A stretch of 64,000 nt of DNA from positions 1-64,000 of the forward strand of contig JANQSA010000062.1 in the NCBI GenBank assembly GCA_028284285.1. The letters are read 5' to 3'. The DNA comes from Croceivirga sp. GTDB lineage: Bacteria > Bacteroidota > Bacteroidia > Flavobacteriales > Flavobacteriaceae. Shown here one piece after another: positions 1-64,000 of the stretch (its first letter is position 1; each line of letters starts with the position of its first letter). A model generated the notes under the pieces. That model was not told the DNA's origin. It made no database searches and saw only the letters and a list, made by a program, of their open reading frames with translations. The position numbers were made by a program, and so were the translations under genes.

Positions 1-1252
1 AGAGGGAATTACCACCGTCCATGACAACGGGTGCAGGGTCAGTACCTACTCCAACTGTCCATGCCGTACTACCATCCTCAAAATCGCCATTGGTCAACAA
101 TTCGGTCATACTACCCCCACTTTCAGCCTGCGCTATGTCATCCATATAGAAGGTACCTGCAGTGGTTCCGGGCCCGTCAACAAATATCACCATGGTAGCA
201 TACTGGCCTGTGGGAACAAATGGTTCGCCCACCCCTTGGCTGCCGTCAATAAAGCTTTTGATGGCATCCGTAGCAAAGTTAAAGCTCAACTCTTCCCAGC
301 CTGTTCCACCGTGGTTTGCCACCACTTCATTTTCACGCTCACCATTGACTCCACCTTCAAATTTCAACAGGATTGGAATAGCTGATTGCGACCAAAACTT
401 CATGGTTATGGTTTTATTTGTGCCGCTAAAATCAACAGGTGTCCCCAGGGTAAAGGCTCCGCCTTCAAATTCACTACCCGAATTGGTAATTGCCCCAACA
501 TTTGAGGCCGTAGGATTGGCCCCGGATAAATCAGGATTTTCCACCACCTCATAACTGGCTCCGTTAAAAGTGCCAAAAGCGTAATTCACTGTCGGTGAAT
601 CAAATGTTATGGGTAGTGCAATAGGATCGGATGCCCCGGAAATAGTGACTGTTTCGGACGCCTCAATGGTAGCGGCACCCGCACCACGAGCCACCACAGT
701 AACTATATACTCCCCGGTTTCCGCATAAATGTGGGTTGCCGTTTGCCCTGCCATTATGGTAGTTGGCATGTCGCCTTCTTGTTCATCCCCAAAAAGGATA
801 TCGAATACTGTTGCATTATCAGCTGTTGGCGCTACTGTAATCTCAAAAGGATCACTCTCCGAAATGGTGATATCCACCATCAGGTCCGTGGGCGGCGTAA
901 ACGAAATGGTTACTACGCGTACCAGTTCACTTGTTAGGCCGCTGGCGCCAATGGCCACTACACGAAGGTTGAATTCCCCTTCACCATAGATATGAGTTAC
1001 CGTTTCTCCTGGGTTTACCTGGGTAGGGGTTTCATTTTCCACATCGCCAAAAAACACCTCAAATACCGAAGCTCCTTCAGCGGTTGGGGTTATCGATACC
1101 TCACCGGTGTCGTCCTGGGCAATATCAAATATGGCCAAAAGATTGGTAGGTGCTGATATATCCTGAAACGCAAATGAAGTTTCATCATCCTCGCAAGCTG
1201 TAAATACATGCAGTACCAAAAAGAATACCATTATGTGCTTTAAATATTTCAT
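1..1252 (-). CDS. PKD-domain carbohydrate-binding lipoprotein (C-terminus cut by window edge)
   Basis: The reading frame opens with ATG at 1252 and is still open at position 1, giving about 417 residues with the C-terminus missing. It starts with a lipoprotein signal peptide ending in FTAC followed by EDDE, an acidic motif typical of surface-exposed Bacteroidota lipoproteins. Two tandem PKD-like beta domains follow (about residues 35-125 and 120-210, each with a TxIYxExG-like strand). Then comes a jelly-roll-like region with repeated GxxF and D-rich strands resembling a carbohydrate-binding module. It lies directly downstream of susD on the same strand, the usual place for a surface glycan-binding protein. 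The PKD plus CBM layout resembles lipoproteins of flavobacterial glucan loci, but a catalytic domain could still lie beyond the edge. Confidence 0.8.
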   Translation of the reverse strand, partial: MKYLKHIMVFFLVLHVFTACEDDETSFAFQDISAPTNLLAIFDIAQDDTGEVSITPTAEGASVFEVFFGDVENETPTQVNPGETVTHIYGEGEFNLRVVAIGASGLTSELVRVVTISFTPPTDLMVDITISESDPFEITVAPTADNATVFDILFGDEQEGDMPTTIMAGQTATHIYAETGEYIVTVVARGAGAATIEASETVTISGASDPIALPITFDSPTVNYAFGTFNGASYEVVENPDLSGANPTASNVGAITNSGSEFEGGAFTLGTPVDFSGTNKTITMKFWSQSAIPILLKFEGGVNGERENEVVANHGGTGWEELSFNFATDAIKSFIDGSQGVGEPFVPTGQYATMVIFVDGPGTTAGTFYMDDIAQAESGGSMTELLTNGDFEDGSTAWTVGVGTDPAPVVMDGGNSL

Positions 1253-1272
1253 TTTTCTTAGTTTACGTTTAG

Positions 1273-2724
1273 TTAATAACCAGGATTTTGAGGCCAACGG
1301 TCGCCCGCCAATTCTATTTCTATACTTGGAATAGGGAACAGTTCGTGTTTTCCCGTTTGAAATCCGTCTATTTCGGATGCTGCTCTTCCTGTTCTTACCA
1401 AGTCAAAAAAACGGTGTCCTTCGCCTACCAGTTCCACACGTCTTTCTTGATAAATGGCATCGGTCAGTGCACTACCAGTGACTGTTATGTTGCCTAATCC
1501 AGCTCTGTTTCGTACACGGTTCAGATATTGTTGCGCCGTGATATCGCCAAGGTTGCCGCGATTTAAAGCTTCCGCTGCCATCAACAATACATCCGCAAAA
1601 CGAATTGCCCTATAGTTATTGGGATTGGTAAGGTTGGCGTCCCCTGTATTTAAATCGCCTTGCCTTGCAATATATTTTCTGTTGTAATAGCCGGTATGTT
1701 CAAAACCCTCCACAAAGGAAACATCGGGATTTGCAGCGGCCCAGGCTTCGATATCCAGTATGGCCACATCCCTGCGAATGTCCCCGTCTTCAAAAGCATC
1801 AAAAGCCTCTTGGGTGGGTACATTAAAACTAAAGCCCGACTCAAATAATGGTCCCGAATAATTACGGATACCATTGAATCCAACGGCTATATTACCTTCG
1901 CTGCATTGCAAACAATCAAAACCAGCCCCTTCTTCATCCGTATACTGTACTTCAAAAACAGATTCAATATTATTCTCATTGTCATTTTCGAACATGGTAG
2001 AATAATCGGTTAACAAGTTATAAGTTCCCGAATTGATCACTTCTTCCAAAACATTGGCAGCTTCCTGGAATTTATCCTGAAACAGGTATACCTTACCTAA
2101 AAGGGCTTTGGCAGCTCCCTCTGTAACTCTTCCTGTTTGCTGTTGTACCACGGGTAGATTGTCAGCGGCAAAAATCAAATCCTGTTCTATCTGTGCATAA
2201 ACTTCTGCACGTGGTGTTCTGTCAATTTCCTGGTCATCCCCGAATAACAATCGTTGATCTACAGCCAAGGGCACATCCCCAAACCATTTGACCAGTTCAA
2301 AATAGTAATAGGCCCTAAGGAAGGTGGCTTCGGCAATTACCACCTCTCTTCCCGGAAAGTCCGTCTTGTCCCTAAACTCCAAAACATAGTTCGCCCTGTT
2401 AACCCCAGCGAACATCCAACTCCAAATATCACGAAGTTGTTGGTTGACAGGAGTATGTATCATATCGTCAATTTCCTGTATTCCCGGAGTGTCAGTAGCA
2501 CTTTCTCCCCCGGCCAAGGTATTGTCCGAGGCAATCTCACCCAACATTACATTGATATAGGTACTCTGAAGCAGATCATAAGCGCCAATTAACGCCTCTT
2601 GATAATCCTCTTCGGAGTTGAAGAAGTCTTCAGAATTTTCATCAAAGGCATCTACGTCCACAAAATCATCCGTACAAGCCAAAATCAGCAAACAGGAGCT
2701 TAAAGCAACTAGAATTTTTTTCAT
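1273..2724 (-). CDS. susD: SusD-like outer-membrane glycan-binding lipoprotein (PUL1)
   Basis: This is a RagB/SusD family lipoprotein of 483 residues that would cap the neighbouring SusC transporter and capture oligosaccharides at the cell surface. The chosen ATG at 2724 gives a clean lipoprotein signal (MKKILVAL... ending LILAC, then TDDF). An upstream in-frame ATG at 2754 would add ten residues before the signal and is less likely. The N-terminal tetratricopeptide-rich half contains the AEATFLRAYYYFELVKWFGDVPL-type segment typical of SusD. The C-terminal part carries the conserved YQERRVEL..EGHRFFDLVRTG stretch and ends in WPQNPGY, a classic SusD terminus. It follows susC by about 33 nt and precedes the PKD lipoprotein. 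Confidence 0.95.
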   Translation of the reverse strand: MKKILVALSSCLLILACTDDFVDVDAFDENSEDFFNSEEDYQEALIGAYDLLQSTYINVMLGEIASDNTLAGGESATDTPGIQEIDDMIHTPVNQQLRDIWSWMFAGVNRANYVLEFRDKTDFPGREVVIAEATFLRAYYYFELVKWFGDVPLAVDQRLLFGDDQEIDRTPRAEVYAQIEQDLIFAADNLPVVQQQTGRVTEGAAKALLGKVYLFQDKFQEAANVLEEVINSGTYNLLTDYSTMFENDNENNIESVFEVQYTDEEGAGFDCLQCSEGNIAVGFNGIRNYSGPLFESGFSFNVPTQEAFDAFEDGDIRRDVAILDIEAWAAANPDVSFVEGFEHTGYYNRKYIARQGDLNTGDANLTNPNNYRAIRFADVLLMAAEALNRGNLGDITAQQYLNRVRNRAGLGNITVTGSALTDAIYQERRVELVGEGHRFFDLVRTGRAASEIDGFQTGKHELFPIPSIEIELAGDRWPQNPGY

Positions 2725-2757
2725 TGACCTTGTTTTAAAGTTGTTCCTCTCCATTCC

Positions 2758-5700
2758 TTAAAATTTAAAATTTACACCTAGCAAATAGGTTCGTGGTACT
2801 GGATAAAACCCTTGATCAATTCCTCCACCTATGGGATCCCCTGATGAGGCACTGGGGTCATACCCCCGGTATTCCGTAAAGGTGAAAACATTATTGGCCG
2901 ATACATAGAGTCTAAGACTATTGGCGCCAAAACGCTCCATCAAGGAGGTTGGGAAGGTGTACCCCAATTGTATGTTTTGTATCCTTAGAAAAGAACCATC
3001 TTCTACGAAAAAATCGGAAAACAACACATTGGAATTGGCCCCGGTAGTTACCCGGGGGTGTTCATTGGTACTGCCTTCGCCCGTCCATCGGTTTAGAGTA
3101 TAAACCGATCTGTTCACCAAAGGGTTGTTTCGTTCATAATTACGTACAATCTCGTTACCCAAAGAGGCAAACGCATTGGTAGCAAAATCGAAATTTTTAT
3201 AGTTAATGTTGATGTTAAGACCCATCGTTACATCGGGTATGGGATTCCCTATATCTGTTCTGTCGTCCGAATCGATGACGCCATCTCCATTGATATCTAC
3301 AAAGCGTAAATCCCCCGGAGCGGCATTAACCTGGGTAGCATGGGCATCCACCTCAGCCTGATTTTGGAAAATCCCATCCGTTTGCAATCCATAAAAATAT
3401 CCGATGGGAAATCCGGCTTCCATTCTGGAGGGAGGATCTTGACCCACACCAAAAGAACCGGCTTCAATAAACCCCACCCCATTATTTACCGAGATGACCT
3501 CATTTTCCAAAAAGGTGGCGTTGTAATTAATGCTATAGTTAAAGTCCTTGTTGCGATCACTTTGATAGCCAATGGCAAACTCAAACCCCCGGTTCTCTAC
3601 GGTTCCCGCATTTACAAAAGGGGGTTGGGCCCCAGGAGCCGCAGATCCCAGAATGCCAGAAACGGGTGGCTGCACGAGAAGATCTTCCGTCCTTCTGTTG
3701 AAATAGTCAGCCGTAATGTTCACAGACCCATTGAACAATCGTAAGTCCGCACCAATATCCAATGTCTGTTGCTCCTCCCATTGAATTTCCGGATTGGCTA
3801 AAATACCCGATGCCACTCCAAAAGCTCTTTGTTCATCCAATACATAAACCCCTTCGCCATCTAAAATGGATCGAAAACCATTGGCACGAATCCGATCATT
3901 ACCTATGATACCATAACTGGCACGGAACTTTAAAAAATCAATCCACCCACCGCCCGCAAAAAAGGGCTCATCGGACACGATCCATCCCAAAGAACCGGAA
4001 GGAAAATAACCAAAACGATTTTCCGGGCCAAAAGCGGTTGATCCGTCCCTTCTTATCAACCCGGAAAACAAATAGCGTCCTTTATAGTCATACTGTAACC
4101 GCGCAAAATAGGACAACAATCGGGTTCTGAACTTTCCACTTAATCCTTGCTCAATTTGGTCATTTTGAATTCGGTCAACATCCTCTATTCTTGCATTGTT
4201 GAAGTTCACATTCTGCGTTTCCGGGAAAAACCCAAAGTTGGTTCCTGAGAACTGCCCGCTGGTGTCAAATACCGACATTCCCAACATTGCCGTAATATTG
4301 TGTACATCGTTGAGTCTTCTGCTGTAAGTAATAAAATTATCAAAGGTATAATCTCGGAAAATATCCTTATTTGTATCTAAACGGCTCGTTCTGAGTCCCT
4401 CGTCGTTCACACCGATATTGTTGAATACCTTGCCGTCCCCATAAAAAACGATTGGGGTAAAGGTTCTGCCCCGGACCTCAGAATAATTGAACTGAAAACT
4501 GGACTCAACAGCAAAATTGTTCCAAAAGGTGTAGTTAGCTCCGATCTTCCCACTTATCCTGTCCACATCAGTAGCATTAAAGGTGTTCGCTATTTGCGCC
4601 AGGGGGTTGATCACTTCGTTGCCCAGCCCTTCTGCTAAGGTAAAATCTCCATTTTCATCAAGAACGTCAAAGGTTGGAGCATTATTTAGGGCGTTGAACA
4701 GGACTGATCCAATTGCATTTTCAGCTAACGTCTTTCTTTTTGTATTAGTGTACAGCAAGTTGGTGGTCAGTTTGAGGTTTTCGAGGATATCCGTGTTCAC
4801 GTTCATTCTTACGGTAGATCTGTTAAAATTGGCTTTTGACCCACCTACTATACCATCCTGGGTCAATAACCCTGCCCCAAAGGAGTATGTTATTCTTTCA
4901 CCGCCACCACTAACCGTTATATTATGATTAAAAATGGGTGCACTTTCAAACACTTCATCCTGCCAATCAGTGCCCGACCCTAAATTGGAGAAATTGGGAA
5001 AAGGATTGGGTTGCCCTCCCGCTGCAAAAGCCTCATTGGCAATAACGGCATATTCCGTGGCATTAAGAACGGGGATCTTTCTTGTAGTCTCCTGAAAACC
5101 ACCCCATGCGTCGTAACTAAATCGAAGTCCTGTATTTTTTCTTCCTGTCTTTGTAGTGATCAATATTACCCCATTGGCCGCCCTTACCCCATAAATACCT
5201 GCGGTGGCATCCTTTAAGATATTCATGCTTTCAATATCACTGGGATTAATTACAGATAAGTCTTCAATCACGTTGCCATCCACCAGAATGAGTGGACGGT
5301 TATCGCCATTTGTAGAGATACCCCTAATCCTAATGCTAGATGCGCTACCGGGGGATCCGGAGTCAGAAGTAATATTTACACCAGCCACCTGTCCTTGAAG
5401 TGCCTGTTCTATCCGTGTAGGATTCAATTCTTCGATAGTTTCCGAACCTACTACGGAAACCGCACCGGTAATTTCCTTTTTGGTCTGGGTTCCATACCCA
5501 ATCACCACTACCTCATCCAAGGCACTTACATCTTCCTGTAGCAATACATTGAACGGCCCTTCATTTTGGACAATGATCTCCTGGGCTATAAATCCTATAT
5601 AGGATACCACCAAAACATCACCAATAGTAACATCCCCCAGCGTAAAGTTTCCGTCAAAATCCGTTTGAGCGCCATTGGTGGTTCCCTTTATGATGACAGT

Positions 5701-5820
5701 AGCACCGGGTAAAGGTTCATTTAATCCCGCATCATTTACGGTTCCCGTAATTGTAATACTCTGGCCCCAAAGACCAACCGTAAAAACCATGAACGTGAGA
5801 AATGAATATACGTACCTCAT
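2758..5820 (-). CDS. susC: SusC/RagA family TonB-dependent glycan transporter (PUL1)
   Basis: This outer-membrane TonB-dependent transporter (1020 residues) imports oligosaccharides using energy from TonB. I use the ATG at 5820 because the only upstream in-frame start is a GTG that would put seven extra residues before the signal peptide. After the signal (about 1-20) come a carboxypeptidase-regulatory-like domain (about 22-105), the DEVVVIGYG segment that serves as TonB box in SusC proteins, and a plug domain (about 115-225) with the GVRAANGVILITTK signature. The rest is the 22-stranded barrel, ending in an aromatic residue (FKF). It is followed by susD, and the regulator gene lies upstream. 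Confidence 0.96.
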   Translation of the reverse strand: MRYVYSFLTFMVFTVGLWGQSITITGTVNDAGLNEPLPGATVIIKGTTNGAQTDFDGNFTLGDVTIGDVLVVSYIGFIAQEIIVQNEGPFNVLLQEDVSALDEVVVIGYGTQTKKEITGAVSVVGSETIEELNPTRIEQALQGQVAGVNITSDSGSPGSASSIRIRGISTNGDNRPLILVDGNVIEDLSVINPSDIESMNILKDATAGIYGVRAANGVILITTKTGRKNTGLRFSYDAWGGFQETTRKIPVLNATEYAVIANEAFAAGGQPNPFPNFSNLGSGTDWQDEVFESAPIFNHNITVSGGGERITYSFGAGLLTQDGIVGGSKANFNRSTVRMNVNTDILENLKLTTNLLYTNTKRKTLAENAIGSVLFNALNNAPTFDVLDENGDFTLAEGLGNEVINPLAQIANTFNATDVDRISGKIGANYTFWNNFAVESSFQFNYSEVRGRTFTPIVFYGDGKVFNNIGVNDEGLRTSRLDTNKDIFRDYTFDNFITYSRRLNDVHNITAMLGMSVFDTSGQFSGTNFGFFPETQNVNFNNARIEDVDRIQNDQIEQGLSGKFRTRLLSYFARLQYDYKGRYLFSGLIRRDGSTAFGPENRFGYFPSGSLGWIVSDEPFFAGGGWIDFLKFRASYGIIGNDRIRANGFRSILDGEGVYVLDEQRAFGVASGILANPEIQWEEQQTLDIGADLRLFNGSVNITADYFNRRTEDLLVQPPVSGILGSAAPGAQPPFVNAGTVENRGFEFAIGYQSDRNKDFNYSINYNATFLENEVISVNNGVGFIEAGSFGVGQDPPSRMEAGFPIGYFYGLQTDGIFQNQAEVDAHATQVNAAPGDLRFVDINGDGVIDSDDRTDIGNPIPDVTMGLNININYKNFDFATNAFASLGNEIVRNYERNNPLVNRSVYTLNRWTGEGSTNEHPRVTTGANSNVLFSDFFVEDGSFLRIQNIQLGYTFPTSLMERFGANSLRLYVSANNVFTFTEYRGYDPSASSGDPIGGGIDQGFYPVPRTYLLGVNFKF

Positions 5821-5884
5821 GTGTTGTAATTTTGAGGACACAATTTATTTCATTTAGCAAGGCATCCCATAAAACCTGCCACTA

Positions 5885-5893
5885 CAAAAAATA
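5885..5893 (-). promoter_or_regulatory. Possible -7 element for PUL1 susC
   Basis: Read on the minus strand this is TATTTTTTG, a near match to the Bacteroidota -7 element TAnnTTTG with one extra base in the spacer. It would start transcription about 60 nt before the susC ATG. I see no -33 TTTG at the right distance, so this is a weak call. Confidence 0.25.
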
Positions 5894-5922
5894 TACATGT
5901 ATAAAAAAAGAAGGGTTAAAAT

Positions 5923-5943
5923 GCATTTTTCGCATAAAAATGC
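5923..5943. promoter_or_regulatory. Perfect 8-bp inverted repeat upstream of PUL1 susC
   Basis: GCATTTTT (5923-5930) and AAAAATGC (5936-5943) are exact reverse complements separated by five bases. The repeat sits about 110 bp upstream of the susC start, in the 239-bp gap between the regulator and susC. There is no U-tract after it in either direction, so it is more likely an operator than a terminator. The binding protein is not known; the adjacent propeller regulator is the obvious candidate. Confidence 0.35.
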
Positions 5944-6059
5944 CCCGTATATTATGAGTTTATAAAAATTCTCTCGTAATGAGAAAACTTAACATTTAAT
6001 TAGGATAAAGAAAAATGTATAGGAAATGTTGAGGTAAGGAGAAGATCGTGTTGTGTTAA

Positions 6060-8993
6060 TCAAAGCTTTAAGATGTAATTAACAAGGTTTTCATCATGGG
6101 TTAGGTTCATTTTTTTACGCAATCGGTAACGTTTAATCTCAACACTACGGGCGGAAATATTAAATAAAGGGGCTATTTCCTTTGAAGACAAATTTAAACG
6201 CAGGTAAGCACACAGGCGTATATCGTTTGGGGTAAGATTGGGATGGGCCTTTTTAAGTTTTTTCAAAAATTTACGGTCAGCATTGTTAAAAGCTTCTTTA
6301 AACAGTTCCCAATCATCATGCTGATTCAGACTCTGGTCTATTACCTTGATTATGGGTTTTACAGCTTGCTTGTCCGATACGTTAGCCAAAAGTTGATCTT
6401 TGGCTTTTAAAAGCAATTTGTTCTTTTTTATAATGCTCATGGTAGATGCTGCCAGTTCATTGCTCTTGTTCTTAAATTCTTTCTTTAATTGCTCGTTCTT
6501 AAGCGCAATGATTTCTTTTTCGTTCTGAGCTTTGGCTAATGCCATTTCCCGTTGATTCTTCTGAACCAACACATGTTGCCGTTTCTTATAATACCTCTTA
6601 TAGGCACTGTGAATTAAGAAGAAACTCAGAATACCTCCTATAAAATAGATGATCCAGGCTGTGGTAGAGCGGTACCAGGGTGGGTTAATGGTAAAGGAAT
6701 AGGAAGCTACATTGCTGGAAATCCTATCCCCAATTCTGGAACGTACCCCAAAGGTGTAATCTCCACGGGGAAGGTTTTCAAATACGACAGCTGCATTTTC
6801 GGACCATTCACTCCAGTCAGGATATAACCCCTTAAGCCTAAATTGGTATTTTGGTTGGGTATATTTTTCAAAATGAGCAGTATAAAAAGAAACCGCCAGA
6901 TTATTTTCATAGCTTTTGAAGTTCCCCGGAAGTTGTTTATTTATATAGCCTCCGTTTTCTATTACCCCTTTTTTTACTGCTTTTGCAATTTGTCCAATAT
7001 GAACATCAAACTTTTTATTTCCAATGTGGTTCGTGTTCAGCATCAAATACCCCAAACTGTTCCCAAAAAGGTAGGTCCCTTTTTCAGCCAAGGGGGTTAT
7101 GGTTTCATAACCTACTATCCCATCCCGGATATCCTCGTTTAGAGGGATACGCCGGATCACCGGATTTTTTGATACACTTCCGGAAGAAAGCTGACTCAGG
7201 TTATCCTTGGTAAAAAACCATAATCGATTGCCTTCGGCCACTATTTTTCCGGACTCATATTCGGTTTCGGAATACACCGTGCTCAGAGTACTATCCCTGA
7301 TAAAGCGTTTCTTTCCTTCGTCATAGCTAAAAACTCCTCCTTTATTAGCGTATAATAACCTTCCTTTATGGGCAACCATTCCGGAATGGTCTCCCCGAAT
7401 TAGAGTGTCCACCGTTACGGAAAGCGCCTTTGTATAAGCGCTGTCCGTTTTTATTGTAAATACCCCTTTGTATTCGTGGTTCACAAAAATCTGGTCGTTC
7501 AAAATCGCCACATATCGGGAAGAGTTGTTAAAACCCTTTATTTTGTTGCGTAATTGCCAGGTACCCGTTTTTCTTTCGAGGATGTATAAGCCGTCATAGT
7601 TCCCCTGAATTAGGAAGTTGTCTTTATTTGCTATTGTACCGATGTTCCAGGTACCCGGGATGGACGCTATCTTTTTCGCACGATCTTCTTTAATGCTGTA
7701 CGTCCCGTTGTGGTGACCACAGAAAAGGACGTTATCAAAGATTTTCAAATCCCAAACCTGTCCTTGTGTCCCTTTAATAAGCGTAAAACTAGACGCTATT
7801 CCCATTTTCTTATAAAACAGACCCTGGTTGGTTCCAACATACAAATGATCATCATACACCAAAGCGGTATAGACACTACCTATATCCCCGAAACTGCTAT
7901 TGTATTCCATAAAAGGAGAAGTACGATTGATATAGCTTACCCCGCTATCCAATCCCAGCCAGATGTTGCTGTCCTGGTCTTCGTATAAGGAAAGCACTGT
8001 GTTATTTCTCAGTCCTTCCGGTTGATTAATATGGTACATCAGGGTTCCATTACGATCCAATAAAATAAAGCCATCGGCAATTGTTCCAACGGCTATTTTT
8101 TTATCCGATAACACTGTAGCACAATACACCCCATTCCCCAACAATGGGTCAACCTGGGTTTCCCATGGGGTTAGGGTATCGCCATCAATTTTAAAAAACC
8201 CCTGACGTCGTGTCAATACCATCAGGCTGGAATCATGCTCTACAAGAGCAATGACTTCATCATTTTTTAAAGGTTCCTGGTCATATACAAGAACTTCCCG
8301 GCCTCCGTCAATTCTATACAATCCATGGTTGGTCCTGTGAAAAAAAACGCTCTGGCCAATGCGCCACAGTCCGGGTAAAGAGGTTTCAGCAGCTATGCTG
8401 GTTACCGTATTAGTTTTGAGGTTATAGGTATAGATGCGTTTTTTGGACTGAAACAGAATCCAGTCATCCACATCTAGAATGTTCCAGAACTCTTCATCTT
8501 CCAGCAGTTCTTCCCGGATCTCCTTTGACAGTGAGGTGTAGGCAAGCCCTCCAAAAGCATTTTTGCTCCAATATCCAAATTCCATGTAACAGCCCATATA
8601 AATCCTATCCCCAACTGCTTTTACGGAACGAAGTATGGTATGGTTAGGCGAGGTGAACAGGTTCCAGTTTGCACCATTGAATTCCAAAAGACCTTCATTA
8701 TTGGCAACGTATATGAGTTTTTCCTCGGACTGTGAAATAGCCCAATTTTGGTTTTCTGCACCGTACTCAGAAGGAGAATAGTTTTGGATTGGAGGTAGCT
8801 CCTGACTACACAGGGCTACGGTAAACAAACCAAAAATGAGTTTGCAATAGTTCAAATGGTACAATCTTTCTTTAAATATATAGTTTTTGCAGGAGTTTTG
8901 GTTTTGAAGCTTTGGTAAGAGGAAATAAGGAATAGGTGGCAGTCCTGCTATAAAATAACATTTGAGAAACGCCCTACTTTTTAAACAAACCAT
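6060..8993 (-). CDS. Propeller/Y_Y_Y sensor with LuxR-type HTH, PUL1 regulator
   Basis: This is a membrane-spanning one-protein regulator. An N-terminal signal region is followed by two-component-regulator propeller repeats (about residues 60-700, with the DQDSNIWLGLDSGVSYI repeat signature). Then come a Y_Y_Y domain (about 710-775), one transmembrane helix (about 780-802), a charged coiled coil, and a LuxR-type helix-turn-helix at about 915-975 (LSSKEIAPLFNISARSVEIKRYRLRKK). No histidine kinase or receiver domain is present, unlike Bacteroides hybrid two-component systems. The ATG at 8993 leaves an implausible 40 residues before the signal peptide; a TTG at 8864, giving YHLNYCKLIFGLFTVALCSQ, is likelier. 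It lies between the sulfatase-maturation gene and susC and probably controls PUL1. Confidence 0.88.
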   Translation of the reverse strand: MVCLKSRAFLKCYFIAGLPPIPYFLLPKLQNQNSCKNYIFKERLYHLNYCKLIFGLFTVALCSQELPPIQNYSPSEYGAENQNWAISQSEEKLIYVANNEGLLEFNGANWNLFTSPNHTILRSVKAVGDRIYMGCYMEFGYWSKNAFGGLAYTSLSKEIREELLEDEEFWNILDVDDWILFQSKKRIYTYNLKTNTVTSIAAETSLPGLWRIGQSVFFHRTNHGLYRIDGGREVLVYDQEPLKNDEVIALVEHDSSLMVLTRRQGFFKIDGDTLTPWETQVDPLLGNGVYCATVLSDKKIAVGTIADGFILLDRNGTLMYHINQPEGLRNNTVLSLYEDQDSNIWLGLDSGVSYINRTSPFMEYNSSFGDIGSVYTALVYDDHLYVGTNQGLFYKKMGIASSFTLIKGTQGQVWDLKIFDNVLFCGHHNGTYSIKEDRAKKIASIPGTWNIGTIANKDNFLIQGNYDGLYILERKTGTWQLRNKIKGFNNSSRYVAILNDQIFVNHEYKGVFTIKTDSAYTKALSVTVDTLIRGDHSGMVAHKGRLLYANKGGVFSYDEGKKRFIRDSTLSTVYSETEYESGKIVAEGNRLWFFTKDNLSQLSSGSVSKNPVIRRIPLNEDIRDGIVGYETITPLAEKGTYLFGNSLGYLMLNTNHIGNKKFDVHIGQIAKAVKKGVIENGGYINKQLPGNFKSYENNLAVSFYTAHFEKYTQPKYQFRLKGLYPDWSEWSENAAVVFENLPRGDYTFGVRSRIGDRISSNVASYSFTINPPWYRSTTAWIIYFIGGILSFFLIHSAYKRYYKKRQHVLVQKNQREMALAKAQNEKEIIALKNEQLKKEFKNKSNELAASTMSIIKKNKLLLKAKDQLLANVSDKQAVKPIIKVIDQSLNQHDDWELFKEAFNNADRKFLKKLKKAHPNLTPNDIRLCAYLRLNLSSKEIAPLFNISARSVEIKRYRLRKKMNLTHDENLVNYILKL

Positions 8994-9110
8994 CTGAAAG
9001 GGATTGAATTTTCAACCGTGTTTTCTCCCCGGAGTACCGCTCAACCTACAAATGACAACAGCAAATGTTTCAATTTTTGCTTAGGCCTTCAACCTTCTGA
9101 ATTTAACCTT

Positions 9111-10220
9111 TCAATTCTTAGGTATGGATTTTACCGTCCGAAACCCAAGATGTTCCTGAGCGGAGTCCAAGGTGTTACCCATCCTGGCAGATACCCTAAA
9201 ACTGGCACAATAGCTTTCATGACATAGAAAAGAGCCCCCTTTAATGATCTTTTCCCTTGCGTATGGGTTGTAAGGGTTGTGATGCATTTTCGCTCCCTCA
9301 GGATTCAGGGAGGTTACGTCTTTGGCGTTTATTTCCTTGTAATAGGTTGTACTATACCAATCCTGTGTCCACTCCCATACGTTTCCAACAATATCGTACA
9401 AGCCATATCCGTTTGGAGGATAAGAAGCTACCGGGGCTTTATTGGAGAAGCCGTCCAGGGCATCGTTTTCCATGGGAAAACTACCGCTCCAGGTGTTTGC
9501 CTGTTGATGTAGACCTTTGCTCTCATTACCCCATGGAAATCGGGCCTCTGCTTTTCCACCACGTGCTGCATATTCCCATTCCGCTTCTGTAGGTAACCTC
9601 CTTTGCGCCCATTGGCAGTACGCAACGGCATCTTCATATGCAATATGTACTACGGGGTAATGCTCTTTTCCTGTCAAATCACTGCCAGGACCCAAGGGAT
9701 GTTTCCAGTTTGCACCAACTTTCCATTCCCACCATTGTGAGTAATCATTCAGGTTGGTCACAGGATAAGCCGGCTTCTTAAAGACTAAAGAACCGGGTTG
9801 TAGTACGGAATCCGGTGGTTTGGGTGTTCCTGGCGGTAAGGTTTCTTTCATAGTGTCCCAATTGATTTCCCGCTCCGCTACGGTAAGATATCCTGTTTCT
9901 TCTGTAAATTTTCTAAACTGGGCATTGGTCACCTCTGTACTGTCCATAAAGAAGCCATCGATGGCTACCGTATGTGTTGGCCTTTCGTGGCCCATTGCCA
10001 GGGCATCCCCGGCAACCGCTCCCTGCTCAAAAGAACCCCCAGGAATCCAGACCATTCCTGCCGGTGTTTCCACACTGTCAGGTTTTTGGATCAGTAGGGA
10101 AAAAGGTGTTGGTTCTTGCAACGCGACAGGGATTTCCTTGTCTTTATGCTTACAGGATAAACCAACCAGTGCTAAAAGGGCTAAAAAAAACAAAGGCCTA
10201 TTTACATTTGATACAACCAT
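9111..10220 (-). CDS. Formylglycine-generating enzyme (sulfatase-modifying factor), lipoprotein
   Basis: This enzyme oxidises the active-site cysteine of type I sulfatases to formylglycine. The protein (369 residues) starts with a lipoprotein-type signal ending GLSC, then KHKDKE, suggesting a periplasm-facing anchor rather than surface export. The FGE-sulfatase fold covers about residues 55-365 with GGSF, RLPTEAEWEYAARGG and GNVWEWTQDW motifs. The two catalytic cysteines are present in the CHxxYC motif (Cys333 and Cys338, five apart as in characterised FGEs), so this looks catalytically competent rather than a mere SUMF1-fold protein. It is embedded among PUL1 genes and could mature all three sulfatases of the window. 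Confidence 0.93.
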   Translation of the reverse strand: MVVSNVNRPLFFLALLALVGLSCKHKDKEIPVALQEPTPFSLLIQKPDSVETPAGMVWIPGGSFEQGAVAGDALAMGHERPTHTVAIDGFFMDSTEVTNAQFRKFTEETGYLTVAEREINWDTMKETLPPGTPKPPDSVLQPGSLVFKKPAYPVTNLNDYSQWWEWKVGANWKHPLGPGSDLTGKEHYPVVHIAYEDAVAYCQWAQRRLPTEAEWEYAARGGKAEARFPWGNESKGLHQQANTWSGSFPMENDALDGFSNKAPVASYPPNGYGLYDIVGNVWEWTQDWYSTTYYKEINAKDVTSLNPEGAKMHHNPYNPYAREKIIKGGSFLCHESYCASFRVSARMGNTLDSAQEHLGFRTVKSIPKN

Positions 10221-10238
10221 AGCGATATCTTAGAATCC

Positions 10239-10246
10239 CAAAGATA
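10239..10246 (-). promoter_or_regulatory. Candidate -7 element for the formylglycine-generating enzyme
   Basis: The minus strand reads TATCTTTG, an exact TAnnTTTG match, 18 nt upstream of the ATG at 10220. That would give a leader of about a dozen bases. No clear -33 TTTG is visible 19-21 nt further upstream. Confidence 0.4.
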
Positions 10247-10321
10247 TGGGTGTTGCTCGATTTTAGGAATTTTGCTTTGTGCTAACACCGTATTTTCGGT
10301 AAAGGTTTTATTTTTACAGGC

Positions 10322-10339
10322 CTACCGCTTAGGCGGTAG
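10322..10339. promoter_or_regulatory. Hairpin/inverted repeat between FGE gene and NTF2-like gene
   Basis: CTACCGC (10322-10328) pairs exactly with GCGGTAG (10333-10339) across a TTAG loop. It sits in the divergent gap between the FGE gene (minus) and the NTF2-like gene (plus). No T-run follows in either direction, so an operator or leader hairpin is more likely than a terminator. Confidence 0.35.
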
Positions 10340-10383
10340 AGACCCACAAAGAAATAGTGATCCATTAACATTGTACCAGGCAA

Positions 10384-10863
10384 ATGATATCTCCAAAAAC
10401 AACCCCGTTTGTTATCGTTGCTTTTATTATAGGGTTTACACTTTCCCCGGCCATAGGTCAGGTTAGGGGCACCGATGACAAAGCGGCAATAACAGCAGTT
10501 AGTAAAGCCCGGGCGAAAGCGTTTAACAACAAGGATGCCAAGGGAATAGCACAATATTTCACTGAAGATGCGGTGCTGATGGCCCCGGGGAAACCAGCAT
10601 CTAAAGGTAAAAAGGCAGTAATGGCATATTATCAAACTATTTTTGATGAATTTGACGTTGAACTGGATAGTTACTATGAGGAGGTTGAGGTATCCGGGGA
10701 TATGGCCTATGGCCGTGGAGAAGCGATAGTTCGGCTTAAGCCGCATAAAGGAGGGGAAACGGTTAACTCCACTGCAAAATACCTTAATATTCTCCAGCGT
10801 CAGCCGGACGGGAGTTGGAAGACCACACATGATATCTGGAACAGCAACCGGGAAGCTCCTTAA
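10384..10863 (+). CDS. Secreted NTF2-like (SnoaL/DUF4440-type) protein
   Basis: This 159-residue protein starts with a signal peptide (about 1-26, ending SPAIGQ) followed by a single NTF2-like cone domain. The pattern is KAAITAVSKARAKAFNNKD early, an FTEDAVLMAPG strand, then YGRGEAIVRLKP and a terminal KTTHDIWNSN strand, as in ketosteroid-isomerase-like or DUF4440 proteins. No catalytic function can be assigned. It is the only plus-strand gene inside the minus-strand PUL1, so it breaks the operon and may be an unrelated insertion or a helper of unknown role. Confidence 0.8.
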   Translation: MISPKTTPFVIVAFIIGFTLSPAIGQVRGTDDKAAITAVSKARAKAFNNKDAKGIAQYFTEDAVLMAPGKPASKGKKAVMAYYQTIFDEFDVELDSYYEEVEVSGDMAYGRGEAIVRLKPHKGGETVNSTAKYLNILQRQPDGSWKTTHDIWNSNREAP

Positions 10864-10969
10864 TTTGGCCGTTTGTGCTGTTTTGCCTACCCACTTTTAC
10901 TATTTGAGCCTATTTTTTACGAAAATGCCCAATCACTTTGATTCAAATACACTAAAGTTTTGGGGTATG

Positions 10970-12385
10970 TCATTCTTTTTTGCGCTTCTCTTCAAGGTAT
11001 CTCAAATGGCTTTGGTCTGCATTTGTATTCATGATCAGTGATGGGGGTAAAGGACCCAGGCTTTCCCGTTCCGCTTCCATTTTTTTAAAAAGATCCAATG
11101 CCATTTTCTTGTTTTTAGAATACAGGTTTTTGGTTTCCCCCGGATCGCTCTCCAGATCAAAAAGCAAGGTGTCGTGAGCCGCTACTGCTGATTGCCATGG
11201 ACTGCCTTGAGTCCCTTTAAACGGCATTTTTATTTTCCACTTTCCCTTCCGATAGCCCTGTAGTCTTTGTCCATTGAAGAACAAAAAATCATCACCCTGC
11301 CTTTTTCCCTGTCCTAACAGCACTTGTGAAAGGTCCTTTCCGTCTATGGGGCGGTCGTTGGGAAGTGGAATTTCCAATAAACGAGCAAAAGTTGGAAACC
11401 AGTCCATTTGAGTAGCCAGATCTTTGTATACGGTGTTTGGAGCAATTGTACCCTTCCACATGGCCACGGTAGGCACCCGCATTCCCCCTTCGAAGGTAAA
11501 TTGTTTACCTTCCCGTAAAACTCCGGCACTGCCACCATGGTCTTCCATAACCAGCCAGGGGCCATTATCACTGGAAAAAATAACCAGGGTATCTTCTAAA
11601 AGCTGTAAAGATTCCAGCTTTTTTAAGATCTCCTCCACGCTCCAGTCCAGTTCCTGGATAACATCGCCATATAAGCCCTTTTCCGATGTACTCAGGAAAT
11701 CGTCGGAAGCATAAATGGGAACATGAGGCATATTGTGGGCCACATACAGGAAAAAGGGTTTTTCCTGGTTACTTTCAATAAAATCCAAAGCCTCCTGGGT
11801 ATAGATCTTAGTGGTAAGCTGTTGATCAACAAAAAAATCAACTACTTCGTTATCCCGCATATACACAACGCTACGCATATCGTTACTGTAAGGAATACCA
11901 AAATAGGTGTCAAATCCTTGTTGCAGCGGTAAAAATTTGGTTCTGTGCCCTAAGTGCCATTTTCCTATGATACCGGAAGTATATTTTTTTTGTTGCAATA
12001 ATTCGGCAATAGTGATTTCATTTTGCGGCATTCCGGTCCAACTTTCCGGAAAAAACACACCATTGATGCCCATACGTTGTGGATACCGGCCTGTTAGGAG
12101 TGCAGCCCGGGAAGGGCTGCAAACCGGGGAAGCCGAATAGAAGTCCGTAAATTTGATACCCTCTGTGGCCAGCCGATCAATAGATGGGGTTTTGATCCCT
12201 GTAGCGCTAAAACAACTCAGGTCGCCATAACCCAGATCGTCCACAAAAATAAAGACAATATTGGGAGACCTTTTTTTGCTCTGGGCAGTTAGGTGTAAGA
12301 CACTTAGTACTGTTATAATAACTAAAAGTAAGGGCTTAGCATAACCCCTATACTTACTTATGAGTTGAAAAAAAACTACATACAT
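10970..12385 (-). CDS. Type I sulfatase, family S1 (CSPSR)
   Basis: This is a secreted arylsulfatase-family enzyme of 471 residues that hydrolyses sulfate esters. After a signal segment (about 10-35) it has the metal-binding start SPNIVFIFVDDLGYGDLSC. The formylglycine site is CSPSRAALLTGR with Cys89, followed by GKWHLGH and a late FSSDNGPW motif for the second metal-binding Asp/Asn. The C-terminal subdomain ends in a lysine-rich tail. Its start is one base past the stop of the upstream sulfatase gene, so the two are translated from one message. The sulfate position and sugar cannot be deduced here; SulfAtlas subfamily assignment would need a search. Confidence 0.93.
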   Translation of the reverse strand: MYVVFFQLISKYRGYAKPLLLVIITVLSVLHLTAQSKKRSPNIVFIFVDDLGYGDLSCFSATGIKTPSIDRLATEGIKFTDFYSASPVCSPSRAALLTGRYPQRMGINGVFFPESWTGMPQNEITIAELLQQKKYTSGIIGKWHLGHRTKFLPLQQGFDTYFGIPYSNDMRSVVYMRDNEVVDFFVDQQLTTKIYTQEALDFIESNQEKPFFLYVAHNMPHVPIYASDDFLSTSEKGLYGDVIQELDWSVEEILKKLESLQLLEDTLVIFSSDNGPWLVMEDHGGSAGVLREGKQFTFEGGMRVPTVAMWKGTIAPNTVYKDLATQMDWFPTFARLLEIPLPNDRPIDGKDLSQVLLGQGKRQGDDFLFFNGQRLQGYRKGKWKIKMPFKGTQGSPWQSAVAAHDTLLFDLESDPGETKNLYSKNKKMALDLFKKMEAERESLGPLPPSLIMNTNADQSHLRYLEEKRKKE

Positions 12386-12386
12386 T

Positions 12387-14117
12387 TTATTCCTTCATTT
12401 GGAGTATTGGACTGGGTTTGTAACCAATGCGGTGTGCCCTTACCACCAGTTTTTTGTCTGTTTTACTTTGTAAAGGATCCGAATAGATTTTCCAATACAT
12501 TTCAGGGTCCTGGTCTTCTTCCAACCACTGATAACCTATAGAAGCTCCCTCGGTGGAACATTCCAGTACCCAATGATCACTCATTTTTTGTACAGTGGGC
12601 ATAGTAGTGGTAGGCTGCTGCCAGTAGCTGCCAATACTCTGAATATAGTCTTCTTCGGGAGTCATTCCCAGGTCTGCTGTATCGGAAATCCAGGTATCCA
12701 GGGCATGCAGTAGTTCTTCTTTCTTTTCCAAATGTTGCGGGTCATCCGCCAGGTTATGGAGTTCATCCGGGTCGGACCAGGTATCAAATAGTTCCTCGGG
12801 GTCTTTCTGTTTTCTAAACCAAAGGGCCTGGTGGGTAGTAAGCGTAGCTTCTTTTTCCATCCGTAATAATTCTTTCATTATGGTCATGGTCTCCCTAAAC
12901 TTCACCGGTAAATAGTAGGGTTGGTTCGGTAAATAGTTGCGAACGTATTTATACCGTTTATCCCGAACAGCACGTATTCTGTCATGCTGATGGTCAAATC
13001 GATCGGCCGACGCGTAGACGTAGGATCTGGGAATGCTGTCCTGATACTGCCCCATCCATGCTCTTCCATCTCCGTACTCAGGAGGTGCAATACCGGCCAA
13101 TGATAGTAATGTAGGCTTAAAATCTACAAAGCTCAATAATTGATCATCCTGTTTTCCGGCAAATTGTTGATTGGGAAACCGAACGATAAGCGGAACATGA
13201 ATGCCGGAATCATAAACGGTTCTTTTTTGGCGGGGTAGCGGCCCCCCGTGATCCGAATACCAAAAAACAATGGTTTTTTCCAGTAACCCGTCCTGTTCCA
13301 GCTCATCCAGGATTTGCCCTACCTGGTCATCCATTTCCTTAATGTTGGAATACATCCGTCTGATATCTTTTTTTGCAATTTCCGTATCTGGCAAATACGG
13401 TTCTACCGGAACTTCCAAATCCTTATCTACCCACAGGGAATCCCCTGCTTTTGTCCAGATCCGGGATTCATGAGTAGTCATCAGGTTAAATATGGAAAAG
13501 AAAGGTTGTTGCCCGGGACGGTTACTCCAATGGGCTTTTCGACTACTTTCATCCCAGGCGGTCATTTCACATCGGAACTGATAATCCTCTTTGTGATTAT
13601 TTGTACAGTAATACCCGACTTTTCGTAAATAGTGGCTATGCATATGGGTGCCCGCAGGAGGTTTGGCTTCATATACTGTCCTGTCGTATAGGGCCAATAC
13701 GCTGTCAGTAGTCTTAAAGTTGAACCATGGCCCGGTACGCATATGCATAGCGCCAATCCGGGTGGGGTACATCCCCGTAGCAATGGCGGCACGGCTGGGA
13801 GCACAGACCCCTGAAGGGCTAAAGACGTTGGTGTAGGTTACTCCTTCCCTGGCCAATCGGCTAAGATTTGGGGTAGCAATGGTAGAATCACCAAACATGG
13901 GCAGGTAGGCACTAAGGTCTTCCGCTACGATCCATAAGACGTTGGGTTGTTCCGGTAGGTCCAGCGTGGTATAGTCAATTGCTCCGGGTCCCTCTGCATG
14001 AAATGAACAACCTAAAAAGAGAGGTCCACAAGTAAAAAGAACAACCCATTTCTTGAAGGTCTTAGGGGTTTTAATCTGTTGAAAGAATATCACTTTTCTT
14101 AGAAATTCCGTTTTCAT
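12387..14117 (-). CDS. Type I sulfatase, family S1 (CAPSR), heparan N-sulfatase-like group
   Basis: This is a second sulfatase of PUL1, 576 residues. The N-terminus has a hydrophobic stretch ending FLGC, then SFHAEG, compatible with a lipoprotein anchor, although the 25 residues before it are unusually long. The catalytic core starts QPNVLWIVAEDLSAYL and carries CAPSRAAIATGMYP with formylglycine Cys105. Later it has FWYSDHGGPLPRQKRT, typical of the sulfamidase-like S1 subgroup. About 75 residues at the C-terminus (TTMPTVQKMSDHW onward) resemble a small beta domain seen at the end of some glycan-active sulfatases. Its start lies 47 nt inside the 3' end of the family 43 gene, indicating tight coupling. 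Confidence 0.92.
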   Translation of the reverse strand: MKTEFLRKVIFFQQIKTPKTFKKWVVLFTCGPLFLGCSFHAEGPGAIDYTTLDLPEQPNVLWIVAEDLSAYLPMFGDSTIATPNLSRLAREGVTYTNVFSPSGVCAPSRAAIATGMYPTRIGAMHMRTGPWFNFKTTDSVLALYDRTVYEAKPPAGTHMHSHYLRKVGYYCTNNHKEDYQFRCEMTAWDESSRKAHWSNRPGQQPFFSIFNLMTTHESRIWTKAGDSLWVDKDLEVPVEPYLPDTEIAKKDIRRMYSNIKEMDDQVGQILDELEQDGLLEKTIVFWYSDHGGPLPRQKRTVYDSGIHVPLIVRFPNQQFAGKQDDQLLSFVDFKPTLLSLAGIAPPEYGDGRAWMGQYQDSIPRSYVYASADRFDHQHDRIRAVRDKRYKYVRNYLPNQPYYLPVKFRETMTIMKELLRMEKEATLTTHQALWFRKQKDPEELFDTWSDPDELHNLADDPQHLEKKEELLHALDTWISDTADLGMTPEEDYIQSIGSYWQQPTTTMPTVQKMSDHWVLECSTEGASIGYQWLEEDQDPEMYWKIYSDPLQSKTDKKLVVRAHRIGYKPSPILQMKE

Positions 14118-15894
14118 TGAATGCTTCTACCTGGTAATAATAGGTTTGATCTGTGTTTAGTGCTCTTAATTCATAACCGGGGGTATCATATAACAATACA
14201 GATAGGTTAAGCTTGTCCGGGGAAATACCCCAATACAAGACATAGCCCGTTGCCCCTTTCACTGCATCCCATTTCAAATCGGCATTCCTTCGGTCGTCCT
14301 GACGCTTTACCTTGAAATTTTTGGGTGTTTTGGGTGGTTTACCCTTGCCCTTACCAAAAACGCGTAATTCAGAAATTGCCAAATACGTATTCGTACAATA
14401 TACATGGTCATATCGGATATAGCGTGCCGTTTCAGGGTTCTTTAGTTCAATGTACCCATGTGGCATATCTCGCTGGTTTTTGGAATAATCTGCAATGGTC
14501 TTCCATTGCTTCCCATCCAAAGATGCTCTAAGCTTAAACTGTTGCCGAAGCGTATCCGGTCTGCCAAAAATAGTGCTTTTGTAATCCTGAAAATTAATTT
14601 GGACGGCATAGACGTCGCGTGCCTTTTCAAGGTCAATTTCCACATAGATCGAATCATTATTTGCTTCCGAAACCCAGTAGGATCGTATCTCTTCATCATT
14701 GATCCTATCAATTGCAAAATCGGTGATCTGTTCCTGCATATAGCCATTTTTACTTTCATCTACCACATTAGGCGCTCCCTGAACTAATGGTGAGTTTGTC
14801 CTTACAGGTTTGTTATAGGAGAGCAACATCCAACCGGTGAAACGATTTTTATGGTTGTCCACTTCAGTTTCAGGTAGATAGTGCGGATAATCCCCGTAGG
14901 CGGTATTCACGTACATTTGACCGTTATCCGGTTCAAATCCGGCCGGGTACATTCCAATTCTCCGCTCAAACTTATAATTCACCGAAATGGCCATGGTGGC
15001 AAAATGCCAGTAGTTCCCCTGATTGTCCTGAACGGTGCTTCCATGCCCGGAGCCCTTTAAAAATCCTCCCGGCTTGTAGGAAATAGGGTTGTAAGGGGCA
15101 TATTCAAATGGCCCTAAGGGATTTTCGCTGGTGTAGACGCCATCGGCATACACATTCCACTGGGTCCCTGGTGCGCCATATTCCAAATAATAGCGATTAT
15201 GGTGTTTCATCATCCATGGGCCCTCTATGAATGGTTTAAGTTCGGATCTATGATCCTGGCCAAAACGTTCCCAACCGTGTTTTTCCGGATGGAGATTAAA
15301 CAAGTCCGTTTGTTCTCCTTTGGGGATGTAGAAGTTATCAGGATCCAATTCCACACCTCGGATAGGCCATTTGTTGGAAGATTCTTCATAGAGATATACT
15401 TTGCCGTCATCATCCAGAAAGAGATTGGGGTCCTGTACTCCTCCCGGCACATTGATGACCGCAAAATTGGTGGTCCAGTCTCCAACTTCAGGATGGCTGC
15501 TCTCAATAACGGCGCCTCTACCGGAAGGATCACCCATCAGTATAATTTTATCCCCCTGTACCACAGCAGCAGGAGCATTGCAACCATTAAAATACCAGCT
15601 TTGAGGCCGTATAAAAGTCCAGTTACTCATGTCATTGGAGGACCAATAACCGTGAGATCGTGTAACGAACATATAGTATTGCCCCTTAAAATTGACCACA
15701 GCCGGATCGGCGCCAGATCGGTAAGAAACGTTGTTACGAGCACGGTAATGGGACATATAGGAATAATCAATATCGATGGGATTGCAGTAGGTGCGATATT
15801 CTTTTGGTGTATTTCGGCTTTGGGAAAATGATACGGAAACGGTTAAGAATACTACACAATACCATCCGGCAGTTAGCAGGAAGTTTTTTTTCAA
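14071..15894 (-). CDS. Family 43 glycoside hydrolase with discoidin and fibronectin III domains
   Basis: This is a secreted glycosidase with a five-bladed propeller. The canonical GH43 acidic triad is visible: Asp in SGADPAVV (residue 63), Asp in GVQDPNLF (155) and Glu in FIEGPWMM (224). After the catalytic domain (about 35-360) comes a discoidin-like F5/8-C domain (about 380-515) and a fibronectin III domain (about 525-605). No ATG precedes the signal peptide. I choose TTG at 15894 because it gives a typical KKNFLLTAG... signal; another TTG lies at 15903. GH43 enzymes act mostly on arabinose, xylose or galactose linkages, and the subfamily cannot be fixed by eye. It heads the sulfatase operon. 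Confidence 0.88.
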   Translation of the reverse strand: MKKNFLLTAGWYCVVFLTVSVSFSQSRNTPKEYRTYCNPIDIDYSYMSHYRARNNVSYRSGADPAVVNFKGQYYMFVTRSHGYWSSNDMSNWTFIRPQSWYFNGCNAPAAVVQGDKIILMGDPSGRGAVIESSHPEVGDWTTNFAVINVPGGVQDPNLFLDDDGKVYLYEESSNKWPIRGVELDPDNFYIPKGEQTDLFNLHPEKHGWERFGQDHRSELKPFIEGPWMMKHHNRYYLEYGAPGTQWNVYADGVYTSENPLGPFEYAPYNPISYKPGGFLKGSGHGSTVQDNQGNYWHFATMAISVNYKFERRIGMYPAGFEPDNGQMYVNTAYGDYPHYLPETEVDNHKNRFTGWMLLSYNKPVRTNSPLVQGAPNVVDESKNGYMQEQITDFAIDRINDEEIRSYWVSEANNDSIYVEIDLEKARDVYAVQINFQDYKSTIFGRPDTLRQQFKLRASLDGKQWKTIADYSKNQRDMPHGYIELKNPETARYIRYDHVYCTNTYLAISELRVFGKGKGKPPKTPKNFKVKRQDDRRNADLKWDAVKGATGYVLYWGISPDKLNLSVLLYDTPGYELRALNTDQTYYYQVEAFNENGISKKSDILSTD

Positions 15895-16052
15895 AAGAAA
15901 CAATTTATGGGTTAGGATTTCCTGAAGATAGAAAAGATAGCCTTTTTAAAACAAGTTGAAGTATATATTATGTACATCATTGGGGAAAGAAAGGAGGTTA
16001 GAAGGAATCAATGGTATTTTTTTTAGGGGTGAGTTTTTGATTTGGGCAGATT

Positions 16053-16070
16053 TGATGTACTAATGATGTA
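16053..16070 (+). promoter_or_regulatory. Direct-repeat operator candidate, box A (upstream of PUL2 regulator)
   Basis: TGATGTA occurs twice (16053-16059 and 16064-16070) with a start-to-start distance of exactly 11 bp, one helical turn. The same arrangement occurs upstream of susC of PUL2 in the inverted orientation (18986-19003) and again at 19087-19104. That recurrence around one regulator and its target operon suggests binding sites for the LuxR-type regulator encoded at 16185. Confidence 0.5.
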
Positions 16071-16122
16071 AAAAAAATGCATTGCTTTTTGCTACATGTC
16101 GTTTTTTGAGTTTTGCAATGGC

Positions 16123-16130
16123 TAGTTTTG
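16123..16130 (+). promoter_or_regulatory. Candidate -7 promoter element of PUL2 regulator
   Basis: TAGTTTTG matches the Bacteroidota consensus TAnnTTTG exactly and lies 54 nt before the regulator ATG at 16185. A -33 TTTG at the ideal spacing is missing (the nearest is only 14 nt upstream), as expected for an activator-dependent promoter. Confidence 0.4.
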
Positions 16131-16184
16131 TATATTAACTTAAAGTGGTCTTAAGGTTTTTAAAATGTAAACCTTGAGAGGTAT

Positions 16185-18941
16185 ATGACAAAACCTACTA
16201 AAATAGCCCTCCTTTTTATACTGTTCCAGACACTGGTATCAGGACAAAACCTGTTACCCCCGGTATACAACTATTCGCTGTTCGATTATAAGGGGGGCAG
16301 TAAAAATTGGGATTTGACCACCAATAGCCAAGGTGAATTATTTGCGGCCAATCATAAAGGTATGCTACATTTTGATGGCGAGCAATGGCAGCTTTACAAA
16401 TTACCCAATAACACGATCATACGTTCCATACGTTCCATTGGTGAACGCGTATACACGGGCTCATATGAAGAGTTTGGCTACTGGCAAAAAGATGGTAAAG
16501 GGCGTTATCAATACCATTCACTCACCCACCTCATACAAGGGCATACGTTTACAAGTGAAGAGTTTTGGGAGATACTTCTTGTGAAAGAGGCCATCTTATT
16601 CAGGTCATTTGCTGCGATCTATCGTTACGAAAACAACAAAATTGAGGTCATTGACCCCCAGCCACTCATTTCTGATTTTATTGAATATCAGGGCCGGGTG
16701 CTGTTGGCTACTGATGCTCAGGGGTTATTTGAATTAAAAGACGATAAGCTTGAACCAATAGCAGACCAGGGTATGCTGAAGAACAAAAACCTGACCGACA
16801 TGGAAGAGGTTGATGGAAAACTACTGATAGGTTCTAAATTGAACGGTTGTTTCATTTTTGACGGTAAGCAGATCAAACAATGGCAAGACCCCTTGAACAA
16901 CGAACTTAAAATGCACCAATTGACCAAGGTGCTGAACCTGATCAACGGCAAGCTGGCCTTTGCCACCATAAAAAATGGGGTTTACCTCTATGACACCAAC
17001 ACAGGGGTATCACAAGTGATCAACAAAAATGCAGGGCTTCGCAACAATACGGTGCTCTCCTTGCTACAGTACGAAGATCAACTTTGGCTTGGGTTGGATA
17101 ATGGTATGGCACGGGTAAAACTGAACAACCCGATCACCTATTATACGGATCACTCCGGCGCCTTGGGTACGGTCTATGACATGGCGGTACATGGTGAAAC
17201 ACTATTTTTAGGTAGTAATACCGGGGTATTTTATTTTGAGGATGACCGATTGCATTTTGTCGATGGTTCACAAGGCCACGTTTGGCATCTCGAAATTATT
17301 GATAATGACCTCCTCTGTGGTCACAATGCCGGAACCTATGTAGTAGGGGAAAACCGTTTCGAGAACATCCCGGGCACCTATGGCGGTTTTCAGATCATCA
17401 AGGTTCCTGAGCAAAAAGATCGCTACATACAGGGCACTTACAACGGTCTTTTAACATATCGGAAATCTTCCAATGGAAGCTGGGCGATGAATAGGGTGGA
17501 AGGGGTGGACTTTCCTGTAAGACAACTCTGTTTTGAAAATTCAAATACGTTATGGGTCGTACATGCTTACAAAGGGTTGTACCGTGTTCGGTTAGACGAC
17601 GATTTTGCTAATGTCATTGCAACTGAAGCGTTCAATGGCGAAAGCATCCCCAGCGAATACAATGTAAGAATTCATAAAATAAAAAACCAAATTGTTATAC
17701 ACAGCAAGGGCGCCTGGTTCAGATTTGATGCTATTTTAGGCAAGATTGTGCCCTTCAACCAGTTTCGACGATATCAGGGAAAAGAATTATTAAGCTATGA
17801 TAATGACTCCTACTGGTTTGTAGAGAATGAGGGCAATAAAGATGTGATACGTACCAATTTTAGGGAGGATAGCTTACTGATTGCGGATCTATCCTTGCGA
17901 AAACGATTGGTTCCTGATTCTCAGCGGGTAGTTAAAACAAATGATTCTATTGCGTATATTACGCTAAGTGATGGTTTTGCCAGGGTAAATATTGCCAAAC
18001 TTCGACGGCAATGGGGGAGCTATACGTTGCCCGTACCCGAATTGACCTTTATCAAGGACAAATTTGACACTATTGTCCCAGGTTCAACCGAGCATAGTTT
18101 TTCCTTTAAGCGATCAAGAATTCTAGAGATCGGATTTGCTACTCCCAGATTGATACAACCACGCTATCATTACACACTTACAGGTCCGGAACAGCATAAG
18201 GGCTACGTAGAAGGGGGTAGCGTGAGTTTCCAAAATCTCTCCTGGGGGGAGTATACGTTTGCGGTTAGTACTTTGGGCGCTGACAACAAAATGTCAGAAA
18301 CGTCCGGTTTTACGTTTAGCGTTGCCCCGCCCTGGTTTTTGTCAAATATCAGTATGGTATTTTACCTTTTGTTGATAGTGGCCACGGTGCTTCTCGTTAG
18401 AAGGTACAATCGTATCAAGCTCAACAGGAAGCAAAGAGAACTGGAAGCGCAAATGCAAAAGGAGCAGGATAAAAGAATGGCGCAACTGGAAAGGGAAAAA
18501 CTGGAAAGGGAGGTGAAATTAAAGCAAAATGAATTGGCCAGTACTACCCTTAACATCGCCCGAAAGAATGAAATGATCCTGGAGTTGAAGAATATGCTGG
18601 TCCTTAATAAGGAGAAGTTTCCTAATTCACAACGATATCGATCCTTTATGAGGAAGCTAAATAGTTCTGTTAAGGATACGGAAGACTGGAAACGATTTGA
18701 GGTAAGTTTTAAAGAATTGCATGAGGACTTTTTTGAGCGTTTGCTTGGCGAATACCCTACGCTTACCCCTAAGGATCTCAAACTTTGTGCTTATCTCAAA
18801 ATGAATTTCTCTTCCAAGGAAATAGCCCCACTCATGGGAATAACCATTAGAGGGGTTGAAATCCACCGATATAGATTACGTAAAAAATTACGTCTTGAAA
18901 GCACAAAAAACCTCTCCAAGTTTCTTATCACCTTCTCATAA
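16185..18941 (+). CDS. Propeller/Y_Y_Y sensor with LuxR-type HTH, PUL2 regulator
   Basis: This protein has the same architecture as the regulator at 6060-8993: signal peptide (about 1-21, ending LVSGQ), seven-bladed propeller repeats (about 40-620), Y_Y_Y domain (about 650-710), one transmembrane helix (about 720-742) and a lysine/glutamate-rich coiled coil. A C-terminal LuxR-type HTH follows at about 856-915 (NFSSKEIAPLMGITIRGVEIHRYRLRKK). The sensor would sit in the periplasm and the HTH in the cytoplasm. No kinase or receiver domain is present, so signalling must pass directly through the membrane helix, perhaps by dimer rearrangement. It lies immediately upstream of susC/susD in the same direction and very likely activates that operon on sensing a breakdown product. 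Confidence 0.9.
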   Translation: MTKPTKIALLFILFQTLVSGQNLLPPVYNYSLFDYKGGSKNWDLTTNSQGELFAANHKGMLHFDGEQWQLYKLPNNTIIRSIRSIGERVYTGSYEEFGYWQKDGKGRYQYHSLTHLIQGHTFTSEEFWEILLVKEAILFRSFAAIYRYENNKIEVIDPQPLISDFIEYQGRVLLATDAQGLFELKDDKLEPIADQGMLKNKNLTDMEEVDGKLLIGSKLNGCFIFDGKQIKQWQDPLNNELKMHQLTKVLNLINGKLAFATIKNGVYLYDTNTGVSQVINKNAGLRNNTVLSLLQYEDQLWLGLDNGMARVKLNNPITYYTDHSGALGTVYDMAVHGETLFLGSNTGVFYFEDDRLHFVDGSQGHVWHLEIIDNDLLCGHNAGTYVVGENRFENIPGTYGGFQIIKVPEQKDRYIQGTYNGLLTYRKSSNGSWAMNRVEGVDFPVRQLCFENSNTLWVVHAYKGLYRVRLDDDFANVIATEAFNGESIPSEYNVRIHKIKNQIVIHSKGAWFRFDAILGKIVPFNQFRRYQGKELLSYDNDSYWFVENEGNKDVIRTNFREDSLLIADLSLRKRLVPDSQRVVKTNDSIAYITLSDGFARVNIAKLRRQWGSYTLPVPELTFIKDKFDTIVPGSTEHSFSFKRSRILEIGFATPRLIQPRYHYTLTGPEQHKGYVEGGSVSFQNLSWGEYTFAVSTLGADNKMSETSGFTFSVAPPWFLSNISMVFYLLLIVATVLLVRRYNRIKLNRKQRELEAQMQKEQDKRMAQLEREKLEREVKLKQNELASTTLNIARKNEMILELKNMLVLNKEKFPNSQRYRSFMRKLNSSVKDTEDWKRFEVSFKELHEDFFERLLGEYPTLTPKDLKLCAYLKMNFSSKEIAPLMGITIRGVEIHRYRLRKKLRLESTKNLSKFLITFS

Positions 18942-18985
18942 GGATAAAAACCCTAATTTCCCGAGGGTAATTTCCCATTCTTCAC

Positions 18986-19003
18986 TACATCAAGACTACA
19001 TCA
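18986..19003 (-). promoter_or_regulatory. Direct-repeat operator candidate, box B (upstream of PUL2 susC)
   Basis: TACATCA at 18986-18992 and 18997-19003, that is two TGATGTA boxes on the minus strand with 11-bp spacing. The match extends to ACTACATCA in both copies. It lies about 170-190 bp upstream of the susC ATG, in the gap after the regulator gene. Confidence 0.5.
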
Positions 19004-19086
19004 TTATGTTAATTTTTTCGAAACTGATCTTTTGTTTAACTACTGCAAAGGCCTAGTTTATGAGCATTGTTGACCTAAAAACAAGG

Positions 19087-19104
19087 TGATGTAGTTTTTA
19101 TGTA
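19087..19104 (+). promoter_or_regulatory. Direct-repeat operator candidate, box C (promoter-proximal, PUL2 susC)
   Basis: TGATGTA at 19087-19093 followed 11 bp later by TTATGTA (19098-19104, one mismatch). The second half overlaps a palindrome TGTAG-ATCA-CTACA at 19101-19114. A degenerate -7 element (TAATTTAG at 19138-19145) follows about 34 bp downstream, so this box is placed where an activator would contact RNA polymerase. Confidence 0.45.
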
Positions 19105-19174
19105 GATCACTACAACGATTTCGGAATAGCACTGTATTAATTTAGCAATTAACTAACTCCTTTGCTAAATAATT

Positions 19175-22100
19175 ATGAAAAAAAAGAAAGAATTTTTATT
19201 AATCTTATTGTTATTAGTTCACGTAGCTGTTTTCTCACAATCTACCATTACGGTTACCGGGGTGGTTTCGGAGGTAGATGGGCAGCCTTTACCAGGAGCA
19301 TCTGTGATAGTGCAAGGTACTTCAATCGGTACACAAACGGATTTTGATGGGAATTACACCTTGGACAGTGTTCCCACCGACGCTATTCTGGTTTTCAGCT
19401 ACGTCGGTTATTCCCCTCAGGAAATCGCTGTCAACAATCAATCGGTAATCAATGTTTCGCTTCAGGAAGATACGCAGGCCTTGGACGAGGTGGTGGTTAT
19501 TGGTTATGGATCAGCACAAAAAAGGGATTTAACAGGGTCTATAGCAAAAGTAGACGGTGATGTGGTTGCTGATAAACCAGAAGCCAATCCCATTGCTTCC
19601 TTACAAGGTCGGGTAGCAGGTCTTTCGGTTACCAATAGTGGTCAGGTAGGACAGCAGCCAGATGTAAGGATCAGGGGTACAAGTAGCCGTTTTAGTTCTG
19701 CACCTCTGTATGTTATAGATGGAATATTTACGGATAATATAGACTTTGTTAACCCTAACGATATCGAGTCTATTGAGGTGCTAAAAGATGCCTCATCCTT
19801 GGCTATTTTTGGCGTACGGGGAGCAAACGGTGTTATCCTGGTGACCACTAAGAAAGCAAAACAAGGCCGCCTTACTGTAAATTTTAATACAAGTTATGGG
19901 GTTAAAACTTTGGTCAATGCCCCGGAAATGGCTGATGCAGCATTGTTTAGAGAGCTTTTTGATGAGCGCTTAGCAAACGAGGGTGCCGCCCCTTATGCGT
20001 TTTATGATGTGTTTACGGGAGATACCGATTGGGTCGAAGAAATCACAAACGATGCGGCTTACATAAATACAATAAATTTAAGTGTGCAAAGTGCATCAGA
20101 AAAAAATAGTATCTCCATGGGGTTGGGGTATCGCGAGGAAACGGGTTTAATACTGGAAGAGCGCTTGCAACGGATAAGTTTTAATTTAAATAATGAATTG
20201 CGTCTGACCGATAATTTTAAAATTGGCGCAACCGTAAATGCGGTAAGGGACCAACTCCCTAATAATGCGGGTAATGGTTTTTCCTCGGCATTGAATGCCA
20301 CACCCATAGTTTCACCTAGGCGTGTAGACAGTCGCCCGGAGTTTAATGGGGTTTTTAACCAGTTGCCACAAGAAATTGGAGGCCCTCAAATTTTAAACCC
20401 GTTGTTAGCTGCAGCAGTGGTCAAAAATAAAAGAATTGAAGAACGCTATAGGTTTGTAGGTAATGTTTTTGCAGAGTTGCAATTTTTAGAGGATTTTACC
20501 TTTAGGGTTAATTATTTTGGCGATTACTTAAGCAGAAGATTACGCGAATATACCCCTATTGTAACTACCTATGTATCCGAGACCGATGAATTGGTATCGC
20601 TTAATCCAGGAGGGAATAATGTAACTTCAGTTAGACAACAAGCATTTAACACCTTAAACTTTCAGCAAGAGTATTTACTGTCTTACAAAAAACAATTTGG
20701 GGATCATAATGTAAATGCAACTATTGGATATACCACTTTCCAAACCGAAGATGAAGCATTAAGGGGCGAAGTACAAAATGATCCTGCAGTAGGTCAGATA
20801 CCCGATGATCCCCGTTTTTGGTACGTAGGAGTACTGCCCTATGGCGACCCGACAACTAGAATAATAACAATACCCGATGATGACCCCAACCAGTTTAGAA
20901 GAGCAACGACATCATTATTGGCAAGGGGGCTTTACAATTATCAAAACAAATATATCGTTAACGCTTCTTACCGTAGGGACGCTACCTCACAATTGGCTCC
21001 GGATAACCGGGCACAGGATTTTTGGTCTTTAGGCTTGGCATGGGTCCCGACCCAAGAAAAATTTCTCGAAGATTTTGAGTCGTTAAACCTCTTAAAGATA
21101 AGAGGTTCGGCGGGAGAACTCGGAAACCAGGTTGTTCAACTTAATTATCCGTTTTATCCCGGTGTGGATGCCGATGCAACTGCCGTTTTTGGTGATAATG
21201 TTGTGCCGGGTTTTAATGACAGATTTGAGGAGAATCCCAACTTACAGTGGGAAACTATATTTTCCTGGGAGGCTGGTTTCGAATCGCAGTGGTTTGACAG
21301 CAGACTTTCATTCAATGCCCTGTATTATAGTAGGCGCACCGATAATTTGTTGGTATTTAATGAAGCACTAAATCCAAGCTTCTTTGATAATGAAGGGGAG
21401 ATAGAGAATAAAGGTTTTGAGTTTGAAACCTCCTGGTCGGATACTATTTCGGACGATTTTTCCTATTCCATAGGGGGTAATTTAACCACTATTTCCAATG
21501 AAGTGCTCTCTACACGTGCCGATGCCGCAATTTTTGCTGGCGGTGATCAGTTGGCGCGTACAATTTCGGGACAGCCTATTGGACACTTTTTCGGTTATGA
21601 AGTTGAAGGGGTCTATCAAACTAATGCCGATATAGCGGCGTCGCCCACAAGTGAGTTGGCGGTGGTTGCACCGGGAGATTTGAAGTTCAGGGATATCAAC
21701 GGGGATGGTGTAATTAATCCTGATGACCGCACCATTATAGGAAACCCGACCCCAGATATTACTTATGGTTTTTTTACGAACTTTAACTATAAGAATTTCA
21801 ATTTGAACGTCGACTTTCAAGGCGTTTACGGTAATGAAGTCTATAGGAATTGGGGCAACGGTAGTGCCTTTGCACCATTCAATTACCGTGCGGCAAGGGC
21901 AGGCCGATGGACAGGGCAAGGCACGTCTAACTTTGAACCCAGATCATTCGATGCTACCCCAAACAATAGACTACCCTCTACCTATATGATCGAGGATGGT
22001 AGCTTCTTTAGGATACGTAATGTACAATTGGGATATAATTTCAGTCCGGAAAGCTTTAAGCGGTTTAACATTCAACAAATGCGATTGTATCTTAACGTAC

Positions 22101-22234
22101 AAAACTTGGTGACTTGGACAGACGTCTCCGGGTTTACCCCGGAGCACGGTGGTAGCCCAATTGAATTTGGGATTGACAATGGTGAAAACGCCCTTGCGGC
22201 AACGACTACTTTAGGTCTAAGTGTAACATTTTAA
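19175..22234 (+). CDS. susC: SusC/RagA family TonB-dependent glycan transporter (PUL2)
   Basis: This is an outer-membrane transporter of 1019 residues. It has a signal peptide (about 1-22, lysine-rich start, ending VAVFSQ), a carboxypeptidase-regulatory-like domain (about 23-103), the DEVVVIGYGS segment, and a plug domain with GVRGANGVILVTTKK. A 22-strand barrel follows, ending in LGLSVTF. It differs clearly from the PUL1 SusC in the barrel, fitting a different substrate. It is the first gene of a long plus-strand operon and is separated from susD by 20 nt. Operator-like repeats lie in the 233-bp gap upstream. Confidence 0.96.
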   Translation: MKKKKEFLLILLLLVHVAVFSQSTITVTGVVSEVDGQPLPGASVIVQGTSIGTQTDFDGNYTLDSVPTDAILVFSYVGYSPQEIAVNNQSVINVSLQEDTQALDEVVVIGYGSAQKRDLTGSIAKVDGDVVADKPEANPIASLQGRVAGLSVTNSGQVGQQPDVRIRGTSSRFSSAPLYVIDGIFTDNIDFVNPNDIESIEVLKDASSLAIFGVRGANGVILVTTKKAKQGRLTVNFNTSYGVKTLVNAPEMADAALFRELFDERLANEGAAPYAFYDVFTGDTDWVEEITNDAAYINTINLSVQSASEKNSISMGLGYREETGLILEERLQRISFNLNNELRLTDNFKIGATVNAVRDQLPNNAGNGFSSALNATPIVSPRRVDSRPEFNGVFNQLPQEIGGPQILNPLLAAAVVKNKRIEERYRFVGNVFAELQFLEDFTFRVNYFGDYLSRRLREYTPIVTTYVSETDELVSLNPGGNNVTSVRQQAFNTLNFQQEYLLSYKKQFGDHNVNATIGYTTFQTEDEALRGEVQNDPAVGQIPDDPRFWYVGVLPYGDPTTRIITIPDDDPNQFRRATTSLLARGLYNYQNKYIVNASYRRDATSQLAPDNRAQDFWSLGLAWVPTQEKFLEDFESLNLLKIRGSAGELGNQVVQLNYPFYPGVDADATAVFGDNVVPGFNDRFEENPNLQWETIFSWEAGFESQWFDSRLSFNALYYSRRTDNLLVFNEALNPSFFDNEGEIENKGFEFETSWSDTISDDFSYSIGGNLTTISNEVLSTRADAAIFAGGDQLARTISGQPIGHFFGYEVEGVYQTNADIAASPTSELAVVAPGDLKFRDINGDGVINPDDRTIIGNPTPDITYGFFTNFNYKNFNLNVDFQGVYGNEVYRNWGNGSAFAPFNYRAARAGRWTGQGTSNFEPRSFDATPNNRLPSTYMIEDGSFFRIRNVQLGYNFSPESFKRFNIQQMRLYLNVQNLVTWTDVSGFTPEHGGSPIEFGIDNGENALAATTTLGLSVTF

Positions 22235-22254
22235 TTAGTAAAAAAAAGAAAAAA

Positions 22255-23721
22255 ATGATACGATTTAACAAGTTTGGTATTCTCTTATTGGCCTTGGTCG
22301 GGGTAGTTTTTTTTCATTCTTGCAGCGATGACATTCTGGACCTTTTGCCGGAAGGTGAGGTTGCCAATGTGGATGAGTTAGGGGTAAGTGGTGAAGAGTC
22401 CAGGTTATTTGGGATCTATTCACTAACAAGGACCACGCAAGTAGGCGAATGGAACAGGTATTGGTTTGGAAGTATACGCTCTGATGATGCAGCCAAAGGA
22501 AGTACCGCTGGAGATGCGGCGGCATTTGGAACGGCCTATAACGATTTTCAGTATTCATTAAATGATTTTATATCCCAAAGTTGGTGGGACGCACATTTCC
22601 AAATCATCTTTGCTTGCAACGAAGTTGTCAATAACACCCAGGCTTTGGAAGACCCTACCGATCAGGATTTCGTTATAGAGTCGGAAGCCCGGGCTATACG
22701 GGCGTGGATGTATTTTGAGTTACGTAGGGACTTTGGAGAAGTGCCTATTATCACAGTAACTATAGATGTGCCTGAAGACACCTATGCACCAAAATCCAGC
22801 GTTGCGGAGATAGATGCCTTCATCAGAGAAGATTTGGAATATGCCATACAGTATCTGCCTCTTTCTTGGCCAGAGCTTCCAGGTAGGGCAACTGTAGGCT
22901 TCGCCAATGCACAATTGGGAAAGCTGTATTTATACCAACAGGATTGGGCAAATGCCTATGACAGGTTGAGTGAGGTCATTAACTCTGGAGTTTATAGCCT
23001 GGATCCGGACCTAAGCAATTTATTTGAAAACGAGGGGGACAATGGGCCGGGAGCTGTTTTCGAAATCCAGCAATTGGTAGATGGCCTCCAGCGTTTTAAT
23101 AATAACTATTTTATCTCACAAGGGGTAAGAGGTACCGGTGTTTGGAACTTGGGTTGGGGCTTTAACGTGCCAACACAAGACTTGCTGGATGCTTATGAGG
23201 ACGGTGATCTAAGAAGGGCCAATACCATTTTAACGTCTGGCGAAGACGATGGCGGTTTTGGTGGTGGTATTTTGCCGGAGTCCCCACCATTGGCACAACC
23301 CTATTGGAATAGAAAGGCGTATACCAGAGCAGCAAGACGAACAGAATTTCAGGTCAATGCCAATCTCTGGGAAAACATCAAGATTATCCGCTATGCCGAT
23401 GTATTGCTTATGGCGGCGGAAGCAGCTAATGAATTAGGAATGTCGGGCGAAGCTGTGGGTTATATAAATCAAGTACGCTCAAGAGCCGGTTTGGACAACT
23501 TAACGGTTATTGGGCAAGCCGAGGTGCGGGATGCTATAAAACAGGAGCGACGTGTGGAGTTTGCTCTGGAGGAGTCCAGATTTTATGACTTGGTCCGTTG
23601 GGGTGATGCAAATACTGTTTTAGGCCCCTTGGGATACCAGCCAAGGAATGCAGTATACCCAGTTCCGCAAAAAGCCATTGACGAGTCGCAGGGCGTAATA
23701 GAACAAAATCCGGATTATTAA
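22255..23721 (+). CDS. susD: SusD-like outer-membrane glycan-binding lipoprotein (PUL2)
   Basis: This RagB/SusD family protein has 488 residues. The lipoprotein signal ends FFHSC and is followed by SDD, the acidic pattern linked to surface export in this phylum. The helical N-terminal domain has the ESEARAIRAWMYFELRRDFGEVPI segment. The C-terminal part has the QERRVEFALEESRFYDLVRWG stretch and ends in EQNPDY, both hallmarks of the family. It partners the SusC encoded just upstream, and the next gene encodes a second surface binding protein. Confidence 0.95.
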   Translation: MIRFNKFGILLLALVGVVFFHSCSDDILDLLPEGEVANVDELGVSGEESRLFGIYSLTRTTQVGEWNRYWFGSIRSDDAAKGSTAGDAAAFGTAYNDFQYSLNDFISQSWWDAHFQIIFACNEVVNNTQALEDPTDQDFVIESEARAIRAWMYFELRRDFGEVPIITVTIDVPEDTYAPKSSVAEIDAFIREDLEYAIQYLPLSWPELPGRATVGFANAQLGKLYLYQQDWANAYDRLSEVINSGVYSLDPDLSNLFENEGDNGPGAVFEIQQLVDGLQRFNNNYFISQGVRGTGVWNLGWGFNVPTQDLLDAYEDGDLRRANTILTSGEDDGGFGGGILPESPPLAQPYWNRKAYTRAARRTEFQVNANLWENIKIIRYADVLLMAAEAANELGMSGEAVGYINQVRSRAGLDNLTVIGQAEVRDAIKQERRVEFALEESRFYDLVRWGDANTVLGPLGYQPRNAVYPVPQKAIDESQGVIEQNPDY

Positions 23722-23750
23722 AAAAATGTTTAACAAAACAGCTATATAAA

Positions 23751-25493
23751 ATGAAAAGCAAAACTTTCTTAAAATATCTAGCGGGTCTTCTATCAGTTAT
23801 AATAATTGTAACCGCTTGTCAAGATCTAGAAGAGCCTGGCCCTGTTGGTGATTTTCCCTTAGATGGTCCGGTAGCTACTTTTGTGTATCCAAATAGTAAT
23901 GGTTCTACACTCATTCAATCTATAGAGGACGTGATTCCGGTTACTGTGGAATTTAACGTTAATGATGATCTAGAATTAGTATCTGTAGAAGTACAGTTTA
24001 ATGGTAACAGTATTGGATCATATACGGATTTCGAGGATTCACAGAGTTTAATCATTAATGACCTGACTATAGATGAAGTAGCCACGGGAACACATGTAAT
24101 TACGATAATAGCTACAGATTCCGATGGGAATGTTACCACAACTACGGCTGAATTTACCAAAGAGGAAGCTACACCACTGGCCCCACAGTTTGGTGAGGTT
24201 TTTTATATGCCTTTTGATGATAATTATATAGATGTGATTACCTTAGGAAGTGGTACTGTAGTTGGATCGCCAGGTTTTGCTGGTGAAAGCCGGTCAGGTG
24301 ATGGGAATGCTTATGCAGGAGCTGCAGATGCTTACCTTACGTATCCTACAGCCGGTTTAACCACTGGGCAAGAGTTTAGTGCGGCTTTTTGGCTTAAATT
24401 AAATACTACGCCGGATAGAGCAGGTTTATTGGTTATTGGTGACTCCGATGATGGAGAGCGAAATCAAGGTTTCCGTTTATTTAGAGAAGGCAGCGCGGCA
24501 AGTCAGACCATAAAACTGAATGTGGGTACTGGAACTGGTGAAAGTTGGAATGACGGCGGCGCAATCGATACCGAGGCGTCAGACTGGGCACACGTAGCAT
24601 TTAGTATTTCAGGCACTGAAAGTAAAGTATATATTAATGGTGCCCTGGTAAACACCGCAACCCTGAACAATCCAATAGATTGGACTAATGTAACTGATCT
24701 ATCTATCGCCTCAGGAGGGCCAAGTTTTAACTACTGGAATCATAACTCGGATGAAAGCTATTTAGACGATTTATTCATTTTTGATAGAGCTATCACTAAT
24801 GCGGATGTACTGGAAATTAGTGGTCTTCCACCAACCCCGATATTTAATATGCCTTTTGATGGGAGTTATGAAGACATAATATCTTCAACCACTGCTACAG
24901 TTGTTGGTTCTCCAGGTTTTGCAGGTGAAAGCCAATCAGGAGAAGGCGATGCTTATGCAGGTGCACCGGACGCATACCTTACGTTTTCTACAGACGGACT
25001 TTTAACTGATGAATTTTCAGCTTCGTTTTGGTATAAACTTAATGATGATCCGGATCGTGCGGGTGTATTAGTCATTGGGCCACCAGATGAAAGTAACCCT
25101 GATAGCCAAAATAACCGGTCAAGTGGTTTTAGATTTTTTAGGGAAAGTGCTGGTGATAATCAACGTTTTAAACTTAATGTAGGTACTGGTCTTGGAGACA
25201 ATTGGTTTGATGGTGGTGCCGCCGCAGATGTAGATCCTGCTAGTAATGAATGGGTGCATTTGGCTTTTACGATCTCACAAACCGAGAGCATAGTGTACAT
25301 TAACGGCGAAGTTGTTTCTCAAGGTGAATTTGATGGTGTAGATTGGACAAACTGCGATATTATGTCTATAATGTCAGGCGACCCAAGATTTACCGGATGG
25401 AATCATTTGTCGGATAATAGCTATATGGATCAACTTCAGATATTCAATGTAGTACTTACGCCAGGGCAAATAGAAACCCTTATGGCACAATAA
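23751..25493 (+). CDS. Surface glycan-binding lipoprotein with Ig-like and two LamG domains
   Basis: This 580-residue lipoprotein (signal ending VTAC, then QDLEEP) sits directly after susD, the usual place of a SusE/F-like glycan-binding protein. Residues about 35-135 form an Ig-like domain of the Big_7 type (VTVEFNVNDDLELVSVEVQF). Two concanavalin-like LamG domains follow (about 145-365 and 365-578). They are clear internal duplicates: both carry GSPGFAGES, DAYLT, DRAGxLVIG, KLNVGTG and a YWNH/GWNH motif near the end. No catalytic residues of laminarinase-type enzymes are apparent, so binding rather than hydrolysis is inferred. Confidence 0.85.
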   Translation: MKSKTFLKYLAGLLSVIIIVTACQDLEEPGPVGDFPLDGPVATFVYPNSNGSTLIQSIEDVIPVTVEFNVNDDLELVSVEVQFNGNSIGSYTDFEDSQSLIINDLTIDEVATGTHVITIIATDSDGNVTTTTAEFTKEEATPLAPQFGEVFYMPFDDNYIDVITLGSGTVVGSPGFAGESRSGDGNAYAGAADAYLTYPTAGLTTGQEFSAAFWLKLNTTPDRAGLLVIGDSDDGERNQGFRLFREGSAASQTIKLNVGTGTGESWNDGGAIDTEASDWAHVAFSISGTESKVYINGALVNTATLNNPIDWTNVTDLSIASGGPSFNYWNHNSDESYLDDLFIFDRAITNADVLEISGLPPTPIFNMPFDGSYEDIISSTTATVVGSPGFAGESQSGEGDAYAGAPDAYLTFSTDGLLTDEFSASFWYKLNDDPDRAGVLVIGPPDESNPDSQNNRSSGFRFFRESAGDNQRFKLNVGTGLGDNWFDGGAAADVDPASNEWVHLAFTISQTESIVYINGEVVSQGEFDGVDWTNCDIMSIMSGDPRFTGWNHLSDNSYMDQLQIFNVVLTPGQIETLMAQ

Positions 25494-25567
25494 GTTTAGA
25501 ATGTTGCTTTATATTTTTATTTAAAAGTTAGTTTTTGAACAATAGTTTGAGTTGTTAGTTTATTTCT

Positions 25568-26953
25568 ATGAGGTTATTATTAAACCTATTGGTCATTGCA
25601 TCTTTTGTAGCGGGATGCAATGGCCATAAAACTTCTGAAAACGCAACACCGCTTCCTCCGGATAACAGCACACCAAATCCCTATTCCAAATATTCTGACG
25701 AAGAGCTTATGGATTTGGTTCAGCGAGAAACCTTTAACTATTTCTGGGAAGGGGCAGAACCTACCTCAGGTTTAGCAAGAGAACGTATCCATTTGGACGG
25801 GGTGTATCCTTCCAATGACCGGGACGTGGTAACTATCGGCGGATCAGGTTTTGGCCTTATGGCCATTTTGGTAGGTATTGAGCGTGGGTTTGTTTCTCGT
25901 GCAGCAGCCCTTGAGCGGTACGAAAAAGTGGTGGATTATCTAGCCAGGGCAGATCGTTATCACGGCGCGTGGCCGCATTGGCTTCACGGGCCCACAGGAA
26001 AAACAAAACCTTTTAGTCCAAAAGACGATGGCGGAGACTTGGTAGAAACTGCCTTTCTTATTCAAGGACTGCTTACCGTAAAGGAGTACTTTAAAGAAGG
26101 CACGGAACGGGAAAAACAATTGGCCAGTAATATTCAAAAGTTATGGGAAGAAGTAGAATGGGACTGGTACACTCAAGGAGGCCAAAACGGACTCTATTGG
26201 CATTGGTCGCCAAATTACGGTTGGGAAATGGATTTCTTTGTTAGGGGATATAATGAAACCCTTATCATGTATATCCTGGCAGCCGCTTCCCCCACACATC
26301 CCATTTCAAAAGAAGCCTATGAAATAGGATGGGCCAGAAATGGCGATATTTCCAAGGGTGTAGTGTACTATGATCTGGAAACCGAACTGGATCATTATCC
26401 CCGAGGTACATCACCTGTTGGCCCTTTGTTTTGGGCACATTATTCCCATTTGGGTTTAGATCCTAAAGAGCTTAAAGATCAATTTGGTGACTATTGGAAA
26501 TTAAATGCACATCACGCGAAAATCCATCACCGGCATTGCGTAGAAAATCCAAACAATCATGAAGGGTATGCCGCAAATTGTTGGGGGCTTACCTCAAGCT
26601 ATTCCATGAGGGGCTATGCAGCGCACAAACCGGATAACGATCTTGGTGTTATTTCACCCACCGCTGCCTTATCTTCCATGCCCTACACTCCTGATGAAAG
26701 TCTTGCCTTTCTGAGGTTTATGTATACCGAACAGGACAGCCTTATTGGAAAATATGGCCCGTATGATGCCTTCAGTTTTGAGCATGACTGGTACTTACCC
26801 AGATATTTGGCCATTGACCAGGGGCCTATCCCGGTAATGATCGAAAACCACAGAAGCGGTTTGTTGTGGAAACTTTTTATGGCCAATGAAGAGGTGCAAA
26901 AAGGATTGAAAAAACTGGGTTTTCAAAGCCCCTATTTGGATTTGGATGTATAA
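25568..26953 (+). CDS. GH144-type (PF10091 glucoamylase-like) glucanase, first copy
   Basis: This 461-residue lipoprotein (signal ending FVAGC, then NGHKT without acidic residues) contains an (alpha/alpha)6-barrel of the PF10091 family. The characterised bacterial members are endo-beta-1,2-glucanases of GH144. Conserved blocks include ELMDLVQRETFNYFWEGA, GSGFGLMAILVGIERGF, the DGGDLVETAFLIQGLL segment, GYNETLIMYILAA and CWGLTSSYS. The end is DQGPIPVMIENHRSGLLWKLF. The annotation name glucoamylase is misleading; alpha-glucan activity is not expected. Its stop overlaps the ATG of the second copy by 8 nt (ATGTATAA). The plain lipoprotein sorting signal suggests a periplasmic location. Confidence 0.88.
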   Translation: MRLLLNLLVIASFVAGCNGHKTSENATPLPPDNSTPNPYSKYSDEELMDLVQRETFNYFWEGAEPTSGLARERIHLDGVYPSNDRDVVTIGGSGFGLMAILVGIERGFVSRAAALERYEKVVDYLARADRYHGAWPHWLHGPTGKTKPFSPKDDGGDLVETAFLIQGLLTVKEYFKEGTEREKQLASNIQKLWEEVEWDWYTQGGQNGLYWHWSPNYGWEMDFFVRGYNETLIMYILAAASPTHPISKEAYEIGWARNGDISKGVVYYDLETELDHYPRGTSPVGPLFWAHYSHLGLDPKELKDQFGDYWKLNAHHAKIHHRHCVENPNNHEGYAANCWGLTSSYSMRGYAAHKPDNDLGVISPTAALSSMPYTPDESLAFLRFMYTEQDSLIGKYGPYDAFSFEHDWYLPRYLAIDQGPIPVMIENHRSGLLWKLFMANEEVQKGLKKLGFQSPYLDLDV

Positions 26954-28340
26954 AACCGCTTCCTGTTTCCTGATTTTTTTGATGCTTCTGTCTTCGTGTG
27001 GAGGAGATGACTCTACTTATAATCCTGATCCAACCGAAACGCCTGGTGAAGATGGCTCTGATGATGACCCTGATCAGTCGGTAGCGATAAGCGATGAGGA
27101 ATTGATGGATTTGATCCAGGAGGAAACCTTTAAATACTTCTGGGATTTTGCCGAGGAAAACTCAGGTGGCGCACGGGAAAGATTCCATCCGAATGAACCT
27201 GGCAGGGACGCACATGTGGTGGCAGCAGGCGGAACAGGTTTTGGTCTTATGGCCCTATTGGTGGGTATGGAAAGGAATTATATTACTCGGGAACAGGGCC
27301 TGGAAAGACTACAGTCAATTTTCAACTTTCTTGAAAATGCCGACCGCTTTCATGGTGCATGGTCACACTGGATTAATGGTACCAATGGTTCGGTTATTCC
27401 TTTTAGCCCGCAGGATAATGGAGGTGATTTGGTCGAGACCGCTTTTTTGACCCAAGGCTTGATCTGCGTCAAAGAATATCTTAAAAACGGTACACCAGAG
27501 GAAAAGGAATTGTCGCAACAGGCTGACGAACTCTGGAAAGGCGTTGAATGGGATTGGTATACGCAAAACCAAAATGCGTTGTATTGGCATTGGAGCCCCA
27601 ATTTTGGATTTCAGATCAATTTAGAACTTAAGGGCTACAACGAGGTGCTCATCGCTTATGTCCTTGCAGCAGCTTCGCCCGACCATAGTATTTCAAAAGA
27701 GGTCTATACCAATGGTTGGGCCTCGAATGGAGGGATTCAATCAAGCAATACACAATACGGCTTTCCCCTTGTGGTCAGACATCCCGGAGCAGAGCAGTTT
27801 GGTGGGCCATTGTTTTGGGCGCATTATTCCTACCTGGGACTAAAACCCGGAGGGCTTTCCGATGAATATGTGAATTATTGGAACGTAAATTTGAACCATT
27901 CCAGAATAAACTATAGCTATTGTTCAGAGAATCCGAAAAATTTCGAGGATTATGGTGAAGACTGTTGGGGACTGACTGCAAGCTACACCCGAAACAATGA
28001 TGGGAGTATAGGGTATAACGCGCACCATCCGGCAAATGACACCGGGGTGATATCTCCCACGGCAGCCATCAGTTCCATTCCCTACACTCCTACGGAATCA
28101 TTTCGAGCCATGCACTATTTTTACAGACATAAGGATAAATTGCTAGGCCCTGCCGGGTTTTATGATGCTTTTAGCCCGGAATACAATTTTTGGGTGGCTG
28201 AAGCCTATCTCGCCATCGATCAAGGTCCACAAATCATTATGATTGAAAATCACAGAACAGGACTCCTGTGGAATCTTTTTATGCAAAATGAAGATGTGCA
28301 ACACGGTCTTGACAAATTGGGATTTCAATACAGTAACTGA
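26946..28340 (+). CDS. GH144-type (PF10091 glucoamylase-like) glucanase, second copy
   Basis: This 464-residue paralogue of the preceding enzyme has the same blocks (ELMDLIQEETFKYFWDFA, GTGFGLMALLVGMER, DNGGDLVETAFLTQGL, GYNEVLIAYVLAA, CWGLTASYTR, DQGPQIIMIENHRTGLLW). It differs at the front: the lipoprotein signal ends LLSSC and is followed by GGDDSTY and a long acidic linker (about residues 22-48). That suggests export to the cell surface. A surface endo-enzyme plus a periplasmic paralogue is a common PUL arrangement. Translation is probably coupled to the first copy through the overlap. Confidence 0.88.
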   Translation: MYKTASCFLIFLMLLSSCGGDDSTYNPDPTETPGEDGSDDDPDQSVAISDEELMDLIQEETFKYFWDFAEENSGGARERFHPNEPGRDAHVVAAGGTGFGLMALLVGMERNYITREQGLERLQSIFNFLENADRFHGAWSHWINGTNGSVIPFSPQDNGGDLVETAFLTQGLICVKEYLKNGTPEEKELSQQADELWKGVEWDWYTQNQNALYWHWSPNFGFQINLELKGYNEVLIAYVLAAASPDHSISKEVYTNGWASNGGIQSSNTQYGFPLVVRHPGAEQFGGPLFWAHYSYLGLKPGGLSDEYVNYWNVNLNHSRINYSYCSENPKNFEDYGEDCWGLTASYTRNNDGSIGYNAHHPANDTGVISPTAAISSIPYTPTESFRAMHYFYRHKDKLLGPAGFYDAFSPEYNFWVAEAYLAIDQGPQIIMIENHRTGLLWNLFMQNEDVQHGLDKLGFQYSN

Positions 28341-28388
28341 ACATTTAATTAAGTTAGAGAATACTGAGATTTATTATTTAATAACAAT

Positions 28389-30668
28389 ATGATTTTAAGA
28401 AAACACGTTACCGCCATTTTTCTTTTTCCGTTGTTGTTTAGCTGTGGCCCTAAGGAACAGACACTAACCAATATTCCCGAAGTTGAAGAACTCTTAAAAA
28501 AAATGACCCTGGAAGAAAAAATTGGTCAGCTAAACCTTCTCACCCCGGGGGGAGGTGTGGCTACCGGAGCCGTGGTTAGCGAGAATGTAGAGGCTAAGAT
28601 CAAAGCAGGGCAAGTAGGAGGGTTGTTTGGGGTAGCAGGGCCGGAACGTGTGCGCAAGGCCCAGCAGTTGGCCGTAGAGCATAGTCGATTGAAAATCCCC
28701 TTACTGATAGGTTCTGATGTCATACACGGTTACAAGACCACCTATCCCATTCCTTTGGGAGTTTCTTGTAGTTGGGACATGGATTTAATCGAACAGGCGG
28801 CACATATGGCAGCAACAGAAGCTACTGCAGATGGGGTAATGTGGAACTTTTCGCCCATGGTGGACATTGCCCGTGATCCGCGCTGGGGCCGCATTGCCGA
28901 GGGCGCCGGTGAAGATCCTTTCCTGGGAGCTGCCGTAGCCAGGGCTATGGTCAAGGGGTATCAGGGAGATGATCTTTCCGCTCCCAATACCATGTTGGCC
29001 TGCGTAAAGCATTTGGCACTATATGGAGCGTCTCAGGCTGGTCGGGATTACCATACCGTTGATATGAGTAAGTTAAAGATGTTCAATCAATACCTGCCTC
29101 CTTATCAGGCTGCGGTGGATGAAGGGGTCGCCAGTGCAATGACCTCTTTTAATGATATTGATGGTGTACCTGCTTCCGGAAACAAATGGCTGTTGACGGA
29201 TCTGTTACGAGGTCGATGGGGTTTTAACGGCCTTGTGATATCGGATTATACCTCGGTGAACGAGATGGTGGAACATGGACTTGGAGATATTCAGGCGGTA
29301 TCGGCTTTGGCGCTGAAGGCTGGTTTGGATATGGATATGGTAGGCGAAGGTTTTCTCACCACACTAAAAAAATCGCTTGAGGAGGGTAAGGTTACAGAAG
29401 AAGAAATAACGCAAGCCTGCCGGAGGGTTCTGGAAGCGAAGTATCATTCAGGATTATTGAATGATCCTTACCGCTATTCAGATGCCCAACGTCCGGAAAG
29501 GGATATTTTAACAACGGAAAACCGTGCTCTGGCGCGAAAACTGGCTACCCGTTCCTTTGTACTCCTGAAAAATCACGATGCCATACTTCCTATAAAAAAA
29601 GAGGTAAAAATCGCCCTGGTGGGGCCTTTAGCGGATAGCCGTAACAATATGCTGGGAACCTGGGCGCCTACCGGAAACCCGGATTTGGCGGTTACTATTT
29701 TGGAAGGGTTCAAAAATGTGGCGCCCAATGCGGTGCTGAACTATGCGAAAGGCGCCAATATTTCGGACGATGCGGAATTTGCCAAAAAAGTCAATGTATT
29801 TGGTCCCAGAATTGTTATAGATGAACGATCGCCGGAAACCATGCTACAAGAGGCGGTTAATGCGGCAAAAACTTCGGACGTAGTGGTTGCAGTTATAGGC
29901 GAGGCTACTGAAATGAGCGGAGAATCGGCCAGTAGAACAGATATCTCCATTCCTGAAAGCCAAAAGAAATTAATTCGTGCCCTGGTGGCTACCGGAAAAC
30001 CCGTTGCTCTGGTTATAATGAGCGGTCGGCCCTTGACCATTCCGGAAGAGATGGACCTTCCTGTTGCTATTTTGCAAGTCTGGCACCCTGGGGTTGAGGC
30101 CGGTAACGCTATAGCCGACGTGGTCTTTGGCCATTACAATCCATCCGGGAAACTCACGGCTACCTGGCCGAGAAACGTAGGTCAGATACCCATTTACCAC
30201 AGCATAAAAAATACCGGGAGACCTAATCCGGAAGGGGGATACGAAAAATTTAAAACCAATTATTTGGATGTTTCCAACTCTCCCTTATTACCCTTTGGAC
30301 ATGGTTTGAGCTACACTGCCTTTGATTATTCCGATTTAAAACTGGACAAATCGGAGATCAGCACAGAGGAGAGTGTTACCATAACCGTTACGGTTGAAAA
30401 TGTGGGAGATGTTGCCGGGGAAGAGGTGGTTCAACTATACCTTAGCGATGTAGTTCGCAGCATTACGCCACCAAAAAGGCAATTAAAAGGGTTTAAAAAA
30501 ATACTACTGGAAAAAGGTGAGAAGAAAGAAGTAACTTTAACGCTTAAGCCGGAAGATTTAAAATTTTACAACAACCAATTGGAATTTGTTACTGAGCCCG
30601 GAGAATTTATCGTATATGTGGGGACCGATTCCAACGCCACGCTTTCCGGTTCTTTTGTCCTGAAATAA
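28389..30668 (+). CDS. GH3 beta-glucosidase
   Basis: This family 3 glycoside hydrolase has 759 residues and a lipoprotein-like signal ending LLFSC, then GPKEQ. The N-terminal TIM-barrel-like domain (about 35-385) contains KHLALYGAS and the nucleophile motif GLVISDYTS with Asp286. The alpha/beta sandwich domain follows (about 400-610), then a fibronectin III-like C-terminal domain (about 665-755) as in BglX-type enzymes. It would release glucose from oligosaccharides in the periplasm. Next to two GH144-type genes the natural substrates are sophoro-oligosaccharides; GH3 enzymes acting on beta-1,2-glucooligosaccharides are known from Bacteroides. Confidence 0.94.
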   Translation: MILRKHVTAIFLFPLLFSCGPKEQTLTNIPEVEELLKKMTLEEKIGQLNLLTPGGGVATGAVVSENVEAKIKAGQVGGLFGVAGPERVRKAQQLAVEHSRLKIPLLIGSDVIHGYKTTYPIPLGVSCSWDMDLIEQAAHMAATEATADGVMWNFSPMVDIARDPRWGRIAEGAGEDPFLGAAVARAMVKGYQGDDLSAPNTMLACVKHLALYGASQAGRDYHTVDMSKLKMFNQYLPPYQAAVDEGVASAMTSFNDIDGVPASGNKWLLTDLLRGRWGFNGLVISDYTSVNEMVEHGLGDIQAVSALALKAGLDMDMVGEGFLTTLKKSLEEGKVTEEEITQACRRVLEAKYHSGLLNDPYRYSDAQRPERDILTTENRALARKLATRSFVLLKNHDAILPIKKEVKIALVGPLADSRNNMLGTWAPTGNPDLAVTILEGFKNVAPNAVLNYAKGANISDDAEFAKKVNVFGPRIVIDERSPETMLQEAVNAAKTSDVVVAVIGEATEMSGESASRTDISIPESQKKLIRALVATGKPVALVIMSGRPLTIPEEMDLPVAILQVWHPGVEAGNAIADVVFGHYNPSGKLTATWPRNVGQIPIYHSIKNTGRPNPEGGYEKFKTNYLDVSNSPLLPFGHGLSYTAFDYSDLKLDKSEISTEESVTITVTVENVGDVAGEEVVQLYLSDVVRSITPPKRQLKGFKKILLEKGEKKEVTLTLKPEDLKFYNNQLEFVTEPGEFIVYVGTDSNATLSGSFVLK

Positions 30669-30675
30669 TTGTGAT

Positions 30676-31581
30676 ATGTCACTAAAAATCTCCAGATCCC
30701 TGTGGTGGTTCTTCATGCTGTGCGGGTTGTTAATCCAGGGGCAGGAGCGCTACAAGGACTCGTTGTTTTCAAACATCCAAATGAAGACCTTTACCTATGC
30801 CGATACGCTACAACTGGATTTCTATTCCCCAAAAAAGGACACTGTTCAAAAGAGGCCGTTGTTACTTCTGGTACATGGCGGAGGCTTTGCTTCGGGAAAG
30901 AAAGACAATCCACTGGAAGAGGAATTTTGTACACAAATGGCCTACAAAGGGTATGCTGTAGCTTCGATAAGCTATCACTTAACACGCAAGGGAAAATCTT
31001 TTGGTTGCGATTGCCCGGCAGAAGAAAAGGTCACCACCTTTAGGACTGCCACTGAGGATGTACTCAATGCGGTAAATTATTTGGTTGACAGGAAAAACAC
31101 ATTAAAAATAGATCCAAGAAAGATTATCCTTGCTGGTAGCAGTGCAGGTGCCGAGGCTGTTTTGAATACCGCCTATATGCACTTCCATCATGATTTTAAG
31201 GATTTACCTTTCCCAAACGATAAATTTGCCGGAGTGGTGTCATTTTCCGGTGCAGTTTTAAGTACCGATTATATCACCAAAGAGACAGTGATTCCGGCTT
31301 TACTGTATCACGGAAAAAAAGATAAGTTAGTGCCCTACAAAACCGCCCCTCACCATTATTGCGAACCAAATGCTGAAGGTTATCTTGTTCTTGGGGGATC
31401 ATACGCGATAGCCAAAAAATTGGCACTATTGAATACCGCTTATATTCTAATGTCCGATCCTGAAGGCAACCACGATTGGGCCAATCTCGCCTACCGGCGT
31501 ACGGATGAGATTTCTAATTTTATTAAAGATGTTATTTTAGAGGGGAGTTTTAAGCAATCTAAGATTCATTTAGCACCATAA
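30676..31581 (+). CDS. Secreted alpha/beta-hydrolase, probable carbohydrate esterase
   Basis: This 301-residue protein has an N-terminal signal (about 1-22) and an alpha/beta-hydrolase fold. The HGGGF oxyanion motif is at 67-71, the nucleophile elbow GSSAG at 154-158 (Ser156), and Asp216 in HGKKDKLVP and His266 in EGNHDWAN complete the triad. Two cysteines in FGCDCP may form a disulfide. Spacing of 7 nt from the GH3 stop and 7 nt to the next sulfatase shows it belongs to the operon. It likely removes acyl groups (acetyl, succinyl or similar) from the polysaccharide; the exact ester is unknown. Confidence 0.85.
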   Translation: MSLKISRSLWWFFMLCGLLIQGQERYKDSLFSNIQMKTFTYADTLQLDFYSPKKDTVQKRPLLLLVHGGGFASGKKDNPLEEEFCTQMAYKGYAVASISYHLTRKGKSFGCDCPAEEKVTTFRTATEDVLNAVNYLVDRKNTLKIDPRKIILAGSSAGAEAVLNTAYMHFHHDFKDLPFPNDKFAGVVSFSGAVLSTDYITKETVIPALLYHGKKDKLVPYKTAPHHYCEPNAEGYLVLGGSYAIAKKLALLNTAYILMSDPEGNHDWANLAYRRTDEISNFIKDVILEGSFKQSKIHLAP

Positions 31582-31588
31582 CGAAACT

Positions 31589-33220
31589 ATGAGAACTAAG
31601 TTTTTACCATTAGTATGCTTAATGGCCATACTAGCCTGTAAAGAAAAGGAAACAGCAGTAACAAAACCAAAGGCCCAACCGAATGTGGTATTTATCATGG
31701 CCGATGATCATGCCTATCAGGCCATTAGCGCCTATGGACACGAAATCGGCAGAATTGCACCTACCCCTAACATAGACCGTATTGCGCAGAACGGGGCTAA
31801 GTTTAATCGGGCCTATGTAACCAACTCCATTTGTGGCCCCAGCCGGGCAGTTATCCTTACCGGTAAGCACAGCCACATTAATGGGTTTAGACAAAATGGT
31901 GAACGTTTTGACGGCTCACAGGCCACCTTGCCAAAATACCTCAAAAAAATAGGGTATCAGACCGCAATAGTGGGGAAATGGCACCTTCATGATTGGCCGC
32001 AAGGATTTGATTATTGGAACATTCTGCAAGGTCAGGGGAATTATTACAATCCCAATTTTGTGGACAATGGAGATTCTACAACCATAAACGGATATGCCAA
32101 CGACATTATTACCCAAAAAGCCCTTTCCTGGCTAAAACAGAAAAATGACAGCATGCCTTTTTTCCTTATGGTGCATCATAAAGCTCCTCATAGAAACTGG
32201 ATGCCTGCACTGCGTCATGCCAACAAATATGACAGTGTTGCCCTACCCGTTCCTGAAACCTACTTTGCCGAGCATAAGGGACAGCAAGCCGCGAAAGAAC
32301 AGCAGCAGACGATTTATCGGGATATGTACGAGGGACATGATCTAAAGTTGACCACAGCCGCGGGAAGCACAGAACTGGCCCATAATCCCTGGCCTTCAGA
32401 TTTTGAACGAATGACCGAAGAGCAGCAAAACGCATGGAATACCGCCTATCAACCCAAAAATGATGCCTTTCACAATGCTAATTTGAGTGGAAAGGACCTG
32501 GCCCTTTGGATGGCAGAGCGTTATCTGCAGGATTATTTGGCTACCATAGCCTCAGTGGATGAAGGCGTTGGTGATATTTTGGATTATCTGGAAACCTCCG
32601 GGCTGGACGAAAATACAATTGTGATCTATACCTCGGATCAGGGCTTTTATCTGGGTGAAAAGGGATGGTTTGACAAACGTTTTATGTATGAAGAATCCTT
32701 TAGGACCCCACTGTTAATGCAATATCCGGGTGTAATTGAAAAGGGCAGCGAGATTGATGCTATGGTGCAGAACCTCGATTTTGCCCAGACGCTCCTTGAC
32801 TTTGCAGGAGGAAGTGAATACAGCCAGGAAATGCAGGGGGCATCTTTGGTCCCGCTATTGACCAACAGTATGGAAGAAGAGGATTTTCGGGATATCATCT
32901 ATTATCATTACTATGATTATCCTGCCTTTCACATGGTAAAGAAGCATTATGGGGTAAGTACCAAACGCTATAAATTGATGCACTTTTATGACGATATAGA
33001 CAGTTGGGAGTTTTATGATCTTGAAGATGATCCCCAGGAACTGGACAACAAAATAAACGACCAAGCCTATCAATCCATAATTGAAACGATGAGAGTTAAA
33101 TTGGATTCCCTGCAAACGCGCTACCAGGTGACGGAAAAGGAATTTGAGCAGGCCCCTAAGGAAAATGTGGAAAAGGCGTACGAGAATTTCAGAAAGCTGA
33201 GGGGCACGCCATTACAATGA
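31589..33220 (+). CDS. Type I sulfatase, family S1 (CGPSR)
   Basis: This 543-residue exported sulfatase (lipobox-like LAC, then KEKET) starts with PNVVFIMADDHAYQAISAYG. Its formylglycine site is ICGPSRAVILTGKHS with Cys82. GKWHLHDWPQGFD and YTSDQGFYLGEKGW are typical of the iduronate/glucosamine-6-sulfatase-like branch of S1. The C-terminal subdomain (about 420-540) is complete. Its presence implies sulfate on the PUL2 substrate or a co-occurring glycan, but this superfamily also includes phosphoryl-transferring enzymes, so specificity needs testing. The stop codon overlaps the next start (ATGA). No maturation enzyme is encoded in PUL2; the FGE of PUL1 could serve. Confidence 0.92.
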   Translation: MRTKFLPLVCLMAILACKEKETAVTKPKAQPNVVFIMADDHAYQAISAYGHEIGRIAPTPNIDRIAQNGAKFNRAYVTNSICGPSRAVILTGKHSHINGFRQNGERFDGSQATLPKYLKKIGYQTAIVGKWHLHDWPQGFDYWNILQGQGNYYNPNFVDNGDSTTINGYANDIITQKALSWLKQKNDSMPFFLMVHHKAPHRNWMPALRHANKYDSVALPVPETYFAEHKGQQAAKEQQQTIYRDMYEGHDLKLTTAAGSTELAHNPWPSDFERMTEEQQNAWNTAYQPKNDAFHNANLSGKDLALWMAERYLQDYLATIASVDEGVGDILDYLETSGLDENTIVIYTSDQGFYLGEKGWFDKRFMYEESFRTPLLMQYPGVIEKGSEIDAMVQNLDFAQTLLDFAGGSEYSQEMQGASLVPLLTNSMEEEDFRDIIYYHYYDYPAFHMVKKHYGVSTKRYKLMHFYDDIDSWEFYDLEDDPQELDNKINDQAYQSIIETMRVKLDSLQTRYQVTEKEFEQAPKENVEKAYENFRKLRGTPLQ

Positions 33221-34059
33221 GAAAAACAGACGTTCTTGTCCTGGCAGTATTTATGGGGGTAACGCATTTTTTATGGGGTCAACAATTGAATGTTATGAGC
33301 TATAATATCCGATATGACAATCCCGCAGAAGGTCCCAATAATTGGAACAACAGAAAGGATAGGATAGTAGCTCAGATCAACACCTATTCTCCCACAATAT
33401 TCGGTGTCCAGGAAGGCTTGAAACCTCAGTTAGATTACCTGGAAAAGCAATTAGAAGCGTACACCTATTTTGGCGTGGGCAGGGATGACGGTAAAGCGGC
33501 AGGCGAATATACCGCCATCTTTTATGACAGCACCAAAGTAAAACAGCTGGACAAAGGGACTTTCTGGCTTTCGCCAACTCCTCTAAAACCTTCAATGGGG
33601 TGGGATGCCGCTATTAAACGTATTTGTACCTATGGCCTTTTTGAAGATTTGGCCAGCGAAGATCGGTTTTTTGTATTCAATACACATTTTGATCATAAGG
33701 GGGACAGGGCCAGATGGGAAAGTGCCCAATTGATAGTGTCAAAAATAAAAGAGATCAACCCGAACCAATTACCCGTGGTACTGATGGGCGATTTTAACCT
33801 GGAGCCTGCCAGCCGGGGAATTCAATTGATTCTGGAAACGTTTTCGGATACCCATATTGCCGCAGGTGATAATGCCACCGGGCCTCAAGGCACCTACAAC
33901 GGTTTTAATACACAAAAACCGGTGACCCGAAGAATTGATTACATATTCTTTGATGCCACTCAATTCCAGGTGGTAAAAAGTGCAATCGTAAGTGAGGTCA
34001 AAAATGGGCGCTATCCTTCTGATCATTTCCCTGTGTATGCGGAACTACTTCCGAGATGA
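33217..34059 (+). CDS. Secreted endonuclease/exonuclease/phosphatase-family phosphodiesterase
   Basis: This 280-residue protein has a signal peptide (about 1-22, ending LWGQ) and the DNase I/EEP fold. Metal and catalytic residues are all visible: Asn30 in MSYNIRYD, Glu66 in VQEG, His157 in NTHFDH, Asp192 and Asn194 in GDFN, Asp241 in RRIDYIF, and Asp269-His270 in SDHFPVY. Family members cleave phosphoester bonds in nucleic acids, inositol phosphates or sphingomyelin. Being the last gene of a PUL and translationally coupled to the sulfatase, it probably removes a phosphate-linked substituent from the glycan; that role is inference. Confidence 0.88.
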   Translation: MRKTDVLVLAVFMGVTHFLWGQQLNVMSYNIRYDNPAEGPNNWNNRKDRIVAQINTYSPTIFGVQEGLKPQLDYLEKQLEAYTYFGVGRDDGKAAGEYTAIFYDSTKVKQLDKGTFWLSPTPLKPSMGWDAAIKRICTYGLFEDLASEDRFFVFNTHFDHKGDRARWESAQLIVSKIKEINPNQLPVVLMGDFNLEPASRGIQLILETFSDTHIAAGDNATGPQGTYNGFNTQKPVTRRIDYIFFDATQFQVVKSAIVSEVKNGRYPSDHFPVYAELLPR

Positions 34060-34262
34060 AAAAGCGGCTTTCTTTTTTGTACTATTTCTTTTTGTTCTGG
34101 TAAAAACGGGTTTACGGCTTTCAGGAAGGGAACAAATTACCCCCTCTTTGTTGTCCTGTAAAACAATCCCTATTGGGTCAGCATGCATCTCAGGTTTTGG
34201 AAACTGCTCAAAACTTTTGAAGATCAAACGGGATATGAGGATATGAGCTGATCCGTACTATT
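34060..34262. other. Convergent intergenic stretch after PUL2
   Basis: About 200 bp between the PUL2 end and the convergent transporter gene. I see no gene and no strong terminator hairpin, only short T-runs just after the phosphodiesterase stop. Confidence 0.5.
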
Positions 34263-35096
34263 TTAAAATAAGCCCAGAAGCGTCTTGATCAAGAGCACTA
34301 CCATGACCAGTCCAAAGATGAGTCGTAACCACCTGGGAGCCATCCATTGCCCCAACCGAACCCCCCAGGGTGCCGAAACAAAAATGCCCAAAAGAATAGG
34401 CGCTGTCAAGCCCAGGGAAATGTATCCAAATTGAAGGGGTAACTGCTTGGCAACAGATGGTGTCTCGGTAATGTTCAAGTAACTGAAGCTAACGGCAAGT
34501 GCCAATACCATGACCACTCCAATAGAAATGGAGGCCGTTTTTTTGAAAGGTATTCCAAAGATATCCGTTAGTGCGGGAATTAGAACGATACCACCGCCAA
34601 AGCCCGAGAGCGCTGACGTTACTCCCGTAAACCCTCCTAATCCCAGATAGGCCCATTTGCCATCCTGCATTTTTTGTTGCATTCTGGAAACTTCAATTTT
34701 TGGTTTAAAAAAAAGAAATCGCACACAAACCGTAAACACTAAAAAGAGAAAAAGTAGATCAAAATAGGTTTTGGTATACCATGCGGATGCCTTCAACCAC
34801 TCCGATATCATAAAGGCTGCTCCGGCCGCCGGAATACCAATCCATAGTATTTTTCGGGGATAGAGGTTTTGTATCCGATAATGCTTCAGCACGACAGCAA
34901 AACCGTTAAAAACGGTGATAAAAAGGGAATGTGCAATGATATACTTCACGAGTTCCTGCCCTTCAAAACCAAATTGTAACAGCACCAGGTCCAAAGCAGG
35001 TATTAAAATGATATTTCCTCCGGTTCCCATGAGTCCCGAATAGAATCCGTTTGCCAGGCCTACTAAACACAATAGCGTAAAAAGGGTAAGGGTCAT
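34263..35096 (-). CDS. TauE/SafE family (sulfite exporter-like) membrane transporter
   Basis: This 277-residue integral membrane protein has about eight hydrophobic helices in two homologous halves. Each half contains the glycine-rich motif of the family: GLMGTGGNIILIPALD near residue 20 and SGFGGGIVLIPALTD near 165. TauE/SafE proteins are implicated in export of sulfite or organosulfur anions, though many members are uncharacterised. Its position next to a sulfatase-containing locus invites a link to sulfur handling, but it is convergent with PUL2 and not in the operon. Confidence 0.88.
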   Translation of the reverse strand: MTLTLFTLLCLVGLANGFYSGLMGTGGNIILIPALDLVLLQFGFEGQELVKYIIAHSLFITVFNGFAVVLKHYRIQNLYPRKILWIGIPAAGAAFMISEWLKASAWYTKTYFDLLFLFLVFTVCVRFLFFKPKIEVSRMQQKMQDGKWAYLGLGGFTGVTSALSGFGGGIVLIPALTDIFGIPFKKTASISIGVVMVLALAVSFSYLNITETPSVAKQLPLQFGYISLGLTAPILLGIFVSAPWGVRLGQWMAPRWLRLIFGLVMVVLLIKTLLGLF

Positions 35097-35365
35097 GCAG
35101 GAAAAGGATGAATACTACTCAAAGGTATTGCAAAAAAGGCAGGAAAGTGATGCCAATGTTGATATTGCTTCTCAGTAATTTGTCAAAAAGCGTTACCCTT
35201 CCCGGCAGGGGACCTAAAGAGTAGTATGATATTAACACGAATCCTTGAGCCAAACGAACTTAGAGAGCCTTGTATCTCCTGGTGGTGCAGGGTGTTCCGT
35301 CTAGAAGCACCTTATTTTTGTTGATAAGCCATTTTAGGTAACTGTAAGTTTTTACCCAAAACACC
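35097..35365. other. Divergent intergenic region upstream of trxB
   Basis: About 270 bp between the transporter and thioredoxin reductase starts, which diverge. TACTACTC at 35113-35120 and GAGTAGTA at 35219-35226 form 8-bp arms almost 100 bp apart, probably by chance. I see no gene and no recognisable riboswitch. Confidence 0.4.
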
Positions 35366-35396
35366 TACTTTTGCAGTAGTGATATTTTATAGGAGA
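35366..35396 (+). promoter_or_regulatory. trxB -7 element and Shine-Dalgarno
   Basis: TACTTTTG at 35366-35373 is an exact TAnnTTTG match 30 nt before the trxB ATG. AGGAGA at 35391-35396 sits 7 nt before the ATG and is an unusually good ribosome binding site for a flavobacterium, fixing the start at 35404. A -33 TTTG is not evident. Confidence 0.5.
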
Positions 35397-35403
35397 AGAA
35401 CAT

Positions 35404-36375
35404 ATGTCAGAACAAATTGAACGTATTAAAACATTGATCATAGGTTCCGGGCCTGCAGGCTATACTGCAGCTATTTATGCGGCCCGTGCCGATTTGAAGC
35501 CGGTGATGTATACAGGGATGGAACCAGGGGGGCAATTGACCACTACTACGGAAGTGGACAATTTTCCCGGCTATCCTGAGGGGATTGATGGCCCTACCAT
35601 GATGGTACAATTGCAACAACAGGCCGAGCGTTTCGGCACTGATGTTCGTATTGGAATGGTTACTGCCGTGGATTTGAACGATGAAGTAGGGGGAATCCAC
35701 ACGGTGACCGTGGATAACAAGACCATCATAGAAGCGGAAACCATCATTATCTCTACCGGGGCTTCCGCAAAATATCTTAACATTCCCAGTGAACAGCGAT
35801 TGCGGGGAGGAGGTGTTTCCGCCTGTGCGGTTTGTGACGGATTCTTTTACAAAGGACAAGATGTAGCTATTGTGGGTGGAGGAGACACGGCAGCGGAGGA
35901 AGCTTCCTATTTGGCCAACATTTGTAAAAAGGTGACCATGCTTATCCGAAAAGACCATATGCGCGCTTCCAAGGCCATGCAACATCGGGTAAACAACCTG
36001 GACAACATCGAAATACGATACAATACCGAGGTGGACGAGGTAATGGGAGAACAGGTAGTAGAAGGTTTACGGATGGTCAACAACCAAACCGGAGAAAAAG
36101 AAGAGATACCGATCACCGGTCTTTTTATTGCTATTGGGCATACGCCTAATACCGGTATTTTTAAAGGTCAGTTGGACATGGATGAAACCGGGTACATCAT
36201 AACCCAGTCAGGATCTACCAAAACCAATAAGCCCGGAGTGTTTGCCAGTGGAGACGCTCAGGACAAAATTTACCGGCAAGCGGTAACCGCCGCCGGTACC
36301 GGGTGTATGGCGGCTTTGGATGCAGAACGTTACCTGGCTACAATAGAAACAGCCGAAGAGGTGACCTCAGGTTGA
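35404..36375 (+). CDS. trxB: Thioredoxin reductase (NADPH)
   Basis: This flavoenzyme transfers electrons from NADPH to thioredoxin in the cytoplasm. The 323-residue protein has the FAD-binding GSGPAG motif (14-19), the redox-active CAVC pair (Cys141 and Cys144) followed by DGFF, and the NADPH-binding GGGDTAAEEA segment (about 157-166). The C-terminal FAD motif GVFASGDAQD precedes the characteristic RQAVTAAGTGCMAAL. Length and all motifs fit the low-molecular-weight bacterial type. It is a single-gene unit with its own promoter element and a hairpin terminator. Confidence 0.98.
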   Translation: MSEQIERIKTLIIGSGPAGYTAAIYAARADLKPVMYTGMEPGGQLTTTTEVDNFPGYPEGIDGPTMMVQLQQQAERFGTDVRIGMVTAVDLNDEVGGIHTVTVDNKTIIEAETIIISTGASAKYLNIPSEQRLRGGGVSACAVCDGFFYKGQDVAIVGGGDTAAEEASYLANICKKVTMLIRKDHMRASKAMQHRVNNLDNIEIRYNTEVDEVMGEQVVEGLRMVNNQTGEKEEIPITGLFIAIGHTPNTGIFKGQLDMDETGYIITQSGSTKTNKPGVFASGDAQDKIYRQAVTAAGTGCMAALDAERYLATIETAEEVTSG

Positions 36376-36388
36376 AACTAAAAAAGAA

Positions 36389-36428
36389 AAGCCGCTTGAC
36401 CATAAGGGGAAAAGCGGCTTCTGTTTTT
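36389..36428 (+). terminator. Rho-independent terminator after trxB
   Basis: AAGCCGCTT (36389-36397) pairs with AAGCGGCTT (36412-36420) over a 14-nt loop and is followed by a T-rich run (36422-36428). It lies 14 nt past the trxB stop; being symmetrical it may also serve the convergent gene. Confidence 0.75.
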
Positions 36429-36444
36429 GGTTGGTAAATGTTGC

Positions 36445-36894
36445 TTAGTCTATTCGTTTATAGTTTTCCGAAAACGTCCTGTTCCCTTCTTCATCAAGGC
36501 TGATCTGACTGTAGGTATCCTCCCCTAACTCCAGTTCAAAGACAAATTCAGTTAGGGTGTCCAACGCTTTCATCATTTCGGCATCCCCATAGATAATGGT
36601 CTCATGAAGTTGATCTTGAGTAATAAAATATGAGCCGTAGCCAAACCTGCCGTTGGGCTCATTTGGCACATACCGGGACCACATGACCTTGCCATTGTAA
36701 TACATTTTCACTTGTCTGTATCCAGCGGCTTTTGGGACGGTGTCTGATATGTTTACGCCATCGTCATAATTGTAAAAGCTTACCAACTCCCAGGTTCCTT
36801 GTATGGAATGGAGAGCATCGGGCGGATTGGAGTTTATCTCGGTAGCTGCAACAAAAATCAACATTAAGAACAGTAATCCCAGTATTTTTTTCAT
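36445..36894 (-). CDS. Secreted lipocalin-like protein of unknown function
   Basis: This 149-residue protein has a signal peptide (about 1-19) followed by SIQGTWELVSFYNYDDG, the GxWELVS opening strand of lipocalin-like domains. A series of beta strands follows: YRQVKMYYNGKVMWSRYV, GYGSYFIT, FELELGEDTYSQI and FSENYKRI. The pattern fits the small flavobacterial lipocalin-like family that has no assigned ligand. It is a single gene convergent with trxB, with no informative neighbours. Confidence 0.7.
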   Translation of the reverse strand: MKKILGLLFLMLIFVAATEINSNPPDALHSIQGTWELVSFYNYDDGVNISDTVPKAAGYRQVKMYYNGKVMWSRYVPNEPNGRFGYGSYFITQDQLHETIIYGDAEMMKALDTLTEFVFELELGEDTYSQISLDEEGNRTFSENYKRID

Positions 36895-37022
36895 TGTTGG
36901 CTGCTTTTAGAGGAGGATTAATTCTTTTAAAAGGTACTAATTTTTTGTGAATTATATAAAATATCAGCCTGTTAAAAGGGATATTAATAATAGGACCCAA
37001 ACTTTATTGAGGATATGAAAAC

Positions 37023-37051
37023 AAAAAATCCCGGGCTTTCCGGGATTTTTT
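37023..37051. terminator. Bidirectional terminator
   Basis: A perfect 12-bp stem, AAAAAATCCCGG (37023-37034) with CCGGGATTTTTT (37040-37051), and a 5-nt loop. It lies just past the end of the GIN-domain gene and upstream of the lipocalin-like gene. The A/T ends give a U-tract in both directions; its main role is to end the minus-strand GIN-domain message. Confidence 0.8.
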
Positions 37052-37078
37052 AAGGGGTGAGCGGGGGATTTCCGGTTT

Positions 37079-37801
37079 TTAATACTTGTGTACACTACCG
37101 GATACGGATTTCTTCTTTTGAACGGTAGCATCACCGGTGTAAGAGATGTCTGCCCCGCTGCTGGCGTCTGCTATTAAAGATTCTGAGACGTTAACGGAAA
37201 TATCCGCCCCGCTACTGGCATCGGCAGTGCATTTTTTTGCTAAAAGCCCCCTGGCTTTAATATCGGAACCACTACTGGCATCTGCCTGTAGCATATCGGT
37301 TCTTCCTGAGACTTTGATGTCTGCCCCGCTACTGGTTTCCGCCACTACCGTTCTGGCGTCTACTTCAACCTCCAAATCGGAGCCACTGCTGGCCTCAAGC
37401 TCAATTTTATCGGCTCTTATGGTAGTTTGGGCAATAAGGTCTGCCCCGCTTGAGGTTTCCAGGGCCTCTACTTCGGGCAAGCTTACATAGATACTTTTGG
37501 TGGCCCTGCCAATGTTTTCAATGGCATGGATCTTAAGCCGTCCATCACGAATATCTGTTCCTATTAAATCAATAATGTTCTCGTCTGCTTCCACATTGAT
37601 GCTAAATTCATCGCCTTGTGTAACAAAAACATCCAATCCTTCGGAAGCATATACCATGGTGAATTCTTCTGATACTTCCCTGCTTTCTTCTACTACTTGA
37701 CCATTTCCTCGTTTTCCTTCACCAAAACTGATGTCAAAAGCACAGGAAGACGAAAAAAGTGCCAAAAGTGCTGCAATTGCAATTCGTGCTAGTGTTGTCA
37801 T
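37079..37801 (-). CDS. GIN-domain (DUF2807) lipoprotein with SSGxD repeats
   Basis: This is a head-GIN domain protein of 240 residues. A lipoprotein signal ends SSSC (residue 20) and is followed by AFDISFGEG. From residue about 110 the right-handed beta-helix has a strongly periodic LxxxSSGADL/SSGSDI motif, at least seven turns at roughly 17-20-residue intervals. The family is common next to PspC-domain genes in Bacteroidota and is annotated as a putative autotransporter adhesin, but function is unproven. It lies just downstream of the PspC gene on the same strand. Confidence 0.85.
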   Translation of the reverse strand: MTTLARIAIAALLALFSSSCAFDISFGEGKRGNGQVVEESREVSEEFTMVYASEGLDVFVTQGDEFSINVEADENIIDLIGTDIRDGRLKIHAIENIGRATKSIYVSLPEVEALETSSGADLIAQTTIRADKIELEASSGSDLEVEVDARTVVAETSSGADIKVSGRTDMLQADASSGSDIKARGLLAKKCTADASSGADISVNVSESLIADASSGADISYTGDATVQKKKSVSGSVHKY

Positions 37802-37894
37802 GATTGTTGTATTAAATGATTGAATAAAATTCGTATTTCTGTTTTTACTTTACTATTACAGTTTTCCCAATTGTCAAATTTTAAGACTGAGTTG

Positions 37895-39613
37895 TCAATT
37901 ATCATTTGCCTTTATTTCTACGCCGTCCTCATCCACTTTCATCTTAAAGGATTCGGAACCATCTTCCAAATCAATGTTAATTCCATTTTCATTTATAATG
38001 ATATGCCCCCCGTCATCGTCGGAATTCAGGTCATCAGGGCAGTTCAGGCATTTCAATTCGCCATCACTGCCCATGACCCATAGGTAATCAACTATGCTGC
38101 TTCGGTACAGGTCCTTGTCGTTTTTAGTACTTCTACCGATATTTCCTTTGGCCGACATATCAAATGCTACGATCTTCCCTTCCGGGATATAGATAGTGGT
38201 GCGTACTTCCTGATCCCGAACTTTATTTTCAATGGCGGTGGTTAAAAAATCGTCTAGAACAATTTCATTTCCTTCCAGAGCATATCCATAATCCACCTGA
38301 CCGGAACGGTTTCTTGCTTCTTCAAAAGAGCCGCCATCTGCATCTTTTTTGATTTTTAAGCGGAGAATACTATCCTGAGACTTTCGAATATCAAATCGGA
38401 TATTTTCGGAATACAGTAAGGCAGTACCGTTGTCATCATACACCATTTCCAGGTCATCAAAAGTAAAGCGGTTGTCATAGTCTATGGTCTCTGAAGAACG
38501 CATACGGATTTGGACGGTGTCTGACGTGGCATCCGGAAGCCATTCCTCAGTAATAGTGGTGGTTCCGGTATACGCATGTGCTGCAGCTTGCCGTACCCCA
38601 AGAGCAATAAGTACTCCAATAGAAAGTAACCAAAGCCCTAATAGGGAGAACTTAGCAATATTGCCTATGGACTTTAGGTTGTTTACCAATATCTTCAATC
38701 CCAGGTATAAAAGGAAGAAGAAGGGGATCCCTATTGCTAAGAACGATAAAATGGATACCAGCCATACCGGAGCGCCGGTGGTATTTACAATATCATAAAA
38801 ATCTACCCCGGGAAAGTGTACCACATCAATCACCCCAACCGTAACTAAACCTACAAAGAGGCCGATAAGGGTGGCTGCGCCAATAATGATCAAAAGAACA
38901 CCAATAAATTTGCCAAATACTTTGAACAGGAACATAATGATGTCCCCAAGGGTATCAAAAAAGGTCTTGGAGCTGCTTTTGACCTTGTTGCCTACTTTTT
39001 CGTAGTCAACGTTTTTTACCCTGTCTGCAACATCATCAAACCCCTCTTTAACTTTGCGTTCTATATTGCTGATGTTGATGGGCTCTCCCCGCATACCGAG
39101 TTTTTGGGAAGTGGTCGCTGCTTCAGGAACTAAAATCCACAATAGGATATAGGCAATAAGGCCAAATCCGGTAAATATGGCCAGAAGGATAAAGATCAAG
39201 CGGATCCAAAGGGCGTCAAACCCCAGATAATGCTCTAATCCGGAACACACCCCACCGATGTATTTTTGTTCGGTATCCCGATACAGTTTTTTTACACGGG
39301 AAGTTGAGGTTGTGGCCTTCTGCCGGGGACTGTCTTCAAAAATATCCTCGTCCACCATATAATCCTCGGGTTGTCCCATAACCTGGATAACCGCATCTAC
39401 TTCCTTCTGGGTAATGACCTGGCGATCATGTTCCATTTTTTCTGCAAAAAGTTCGGCTATGCGGGCTTCAATATCCGCGATGATCTCATCGCTGCCCGGA
39501 GTGCCTGAAAACGACCGTTTTATGGCCTCAAGGTACCGCCTCAGCTTATTGTAGGCTTCTTCATCTATATGGAAGAAGGTATTAGCTAAATTTATGTTTA
39601 CTGTCTTGTTCAT
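37895..39613 (-). CDS. PspC-domain membrane protein
   Basis: This 572-residue protein starts with a cytoplasmic segment (about 1-100) that begins MNKTVNINLANTFFHID. Next comes a PspC domain at about 107-165 (KYIGGVCSGLEHYLGFDALWIRL, then a hydrophobic helix ending LVPEA). Three or so further transmembrane helices lie at about 225-350. A large C-terminal extracytoplasmic region (about 360-572) ends in acidic stretches including a DDDGGH motif. This multi-domain PspC form is a Bacteroidota variant linked to envelope stress by analogy to phage-shock proteins. It is co-transcribed with the PadR gene 12 nt upstream. Confidence 0.88.
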   Translation of the reverse strand: MNKTVNINLANTFFHIDEEAYNKLRRYLEAIKRSFSGTPGSDEIIADIEARIAELFAEKMEHDRQVITQKEVDAVIQVMGQPEDYMVDEDIFEDSPRQKATTSTSRVKKLYRDTEQKYIGGVCSGLEHYLGFDALWIRLIFILLAIFTGFGLIAYILLWILVPEAATTSQKLGMRGEPINISNIERKVKEGFDDVADRVKNVDYEKVGNKVKSSSKTFFDTLGDIIMFLFKVFGKFIGVLLIIIGAATLIGLFVGLVTVGVIDVVHFPGVDFYDIVNTTGAPVWLVSILSFLAIGIPFFFLLYLGLKILVNNLKSIGNIAKFSLLGLWLLSIGVLIALGVRQAAAHAYTGTTTITEEWLPDATSDTVQIRMRSSETIDYDNRFTFDDLEMVYDDNGTALLYSENIRFDIRKSQDSILRLKIKKDADGGSFEEARNRSGQVDYGYALEGNEIVLDDFLTTAIENKVRDQEVRTTIYIPEGKIVAFDMSAKGNIGRSTKNDKDLYRSSIVDYLWVMGSDGELKCLNCPDDLNSDDDGGHIIINENGINIDLEDGSESFKMKVDEDGVEIKANDN

Positions 39614-39625
39614 TGCTTTATTTTC

Positions 39626-39952
39626 TTATTTGTTGGTCACCAAGTTTACTGCGTTCCTAAGTTCGTCCCAGGTACCGTTTAATTCCTTCAGGAACAAATG
39701 TCCTGTTTCGGTGAGGGCATAGTATTTTCGCGGTGGTCCGGAAGTGGACTCCTCCCAGCGGTAATTGAGTAGCCCCGCGTTTTTTAGTCGGGTAAGTAGC
39801 GGGTATATTGTACCTTCTACCACAAGCATCTTGGCGTCTTTAAGTGCCGCAAGTATTTCCGAAGCATACTTGTCCTCATCCTTAAGAATAGACAAAATGC
39901 AATACTCCAGAACCCCTTTACGCATCTGTGCTTTTGTGTTTTCTATATTCAT
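39626..39952 (-). CDS. PadR family transcriptional regulator
   Basis: This 108-residue winged-helix repressor has the typical PadR start (AQMRKGVLEYCILSIL), the recognition region EGTIYPLLTRLKNAGLLNYRW and the wing SGPPRKYYALTETGHLFL. The C-terminal dimerisation helix is short, as in PadR subfamily 2. Regulators of this type commonly repress the operon they belong to; here that would be PadR-PspC-GIN. The gene ends 12 nt before the PspC ATG. Confidence 0.93.
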   Translation of the reverse strand: MNIENTKAQMRKGVLEYCILSILKDEDKYASEILAALKDAKMLVVEGTIYPLLTRLKNAGLLNYRWEESTSGPPRKYYALTETGHLFLKELNGTWDELRNAVNLVTNK

Positions 39953-40026
39953 AACTTCATGATTCCTAATTAATTAACTGTTCGTTTTTGATCGATGTTA
40001 AACTCCTTGTTTTGATTGATGATGTA

Positions 40027-40536
40027 TTATTGTTGTGATTGATGATCATAACTTAATTCTCTTCTAACTTTCCATCGCCCTTCTTCGTCTTTGATCCAAA
40101 CATGAGTGAATTTGGCGATGTCCCCTTTTTGATACTCCCCCTTTTCATTGAGGAATTCAAAAGTGTGTATACCATGTTGTATGGCTCCGTAGAGTTCACC
40201 ATTCCTGTATAAGGGGTATACCTCCAGGCTTTCAGGTACCAGGATACGCTTTGCCGGTTGCGGGGCTTTCCTATCTCTTTGGGCACAACCCTCAGCAAAT
40301 CGCCCTACAAAAGTTTCCCTTCCCTCGGTTAATCCTCCCTTATCATGATAGAACTCAAAATCTTCTGTAAACAACTGTTCTAAGACTTTTGTATCGCAGG
40401 TATCAAAAGCCGCCCGGAACAATTCCTTATCCTTTTGTTCCAATTCCAGATGCAAAGGATCCTCTTTTTGTAATTGTCCGTTAACTCCAACGAATAGCAT
40501 AAGGAGAAACGCGAGTATGTAATTCGACTTTTGCAT
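40027..40536 (-). CDS. Secreted NTF2-like (DUF4440-type) protein
   Basis: This protein of about 170 residues has a signal peptide (about 1-20, ending GVNGQ) and an NTF2-like domain with FRAAFDTCDTKVLEQLFTED, FVGRFAEGC and a final HVWIKDEEGRWKVRRELSYD strand. I use the ATG at 40536; a GTG lies one codon upstream. The upstream stop codon TGA and this ATG share a base (TGATG), so translation is coupled to the DUF4870 gene. No enzymatic role can be assigned. Confidence 0.8.
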   Translation of the reverse strand: MQKSNYILAFLLMLFVGVNGQLQKEDPLHLELEQKDKELFRAAFDTCDTKVLEQLFTEDFEFYHDKGGLTEGRETFVGRFAEGCAQRDRKAPQPAKRILVPESLEVYPLYRNGELYGAIQHGIHTFEFLNEKGEYQKGDIAKFTHVWIKDEEGRWKVRRELSYDHQSQQ

Positions 40537-41018
40537 CACTTAATGAATTTAATGGTGAATGGATATTGAAAGCGCTCTCCCTCATTGGTACGGATGGTCG
40601 CCAGGATGGTGTAGACCACGTTGATGACTACCAATGCAGCATGGAGCAAACCGGTAATCCCGGCCGGCCAGAACCATCTTCCGAACCTAAAATCATCACT
40701 GCTAATATGGATGCTTAGGTTATTTACATCGCTCAAACGCCGAAATCCCCAGAAACTTTCGTCAAATACATCGGGAAAGAACCCGATAAAAAAAGGAATG
40801 CTTATCAGACTCACTACAATGGAATACAACAGCAAACTGATTTGAAAGTTCAGGGCCTGTTTTCCATTGTAATCCACAAAGGCATACTCTTTTTTATTGG
40901 CCGTCCATAAGATCAATGGGAAAATAAAGTTCCCAAAAGGCACAAAGTATTTTGAGAAGGTAGAGGCATGGATGATAGCCGACAAGTTGCGTTCATGTTT
41001 GGTTAAAGTGGTTGCCAT
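40536..41018 (-). CDS. DUF4870 domain membrane protein
   Basis: This 160-residue protein has three to four hydrophobic helices. It matches the DUF4870/Tic20-like family: an early HASTFSKYFVPFGNFIFPLILW helix, then KEYAFVDYNGKQALNFQISLLLY, and a final helix before the ATIRTNEGERFQYPF loop. The function of the family is unknown. It is the first gene of a two-gene unit driven by a well-formed promoter at 41070-41102. Confidence 0.88.
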   Translation of the reverse strand: MATTLTKHERNLSAIIHASTFSKYFVPFGNFIFPLILWTANKKEYAFVDYNGKQALNFQISLLLYSIVVSLISIPFFIGFFPDVFDESFWGFRRLSDVNNLSIHISSDDFRFGRWFWPAGITGLLHAALVVINVVYTILATIRTNEGERFQYPFTIKFIK

Positions 41019-41069
41019 TTTTTTGTTCGATTTTTAATTGAAAATAGCTTTACCTATTAGCTTACGATG

Positions 41070-41102
41070 CAAATATATATCCAAAAGATGGTACTATGCA
41101 AA
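41070..41102 (-). promoter_or_regulatory. Bacteroidota-type promoter of the DUF4870 operon
   Basis: On the minus strand a -33 TTTG (41102-41099) is followed after 21 nt by TATATTTG (41077-41070), an exact TAnnTTTG. The predicted start of transcription is near 41063, about 45 nt before the ATG. This is the best promoter match I found in the window. Confidence 0.7.
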
Positions 41103-41111
41103 ACAAAGTAC
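41091..41111. promoter_or_regulatory. Inverted repeat overlapping the DUF4870 -33 element
   Basis: GTACT (41091-41095) and AGTAC (41107-41111) are inverted across 11 nt; GTACTAT also recurs directly at 41091 and 41108. The arms flank the -33 box, a position suited to a repressor. The PadR protein encoded three genes downstream is one candidate; this is inference. Confidence 0.35.
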
Positions 41112-41185
41112 TATATTTTAACAATAAATTAACAAATCAACAACTAGGAAAATTTGGCTATTTTTAGCTTTCCTAAAACGACTAA

Positions 41186-41641
41186 ATGGCTACGAGTCCC
41201 AGTAAATTCAATTGGTTCACTTTTTTCAAACTTCCCTCGGCATGGTGGTGCGGAGTGCGCTTGCGGTATCTGGATGAAAAAAAAGCGGTAACTACGGTAA
41301 GGCACAGATGGATCAATCAAAATCCTTTTAACAGCATGTTTTGGGCGGTGCAGGGGATGGCGGCGGAGTTAAGTACCGGCGCTATGGTTATTGATCAGAT
41401 CCGGGAAAGCGGGAAACGGATTTCCATGTTAGTACAAAATAACAAGGCCCATTTCTCCAAAAAAGCAACAGGCAAAATTACCTTTACCTGTGAAGACGGC
41501 TATTTAATTCAGGAGGCTATCCAAAAAACCATAGCCACCGGGGAGGGGCAAAAGTTTTGGATGAAATCCGTGGGTGTGAACACCGATGGGGTAGTGGTGG
41601 CTACCTTTAATTTTGAGTGGACCATCCGTTTGAAACACTAA
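41186..41641 (+). CDS. DUF4442 (hotdog-fold, thioesterase-like) protein
   Basis: This 151-residue protein resembles the DUF4442 family of hotdog-fold proteins related to acyl-CoA thioesterases. Visible family features are the KLPSAWWCGVRLRYLDE opening, the VRHRWINQNPFNSMFWAVQGMAAELSTG helix and central strands FSKKATGKITFTCEDG. The C-terminal strand is VATFNFEWTIRLK. No catalytic residue can be named with confidence. It is a single gene divergent from the DUF4870 operon. Confidence 0.75.
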   Translation: MATSPSKFNWFTFFKLPSAWWCGVRLRYLDEKKAVTTVRHRWINQNPFNSMFWAVQGMAAELSTGAMVIDQIRESGKRISMLVQNNKAHFSKKATGKITFTCEDGYLIQEAIQKTIATGEGQKFWMKSVGVNTDGVVVATFNFEWTIRLKH

Positions 41642-41781
41642 TTGTTGTGACTTTTTGGAAATTTGGGTTCTAATAGGAGAAAAGGCAGAAATACCAATTC
41701 CTTGGGAAGGTGTTGCTATTTCAATACTTTTTTAAGTTTTGGTAGTTTCAAAAGCAATTAAAAATTGAAATATTTATATAA

Positions 41782-42111
41782 ATGGGAAAATTTGAAATTA
41801 AGACCACAGATTCTGGTAAAACCATGTTCAACCTAAAGGCAGGCAACGGTCAGGTTATCTTAACGAGTCAATCCTATGCCAGCATGGATGGATGCAAAAA
41901 TGGGATCGAGTCCGTAAAAAAGAACGCACAAAACGATGCGCAGTTCGAACGCAAAACGGCCAAAGATGGCAGCCCCTTCTTTACATTAAACGCCACCAAT
42001 GGCCAGGTCATTGGAAAGAGCGAGATGTACAGTTCCAATGATGCCATGGAAAACGGTATTGCATCGGTTAAAAAGAATGCGCCTGACGCCGAGGTTGAGG
42101 ATAATTCGTAA
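41782..42111 (+). CDS. YegP family protein (two DUF1508 repeats)
   Basis: This 109-residue protein is built from two tandem DUF1508 units of about 50 residues. Each has a FNLKAGNGQVI or FTLNATNGQVI strand, a Y(A/S)SxDxxxNGI segment and a SVKKNA end. The family (YegP of Escherichia coli) is small, cytoplasmic and of unclear function. It has its own terminator 45 nt downstream. Confidence 0.92.
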   Translation: MGKFEIKTTDSGKTMFNLKAGNGQVILTSQSYASMDGCKNGIESVKKNAQNDAQFERKTAKDGSPFFTLNATNGQVIGKSEMYSSNDAMENGIASVKKNAPDAEVEDNS

Positions 42112-42155
42112 CATTCGGAAGACATCTCTTTTAAATCATGGTAGTGATATAGATT

Positions 42156-42181
42156 AAGGCAGTCCTCGGGCTGCCTTTTTT
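42156..42181 (+). terminator. Rho-independent terminator after the YegP-family gene
   Basis: AAGGCAG (42156-42162) pairs with CTGCCTT (42171-42177) around an 8-nt loop and continues into a run of six T. Confidence 0.75.
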
Positions 42182-42396
42182 GGTGCTTCCAGGAACAATA
42201 TTTATCTACTGGGGTAGGTGACGACTTCCAAATTGGGATTACCTGGAACATCTAAAAGCATAAATTGTAACAAAAGCTGAAAACGTAAAATAGCAACAGA
42301 AAAATGAACTTACACGAAATTGACTATCGTAATCATAAGAAGAAATAGGAAAGGGCAGCAAAAACTACCCTTTGTATTTTTTGTACGCTTTCCCAA

Positions 42397-42957
42397 TTAT
42401 TTTGATGCAGCAGCACCTTTTTCCACGATGGTCTTTATCTCCGAAATAGCATCGTCCATAAAATATTGATGCGTGGACTTTATGTACCCTTGTATAAACC
42501 ATTTGGCGATAAAGTTTTTGTGGTCAAATCCATACTTCCATTCAATTTTTGTGGTGTTTGGGTCTATTTCCTCAAAATGAAACCACCCCCGGGCTTTCCT
42601 GGCGACCATTTTTAATTGGATTTCGATATCCGTAAGCTCATACACAAAGTCGTGGGGTTCTTGCATTTTTACGATAGATTCAAGTAGGGTTTTATCATTA
42701 TCGAAAACGACCTTTCTGCTATGGCCTTCCTTTGTGAAATCCCCTTCTACAGGTGCTGTTCTAATGATCTTGGGGAGTCTTTTGTATTCCCTTTTACTTC
42801 CAACATCTTGCAATTCAATGGAATGGAATATTTCCCAAACGGTGGCTATGGGCCTATTGACCGTCCTTTCCACTGTATAGGATGTCCATTTTTCGGGAAT
42901 CTGTGCGTGGGTACATACCGTGACTAAAAACAATACAATACGTAATAGATTTCTCAT
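42397..42957 (-). CDS. Secreted SRPBCC (START-like) family protein
   Basis: This 186-residue protein has a signal peptide (about 1-18, ending CTHAQ). It has a helix-grip START-like fold: SYTVERTVNRPIATVWEIFHSIELQD at the start, central strands VYELTDIEIQLKMVARKARGWFHFEEID, the FDHKNFIAKWFIQGY segment, and a long C-terminal helix. Such domains bind hydrophobic ligands, but no ligand can be named. It is a single gene. Confidence 0.78.
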   Translation of the reverse strand: MRNLLRIVLFLVTVCTHAQIPEKWTSYTVERTVNRPIATVWEIFHSIELQDVGSKREYKRLPKIIRTAPVEGDFTKEGHSRKVVFDNDKTLLESIVKMQEPHDFVYELTDIEIQLKMVARKARGWFHFEEIDPNTTKIEWKYGFDHKNFIAKWFIQGYIKSTHQYFMDDAISEIKTIVEKGAAASK

Positions 42958-43043
42958 GATCGATTTTTTGACAAAGTTATGTTCGCCCCACTAGGACGGA
43001 GTTGCCAAATGACAAATAATGAGGCTAATCTGAGAAATACCAA

Positions 43044-43613
43044 TTAGGTAATTTCTCTCCGTATTCGGCTTAGTGAAGATTTTGTGATCCCGATGTAGGA
43101 AGCCAAATAGTTAAGAGGAACACGATTGGCCAGATTAGGGAATCTATTTAGGAATTCGATATATCTCGTTTTGGCATCTTCAGCCATCATTGGACTGATC
43201 CGATTTACCTTTTCGATTAAAACCTTGCTTATTATTTTACTAATCATGGAATCCCAGGGTACTATGGTTTCTGAAAGTTCATCCAGGGCGCTCTTGCTAA
43301 ACACAAGTATTTTGGTTTTCACTATGGCCTGGATATATTCGGATGAAGGAACGCCATAGTTATAGCTGTTGATATCAACGGCAAAATTGTGCTCGTCAAT
43401 AAAGTATTTTGTGATTTCCTCGCCCTCCTTGTTAAAATAGCATACTCTAAAAATGCCATCCAGAACAAATGCAACGGAACGTGGTATTTTTCCGGCTTCG
43501 GAGAAGTAGGCATCCTTTTCAATAGTGCGCTCTTCAACTTTGGACAATACCAGGTCTACCTGCTGTTTGTTCAGGCTTTGAAACTGTAACAGATAGTTTG
43601 TTAATTCTTCCAT
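43044..43613 (-). CDS. Crp/Fnr family transcriptional regulator
   Basis: This 189-residue protein has a cyclic-nucleotide-binding-like beta-roll (about 20-115: [21 protein letters not shown] and [16 protein letters not shown]). A dimerisation helix and a C-terminal HTH follow (about 150-188: [25 protein letters not shown]). No cysteine cluster for an iron-sulfur centre is present, so it is not a true Fnr. It diverges from the AIM24-like gene; the effector is unknown. Confidence 0.9.
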
Positions 43614-43945
43614 TTATGGGGTCATTGAGGTACGCTTTGCCAACCGGAAGGTATTCACCTCATCTTGCGAAAATAACCAAAGGTCCTCTTGTAAACTTTT
43701 ATCATAACTCTGAGGGGATGATTTTTCCTCTCCGCCCACATAAAAATATCCCGTTCTACTCATGCTACCCATACTCCTTTCTGCCAGTGAAGCAAAGGAA
43801 AGTGTCTAAAAGAATACAGGAGTTGTCATATGGCAAAATCGTTATTGTGACTAAATTATTTGGAAATGCAGGGATTAGTGGAAACTTCCGTGTAACTTAT
43901 TACGGATTTGTTGTACCTATAAGAACAACACAAATAAAACGATAT
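43614..43945. other. Divergent intergenic region without a supported gene
   Basis: 332 bp between the Crp/Fnr-like gene and the AIM24-like gene. An open frame runs through it in phase with the downstream gene, but its translation has no signal peptide or family features, so I treat it as leader or spacer. I found no exact TAnnTTTG element. Confidence 0.4.
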
Positions 43946-44749
43946 ATGAGTACAAATCACGAAATAGACTATCAGATTTACGGGGAAGAAATGCAATATG
44001 TGGAGATCGAGTTAGATCCCCAGGAGGCCGTAGTGGCAGAAGCCGGGAGCTTTATGATGATGGATACGGACATTAAAATGGACACCATTTTTGGAGATGG
44101 TTCCAACCAGGACTCCGGAGTTCTGGGCAAGCTGTTTTCCGCGGGAAAACGCTTATTAACGGGCGAAAGCTTGTTTATGACCGCCTTTTTGAATGTGGGG
44201 CAGGGGAAAAAACAGCTGAGCTTTGCGTCTCCCTATCCCGGGAAGATCGTCCCCATAGATCTCTCTGAAAATGGGGGAAGATTTATTTGCCAGAAAGATG
44301 CTTTCCTTTGCGCGGCAAAAGGGGTATCCGTAGGGATAGAGTTTTCCAAACGGCTGGGACGTGGTTTTTTTGGTGGTGAAGGCTTTATCATGCAAAAACT
44401 GGAAGGCGATGGGATGGCTTTTGTACATGCAGGAGGTACCATGGCGAAAAAAACACTGGCACCGGGAGAAGTATTAAAAGTAGACACCGGATGCATTGTG
44501 GGGTTCACAAAAGATGTGGATTACAACATCGAGTTTGTGGGAGGGATCAGAAATACGGTCTTTGGTGGCGAAGGCTTGTTTTTTGCTTCGCTTCGCGGGC
44601 CGGGAACTGTGTACATCCAATCCCTACCGTTCAGCCGGTTGGCCAGTCGGGTATGGGCTGCAGCTCCCAGAGGGGGAGGAAAAGACAAAGGAGAAGGTAG
44701 CCTTTTAGGAGGTCTTGGGGATATTGTGATGGGGGATAACAGGTTCTAA
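43946..44749 (+). CDS. TIGR00266/AIM24 family protein
   Basis: This 267-residue protein of the AIM24-like beta-prism family starts at ATG 43946, where similarity to the family begins ([30 protein letters not shown]). The three-sheet core includes [53 protein letters not shown] and [27 protein letters not shown]. The C-terminus has a glycine-rich tail. An in-frame extension back to 43598 shows no homology. Cellular role is unknown. Confidence 0.92.
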
Positions 44750-44770
44750 GGGGTAAGAACAAAGATCAAA

Positions 44771-44791
44771 GACGCAAGACGCAAGACGCAA
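44771..44791. repeat. Short tandem repeat, GACGCAA x3
   Basis: Three perfect head-to-tail copies of a 7-bp unit in the 277-bp gap between the AIM24-like and DUF2461 genes. The rest of this gap holds no recognisable gene or hairpin terminator. Confidence 0.7.
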
Positions 44792-45026
44792 GAAATTAGG
44801 CATTAGATAAAAGAAACAAGAGAAAGACCTAAGTAGCAGAGGATAGGATGTGGCAATGGGAGGTACGCTTTGATGTCAGGTCGAGACCCCAGGGCTAGTT
44901 TTTACAATTGAACTTTAGATCAGATCGGAAGCGATAACCCGTATCTAACGGAATAAAGACCTTCATAATTAGTTCATATCCTATATTTTTGTCATCCCCG
45001 CATTGACAGCAATTCTTTTGAACAGT

Positions 45027-45680
45027 ATGGACTTTAAGAATCTTTTTCATTTTTTGGAGCAGCTCCAACAAAACAATCATAAAGAATGGATGGATGCGAA
45101 TCGGAAATGGTACCAGGAAGTACGGCAGGACTTCGTTCTGTGGTTAGATGGATTAGATGCAGAATTGATGGCAAAGGACGACGAATACTATCCTACTCCG
45201 GGAAAAAAGGGAGTCAATCGCATTAACAATAACCTGATGTTCCACCCTAATAAACCGGTGTACAAGGACCACTTTGGAGCAGGATTGGACAAAGCCCCAA
45301 GATCTGCCGATTTTTACATTCACATTGGCCTTAATGAATGTATGCTGGCCGGAGGCTTTTGGCGTCCCGATCCAAAGACTTTGCGAAACATTAGGGATGG
45401 TATTGATTATAATGGACAGGAATTGGTAAAGATCATCAACAAAAGATCTTTTAAAAACACTTTTGGCGAGTTATATAAAGATGAAAAACTCTCCAATGCC
45501 CCAAAAGGATTTTCTGCCGACCATCCTCATATTGAATTGCTGAAGAACAAATCCTTTGCAGTGGCTAAAGAGATCTCCCGGGAAGCGGTATTACATCCGG
45601 ATTTTGATACGCAGCTTCTGGAAGTATATTTTGAAATGTTACCGTTTCGCAGATATCTCAATGAAGCGGCAATGCTGTGA
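45027..45680 (+). CDS. DUF2461 family protein
   Basis: This 217-residue protein starts at ATG 45027; a TTG at 45003 is the only longer option and adds eight unrelated residues. The family pattern is clear: FHFLEQLQQNNHKEWMDANRKWY, then KKGVNRINNNLMFHPNKPVYKDHFGAGLDKAPRSADFYIHIG and GGFWRPDPKTLRNIRDGID. The C-terminus has SAD-HPHIELLKNKSF. DUF2461 proteins are cytoplasmic, widespread and without known activity. Confidence 0.93.
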   Translation: MDFKNLFHFLEQLQQNNHKEWMDANRKWYQEVRQDFVLWLDGLDAELMAKDDEYYPTPGKKGVNRINNNLMFHPNKPVYKDHFGAGLDKAPRSADFYIHIGLNECMLAGGFWRPDPKTLRNIRDGIDYNGQELVKIINKRSFKNTFGELYKDEKLSNAPKGFSADHPHIELLKNKSFAVAKEISREAVLHPDFDTQLLEVYFEMLPFRRYLNEAAML

Positions 45681-45716
45681 CCGTAATGGACTGTCTTCAA
45701 CGCCTTTAGTATTGAA

Positions 45717-46328
45717 ATGAAACAGGACCCCTCCTTCGATTTTACCAACCAAAGAGAGCCACTACTACTTCTTAACATGCAACGATATGTAGCATTAGAA
45801 GCTTCGGACAAGCAATGTATACATGCTTTTTTTAAAGCAATCCAGGTACCTAAAAAAACAAATGTTTTAGAACAGGGGAAACGCTGCCGTACCTTTTATT
45901 TTGTGGAACAGGGTAGTTTAAGAGCCTTCCATACCAATGCCAAAGGAAAAGAAGCCACCATAATGTTTGCCGTGCAGGATTGGTGGATAACAGATATGCC
46001 TGCTTTTATGGACCAACAGCCTGCACTTATTTCTCTGGAAACCCTGGAAGACTGTCTGCTTTTTGCTATCGATTCAGAGAAACTAGAGCTACTGTTACAG
46101 GAGCTGCCAAAACTGGAGAAGTACTTTAGAATCTTGTTTCAACGGGCTTATGTACGGGAACAATTACGGGTTTTAGATGCTATTTCTAATCCTGTGGAAG
46201 AACGTTATCTCCATTTCCTGCAAAAATATCCCCAAATAGTGGAAAAGGTATCTCAAAAACAGATTGCCTCCTACCTTGGGGTCACTCCTGAATTTTTGAG
46301 TGCTGTAAAGAATAATAGCACCTCTTAA
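45717..46328 (+). CDS. Crp/Fnr family transcriptional regulator
   Basis: This 203-residue regulator has a beta-roll sensor (about 30-125: NVLEQGKRCRTFYFVEQGSLRAFHTN) and the ITDMPAFMDQQPALISLETLEDCLLFAID segment common in flavobacterial Crp/Fnr proteins. The C-terminal HTH is at about 165-200 (VSQKQIASYLGVTPEFLSAVKNN). It lacks an iron-sulfur cysteine motif. It follows the DUF2461 gene by 36 nt. Confidence 0.9.
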   Translation: MKQDPSFDFTNQREPLLLLNMQRYVALEASDKQCIHAFFKAIQVPKKTNVLEQGKRCRTFYFVEQGSLRAFHTNAKGKEATIMFAVQDWWITDMPAFMDQQPALISLETLEDCLLFAIDSEKLELLLQELPKLEKYFRILFQRAYVREQLRVLDAISNPVEERYLHFLQKYPQIVEKVSQKQIASYLGVTPEFLSAVKNNSTS

Positions 46329-46382
46329 ACTATCTTAATCTTTTATTGGGCACAATTTGGTTTCTTTGAAAAAAAGAAGGTA

Positions 46383-46745
46383 ATGCAGTTAATACTAATC
46401 GCCGGTCCCTACAGAACCGGCACAGGAAATGACCCCGTTTTGATCCAAAAAAATATGGATAAGCTGGAAGCTATGGCGCTCCCCATATTCCGTAAAGGCC
46501 ACATACCTATGATTGGTGAGTGGGTGGCTAATCCGTTAATTGCCCTTGCGGGTTCAAAGGAAATAGGAGATGCCGTTTTTACTGAAATACAATATCCCAC
46601 CGCGCACAGATTGTTGACGAAATGTGATGCCGTCCTGCGGATTGAAGGCGCTTCCAAAGGGGCGGATCAGGACGTGGAACTGGCCCAAAAACTGGGGCTA
46701 AAGATCTATTTCAGTTTGGAAGAAATACCCGATAATAATGGGTAA
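46383..46745 (+). CDS. DUF4406 (nucleoside 2-deoxyribosyltransferase-like) protein
   Basis: This 120-residue Rossmann-like protein has the IAGPYRTGTGNDPVLIQKNMDKLEAMALPIFRKGHIPMIG opening typical of DUF4406/nucleoside deoxyribosyltransferase-like proteins. It continues with CDAVLRIEGASKGADQDVELAQKLGLKIYFSLEE. The first GPYR motif and the Asp-rich end of the fold match, but substrate is unknown. Its last eight bases overlap the NUDIX gene start (ATGGGTAA), linking the two in translation and perhaps in nucleotide clean-up. Confidence 0.82.
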   Translation: MQLILIAGPYRTGTGNDPVLIQKNMDKLEAMALPIFRKGHIPMIGEWVANPLIALAGSKEIGDAVFTEIQYPTAHRLLTKCDAVLRIEGASKGADQDVELAQKLGLKIYFSLEEIPDNNG

Positions 46746-47316
46746 GGTACGCAACATAAAGAAGGAACTGCTTTCAGACAATTGGTATTCCCTGAATAAA
46801 GTAACTTTTGAATATCAGCGTGAGGACGGGCAATGGGAAACACAGGTTCGCGAAGCATACGACCGGGGAAATGGCGCCGTGATATTGTTGTACAACCAAG
46901 AAAAGAAGACGGTGGTATTAACGCGTCAATTTCGTATGCCTACTTACCTGAATGGAAATTCCGACGGTATGATGATAGAAGCCTGTGCCGGGATCCTGGA
47001 AAAAGGCAATGCGGAGCAAACTGTAAAAATGGAAGTGGAAGAGGAAACCGGATACAAAATTGATACAGTGCAAAAGGTGTTTGAATCCTATATGTCTCCC
47101 GGTTCAGTAACCGAGATCCTGTATTTTTTTATTGGAGCATATGAGGATAATATGAAAGTGGGCAAGGGTGGCGGAGCCGCTGGGGAAACCGAGAATATTG
47201 AAGTTCTGGAAATGCCTTTTGGGGAAGCATTGCGCTTGTTGGAAACAGGAAAGATCAAAGATGCCAAGACCATTATGTTGCTGCAGTGGGCCCAGGTGAA
47301 TCGGTTGTTTAGCTAA
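46738..47316 (+). CDS. NUDIX hydrolase, NudK (GDP-mannose pyrophosphatase)-like
   Basis: This 192-residue NUDIX hydrolase resembles NudK: RNIKKELLSDNWYSLNKVTFEYQR at the start, VVLTRQFRMPTYLNG, the Nudix box, then SPGSVTEILYFFIGAY. Such enzymes cleave sugar-nucleotide or nucleotide diphosphates with magnesium. The Nudix box (GILEKGNAEQTVKMEVEEETGY) keeps the EExxG-side metal ligands (EVEEETG) but has Asn where the first Glu and Met where the Arg of GX5EX7REUXEEXGU are expected. It is convergent with and overlaps the carboxypeptidase gene end by 4 nt. Confidence 0.85.
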   Translation: MGKVRNIKKELLSDNWYSLNKVTFEYQREDGQWETQVREAYDRGNGAVILLYNQEKKTVVLTRQFRMPTYLNGNSDGMMIEACAGILEKGNAEQTVKMEVEEETGYKIDTVQKVFESYMSPGSVTEILYFFIGAYEDNMKVGKGGGAAGETENIEVLEMPFGEALRLLETGKIKDAKTIMLLQWAQVNRLFS

Positions 47317-48635
47317 TACGTATTGTGGATAGATTTGAGCAAAAGGAACATTTGCGCCCTGATTTCTTTTGAGGGCTTTCTGAAATGATTGTTCATAAAA
47401 CTGAAGGCCAGAAGTTTTCCGGAGGTGGTTTTGAGATACCCGCAAAGATTGTAGATATTCCCCATGGAACCTGACTTAGCTACCAGGAAATGTGTGCTAT
47501 AACCCACGGTATCCGGGTCCATGGTACCTTCTTCGTTCCACCTTGGCATAAGGGAAAAGAGTCGGGCGGTATCGATTTCATAGTACAATTGGGTCAATAC
47601 AGCGATCATGGATTGCGGACTAAAGAGATTATATCGGGAAAGCCCGGAGCCGTCTACCCATCTCGGGGGTTGGTCTAAATCCTGCAGTTGGTGTTTTAAA
47701 ACATGATCCCGTGCCAAAGCAAAACTTAAGGTGTCCGATAGGGTGGCGGAAGCCATCAGCATGGTTTGCTCTGCCAAAAAATTATCGCTTTTGGAAAGCA
47801 TTCGCTTTAAGATGGAATCGGTTGCTATGCCGTACACCATGTCTGCTCCTGGTTTTGGGTTTACTCCGGACAACACTATTTGCGCACTGATTTTTTCCCG
47901 CAATAGTTGTACCGTCAAGGAATCGGAGGTAATAAAAGGGATTTCCAAAGTATCTTGTAGCCGATCCGGAAGATAAAACCGGTTGCTTTCCCATGCTCTT
48001 GCTACCGTTCCGTTCTTAACGTCAATAGCATTTTTAAAGTATTGGGGGCTAATCATCGGGGGTGAGCCTGGGGTTACGCTTAATACATTACCATAGATGG
48101 GCAAAGCACTGACTTCCGGAGAAAAATAACTAGGATAATCTTCCCAGGCCCAACCCGGGCCGTACTTTTCTCCTACATAATGGCGGCTGGTAAGCACTAT
48201 GGTATCATACTGGTTAAGGAACGCTACAAGGGTACTATCCTTAAAAAAAGGATGAAACGGCGTAGGGTTGCCGGTACCCATGATGTACAGGGAGTCTTGT
48301 TGTTTCTTGTATTTTAGTAAGGGGCTGTGTTTTCCCAGTGTTTTTAAGGCAGTGTAAAAGCTAAAGAGTTTTACCGTGCTCGCCGGAATAAAGTATTTTT
48401 CACTGTTTATATTGAAAAGTGTGTCTTTGGTTTCCAGGTCCACCACCAGAAAACCTGTAAATTGATTTTGGTAATCCCGGGTACCAAGGTGGGTAATTAT
48501 GTCTTTTTTCACCGAACCGAAGCGTGAAGAAGAACAACTGGAAAGCACAATAATCAGGACCAAAGGAACTGTCCATTTTTTACTAATGAATTGGTTTAAA
48601 ACACTTTGTAGAGAGGTTTTAATCGATATTAACAT
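47313..48635 (-). CDS. dacB: D-alanyl-D-alanine carboxypeptidase/endopeptidase, PBP4 (S13) type
   Basis: This peptidoglycan-processing serine peptidase has 440 residues from the ATG at 48635; a TTG four codons upstream is possible. The lipoprotein-like signal ends LSSC. The three penicillin-binding motifs are present: STVK (Ser86-Lys89), SDN (Ser283-Asn285) and KSG (Lys387-Gly389), in the spacing of S13 enzymes. The domain insertion between the first two motifs, typical for PBP4, is present but shorter. It acts in the periplasm on peptide cross-links. Confidence 0.92.
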   Translation of the reverse strand: MLISIKTSLQSVLNQFISKKWTVPLVLIIVLSSCSSSRFGSVKKDIITHLGTRDYQNQFTGFLVVDLETKDTLFNINSEKYFIPASTVKLFSFYTALKTLGKHSPLLKYKKQQDSLYIMGTGNPTPFHPFFKDSTLVAFLNQYDTIVLTSRHYVGEKYGPGWAWEDYPSYFSPEVSALPIYGNVLSVTPGSPPMISPQYFKNAIDVKNGTVARAWESNRFYLPDRLQDTLEIPFITSDSLTVQLLREKISAQIVLSGVNPKPGADMVYGIATDSILKRMLSKSDNFLAEQTMLMASATLSDTLSFALARDHVLKHQLQDLDQPPRWVDGSGLSRYNLFSPQSMIAVLTQLYYEIDTARLFSLMPRWNEEGTMDPDTVGYSTHFLVAKSGSMGNIYNLCGYLKTTSGKLLAFSFMNNHFRKPSKEIRAQMFLLLKSIHNTY

Positions 48636-48736
48636 CAAATTATCCAATTTTTAACGACCTAATTTTTTCAAAATACGTCTTTTATAAGTATTTTAGTACA
48701 TCTACTGTTTAACCTAATTAACTACAGACAAACATT

Positions 48737-48931
48737 ATGGCCCGAGCAATGTTGGAGTACACCAAAACCATCTTGCAAAAAGTAAGTTTTGATGCGAAGT
48801 TGTTTGCTAAAGAAGTAAGGAAAGCCGCGAAGCGGCTTTTGCCCAGTGAAATTGAAGAGCTCAGAATTTGGTTAATAGCCTATATTTATGACAAACCGGA
48901 GCTACAGCAGAGTCTGATTTATCTAAATTGA
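48737..48931 (+). CDS. Small helical protein, conserved-looking, unknown function
   Basis: A 64-residue frame with its own terminator and a plausible ATG. The composition is helical and basic in the first half (AKEVRKAAKRLLPSEIEELRIWLIAYIYD). No signal peptide or transmembrane segment is convincing. Codon use resembles its neighbours and the dedicated hairpin directly after the stop supports a real gene. I do not recognise the family. Confidence 0.7.
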   Translation: MARAMLEYTKTILQKVSFDAKLFAKEVRKAAKRLLPSEIEELRIWLIAYIYDKPELQQSLIYLN

Positions 48932-48937
48932 AAAACG

Positions 48938-48959
48938 AACCGCCCCAGAGGCGGTTTTT
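48938..48959. terminator. Bidirectional terminator between small protein and oxyR
   Basis: AACCGCC (48938-48944) pairs with GGCGGTT (48950-48956) across a 5-nt loop, flanked by A-rich and T-rich ends so that both convergent genes are served. Confidence 0.75.
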
Positions 48960-49896
48960 ATTTGGCCAATGGGCTTATGATCTGGACGTCCTGAAATGCA
49001 ATGGCGCCCCTTACAATCCCGGATATTAAATCTTTCAAGGCTTCTGTGATCTGGATTTTTAGCTCAGTTTTATGAAAGATAAGGCTTATTTCCCGTGCCG
49101 GAGAGGGGGGCGTAAAATACCGTAAATGTGCTTTCTTCCGCTCATCCAGATCCAGGGTATGTAAATAGGGTAATAGTGTCATTCCCATACCTTCATTGGA
49201 TAGGTTCACCAGGGTTTCAAAACTCCCACTTTCTATCTGAAAGTGCTCAACAGTACCGGTTTTGGTGGATTTACAAAGGTTAATGACCCCATCCCGAAAA
49301 CAATGTCCATCCTGCAACAACAAAATGTCCGCTATATCCAGATCGGATGAGGAAATCTCTTTTTTTCCGGATAACCTGTGATTGGGCGGTACATACCCCA
49401 CAAAGGGTTCATAATATAAAGGACGTTCTTTAATAAACTCCACTTCCAGGGGGGTAGCTGCAATGGCAGCATCCAGATGTCCATCCTGCAAGTTGGCTAT
49501 TAGGGTATCTGTAGGTTGTTCTTTGATGATCAGATTAACCTTAGGATACTTTTTGATAAATGTAGAAAGGAACATGGGTAATAATGTAGACATGACCGTG
49601 GGGATAATCCCTAAAATGTATTCCCCGCCAATAAAGCCTTTATCCTGGTCTACAATATCCTTGATCCGTTCCGCTTCTGCTACAATATTTTTTGCCTGAG
49701 CTACCACCTTTTTGCCTACCTCAGTAATACCAATAGGCTTTTTGCTACGGTCAAAAATTAAAATATCCAGTTCGTCCTCCAGTTTTTGAACTTGCATGCT
49801 CAAAGTAGGCTGGGTTACAAAACTTTTCTCGGCAGCTAACGTAAAGTTCTGGTATTCTGCGACAGCCAATACGTACTGTAGTTGAGTAATGGTCAT
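48958..49896 (-). CDS. oxyR: OxyR, LysR-type hydrogen peroxide sensor
   Basis: This 312-residue LysR-type regulator has an N-terminal winged HTH (1-60, TLAAEKSFVTQPTLSMQVQKLE) and an effector domain. The peroxide-reactive pair lies in DGHCFRDGVINLC at Cys199 and Cys208, the same residue numbers as in Escherichia coli OxyR. That makes a disulfide-switch sensor very likely. It is divergent from the Dps gene across a 103-bp gap, the arrangement expected for an OxyR target. Confidence 0.95.
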   Translation of the reverse strand: MTITQLQYVLAVAEYQNFTLAAEKSFVTQPTLSMQVQKLEDELDILIFDRSKKPIGITEVGKKVVAQAKNIVAEAERIKDIVDQDKGFIGGEYILGIIPTVMSTLLPMFLSTFIKKYPKVNLIIKEQPTDTLIANLQDGHLDAAIAATPLEVEFIKERPLYYEPFVGYVPPNHRLSGKKEISSSDLDIADILLLQDGHCFRDGVINLCKSTKTGTVEHFQIESGSFETLVNLSNEGMGMTLLPYLHTLDLDERKKAHLRYFTPPSPAREISLIFHKTELKIQITEALKDLISGIVRGAIAFQDVQIISPLAK

Positions 49897-49999
49897 GAAA
49901 ATCGTTTACTGTAATAAAGATATAAAAAACATTGATAAAAACTATTGAAATAACACTTTTTAATCTATTAATCTTATACTATAATTAAAACAGTAGGTT
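49897..49999. promoter_or_regulatory. oxyR-dps divergent control region
   Basis: Very AT-rich, with CTAT at 49942, 49965 and 49979 reminiscent of OxyR half-sites (ATAG/CTAT) but not in the full four-box spacing. No exact TAnnTTTG element is seen. The assignment as OxyR-binding region rests mainly on context. Confidence 0.4.
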
Positions 50000-50479
50000 A
50001 TGACTATCAACAGTATTGGATTAGATACCCAAAAATCCAAAGAATTGGCGGTGGAGTTAAATCAACTACTCGCTAATTTCCAACAATACTATTTAAACTT
50101 GAGAGGGATTCATTGGAATATCAAGGGGAAGCGATTCTTTGACCTTCACGAAAAGTTTGAGGAACTCTATGTTGATGCCAATGTTAAAGTAGATGCGATT
50201 GCAGAACGGATTTTAACATTAGGAGGGTTACCGTTCCATACTTTCGAAGAGTATAATAAAAATTCAAAAGTACCTGTAGGAAAGAACGTTACTAAGGATG
50301 AGGACGCTATTCGTTTAATAGTGGATTCTTTAACCCAGTTATTAGTAGTAGAACGAAGCATCCTTGATGCATCGGAGTCTGCAAAGGACGAAGGGACAAA
50401 TGCTATGATGAGTGATTTCATTACCGAGCAGGAAAAAACAGTTTGGATGATGAAAGCCTGGTTGGCTGAGGAGATTTAG
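50000..50479 (+). CDS. dps: Dps family DNA-protection/mini-ferritin
   Basis: This 159-residue four-helix protein stores iron and protects DNA against peroxide. The intersubunit ferroxidase ligands are visible: His38 in HWNIKG, Asp65 and Glu69 in DAIAERI. The 27- and 4-residue spacings match known Dps proteins. No lysine-rich DNA-binding tail is present at the N-terminus, as in many Bacteroidota Dps. Divergent transcription from oxyR suggests peroxide induction. A strong hairpin lies after the gene. Confidence 0.96.
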   Translation: MTINSIGLDTQKSKELAVELNQLLANFQQYYLNLRGIHWNIKGKRFFDLHEKFEELYVDANVKVDAIAERILTLGGLPFHTFEEYNKNSKVPVGKNVTKDEDAIRLIVDSLTQLLVVERSILDASESAKDEGTNAMMSDFITEQEKTVWMMKAWLAEEI

Positions 50480-50490
50480 TCGATGTTGAA

Positions 50491-50530
50491 CAAAAGAAAA
50501 TCCCCGGTTAATGCCGGGGATTTTCTTTTG
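50491..50530. terminator. Strong bidirectional terminator after dps
   Basis: A perfect 17-bp stem (50491-50507 with 50514-50530) and a 6-nt loop, GC-rich at the tip and A/T at the base. It serves both dps (plus) and the convergent DUF2141 gene (minus). Confidence 0.9.
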
Positions 50531-50548
50531 ATGGAGTGCGGGTTCTAT

Positions 50549-50968
50549 CTAAAACCGAATCTTGAACTGTAAATCTTCATTCTTAACTTCAAATTTGGCA
50601 GCTTCAAAGGTAGGAGGGCCCATAGTCATATCATTTCCGCTCATGCCATAGCTTTCTTTGGGCATCCCATTGGCCTCATAATCCATCCTTTGGTTGTCGT
50701 TGGCATCATGCATGGTCATGATGGCATAGGTGCCCGGGGTAACGTTTTCAAAGACAAGGGTTAATTCCCCTTCTTTTGCTTTTTCTGAAAGGTTGATAAT
50801 TCCACCTCCTTTCATAAAGGTATCCACCGTATGCAAGGAGGCTAAAATCGTACCCTGATCATTCAAAACATTCTCAATGGTTACGGTAATGGTTACGGTC
50901 TTCGAATCTTGTCCGTAGGAAAAAAAAGTGGTTAGTGTTGCTACAAAAAGTAAAGCCAGTGTTTTCAT
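50549..50968 (-). CDS. Secreted DUF2141 protein
   Basis: This 139-residue protein has a signal peptide (about 1-19, ending FFSYGQ) and a beta-sandwich DUF2141 domain: VTITVTIENVLNDQGTILASLH, FENVTPGTYAIMTMHDANDNQRMDYEANGMPKESYGMSG, and a terminal DLQFKIRF strand. The HDANxNxxxD segment is the family hallmark. Function unknown; a single gene convergent with dps. Confidence 0.9.
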   Translation of the reverse strand: MKTLALLFVATLTTFFSYGQDSKTVTITVTIENVLNDQGTILASLHTVDTFMKGGGIINLSEKAKEGELTLVFENVTPGTYAIMTMHDANDNQRMDYEANGMPKESYGMSGNDMTMGPPTFEAAKFEVKNEDLQFKIRF

Positions 50969-51168
50969 TTTTTTTGATTTAATGTTAATGTCAGGACAAA
51001 ACTGTCTGATATAACAAAAGATAGAAAGTTTGAATTACCCGACTGTAAATTCTTGCTACTGAATTGTAGTCTATCTACCCTCTAAACCCTATACGTAGAA
51101 TAAGGGCCCCCTTTTGTTAAGGGGTATAAACATAATAGCATTGGTCAAATGGTATACCTGAAATAGCA

Positions 51169-51645
51169 CTATGGTTTTCTTAACTGTAAGGCCATCTGAA
51201 TATTGCTGCGTTTATACGGAGTATGTATCCCTTTTACTTCGGTAAAACCCAATTTTTGATACAACCGGATGGCCGGTTTTAATCGGGTATTGCTCTCTAA
51301 GAAGATGTTTTTAGCGCCAAGGCTTTTTGCCTTTTCAATAACAGCCCACCCTAATGCATATCCAATTCCTTTTCCCTGGACTTCCGGTGAAACTCCCATT
51401 TTGGCCAATTCATAATCATATTGATCCTTGCCGGTTTTTAACAAGGCACAGACGCCTACCGGTTCCCCGTGCAAAAGGGCTACGGCTATATGGCCTCCCT
51501 TGTCCAGTACACTTTCCCGTGGATGATCCAAAATCTTGTAATCAGCCGTTTCCATTTCAAAATATTGCCTTATCCAGGTTTCATTTAAAGATTTAAAGAC
51601 ATGGCAATAGTGGTCCTCGTAATCCACAATTTGTATTTCCTGCAT
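51169..51645 (-). CDS. GNAT family N-acetyltransferase
   Basis: This 158-residue acetyltransferase has the acetyl-CoA loop VQGKGIGYALG (about residues 92-102), the preceding strand ELAKMGVSPE, and the later NIFLESNTRLKPAIRLYQKLGF segment. The substrate cannot be deduced. It ends the unit that begins with the small membrane protein 8 nt upstream. Confidence 0.9.
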   Translation of the reverse strand: MQEIQIVDYEDHYCHVFKSLNETWIRQYFEMETADYKILDHPRESVLDKGGHIAVALLHGEPVGVCALLKTGKDQYDYELAKMGVSPEVQGKGIGYALGWAVIEKAKSLGAKNIFLESNTRLKPAIRLYQKLGFTEVKGIHTPYKRSNIQMALQLRKP

Positions 51646-51653
51646 GGTATTCT

Positions 51654-52025
51654 CTAAGAAACGGCCTGTTTTTGTTTGCTAATGATCTCTACCAACCAAT
51701 ACACAAACTGGCCAATGCCCCCTACAAAGATGAAAAGCAGGATCCATACGATTAGGAGGTTGTCACCCTTTAAATTAGGGTTTTGTACCGCATGTACGAT
51801 ATAAAAAATAAGACTGGCAAATCCTATTACAATAACCACAAAGATCATTAAAAACAAGAAGCCCAGGCCGCCAAAAAACTCCATTGGCGGTGTATCCTGA
51901 TGTTCCAGTTCCGGGAGATTACTAAAGATGGAAAACATAAAAACAAAGTAGCCTATAAAGATCAGGGCAAATGAAGCTATAGGGGCAATGGCAAAAAAAC
52001 CCTGCCAAAATTTGTTGTGTAACAT
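51654..52025 (-). CDS. Small membrane protein, PLDc_N-like
   Basis: This 123-residue protein has three hydrophobic helices (about 10-35, 48-75 and 88-112). The last part, VWILLFIFVGGIGQFVYWLVEI, resembles the phospholipase-D-nuclease N-terminal (PLDc_N) helix pair found in small flavobacterial membrane proteins. No catalytic motif. It is probably co-transcribed with the acetyltransferase gene. Confidence 0.7.
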   Translation of the reverse strand: MLHNKFWQGFFAIAPIASFALIFIGYFVFMFSIFSNLPELEHQDTPPMEFFGGLGFLFLMIFVVIVIGFASLIFYIVHAVQNPNLKGDNLLIVWILLFIFVGGIGQFVYWLVEIISKQKQAVS

Positions 52026-52082
52026 GATAGATTGTTTGTTATAAAGGTAATTGGTTTTTACAAAGCTGTAGAATGATTTACA

Positions 52083-52505
52083 TCATTGCTGCATTTTCAA
52101 ATAGTAATCGGCAGAATGCTTTCCGGAGCCGTACAACAAAAAGAAAATACAGATGAGTAATGCAAGGCTGGAAAGTACCAGGTTTGTCGCATTCATTTCA
52201 CCAATGAAATTAGTCAGCACAGCACCGATTAAGATGGGCAATTGTACCGCTACTGCCCAACGTGTTAGCAGGCCAATGACAATTAAAAATCCTCCGACAA
52301 AATGGGCCGGGATCAGGTAGTGTAAAAACAACATGCTGCCTGGAACCTCTTTGAAGGGTTTCGAAAGTGCAGCCAATTGCTCCGGATTGGACATAAAATC
52401 GATTCCCTTATAAAAAAGAAAAACTCCCAGGGCAACTCTTAAAATATCCAAGGGATAATAGGAATGGGCATTGGCCCATTTGTTCAAACTTTTTATGGAT
52501 GCCAT
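52083..52505 (-). CDS. DoxX family membrane protein
   Basis: This 140-residue protein has four transmembrane helices of the DoxX family. The first helix region has YYPLDILRVALGVFLFYKGIDF, followed by HYLIPAHFVGGFLIVIGLLTRWAVAVQLPILIGAVL. The family relates to quinol oxidase subunits and redox homeostasis proteins, but this member has no assigned activity. Single gene. Confidence 0.88.
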   Translation of the reverse strand: MASIKSLNKWANAHSYYPLDILRVALGVFLFYKGIDFMSNPEQLAALSKPFKEVPGSMLFLHYLIPAHFVGGFLIVIGLLTRWAVAVQLPILIGAVLTNFIGEMNATNLVLSSLALLICIFFLLYGSGKHSADYYLKMQQ

Positions 52506-52604
52506 GACGTTATATATTTATTGGTTATCCCTATAATATACTCATTTTAAATGAGATATAAAAATATTGGCAAGCTGTCCAGAGGTCAAATACACCTCCC
52601 CGTT

Positions 52605-53219
52605 TCAGGAATTTGAAAACTTGTCCATATGATCTGCTATGGAACGGGATGCGGCATCCCCCTTTTTTTTGAGTTCGGCAAGAATTCTCTCATGGTCTTG
52701 CTCACGGGTCTGGGAAAGTTTGTAAGCGGCCTGGATTTGGTCAATTGTAATGGAAAAACCCACCACCCCTTTTACCTGGCGTAAGGTTTGCGGGGACATA
52801 TCGTGCAAAGAAACGGGATTTTCGGAGGGTTGTTCATATTTTTCCACCAGTCGATGCAGGGCTTCCATAGTCTCTTCCTCCGTAAGGATGGAAAGCGTAC
52901 CATACACATGCACTGCAATATAGTTCCAGGTAGGCACTTCCTCCTCTTTGTACCAGGAAGAAGAAATATAGCTATGAGGGCCATTAAAAATGCAGAGTAC
53001 CATAGCATTGCTGCTAAAAGCCTTCCATTGCGGATTGGCTTTGGCAATGTGGCCCACTAAAACGTCTTTGCCATTTTTAGCAGTTTCCAATTCCAGCGGA
53101 ATATGGGTTGCCCAGGGCTTTCCGTCCAACTGATTTACCAGGATACCAAAGCTGTTTTGCCGTATGAATCCCTTGACTTCGTCCAGGTTTTCGTTTTTGT
53201 AATAGTGGGGAATGTACAT
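52605..53219 (-). CDS. FMN-binding negative transcriptional regulator, PaiB type
   Basis: This 204-residue split-barrel flavin-binding protein has MYIPHYYKNENLDEVKGFIRQNSFGILV at the start and HIPLELE. Later it has the family-typical NPQWKAF...MVLCIFNGPHSYISSSWY and PTWNYIAVHVYG motifs. PaiB of Bacillus is linked to protease and sporulation control; here it is likely a flavin-dependent regulator or enzyme of unknown target. Its ATG shares one base with the stop of the DUF6090 gene downstream region. Confidence 0.9.
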   Translation of the reverse strand: MYIPHYYKNENLDEVKGFIRQNSFGILVNQLDGKPWATHIPLELETAKNGKDVLVGHIAKANPQWKAFSSNAMVLCIFNGPHSYISSSWYKEEEVPTWNYIAVHVYGTLSILTEEETMEALHRLVEKYEQPSENPVSLHDMSPQTLRQVKGVVGFSITIDQIQAAYKLSQTREQDHERILAELKKKGDAASRSIADHMDKFSNS

Positions 53220-53917
53220 TATCTAAGCGCTTCGGTTATTAGGGAGTCAATTAATTTTTGCTGATTGAAAGCAGCCATAAATTTATCATAAACTCCTTCC
53301 TCCGCAGAGCCTATTAACATGATATTATTTCTAAACTCCAGACTTTTTAATTTGTCGTAAGACAGGATTTCCATATTTTCAAAATCAACATCAGAGGCCA
53401 AAAACTCATAATACTTCTGTAGTTTAAATTCAAATGATTTATCTGAAATCGTTTTAAGTGCTGCCTGATCAAAATCGAGTTGTATCAGTTCCGTAGTTAG
53501 TTGGGAGTTGTTCCCGTTGTTAGAACCAATATACTTTTTCAAGTAATTGTTGGATGGGGCATAAGAGGTAGCTCTAAGCATGGCTTTTAAATAGCCACTT
53601 AGAACTTCCGGCTGGCTTTCGATATTCTCTTTTTTTAAAAATTGATGGAATTTATACAGGGTCATTACAATAGTATCTCTGTAGGCTAAATCTTCTGTTA
53701 AATCAGAGATGTTCAATTGATTTTCTCCTTTTAATTGATCTAGGAGCAGTAGATTAGCACGTTGATTTTTTCGCTCCTCATTCCAATTGTTGATATACAA
53801 GGCAATTAAAATGCCAATTACTACCAATACTGTTTCACCTACGGCATATTTTAAATATTTGGCACTATTTCCCTGAGATACATTCATTGCTCTGAAAACC
53901 CTAAAAATCCTACTCAT
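53219..53917 (-). CDS. DUF6090 family membrane protein, copy 1
   Basis: This 232-residue protein has the DUF6090 layout: a short basic cytoplasmic start, one transmembrane helix at about 24-46 (KYLKYAVGETVLVVIGILIALYINNW), then NEERKNQ and a helical extracytoplasmic domain. The function of the family is unknown. A second member lies at 54071-54802 and a remnant of a third at 57022-57108. Confidence 0.85.
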   Translation of the reverse strand: MSRIFRVFRAMNVSQGNSAKYLKYAVGETVLVVIGILIALYINNWNEERKNQRANLLLLDQLKGENQLNISDLTEDLAYRDTIVMTLYKFHQFLKKENIESQPEVLSGYLKAMLRATSYAPSNNYLKKYIGSNNGNNSQLTTELIQLDFDQAALKTISDKSFEFKLQKYYEFLASDVDFENMEILSYDKLKSLEFRNNIMLIGSAEEGVYDKFMAAFNQQKLIDSLITEALR

Positions 53918-54070
53918 AAATATAAATATCGGTTGACCTTCTGTAGATTTTGTTCCTACGATGTTATCAGGATACGCATAACAACAAATACCACCTCCTC
54001 AACGTAGGACAGGTATCTGAAGAAATGATTTCCCTTCCAAAATATAAAGTGGATTTTTTAAAGAAACTAA

Positions 54071-54802
54071 TCACTGTTCTTCTTTTCCTATGCGGTTTTC
54101 TATCTGCCGCAGCAGTTCTTCGGCATTGGTCCTGTACGCTTCAATAAACTTCAAATGGTTGTCTGCGGCTAAAATTTTATGAGCTGCTACACGTTTCTTG
54201 TACTCTTCACTTTCCGTGAAATAGGTAATCATCTGTTCTGTTAATTTAGCCTGGGTCCAATCTATAAACCAGGGTTTTTGACGCAAGTCCTGCAGGTTTC
54301 TAAACACGTCCTGCTTTACAAATTCGTTGCTATTGGCGATTAAATCGGACAGCTGGGTGTAAAACTGGGTAATATCAACAATTAGGGTGTCGGTTCGTTT
54401 AAATTCGGAAGATCTAAAATCCTGGAGCAACTCAAAACCTTTTTTTTGAATGGTAAAGGGCTGGTAGGCAGACACTAAGCTTCGGGTAAGCGGATAATCC
54501 TTTAGGTTGTCTTTGTTTATTTCACCTACAATGAGCTTTTCGCTGGTTTCTTGCGCTATCTCATAATACCGGATGATCTGCCCGGCAACCAGGGTATCCC
54601 GTTTTAGATCGTTGGATACATCCTGCAAAATTGCCTGAAGTTCCCGGGAAGATTTTCGCATTTCATTCCAGTTGTTCACCTGTAATGCCAAAAGAATACC
54701 AATCATAACCAGGGCAATCTCGCCCAATGCATAAAACAAGTATTTTGTGAATTTATTCTCGGACAACAAGGCCTTTCGAAGGTTACGGAAAAATCTGGTC
54801 AT
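54071..54802 (-). CDS. DUF6090 family membrane protein, copy 2
   Basis: This 243-residue protein is a clear paralogue of copy 1: a short start (MTRFFRNLRKALLSENKFTK), the helix YLFYALGEIALVMIGILLALQVNNW, then NEMRKSSRELQ and an all-helical domain of about 190 residues. The ATG at 54802 lies inside the 3' end of the broken small-peptide frame upstream. Role unknown. Confidence 0.87.
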   Translation of the reverse strand: MTRFFRNLRKALLSENKFTKYLFYALGEIALVMIGILLALQVNNWNEMRKSSRELQAILQDVSNDLKRDTLVAGQIIRYYEIAQETSEKLIVGEINKDNLKDYPLTRSLVSAYQPFTIQKKGFELLQDFRSSEFKRTDTLIVDITQFYTQLSDLIANSNEFVKQDVFRNLQDLRQKPWFIDWTQAKLTEQMITYFTESEEYKKRVAAHKILAADNHLKFIEAYRTNAEELLRQIENRIGKEEQ

Positions 54803-54920
54803 TGGTGTTGGTTGGGTTCTTCTTCTCCTTTTTAAGTTTTCTGTATTTGTAAAACAATCGGATTCCTAATCACGCAAAAAGTATAATTTCGATAACCATA
54901 ATGATAGGGTTAGCGTCCAT
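54783..54920 (-). pseudogene. Small membrane peptide copy broken by an in-frame TGA
   Basis: Read from ATG 54920, this frame gives MDANPIIMVIEIILFA, then TGA, then LGIRLFYKYRKLKKEKKN. The intact relative at 57101-57226 reads ILFARLGIRLFYQYRKFKKEEKN, so the stop corresponds to an Arg codon (CGA or CGG to TGA). The original stop codon has also been lost and the frame runs to TAA at 54783. The DUF6090 start at 54802 overlaps its end, as in the other copy. Confidence 0.75.
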
Positions 54921-55185
54921 CTTAAGGGCAAAGGGAACCTAAAAAATAGTTTTCTCATAGTATGATTACCCATCGGATTTTGGGAAGGGATATTCCCAAA
55001 AGTTATGACAAAAAAAGGAAAAGATTGGTTTTCAGCTAACTAAAGGTATTCCAATTATTTCGAAAACGGGAATGAAAACGTTTATGAACGCCTGAAAAGC
55101 GTTTGATCAACCTGGTATTCATTGGCTTACTTTAGTATGAACATGAAAAGGTAGCAGCGAACACTTGTTTTACATCAATTGCGCA
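54921..55185. other. Intergenic stretch without a supported gene
   Basis: About 265 bp between the broken small peptide and the terminator of the cupin gene. The first bases after the ATG context resemble the end of the VOC gene next to the intact copy, suggesting the duplication extended a little upstream. Nothing else is recognisable. Confidence 0.35.
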
Positions 55186-55219
55186 AAGACACCTTGATTT
55201 TAAGAAACCAAGGCGCCTT
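55186..55219 (-). terminator. Possible terminator of the SCP2/cupin gene
   Basis: In the minus-strand transcript an 11-bp stem forms between 55219-55209 and 55196-55186 with two G-U pairs and a 12-nt loop. The following U-run is very short, so the call is tentative. Confidence 0.4.
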
Positions 55220-55236
55220 TATCAAGACAACCGGGA

Positions 55237-56028
55237 CTATGCACCTTCGCCAAACATGAATAGGAAACCTTCAAAAGGTTCATCATTGTCATTATAAAAT
55301 TGATGGGAAACATCGGCTGGAATTAGGATCGCTTCTCCAGCGGATAGCAGGGATGTTGTGCCATCGATGATCATAGAACACTGCCCCTTTACGGCAACAA
55401 AGAGCGAAGGGAAAGGATTGCGCCTTGAGCGTTCGTCCTTGTTGGCATGTTGCCCCTTCTTTATAGCAAAGTAAGCGGAGCGAAAGCCCTCTTGATAGTA
55501 GAAAATAGATGCCTGAGCACCATGGGTAAACCGCGTGTACTCCAGTCCAAAAGGAATTCGCTCCGGAAAGCCCCTTGTCCAAAAATGAAAATATACCGAA
55601 AACAAGTCGTCCACGAAATTTTCATCAGGTTGAAATCCCCTCATGGTTTCCACGTCAAAGGGTGTTGCATCTGTGGAGAATGCCTTAGCGGATGCCGTAA
55701 GTGCATTCATCTCTCCCTTGTCAATCCTGTTTAGGGTTTCCAGGTCAGTTTTGAAGTAGTAGGTGGGTGACTTTGGTTTTCCCTTGATAAGCTTTACCGA
55801 TGCTGTAGTGTTCCCTGTTTTTGCTTTGGCTTGAACATGCCAGAATGCGGTGTCTACTTGTATTCCAAAAACCACATCTTTGGTAAGTGCAACATCTTTT
55901 TGATAATCGTCAGCGTATTGCGTTAGAATATACTGTGCCGTCTTGTTTTGCGAAGAAAGCATAACGGTTTTGGATACAAGAGCCAAAAGAATAATACCTT
56001 GTTTAAGGGTGAGTTTACTTGTTTTCAT
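55237..56028 (-). CDS. Secreted two-domain protein: SCP2-like plus cupin
   Basis: This 263-residue protein has a signal peptide (about 1-26). Residues about 35-125 resemble a sterol-carrier-protein-2 fold (VVFGIQVDTAFWHVQAK, then YYFKTDLETLNRIDKGEMNALTASAKA). Residues about 185-260 form a cupin barrel (FPSLFVAVKGQCSMIIDG and a GEAILIPADVSHQFYND motif with the second-cupin-box Pro/His). The first cupin box is degenerate, so metal binding is uncertain. The fusion of a lipid-binding-like and a cupin domain in an exported protein is unusual. Confidence 0.75.
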   Translation of the reverse strand: MKTSKLTLKQGIILLALVSKTVMLSSQNKTAQYILTQYADDYQKDVALTKDVVFGIQVDTAFWHVQAKAKTGNTTASVKLIKGKPKSPTYYFKTDLETLNRIDKGEMNALTASAKAFSTDATPFDVETMRGFQPDENFVDDLFSVYFHFWTRGFPERIPFGLEYTRFTHGAQASIFYYQEGFRSAYFAIKKGQHANKDERSRRNPFPSLFVAVKGQCSMIIDGTTSLLSAGEAILIPADVSHQFYNDNDEPFEGFLFMFGEGA

Positions 56029-56133
56029 GGTGCGTATGTTTTTAGTTTACCAGGTTGACGGTAGGATAACACCTACTGTTACCGGAAAAAGACGTTTAGG
56101 GATAAAGGGTTTTATTTTAGGGATGGGTGGGGG

Positions 56134-56979
56134 CTAATGAGTATATTGTGCTAACTGTTGCACCACTTTTACGCGATACGACTTCGATACCTCAAATGTT
56201 TTGGGAACGTTGGATAGTTTTAATTTGAGTTTTCCCGAATCGTTTTTAAAAGTTTCCAAATGCATTAGATTGACCATGAATGAACGGTTAATCCTAATAA
56301 TGGTATAGCACCCTAATTTTTTTTCCAGGCCGGTCAAGGTAGCCCTTATCATATATTTCCTGGGCATATTATCCTCCAGATAGTGTAGACTGGCATAGTT
56401 GTTTTCCGATTGAATATATTGTATGCTTTGTAAGGGTAGGGCAATTTGGTCATTTTTATACTCGCCGGATAATAGTATGATGTCTTCCCGTTTTAAATTG
56501 TTCCCGGATATGGAAAGGACATTTTTATAGTCATGTACCACCTTACTATGCCTAAAATAAAAATGTGTCCCAACAAACGGGATAACCAATACCGAACCAA
56601 TCTCAAGTATATGTTTGAAATAACTGGCGAGATAAAAGTCGTGAAAATTCCCGATGATATTGTAAAACATAAACGTGGCACTCGCTGTGACCACGAATTC
56701 CATTACTATCCAAACCAGATACTTTTTTGGCTGTTTTTTTGAGAATAGCCAGGGATATACAACGAACTCCATCAGGAGTATGGTTCCCGTTGCTATACTT
56801 GAAAAAACGAAAAGGACAGATGTCAGGAGGACAGTAATCTTCTCATCAGGTCTGTAATTGTTAACTCCAAAGGGTTGGAAAAAAAGAAGGAACACAAACG
56901 TAAAAACCCCTGAGGTTACAGCTAAGGTAATCCTGAATTTATGGGTTTCCCTGTATGTGGTGGTGGAGTCATTCTTCAT
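56134..56979 (-). CDS. LytTR-domain transcriptional regulator with membrane sensor part
   Basis: This 281-residue protein has four predicted transmembrane helices in the first 155 residues and a LytTR DNA-binding domain at about 172-275 (DQIALPLQSIQYIQSENNYASLHY and IRINRSFMVNLMHLETFK). It lacks the receiver domain of classical LytR/AlgR regulators, so signals would be sensed at the membrane. Downstream of a DUF6090 remnant. Its target genes are unknown. Confidence 0.92.
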   Translation of the reverse strand: MKNDSTTTYRETHKFRITLAVTSGVFTFVFLLFFQPFGVNNYRPDEKITVLLTSVLFVFSSIATGTILLMEFVVYPWLFSKKQPKKYLVWIVMEFVVTASATFMFYNIIGNFHDFYLASYFKHILEIGSVLVIPFVGTHFYFRHSKVVHDYKNVLSISGNNLKREDIILLSGEYKNDQIALPLQSIQYIQSENNYASLHYLEDNMPRKYMIRATLTGLEKKLGCYTIIRINRSFMVNLMHLETFKNDSGKLKLKLSNVPKTFEVSKSYRVKVVQQLAQYTH

Positions 56980-57021
56980 TTTAACAGCCGATCAAAGCAT
57001 ACGTTAAATGGTGATAAGGGC

Positions 57022-57108
57022 TCATACCATCTTACCAGTGAACAGGGTGTTGTTGAATGTATTCTCAGACCACAACCTTTGTCTGCTTTCAAAACAAAAT
57101 TTAGTCAT
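57022..57108 (-). pseudogene. Truncated DUF6090 remnant (third copy)
   Basis: From ATG 57108 the frame reads MTKFCFESRQRLWSENTF, then NNTLFTG, and stops at TGA 57022. The start of the intact DUF6090 copy 2 is MTRFFRNLRKALLSENKF, then TKYLFYA. At the DNA level a 22-base stretch around the SEN codons matches at 19 positions. The transmembrane helix and everything after it are gone. The ATG overlaps the end of the intact small-peptide gene (ATGACTAA). Confidence 0.7.
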
Positions 57109-57226
57109 TGGTATCGGTTTCGTTCTTTTCCTCCTTTTTAAATTTTCTGTACTGGTAAAACAATCTAATGCCTAACCGTGCGAAAAGTATGATCGCGATG
57201 ACCGTAATGATATTAACAGCGTCCAT
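57101..57226 (-). CDS. Small single-pass membrane peptide (intact copy)
   Basis: A 41-residue frame from ATG 57226: a short acidic start (MDAVN), a hydrophobic helix (IITVIAIILFARLGIRLFY) and a highly charged tail (KFKKEEKNETDTND). The ATG lies two bases from the VOC gene stop, so translation is likely coupled. A decayed copy at 54783-54920 with preserved reading frame outside the stop supports a real gene. Family unknown; possible toxin, stress peptide or membrane-protein partner are speculation. Confidence 0.6.
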   Translation of the reverse strand: MDAVNIITVIAIILFARLGIRLFYQYRKFKKEEKNETDTND

Positions 57227-57227
57227 C

Positions 57228-57638
57228 TTAGGGGTAAGGAGAATAGGTGCCAAAATTCCAGATGTTTCCTTCCGGATCTTTGCAACTGTAGCCACTCCCT
57301 CCGTAATCGTGATCTACCAGGGGCATTACAATGTTTGCTCCGTTAGCGATGGCATTTTCGTAATGATCTTTGATTTCTTCGATAATAAAGTAGGGACTTT
57401 GCGTATTAAAATCGCCTACCTCTTCCGGTGTTCGGGTCATTTTACCAAAATCTGAGGTGTTGTCGACCGTCCCCAGCATAACAAAAGCGTTACCCAAAGA
57501 AAGTTCGGCATGCATCACCTGCCCTGTCTCGGTGTGATAGACATTTTCTGCAGTAAACCCCAGGGCTTTCGTTAGAAAGTCAATAGCGCCTTCTGCATCT
57601 TTATAGGCCAGGGTAGGAATTGCTCCGTATTTCGTCAT
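57228..57638 (-). CDS. VOC (glyoxalase/bleomycin-resistance-like) family protein
   Basis: This 136-residue protein starts at ATG 57638 (a TTG at 57680 would add 14 residues that overlap the neighbouring gene). It has the paired beta-alpha-beta-beta-beta units of the VOC superfamily: IPTLAYKDAEGAIDFLTKALGF at the start, AELSLGNAFVMLG, and DHDYGGSGYSCKDPEGNIWNFGTY at the end, typical of the PhnB-like branch. Metal ligands are not obvious. It overlaps nothing but is tightly followed by the small peptide. Confidence 0.88.
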   Translation of the reverse strand: MTKYGAIPTLAYKDAEGAIDFLTKALGFTAENVYHTETGQVMHAELSLGNAFVMLGTVDNTSDFGKMTRTPEEVGDFNTQSPYFIIEEIKDHYENAIANGANIVMPLVDHDYGGSGYSCKDPEGNIWNFGTYSPYP

Positions 57639-57649
57639 AACTGTAGTTT

Positions 57650-59149
57650 TTAATCGGATTTTGTAAAGGTATATCCCCAAAAGTTAAGGGTTTCCACTTT
57701 GGCTAGGTTATCCAACTGAAAGCGTATCAGTTGAGGAGAGGTCCATCTTTTGTTGGTTACCGTTCTAAAGGTATCAAAATGCCAGTGATCAGCCCGCATG
57801 GTTTCAACATCATTGAAATTGAGCAGGAGTACATCATTTTCCATAGTTATGGTAAGTTTTCCGCATAGGGGATGGGTATAGCTTCCGGAGTAGGCCTTTA
57901 ATTCCAGGGAAGGATGGGTATTAAGAACTCGTTTCTGTATTTGTTGTTGTAATCCTTCCTTGCGCTCTTCCTTTAAATCCTGATAGCGTTCAAAAACCCT
58001 GGGATGCCAGTTGGTACTTAGGTCATCAAATGCGAACAGGTCCATAGCCTGGTAGAGAATAGCGTGCCGTAATTCGGCATGATCCAGATTGGCAAATACA
58101 TAAACAGCGGTATTTTTTTTGTGTATTACACCCGCAATGGCGACTAATCCTTGCAAACTACCTGTGTGAAAGTCCAGTTTATGACCGCGATAATCGTGCT
58201 GAAACCATCCGAGGCCATAACTTACCCAGTTGGGTTGAGTTAAGGAGGTAGTGGGATAGAACTGATCCCTGGGAATCAGGGTATGGGGTTGGAACAGGGT
58301 TTTGAAGGTATTGGGCTGCAATAGGGTATCGTTGCCCACTATCCCTTTGTTCACAATAAACGTAAGATAATGAGTGATATCGTCCACGCAGGACCACATC
58401 ATTCCTGCGGCCCCAACTTGGTCAGAATAATTCCGACCCACCACCTGAATCCCGCCGTCATCAAAGTCATAGTGAGGGGTCACATAATTGCCTGCCTTTA
58501 AAATGTCCATAGCCTTTGTTTGGGAACGACGCATTCGTAAGGGAGTAAATAGGCGTTCTTGTACAAATTCGTGCCAGGGTATTCCACTTACCCGTTGAAT
58601 AACTTCACCTGCAGCAGCGTACATGATGTTTTGATAGACAAAACCTCCGCGTAGCGGATATACCGCCTTTGCATATGCAAAGCGTCGTAAGGTAGATTGC
58701 GTAGAAACGCTGTCCAGGGTCCACAGTACATCGGCATTGGTGATTCCCAGATTATGAGTGAGCAGGTCCTTTACACGTGCATTTGCGGCAATGTAAGGAT
58801 CAGATAGTTGAAAATCGGGTAAATGTTTTACTACCTTATCATCCCAACTCAACTTTCCCTCGTCTACCAGTATTCCCAGGGCCATAGCCACCATTGCCTT
58901 GGTGGTGGAAGCCATGGCAAATAAGGTTTCTCCATTTACGGGTTCTTTGGATTGGATACTTTTGATACCATAGGTTTTTTTAAAAACTACTTCCCCATCC
59001 TTTACCACAACTGCCGCCAGACCGGGAATTTTCCAATCCCGCATTCCGGTTACAATCATTTCATCAAGAATTGCAGCCGCTTTCTTATCCTGGGAATAAC
59101 TCAGGCTGATCGTTGTACATAGCATTATCCAAAGAAGTAGTGTTTTCAT
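57650..59149 (-). CDS. Serine hydrolase, class C beta-lactamase family (with C-terminal DUF3471-like domain)
   Basis: This 499-residue exported enzyme has a signal peptide (about 1-19) and a beta-lactamase-fold domain to about residue 385. The catalytic STTK motif is at Ser81-Lys84 and the tyrosine motif YQN at Tyr172-Asn174. A DUF3471-like beta domain follows (about 395-497, LKAYSGSYTHPLCGKLTI). Such proteins are esterases or D-aminopeptidases as often as lactamases. It sits 12 nt upstream of the VOC ATG region and after another serine hydrolase, probably a unit. Confidence 0.9.
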   Translation of the reverse strand: MKTLLLWIMLCTTISLSYSQDKKAAAILDEMIVTGMRDWKIPGLAAVVVKDGEVVFKKTYGIKSIQSKEPVNGETLFAMASTTKAMVAMALGILVDEGKLSWDDKVVKHLPDFQLSDPYIAANARVKDLLTHNLGITNADVLWTLDSVSTQSTLRRFAYAKAVYPLRGGFVYQNIMYAAAGEVIQRVSGIPWHEFVQERLFTPLRMRRSQTKAMDILKAGNYVTPHYDFDDGGIQVVGRNYSDQVGAAGMMWSCVDDITHYLTFIVNKGIVGNDTLLQPNTFKTLFQPHTLIPRDQFYPTTSLTQPNWVSYGLGWFQHDYRGHKLDFHTGSLQGLVAIAGVIHKKNTAVYVFANLDHAELRHAILYQAMDLFAFDDLSTNWHPRVFERYQDLKEERKEGLQQQIQKRVLNTHPSLELKAYSGSYTHPLCGKLTITMENDVLLLNFNDVETMRADHWHFDTFRTVTNKRWTSPQLIRFQLDNLAKVETLNFWGYTFTKSD

Positions 59150-59161
59150 TCCTGTTGAGAT

Positions 59162-60535
59162 TTATTGTTTTTCCAGGATATAATAACCCGAAACCCGATC
59201 CATTCGTGCCTTCCCCTCGTCGAAAGTGATGCGGGAAAAACCGTCCGTCCAGGTACGATTACCCAAATAAATATCAAGGGTGTCCCTATTAGTATTACCG
59301 TTAAGCATATACGTTATTCCCTGTTCCAGGGCGTCCACCTGCATAGTGCTTTTCCGGCCTCTTGTTTGTCCGGTATACGTTCCTTCAACCTCTGTAAGAT
59401 CAAAGTCTATGTTCTGGTTTTCATATTCTTGCTTATCCAGAAGCTCCCAGGTAATGCTTTCTGTAAAAAAACTGGCACCCTTTGGTCCGGTGGTGTTTAC
59501 CAGGCAAATAAGGTACAGGTCTTCTTCGGGGAAATACCTCGTGTCTGATAAAAAACCAAATATCCCGCCACCATGGCCGATCTCTTTATGACCATGCCTT
59601 GAAAAACTGGTAAGCCCCATAGCATATCGCAAGGGCGTCCCATCATTCAAAGTTTTAGGGTCGCTAATGGATTGATACTGTTCCGGACTTAAGATCTTTT
59701 GATGATGCAAGGCCTCCAACCAAATCAACAAATCTTCGGTAGTACTGCATAAAGAACCGGCAGCATAGGGCCAAAGATGGTTCAAATACATTTTCTGCCG
59801 AAGCCCTTCAGGGTTGAATTCATAGCCGTACGCCTTGTTTTTGACTACCTTGCTACTGGAGCAATAATAGGTATTATCCATACCCAAGGGTTGAAAAATG
59901 ACTTCTGTTAAGTAGTCTTCATATGTTTTGCCGGAAGCTTCCTCAATGATAAGCCCTAGCAGGAAGTAAGCGGAATTGTTGTAAATCATAGCCTCCCCAG
60001 GTTCAAAGAGGAAGTCTTCGGCTTCGATGGCTCGTACCAGTGAATCCCGCGGCAGCGCTTTTGTGAAAAAGTTCCCAAATGCTTCCATTTCCGTATAACT
60101 GGGAATCCCGGAGGTATGATTTAAAAGTTGATCAATGGAAATCTCCCTTCCTTTGGTATCGAAGTCTACATATTTCCTGAAATCATCGTCAAGCGATAAC
60201 TTGCCTTCTGCCACAAGTTTCAAGATAGCAGCAGCGGTGAACTGTTTGGTAACCGATCCAATTTCAAAGCCCGCGTTTTCCGGCATCGGTACATTCAGTT
60301 CCAGACTGGCATAACCATAGGATTTTTTAAGTAATGTTTTCCCTTTTTGATGTACCAATACAGAGGCTCCGGCAATTTGAGCACTGTCTATACACCGTTG
60401 AAAAATGGAATCTGTAAAGGCCTCAAGCGAAGTAGCATTTGCCTGGGACCCTCCTTGCGGTGGTTCCGTTCTGCAGTGAATAAGTAAGGTTACCACTAAC
60501 AGGCTATATATCGGAATAAGGGTAGATTTTTTCAT
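59162..60535 (-). CDS. Serine hydrolase, class C beta-lactamase family, lipoprotein
   Basis: This 457-residue protein has a lipoprotein-like signal ending LLIHC (Cys21). The catalytic domain carries SVTK (Ser94-Lys97), the Tyr motif YNN (Tyr185-Asn187) and GHGGGIFGF, the third motif of the family. The C-terminal ~100 residues form a small beta domain (VEGTYTGQTRGRKSTMQVD). Substrate unknown: peptides, esters or beta-lactams are possible. It ends 12 nt before the next serine hydrolase gene, so they are likely co-transcribed. Confidence 0.9.
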   Translation of the reverse strand: MKKSTLIPIYSLLVVTLLIHCRTEPPQGGSQANATSLEAFTDSIFQRCIDSAQIAGASVLVHQKGKTLLKKSYGYASLELNVPMPENAGFEIGSVTKQFTAAAILKLVAEGKLSLDDDFRKYVDFDTKGREISIDQLLNHTSGIPSYTEMEAFGNFFTKALPRDSLVRAIEAEDFLFEPGEAMIYNNSAYFLLGLIIEEASGKTYEDYLTEVIFQPLGMDNTYYCSSSKVVKNKAYGYEFNPEGLRQKMYLNHLWPYAAGSLCSTTEDLLIWLEALHHQKILSPEQYQSISDPKTLNDGTPLRYAMGLTSFSRHGHKEIGHGGGIFGFLSDTRYFPEEDLYLICLVNTTGPKGASFFTESITWELLDKQEYENQNIDFDLTEVEGTYTGQTRGRKSTMQVDALEQGITYMLNGNTNRDTLDIYLGNRTWTDGFSRITFDEGKARMDRVSGYYILEKQ

Positions 60536-60603
60536 GGATGGCTGCTTTTCAGAATCAGAAGTAAGATATGAAATTTGAGGATGTCAGGCGACCTCTACAA
60601 AAT

Positions 60604-60632
60604 AAAAAGGCTCCCATAAGAGAGCCTTTTTT
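60604..60632 (-). terminator. Rho-independent terminator after the 60653-61420 gene
   Basis: AAAAAGGCTC (60604-60613) pairs with GAGCCTTTTT (60622-60631) over an 8-nt loop; in the minus-strand transcript the stem is followed by a U-run. It separates this unit from the serine hydrolase genes. Confidence 0.75.
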
Positions 60633-60652
60633 AAAATAGTATATCCGTGTTG

Positions 60653-61420
60653 CTACCCTCCGGCAACTACGGCTTCTACTTTGCCATCTGCACCGCTAAG
60701 ATCCGGCCTAAACATCCATAACTCTTCGTATTCTCCATTGGTACAGGCTTCCACTTCTTTTAAAAAACCGGGAAAACTGCCCGCTCCATGCACTTCCTCA
60801 AACCATTGGGGAAAGGTGTTGGCTTCACCTTTCCAGGCTGATTTTTCAAAAAAGTCTACCCAGACATAATCCTGCCCGTCATTATTGGCTAATTCGTTCA
60901 TATATGAGCCCCATTGATGATCCGGATCCTTTTCCTTATACACCTTTTGTACCTTGTCCAATACCGTCATAAATTCCATTTGTTTAAAACGTTTGACGTC
61001 AATTACAAAAACGGCAAGATTTTTTAAGGCAAAATCTTTGCTAAAATTAGAATGCTTCATGTCATTTTTCCAATAAGTAGTTTCCATGACGGCTTCCGCA
61101 TAAGGAGCTACATTGGTATTCCAATCCGCAGTATGCGCTTCATCAGGATTGTTGGCTTCATCAAAAGCGGCCCAGGAAGTGGGCCCCATACTCCAGATAT
61201 ATTTACCTGAATTTTTGCCACTGGCAATCCAAAAGACGCTCACGGTTGCCGGCCCATCTGCATGGTATTTTTTATTGTGAGCAGCGATCCCGGCCTCAAA
61301 CTCTGTAATCTTTGCCGAATGTGGGGTGAGCATTACATTCATGAATACAGGTTCCTGTGGGCGATCCTGCGCCGTTATAACAAAAGGAACCAAAAGTAAA
61401 ATTAATAGTGTTCTTCTCAT
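60653..61420 (-). CDS. Secreted protein of unknown function, NIPSNAP/ABM-like, copy A
   Basis: This 255-residue protein has a signal peptide (about 1-17, ending VITAQ). Two apparent ferredoxin-like (dimeric alpha-beta barrel) halves follow: MLTPHSAKITEFEAGIAAHNKKYH with VFWIASGKNSGKYIWSMG, and FVIDVKRFKQMEFMTVLDKVQKVY with SYMNELANNDGQDYVWVDFFE. The end, EYEELWMFRPDLS, resembles the end of the protein at 62011-62781 (KYEEFIGRMRPDMA). I do not recognise a characterised relative. It is separated by 26 nt from an NTF2-like lipoprotein gene. Confidence 0.75.
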   Translation of the reverse strand: MRRTLLILLLVPFVITAQDRPQEPVFMNVMLTPHSAKITEFEAGIAAHNKKYHADGPATVSVFWIASGKNSGKYIWSMGPTSWAAFDEANNPDEAHTADWNTNVAPYAEAVMETTYWKNDMKHSNFSKDFALKNLAVFVIDVKRFKQMEFMTVLDKVQKVYKEKDPDHQWGSYMNELANNDGQDYVWVDFFEKSAWKGEANTFPQWFEEVHGAGSFPGFLKEVEACTNGEYEELWMFRPDLSGADGKVEAVVAGG

Positions 61421-61446
61421 TTTTATTGTCTTTTAAAGAGTATTTA

Positions 61447-61956
61447 TTATTCCGATTCGTTTTCGGCCATTTCGGCTTCTGCTGCTATTTTTTGAAGCTC
61501 CAGAACCACCTCCGTGGGATCCCAATACCCATATTCCCTGACGATTTTGCCTTCAACGAATTGATAGGTGAGATGTACCGGGATGTCAATCTCCTTTCCA
61601 GTTGCGGCAATTGTACCTTTCCAATTCACCCAACAATTCACCCAGGTTTCTCCGTTATCCGGAATTACCTTTTCGTATTCCTGGTTGTCTTCTTCAAATG
61701 CCCGTACGGAATAGCTGGCATCGTTTTGTTTATGATATTCCATTACTTCAGCTGGTGATAAAGGATTATCCTTGGTATTGTAATAGGTTTTGGAGCTATC
61801 AGCATACATACTGGTATCATAGGACTTACCGTCATAGTTGGCGAGCAACTGTTTGACAGTATCAATTTCAGATGAATTCTGAGTATAGCGAACAGGACCT
61901 TGATTGCAACCCAGGAATAGCAACAACGCTATTCCCAAGAAAAGTGTTTTTTTCAT
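61447..61956 (-). CDS. NTF2-like lipoprotein
   Basis: This 169-residue protein has a lipoprotein signal ending LFLGC (residue 17), then NQGPVRYT. An NTF2-like domain follows: SEIDTVKQLLANYDGKSYDTSMYADSSKTYYNTK at the start and NCWVNWKGTIAATGKEIDIPVHLTYQFVEGKIVREYGYWD at the end. It lies between the two NIPSNAP/ABM-like genes and likely belongs to the same three-gene unit. No activity can be named. Confidence 0.78.
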   Translation of the reverse strand: MKKTLFLGIALLLFLGCNQGPVRYTQNSSEIDTVKQLLANYDGKSYDTSMYADSSKTYYNTKDNPLSPAEVMEYHKQNDASYSVRAFEEDNQEYEKVIPDNGETWVNCWVNWKGTIAATGKEIDIPVHLTYQFVEGKIVREYGYWDPTEVVLELQKIAAEAEMAENESE

Positions 61957-62010
61957 GATTGGTTTATTTAAAAGGTTGATAAAACCCGGCAGAGCTACCG
62001 GGCTTAGGGG

Positions 62011-62781
62011 TTACATGCTTGAAGGGGAATACGCCATATCGGGACGCATGCGGCCTATAAACTCTTCGTATTTCAGCAAATTGCCAAATAAATCCTGCAT
62101 CATACGATTACCCTCTTCCCCAAGAAGCGCCTCGTTAGCCTTGCTTTTGGTAGCATAGTCTACTTCATCCTTAGCGGCTACAGCAACCATAAAGAATTCC
62201 CCTCGTGTTCCAAAACCGCTTTTATAGACGCGGTAATGCACCTGGGAACCTTTCGCCTCGAACATTTTTTTAATGGACTGCATCTTTTCCAAAATCATTT
62301 TCCGATCCCCGGGAGTATAGTGGAGATAGTGAAACTTTCGATAATCCTGGCCCTCGGGAGTTTGCGTAATGCCTCCTGGCATATAGGAGAGTTCCTTGTC
62401 CAAATGAATAACATAGTTTTGCTCAATATCATAACATTTATCCATTCGTTCAAAAAGGTCAGCCATGGCGGTACCGCCCATTTTTTCGGCTAAGGTTTCA
62501 AAAATGGGTTTTTCAATGTCCGACATACTCTCAATAGGGCTTACCCATAAATACCGTGAATCCGCGGTATTGGTTACGATAACATTCATTTCTTGAATGC
62601 TATGCTTTTTCATATTGTCTGTGAGCTCTTTGCAAACAGTTTCATATTCACCTACCATGGAAGGCTTTACCACATCTTCGTGTACCCAATAGGCCTGCGT
62701 TGTTTTTTCTTGTGCAAAGATTGCACAACTAAGCGTCATTACTAGTAAAGCCATAATTGGCTTTATTCCGGATGTTCTCAT
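62011..62781 (-). CDS. Secreted protein of unknown function, NIPSNAP/ABM-like, copy B
   Basis: This 256-residue exported protein (signal about 1-23, ending AIFAQ) has two repeated alpha-beta units: VHEDVVKPSMVGEYETVCKELTDNMKKH with NVIVTNTADSRYLWVSPIESM, and FHYLHYTPGDRKMILEKMQSIKKMF with HYRVYKSGFGTRGEFFMVAV. The overall size, the position of the repeats and the MRPDM ending match the protein at 60653-61420, so they look like diverged paralogues. A dimeric alpha-beta barrel fold is inferred. Confidence 0.75.
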   Translation of the reverse strand: MRTSGIKPIMALLVMTLSCAIFAQEKTTQAYWVHEDVVKPSMVGEYETVCKELTDNMKKHSIQEMNVIVTNTADSRYLWVSPIESMSDIEKPIFETLAEKMGGTAMADLFERMDKCYDIEQNYVIHLDKELSYMPGGITQTPEGQDYRKFHYLHYTPGDRKMILEKMQSIKKMFEAKGSQVHYRVYKSGFGTRGEFFMVAVAAKDEVDYATKSKANEALLGEEGNRMMQDLFGNLLKYEEFIGRMRPDMAYSPSSM

Positions 62782-63135
62782 ATCGGTTGATTTAATTAGT
62801 TACTGCTTGAAATAAGAAACAACTTGCGATTCTCCTAGTTCTGTATCCGTTTAAAACGCAAGTAAAGCGATCAAATACTATATCGTGAAGGGGCCCGACG
62901 AAAACCGTGTAGGGGGAAATAATTGGGGTTTTCCTTGTTAAAAGATAGGGAAAAACTGGTAATCAAGGAGTTATTTCTTTGAAAATGTTAATAATTCATT
63001 CGAAAAGTAGCAGGTATCTACTGGTTTTTTGAGAATCCTACTACAACCCGGCAATAAAATCGAACAGTTCGGTCTCTCTTAATTTTCTCAAAAAGGGAAT
63101 TCCATGACTTTTGACTCATCAAACAACGAACAGTC
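62782..63135. other. Divergent intergenic region before the TonB-dependent receptor
   Basis: 354 bp between the minus-strand unknown gene and the plus-strand receptor. AT-rich with several T-runs; I found no exact TAnnTTTG element, no hairpin terminator and no small gene. Confidence 0.4.
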
Positions 63136-64000
63136 ATGAAAAACCAAATTGTACTACTAGCAGCGCTTATGATACCCTGGTTTTCATCCGCTCAGACCCA
63201 GGTGAATGGTATCGTAACCGATAAATCAGGTAATCCGATATCCGGCGCTAACGTGTATCTGGAAGGCACCTACGACGGGGCTTCTACTGTGGCCGACGGA
63301 AGTTTTTATTTTGAGACCAGCGAATCCGGTACGAATACCCTGGTGATCTCCGTACTAGGATATGAACCTCACTATGAAATGGGGGAGATAGGGTATTTCA
63401 AAAACCTCAATATCGTATTGGTAGAAGCCATTAATCAACTCACCGGGGTAACGCTTTCGGCAGGTACTTTTGAAGCCGGGGATAATTCCAAGGTTTCCGT
63501 CCTAAAACCTTTGGATATTGTTACTACAGCGGGAGTGGCAGGGGACTTTGTAGCGGCATTACAGACCCTTCCCGGTACCACAACGGTAAATGAGGACGGC
63601 CGGCTTTTTGTTCGGGGAGGCGCTGCCGGGGAGACCCAGGTTTTTATTGATGGGCTTCGGGTATTCCAACCCTTTAATGCTACTGCCAATAACGTTCCTA
63701 CCCGGGGCCGATTTTCTCCTTTTCTGTTCAAAGGAATTACGTTTAGTACAGGAGGGTACTCTGCAGAATACGGACAAGCGCTTTCCAGCGTATTACTACT
63801 GAATACCACTGATGTGCCGGATCAGGAAAAGACAGATATTTCGGCCATGTCAGTTGGTGGAGGCCTGGGACATACGGAGATATGGGGAGATGCCTCCCTG
63901 AGTTTTAATACCCAATACATTAATTTATCGCCCTATGAGACTTTAATTCCTTCCACACAGGGCATGCGATGGAACAGTCCCTTTGAATCCATTGCCGGGG
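63136..64000 (+). CDS. TonB-dependent receptor with carboxypeptidase-regulatory-like domain (partial)
   Basis: The frame opens at ATG 63136 and runs off the window after 288 codons. It has a signal peptide (about 1-19, ending FSSAQ), a carboxypeptidase-regulatory-like domain (about 21-100, VNGIVTDKSGNPISGANVYLEGT), and a plug domain with VRGGAAGETQVFIDG and GYSAEYGQALSSVL. It lacks the SusC-specific EVVVIGYG segment, so it is a general TonB-dependent transporter rather than a SusC. The substrate is unknown. Confidence 0.9.
   Translation, partial: MKNQIVLLAALMIPWFSSAQTQVNGIVTDKSGNPISGANVYLEGTYDGASTVADGSFYFETSESGTNTLVISVLGYEPHYEMGEIGYFKNLNIVLVEAINQLTGVTLSAGTFEAGDNSKVSVLKPLDIVTTAGVAGDFVAALQTLPGTTTVNEDGRLFVRGGAAGETQVFIDGLRVFQPFNATANNVPTRGRFSPFLFKGITFSTGGYSAEYGQALSSVLLLNTTDVPDQEKTDISAMSVGGGLGHTEIWGDASLSFNTQYINLSPYETLIPSTQGMRWNSPFESIAG

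Follow-up and report, generated by a model that had tools for sequence, protein, structure and literature searches.

Organization of the locus

The window, that is, the whole stretch of 64,000 nucleotides of the Croceivirga sp. contig that was analysed, carries a run of plus-strand genes between positions 16185 and 34059 which brings together an adjacent susC-susD pair, CAZymes and a regulator, as is typical of a polysaccharide utilization locus. The sequence-only reading had described a run of six of these genes (19175-30668), all of which were found in place and with Pfam family matches far exceeding the cut-offs. They code for a SusC-type TonB-linked outer membrane importer (19175-22234; TIGR04056, 812.9 bits for a cut-off of 368), a SusD-type lipoprotein (22255-23721; PF07980, PF14322), a lipoprotein with lipobox Cys23 and a double LamG (23751-25493; PF13385 in two stretches), which is likely a surface glycan-binding protein, two PF10091 proteins hereafter named GH144a (25568-26953; E 2.7e-76) and GH144b (26946-28340; E 7.9e-81), whose genes overlap by 8 bases, and a GH3 enzyme (28389-30668). 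While this core stands, the locus does not end with the GH3 gene as proposed. A secreted alpha/beta hydrolase of the BD-FAE esterase type (30676-31581; PF20434 E 8.1e-23; GSSAG motif at 154) is encoded on the same strand 7 bases downstream, followed after another 7 bases by a lipoprotein sulfatase (31589-33220; PF00884, PF16347), the gene of which overlaps by 4 bases that of a secreted EEP-fold enzyme (33217-34059; PF03372 E 1.4e-20). Nor does it start with SusC, since a 918-aa protein with a C-terminal LuxR-type helix-turn-helix, left out of that reading, is encoded upstream (16185-18941). Its GerE domain (PF00196) scores 21.9 bits, slightly below the Pfam cut-off of 23.5, and its partial match to the BT3442 family lies far under the cut-off; this protein is likely the sensor-regulator of the locus.

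The extent of the operon was judged from gaps and overlaps because predicted sites hardly exceed those of shuffled sequences: a scan of positions 18800-34400 returned 34 promoter sites (shuffled mean 31.4, sd 5.5) and 18 terminator sites (shuffled mean 16.7, sd 4.4). We compared the locus with 80 GH144-bearing stretches from the family, using 40 other stretches as a contrast. SusC was found in 72 of the 80 GH144 stretches, SusD in 73, GH3 in 67, LamG in 53 and at least two GH144 genes in 63, and this recurrence indicates that the gene set is more than a chance neighbourhood.

GH144 and GH3 enzymes

GH144a and GH144b exhibit 60.0% and 56.3% identity, over about 420 residues, with CpSGL from Chitinophaga pinensis, the founder of GH144, and match chains 5gzh (E 1.9e-173) and 5gzk (E 9e-159), respectively. 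The catalytic and clan-defining residues of this family are E211, E142, D135, D139, F268 and Y330 in CpSGL numbering (PMC12102758). All six are conserved in both window enzymes; D135, D139, E142, E211 and F268 are found in all of the 265 aligned rows, and Y330 in 264. As judged from their sequences, both PF10091 enzymes clearly belong to GH144, in agreement with the initial GH144-type call, and are predicted to be of the endo-beta-1,2-glucanase type. Chain 5z06, which we take to be BDI_3064, an exo-acting GH144 of Parabacteroides distasonis, is a PF10091-type relative of both (E 1e-116 and 1e-113), but this 712-aa chain aligns from residue 280 only and the window enzymes contain no such N-terminal part.

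Unlike CpSGL, the window enzymes are two tandem paralogues with differing lipoprotein signals. At least two acidic residues at positions +2 to +6 after the lipoprotein cysteine were found in 43 of 77 homologues of GH144b and in only 3 of 83 homologues of GH144a. GH144b of the window bears acidic residues behind Cys18 (CGGDDSTY) while GH144a, with Cys17 (CNGHKTSE), bears no such signal. Because this surface-type signal is common in GH144b and rare in GH144a, one cut outside the cell and one in the periplasm are suggested, with GH144b probably anchored at the cell surface and GH144a probably located in the periplasm.

The initial assignment of the GH3 enzyme as a beta-glucosidase is well matched by its three GH3 domains (PF00933, PF01915, PF14310), by a BglX model (NF011678) scoring above its cut-off and by the presence of a candidate nucleophile, Asp286, and a candidate acid/base, Glu512. 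Asp286 aligns with a position occupied by Asp in 5xxl and 3u48 and by Asn in 5xxn and 3u4a; the two catalytic roles are tentative assignments, in line with these Asp/Asn chain pairs. The nearest solved chains include 3u48, 9urf and 5xxl. The latter is named merely periplasmic beta-glucosidase in the PDB and is presumably the Bacteroides enzyme that acts on beta-1,2-glucooligosaccharides.

The sugar cannot be deduced from the presence of a neighbouring GH144 gene alone, because a Bacteroides xylanisolvens GH35 adjoining a GH144 homologue proved to be a beta-1,2-galactosidase and left beta-1,2-glucooligosaccharides untouched (PMC11739564). The backbone could likewise be another beta-1,2-linked or mixed non-glucan glycan, cut by GH144 enzymes of different specificity. 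We regard this as very improbable given the 56-60% identity to CpSGL and the retained catalytic residues, and since the partner enzyme in the window is a BglX-type GH3 and not a GH35.

The sulfatase and its linkage to GH144

Among the genes of the locus, that of the sulfatase is the most informative. Based on its CxPSR maturation motif (SICGPSR, formylglycine Cys82) and on its closest solved chains, 9s03, 5g2v and 7p24, the last two of which we take to be BT4656 and BT3177, it is predicted to be of the S1_11 type. BT4656 and BT3177 are members of S1_11 (PMC10154612). The fold family and motifs are common to the window sulfatase, 5g2v, 7p24 and the putative sulfatase 9s03, and its solved kin are 6-O-sulfatases of S1_11. 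An FDKR Asp/Arg and a His-rich C-terminal motif are also found, letters that may correspond to the S1_11 recognition triad formed by His (O3) and Asp/Arg (O4). Aquatic S1_11 enzymes use the same triad for L-galactose (PMC10154612) and the solved relatives include 7lha, an exo-L-galactose-6-sulfatase chain; consequently, S1_11 kinship alone does not imply 6-O-sulfoglucose. A 1,2-linked glucan would be a chemical as well as a genetic fit, because each of its residues leaves free O3, O4 and O6, the positions that S1_11 reads. Furthermore, residues in the segment 241-272 and Phe447, typical of GH144-linked sulfatases, diverge from the two gut enzymes (5g2v, 7p24). From the alignment, the equivalent segment of the gut enzymes seems to contact the C2 substituent, whose place would be taken in a 1,2-linked glucan by the following glucose. 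Over a 212-residue piece, 9s03 has the same sequence as the GH144-adjoining sulfatase of Mariniflexile fucanivorans. We found no substrate reported for the enzymes of the window locus, nor any in print for sulfatases of this clade, and the genome contains no close paralogue of the sulfatase (next best match, 75.7 bits).

Orthologs of the sulfatase (at least 700 bits) were detected in 43 of the 80 GH144 stretches and in none of the 40 others, one of which holds a 600-bit relative. Relatives scoring at least 740 bits adjoin GH144 in 39 of 42 cases, those between 640 and 740 bits in 3 of 6 and those below 640 bits in 4 of 32. Phylogenetic analysis grouped all 48 GH144-linked rows in a single clade of 55 (SH-aLRT 98), the others being 5 unlinked and 2 unlabelled rows, and the linkage label changes 5 times on the tree as opposed to a mean of 24.7 after shuffling. 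Four of the five clade sulfatases without GH144 in their stretch are accompanied by a GH3, while the fifth, L170, has neither. We examined whether these sulfatases adjoin other beta-1,2-glucanase families (GH192-194), an arrangement that would have lent independent support, and none was recognised in L162, L163, L164, L170 or L175. No GH192-194-type enzyme was found by Pfam among the scanned proteins of L162, L164 and L170, nor by NCBIfam in three proteins from L162 and L164; on the 4.8-kb contig of L163, the sulfatase is accompanied by a GH3 only; and in the Vibrio locus L175 a 431-aa protein has no Pfam match and only a weak match in the PDB to a Gfo/Idh/MocA oxidoreductase (E 0.53). Two proteins, L164:1814-3247 and L162:8951-11194, are without assignment.

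The GH144 sequences themselves give no pointer to a sulfated chain, because basic residues specific to the GH144 enzymes of sulfatase loci are almost absent (only CpSGL position 263, in GH144a); this near lack of sulfate-specific changes counts against a sulfated substrate. Moreover, GH144 use does not require the removal of sulfate, since 37 of the 80 stretches lack the sulfatase ortholog. The locus might serve a plain beta-1,2-glucan of other bacteria, linear or cyclic, for which GH144 and GH3 are chemically sufficient, the downstream sulfatase, esterase and EEP enzyme being accessory or of other function. Many GH144 loci indeed do without a sulfatase, such as the nine sampled loci of genus code g128, which comprise a regulator, SusCD, one GH144 and a GH3, with an EEP gene in one of them. 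We find a plain substrate unlikely, as the sulfatase clade follows GH144 through many genera, all 21 adjacent pairs of esterase and sulfatase genes lie within 300 nt of each other, and in the window the operon runs on into this tail without a break. With the sulfatase, esterase and EEP genes that extend the locus, a plain beta-1,2-glucan is less likely than a decorated one. The initial interpretation of beta-1,2-glucan capture, cutting and import is supported in part, the backbone being upheld by the GH144 placement.

The EEP-fold enzyme

The EEP-fold enzyme matches solved chains 3g6s, 3mpr and 4c1r (E 2.2e-46 for the latter) and is likely, from its sequence, a phospho(di)esterase. Chain 4c1r, named mannosyl-6-phosphatase, is from the same EEP family, although the activity of the window enzyme is a prediction; to our knowledge, 4c1r has no GH144 context. 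Present in only 22 of the 80 GH144 stretches and, among the genomes of the family, in 200 of 397, EEP is a loose partner of GH144. Such a relative of a sugar phosphatase, together with an esterase, would also suit a proteobacterial osmoregulated periplasmic glucan carrying phosphoglycerol, phosphoethanolamine or succinyl groups, substituents which are ascribed to these glucans in the abstracts of two reports (PMC3818809, PMC4726272). The EEP enzyme would then cleave phosphodiesters, the esterase acyl groups and the sulfatase-fold enzyme a related ester. We consider both this substrate and this division of labour quite improbable, because the sulfatase retains the formylglycine Cys motif and its S1_11 kinship, and because of the limited distribution of EEP given above.

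Predicted substrate and degradation pathway

Taken as a whole, we propose with some confidence that the ten genes constitute a polysaccharide utilization locus for a beta-1,2-glucan most likely bearing 6-O-sulfate. The beta-1,2-glucan backbone is well supported by the sequences of the two GH144 enzymes, and the substrate is likely sulfated and perhaps further decorated. We know of no example of a sulfated beta-1,2-glucan. In the pathway that we predict, the polymer would be held at the cell surface by the LamG protein and SusD, and cleaved by surface-anchored GH144b into oligosaccharides that would be imported via SusC. Once in the periplasm, they would lose their side groups to the esterase, the S1_11 sulfatase and possibly the EEP enzyme, while GH144a would shorten the chains and GH3 would free glucose. 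Detection of a fragment by the LuxR-type regulator would turn the operon on.

In their 2019 survey, Lapebie et al. name marine loci that combine GH144 with a sulfatase and already propose for them a then unknown, sulfated marine counterpart of beta-1,2-glucan (PMC6499787). The Maribacter dokdonensis 62-1 cluster is described in 2021 as containing one GH3, two GH144, susCD and sulfatase genes (PMC8072126), and in a further account loci for beta-1,2-glucan are predicted in Bacteroidetes from surface waters and from 'BH' (deep trench) waters (PMC10405439). These three publications already treat a substrate that the sequence-only reading had called rarely considered for marine flavobacteria. The window is a further example of a locus type known from marine bacteria, as it shares SusCD, GH3, two GH144 and a sulfatase with the loci of the 2019 survey and of M. 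dokdonensis. The passages describing the latter (PMC6499787, PMC8072126) make no mention of a sulfatase subfamily, an esterase, an EEP enzyme or differing GH144 lipoprotein signals, and the window locus is not different in kind.

The 2019 survey left open the food glycan of marine loci combining GH144 and sulfatase. The window provides a compact and complete example, and our analysis brings the question down to a single sulfatase clade, for which a 6-O position is predicted. More tentatively, and with slightly less than an even chance of being right, we suggest that a 6-O-sulfated beta-1,2-glucan, possibly phosphorylated or acylated, is a common undescribed marine glycan to which the S1_11 clade of the window is dedicated. 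If true, sulfated beta-1,2-glucan would be an overlooked carbon pool.

Turnover of the bacterium's own glucan was rejected as a function of the locus on the basis of two markers: the genome contains no match to MdoG (OpgG) and no third PF10091 match, hence no sign of own glucan synthesis by either. One GH94 phosphorylase-type gene is located on another contig of the genome.

Organization and prevalence of the GH144 locus

The GH144 locus is real, well assigned and ordinary in kind. All six genes put forward by the sequence-only reading (SusC, SusD, a LamG lipoprotein, two PF10091 enzymes and a GH3) were found intact and in the order claimed, with family scores far above the cut-offs. The plus-strand run also stands but had been ended too early, since an esterase (30676-31581), a sulfatase (31589-33220) and an EEP protein (33217-34059) follow GH3 on the same strand, spaced from GH3 onwards by a 7-base gap, a 7-base gap and a 4-base overlap. 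Upstream, 233 bases separate the SusC gene from a regulator that carries a LuxR-type DNA-binding part at its C-terminus.

PF10091 was present in 107 of the 397 family genomes and 136 of the 395 phylum genomes sampled. Of the 107 family genomes, 80 each supplied a stretch of at most 20 kb, as did 40 additional genomes (9 from genus code g128 of that family, 4 from its order and 27 from elsewhere in the phylum). The stretches were picked among the best matches listed, with several near contig ends passed over, and scored with the window proteins, a sulfatase ortholog being defined by 700 bits or more. The 80 family stretches contained SusC in 72 cases, SusD in 73, LamG in 53, GH3 in 67 and at least two GH144 genes in 63, while the tail genes were found in 30 (esterase), 43 (sulfatase ortholog) and 22 (EEP). 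The sulfatase ortholog accompanied 40 of the 63 family stretches with at least two GH144 genes versus 3 of the 17 others; 37 of the 80 were without it, which speaks against sulfate removal as a general need of GH144 loci. Among the 40 further stretches, neither sulfatase ortholog nor esterase was found, LamG occurred in 2 and EEP in 4; one stretch, L112, bears a 600-bit sulfatase, below the threshold. Two same-strand GH144 genes with GH3, esterase, sulfatase and EEP were found together in 8 of the 80 family stretches, which makes the window's complete set a minority form. Adjacent genes lay within 300 nt of each other in 53 of 54 GH144a-GH144b pairs (named after the first and second window enzymes), 16/23 GH3-esterase, 21/21 esterase-sulfatase, 15/17 GH3-sulfatase and 10/16 sulfatase-EEP pairs. 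Three GH144-type genes each were observed in L125, L043 and L071.

The two GH144 enzymes

The closest solved chains for both GH144a (25568-26953) and GH144b (26946-28340) are 5gzh and 5gzk, of the characterised endo-beta-1,2-glucanase CpSGL; the latter chain is so named in passages of PMC12102758, which also give the roles of the residues considered here. GH144a and GH144b are 60.0% and 56.3% identical to CpSGL and 54.5% identical to each other, and both keep D135, D139, E142, E211, F268, Y330 and D400 (CpSGL numbering). When both enzymes were aligned with 263 homologues taken from these loci (ORFs above 300 bits, 300-900 aa), the first five residues are unchanged in 265/265 rows, Y330 is conserved in 264 and D400 in 261. 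Chain 5z06 has a long N-terminal part whereas the window pair does not, a difference from which endo action would be expected. The GH144 enzymes of sulfatase loci have a clade-specific basic residue at one position only, 263, a result that speaks against a sulfated glucan as substrate. According to passages of PMC11739564, a GH144 homologue may share its locus with a beta-1,2-galactosidase. No PF10091 match beyond the two window genes was found in the 4.8 Mb genome itself; a GH94-type phosphorylase gene (PF17167) lies off-locus at C70:21949-23235, on another of its contigs.

Acidic residues after the lipobox Cys are a surface-export signal in Bacteroidota lipoproteins. They were scored at +2 to +6 in GH144 homologues above 600 bits with a recognisable lipobox, and at least two were present in 43/77 GH144b versus 3/83 GH144a proteins, counts from which 22/99 and 13/96 homologues had been dropped by a lipobox pattern that also missed the window SusD and was applied to mechanically assigned gene starts. 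The window pair fits this trend (GH144b CGGDDSTY, GH144a CNGHKTSE), which suggests that cleavage probably takes place both at the cell surface, by one enzyme, and in the periplasm, by the other.

A sulfatase clade linked to GH144

Passages of Lapebie 2019 (PMC6499787) report GH144 loci with an added sulfatase in marine organisms and propose a sulfated marine polysaccharide of unknown identity as the target of such loci; the locus type and its main riddle are therefore already in print. The sulfatase subfamily and clade linkage, the esterase, the EEP and the two lipoprotein signals were not found in passages of the GH144-locus literature from one open-access library, and the remaining question on GH144-sulfatase loci is now easy to test.

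In the reverse direction, both flanks, to a maximum of 10 kb each, were searched around the best 80 of at least 593 relatives of the window sulfatase, all from named genomes. Within these 80, a GH144 gene was present beside 39 of the 42 relatives at 740 bits or more, 3 of 6 at 640-740 bits and 4 of 32 below 640 bits. The three exceptions in the top class are L126, on a contig too short to include much upstream sequence and without GH144, L138, with a GH144 fragment at the stretch edge, and L148, with GH3 and esterase but no GH144. Because the survey and reverse-test sets overlap in part and include related, hence non-independent, genomes, the two counts are not additive.

A quick 83-row tree, in which the chosen outgroup (two gut enzymes) could not be separated as one side of a branch, placed all 48 GH144-linked sulfatases, those of the window and L138 included, in a single 55-row clade (SH-aLRT 98), whose remaining rows are 5 unlinked and 2 unlabelled. 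The linkage label changes 5 times on this tree versus 24.7 after shuffling. GH3 was found in the stretches of four of the five unlinked members, L170 being without it, and no known beta-1,2-glucanase was seen among the proteins tested there.

Flavobacteriaceae account for most of the rows nearest the window sulfatase. They also make up most of the clade, with Leeuwenhoekiella, Maribacter, Allomuricauda, Galbibacter, Winogradskyella and further genera, which are mainly marine. The clade also includes Sphingobacterium, Proteiniphilum, Flammeovirga, a Margulisbacteria bin and the alphaproteobacterium Qipengyuania, whose GH144 was confirmed by Pfam, and the pairing is therefore not strictly marine or flavobacterial. 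GH144 and a clade sulfatase occur together in L169, L173, L176 and L185 (Qipengyuania, the Margulisbacteria bin, Proteiniphilum and Sphingobacterium, respectively).

Predicted specificity of the sulfatase

The solved chains nearest the window sulfatase are 9s03, titled putative sulfatase, then 5g2v and 7p24, which we take to be BT4656 and BT3177. A 212-residue piece of 9s03 is identical to a Mariniflexile fucanivorans sulfatase (L155:10001-11689) adjoining GH144, and a structure from the GH144-linked clade already exists. Because Ser replaces the maturation Cys of this sulfatase in the printed 9s03 row, 9s03 is likely an inactive variant prepared for crystallisation. Full-text search of one open-access library found no paper for the entry code, and for Mariniflexile fucanivorans with sulfatase the organism name was absent from the papers among the matches listed.

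Passages of PMC10154612 describe BT4656 and BT3177 as S1_11 6-O-sulfatases, in which subfamily a His reads O3 and an Asp/Arg pair reads O4; the part that meets the C2 group is missing from about half of S1_11, especially aquatic members, in which the same triad serves L-galactose. The window sulfatase carries the FDKR and His-rich motifs. Tyr243, Tyr247, Glu248, His250, Trp268, Phe272 and Phe447 are 96-100% constant in GH144-linked rows, while both gut enzymes differ at all seven positions and unlinked rows are mixed; we infer that the segment with these residues would be the C2 pocket. In a 1,2-linked glucan each residue bears the following sugar on O2 and has O3, O4 and O6 unsubstituted, and such a polymer would suit an S1_11-type enzyme, although judged from kinship an L-galactose-6-sulfate target would be compatible as well. 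The genome holds no close paralogue of the window sulfatase and several PF03781 proteins (11 matches), a family that includes sulfatase-maturing enzymes.

Esterase, EEP and neighbouring genes

EEP homologues were found in 200/397 family genomes but in only 22/80 family GH144 stretches, and the EEP is therefore a looser partner; its relatives include chain 4c1r, named mannosyl-6-phosphatase. A GSSAG motif is present in the esterase, whose solved relatives are weak matches only (best E 1.1e-6). A TauE/SafE-family exporter (PF01925; 34263-35096, minus strand) stands tail to tail with the sulfatase-bearing operon, and might export sulfur compounds or be there by chance. A second, divergent locus on the minus strand (1273-15903) contains SusD, SusC, a Y_Y_Y/LuxR regulator, an FGE-type protein (PF03781), a 182-aa protein without family, two sulfatases and a GH43 with an F5/8-type C domain.
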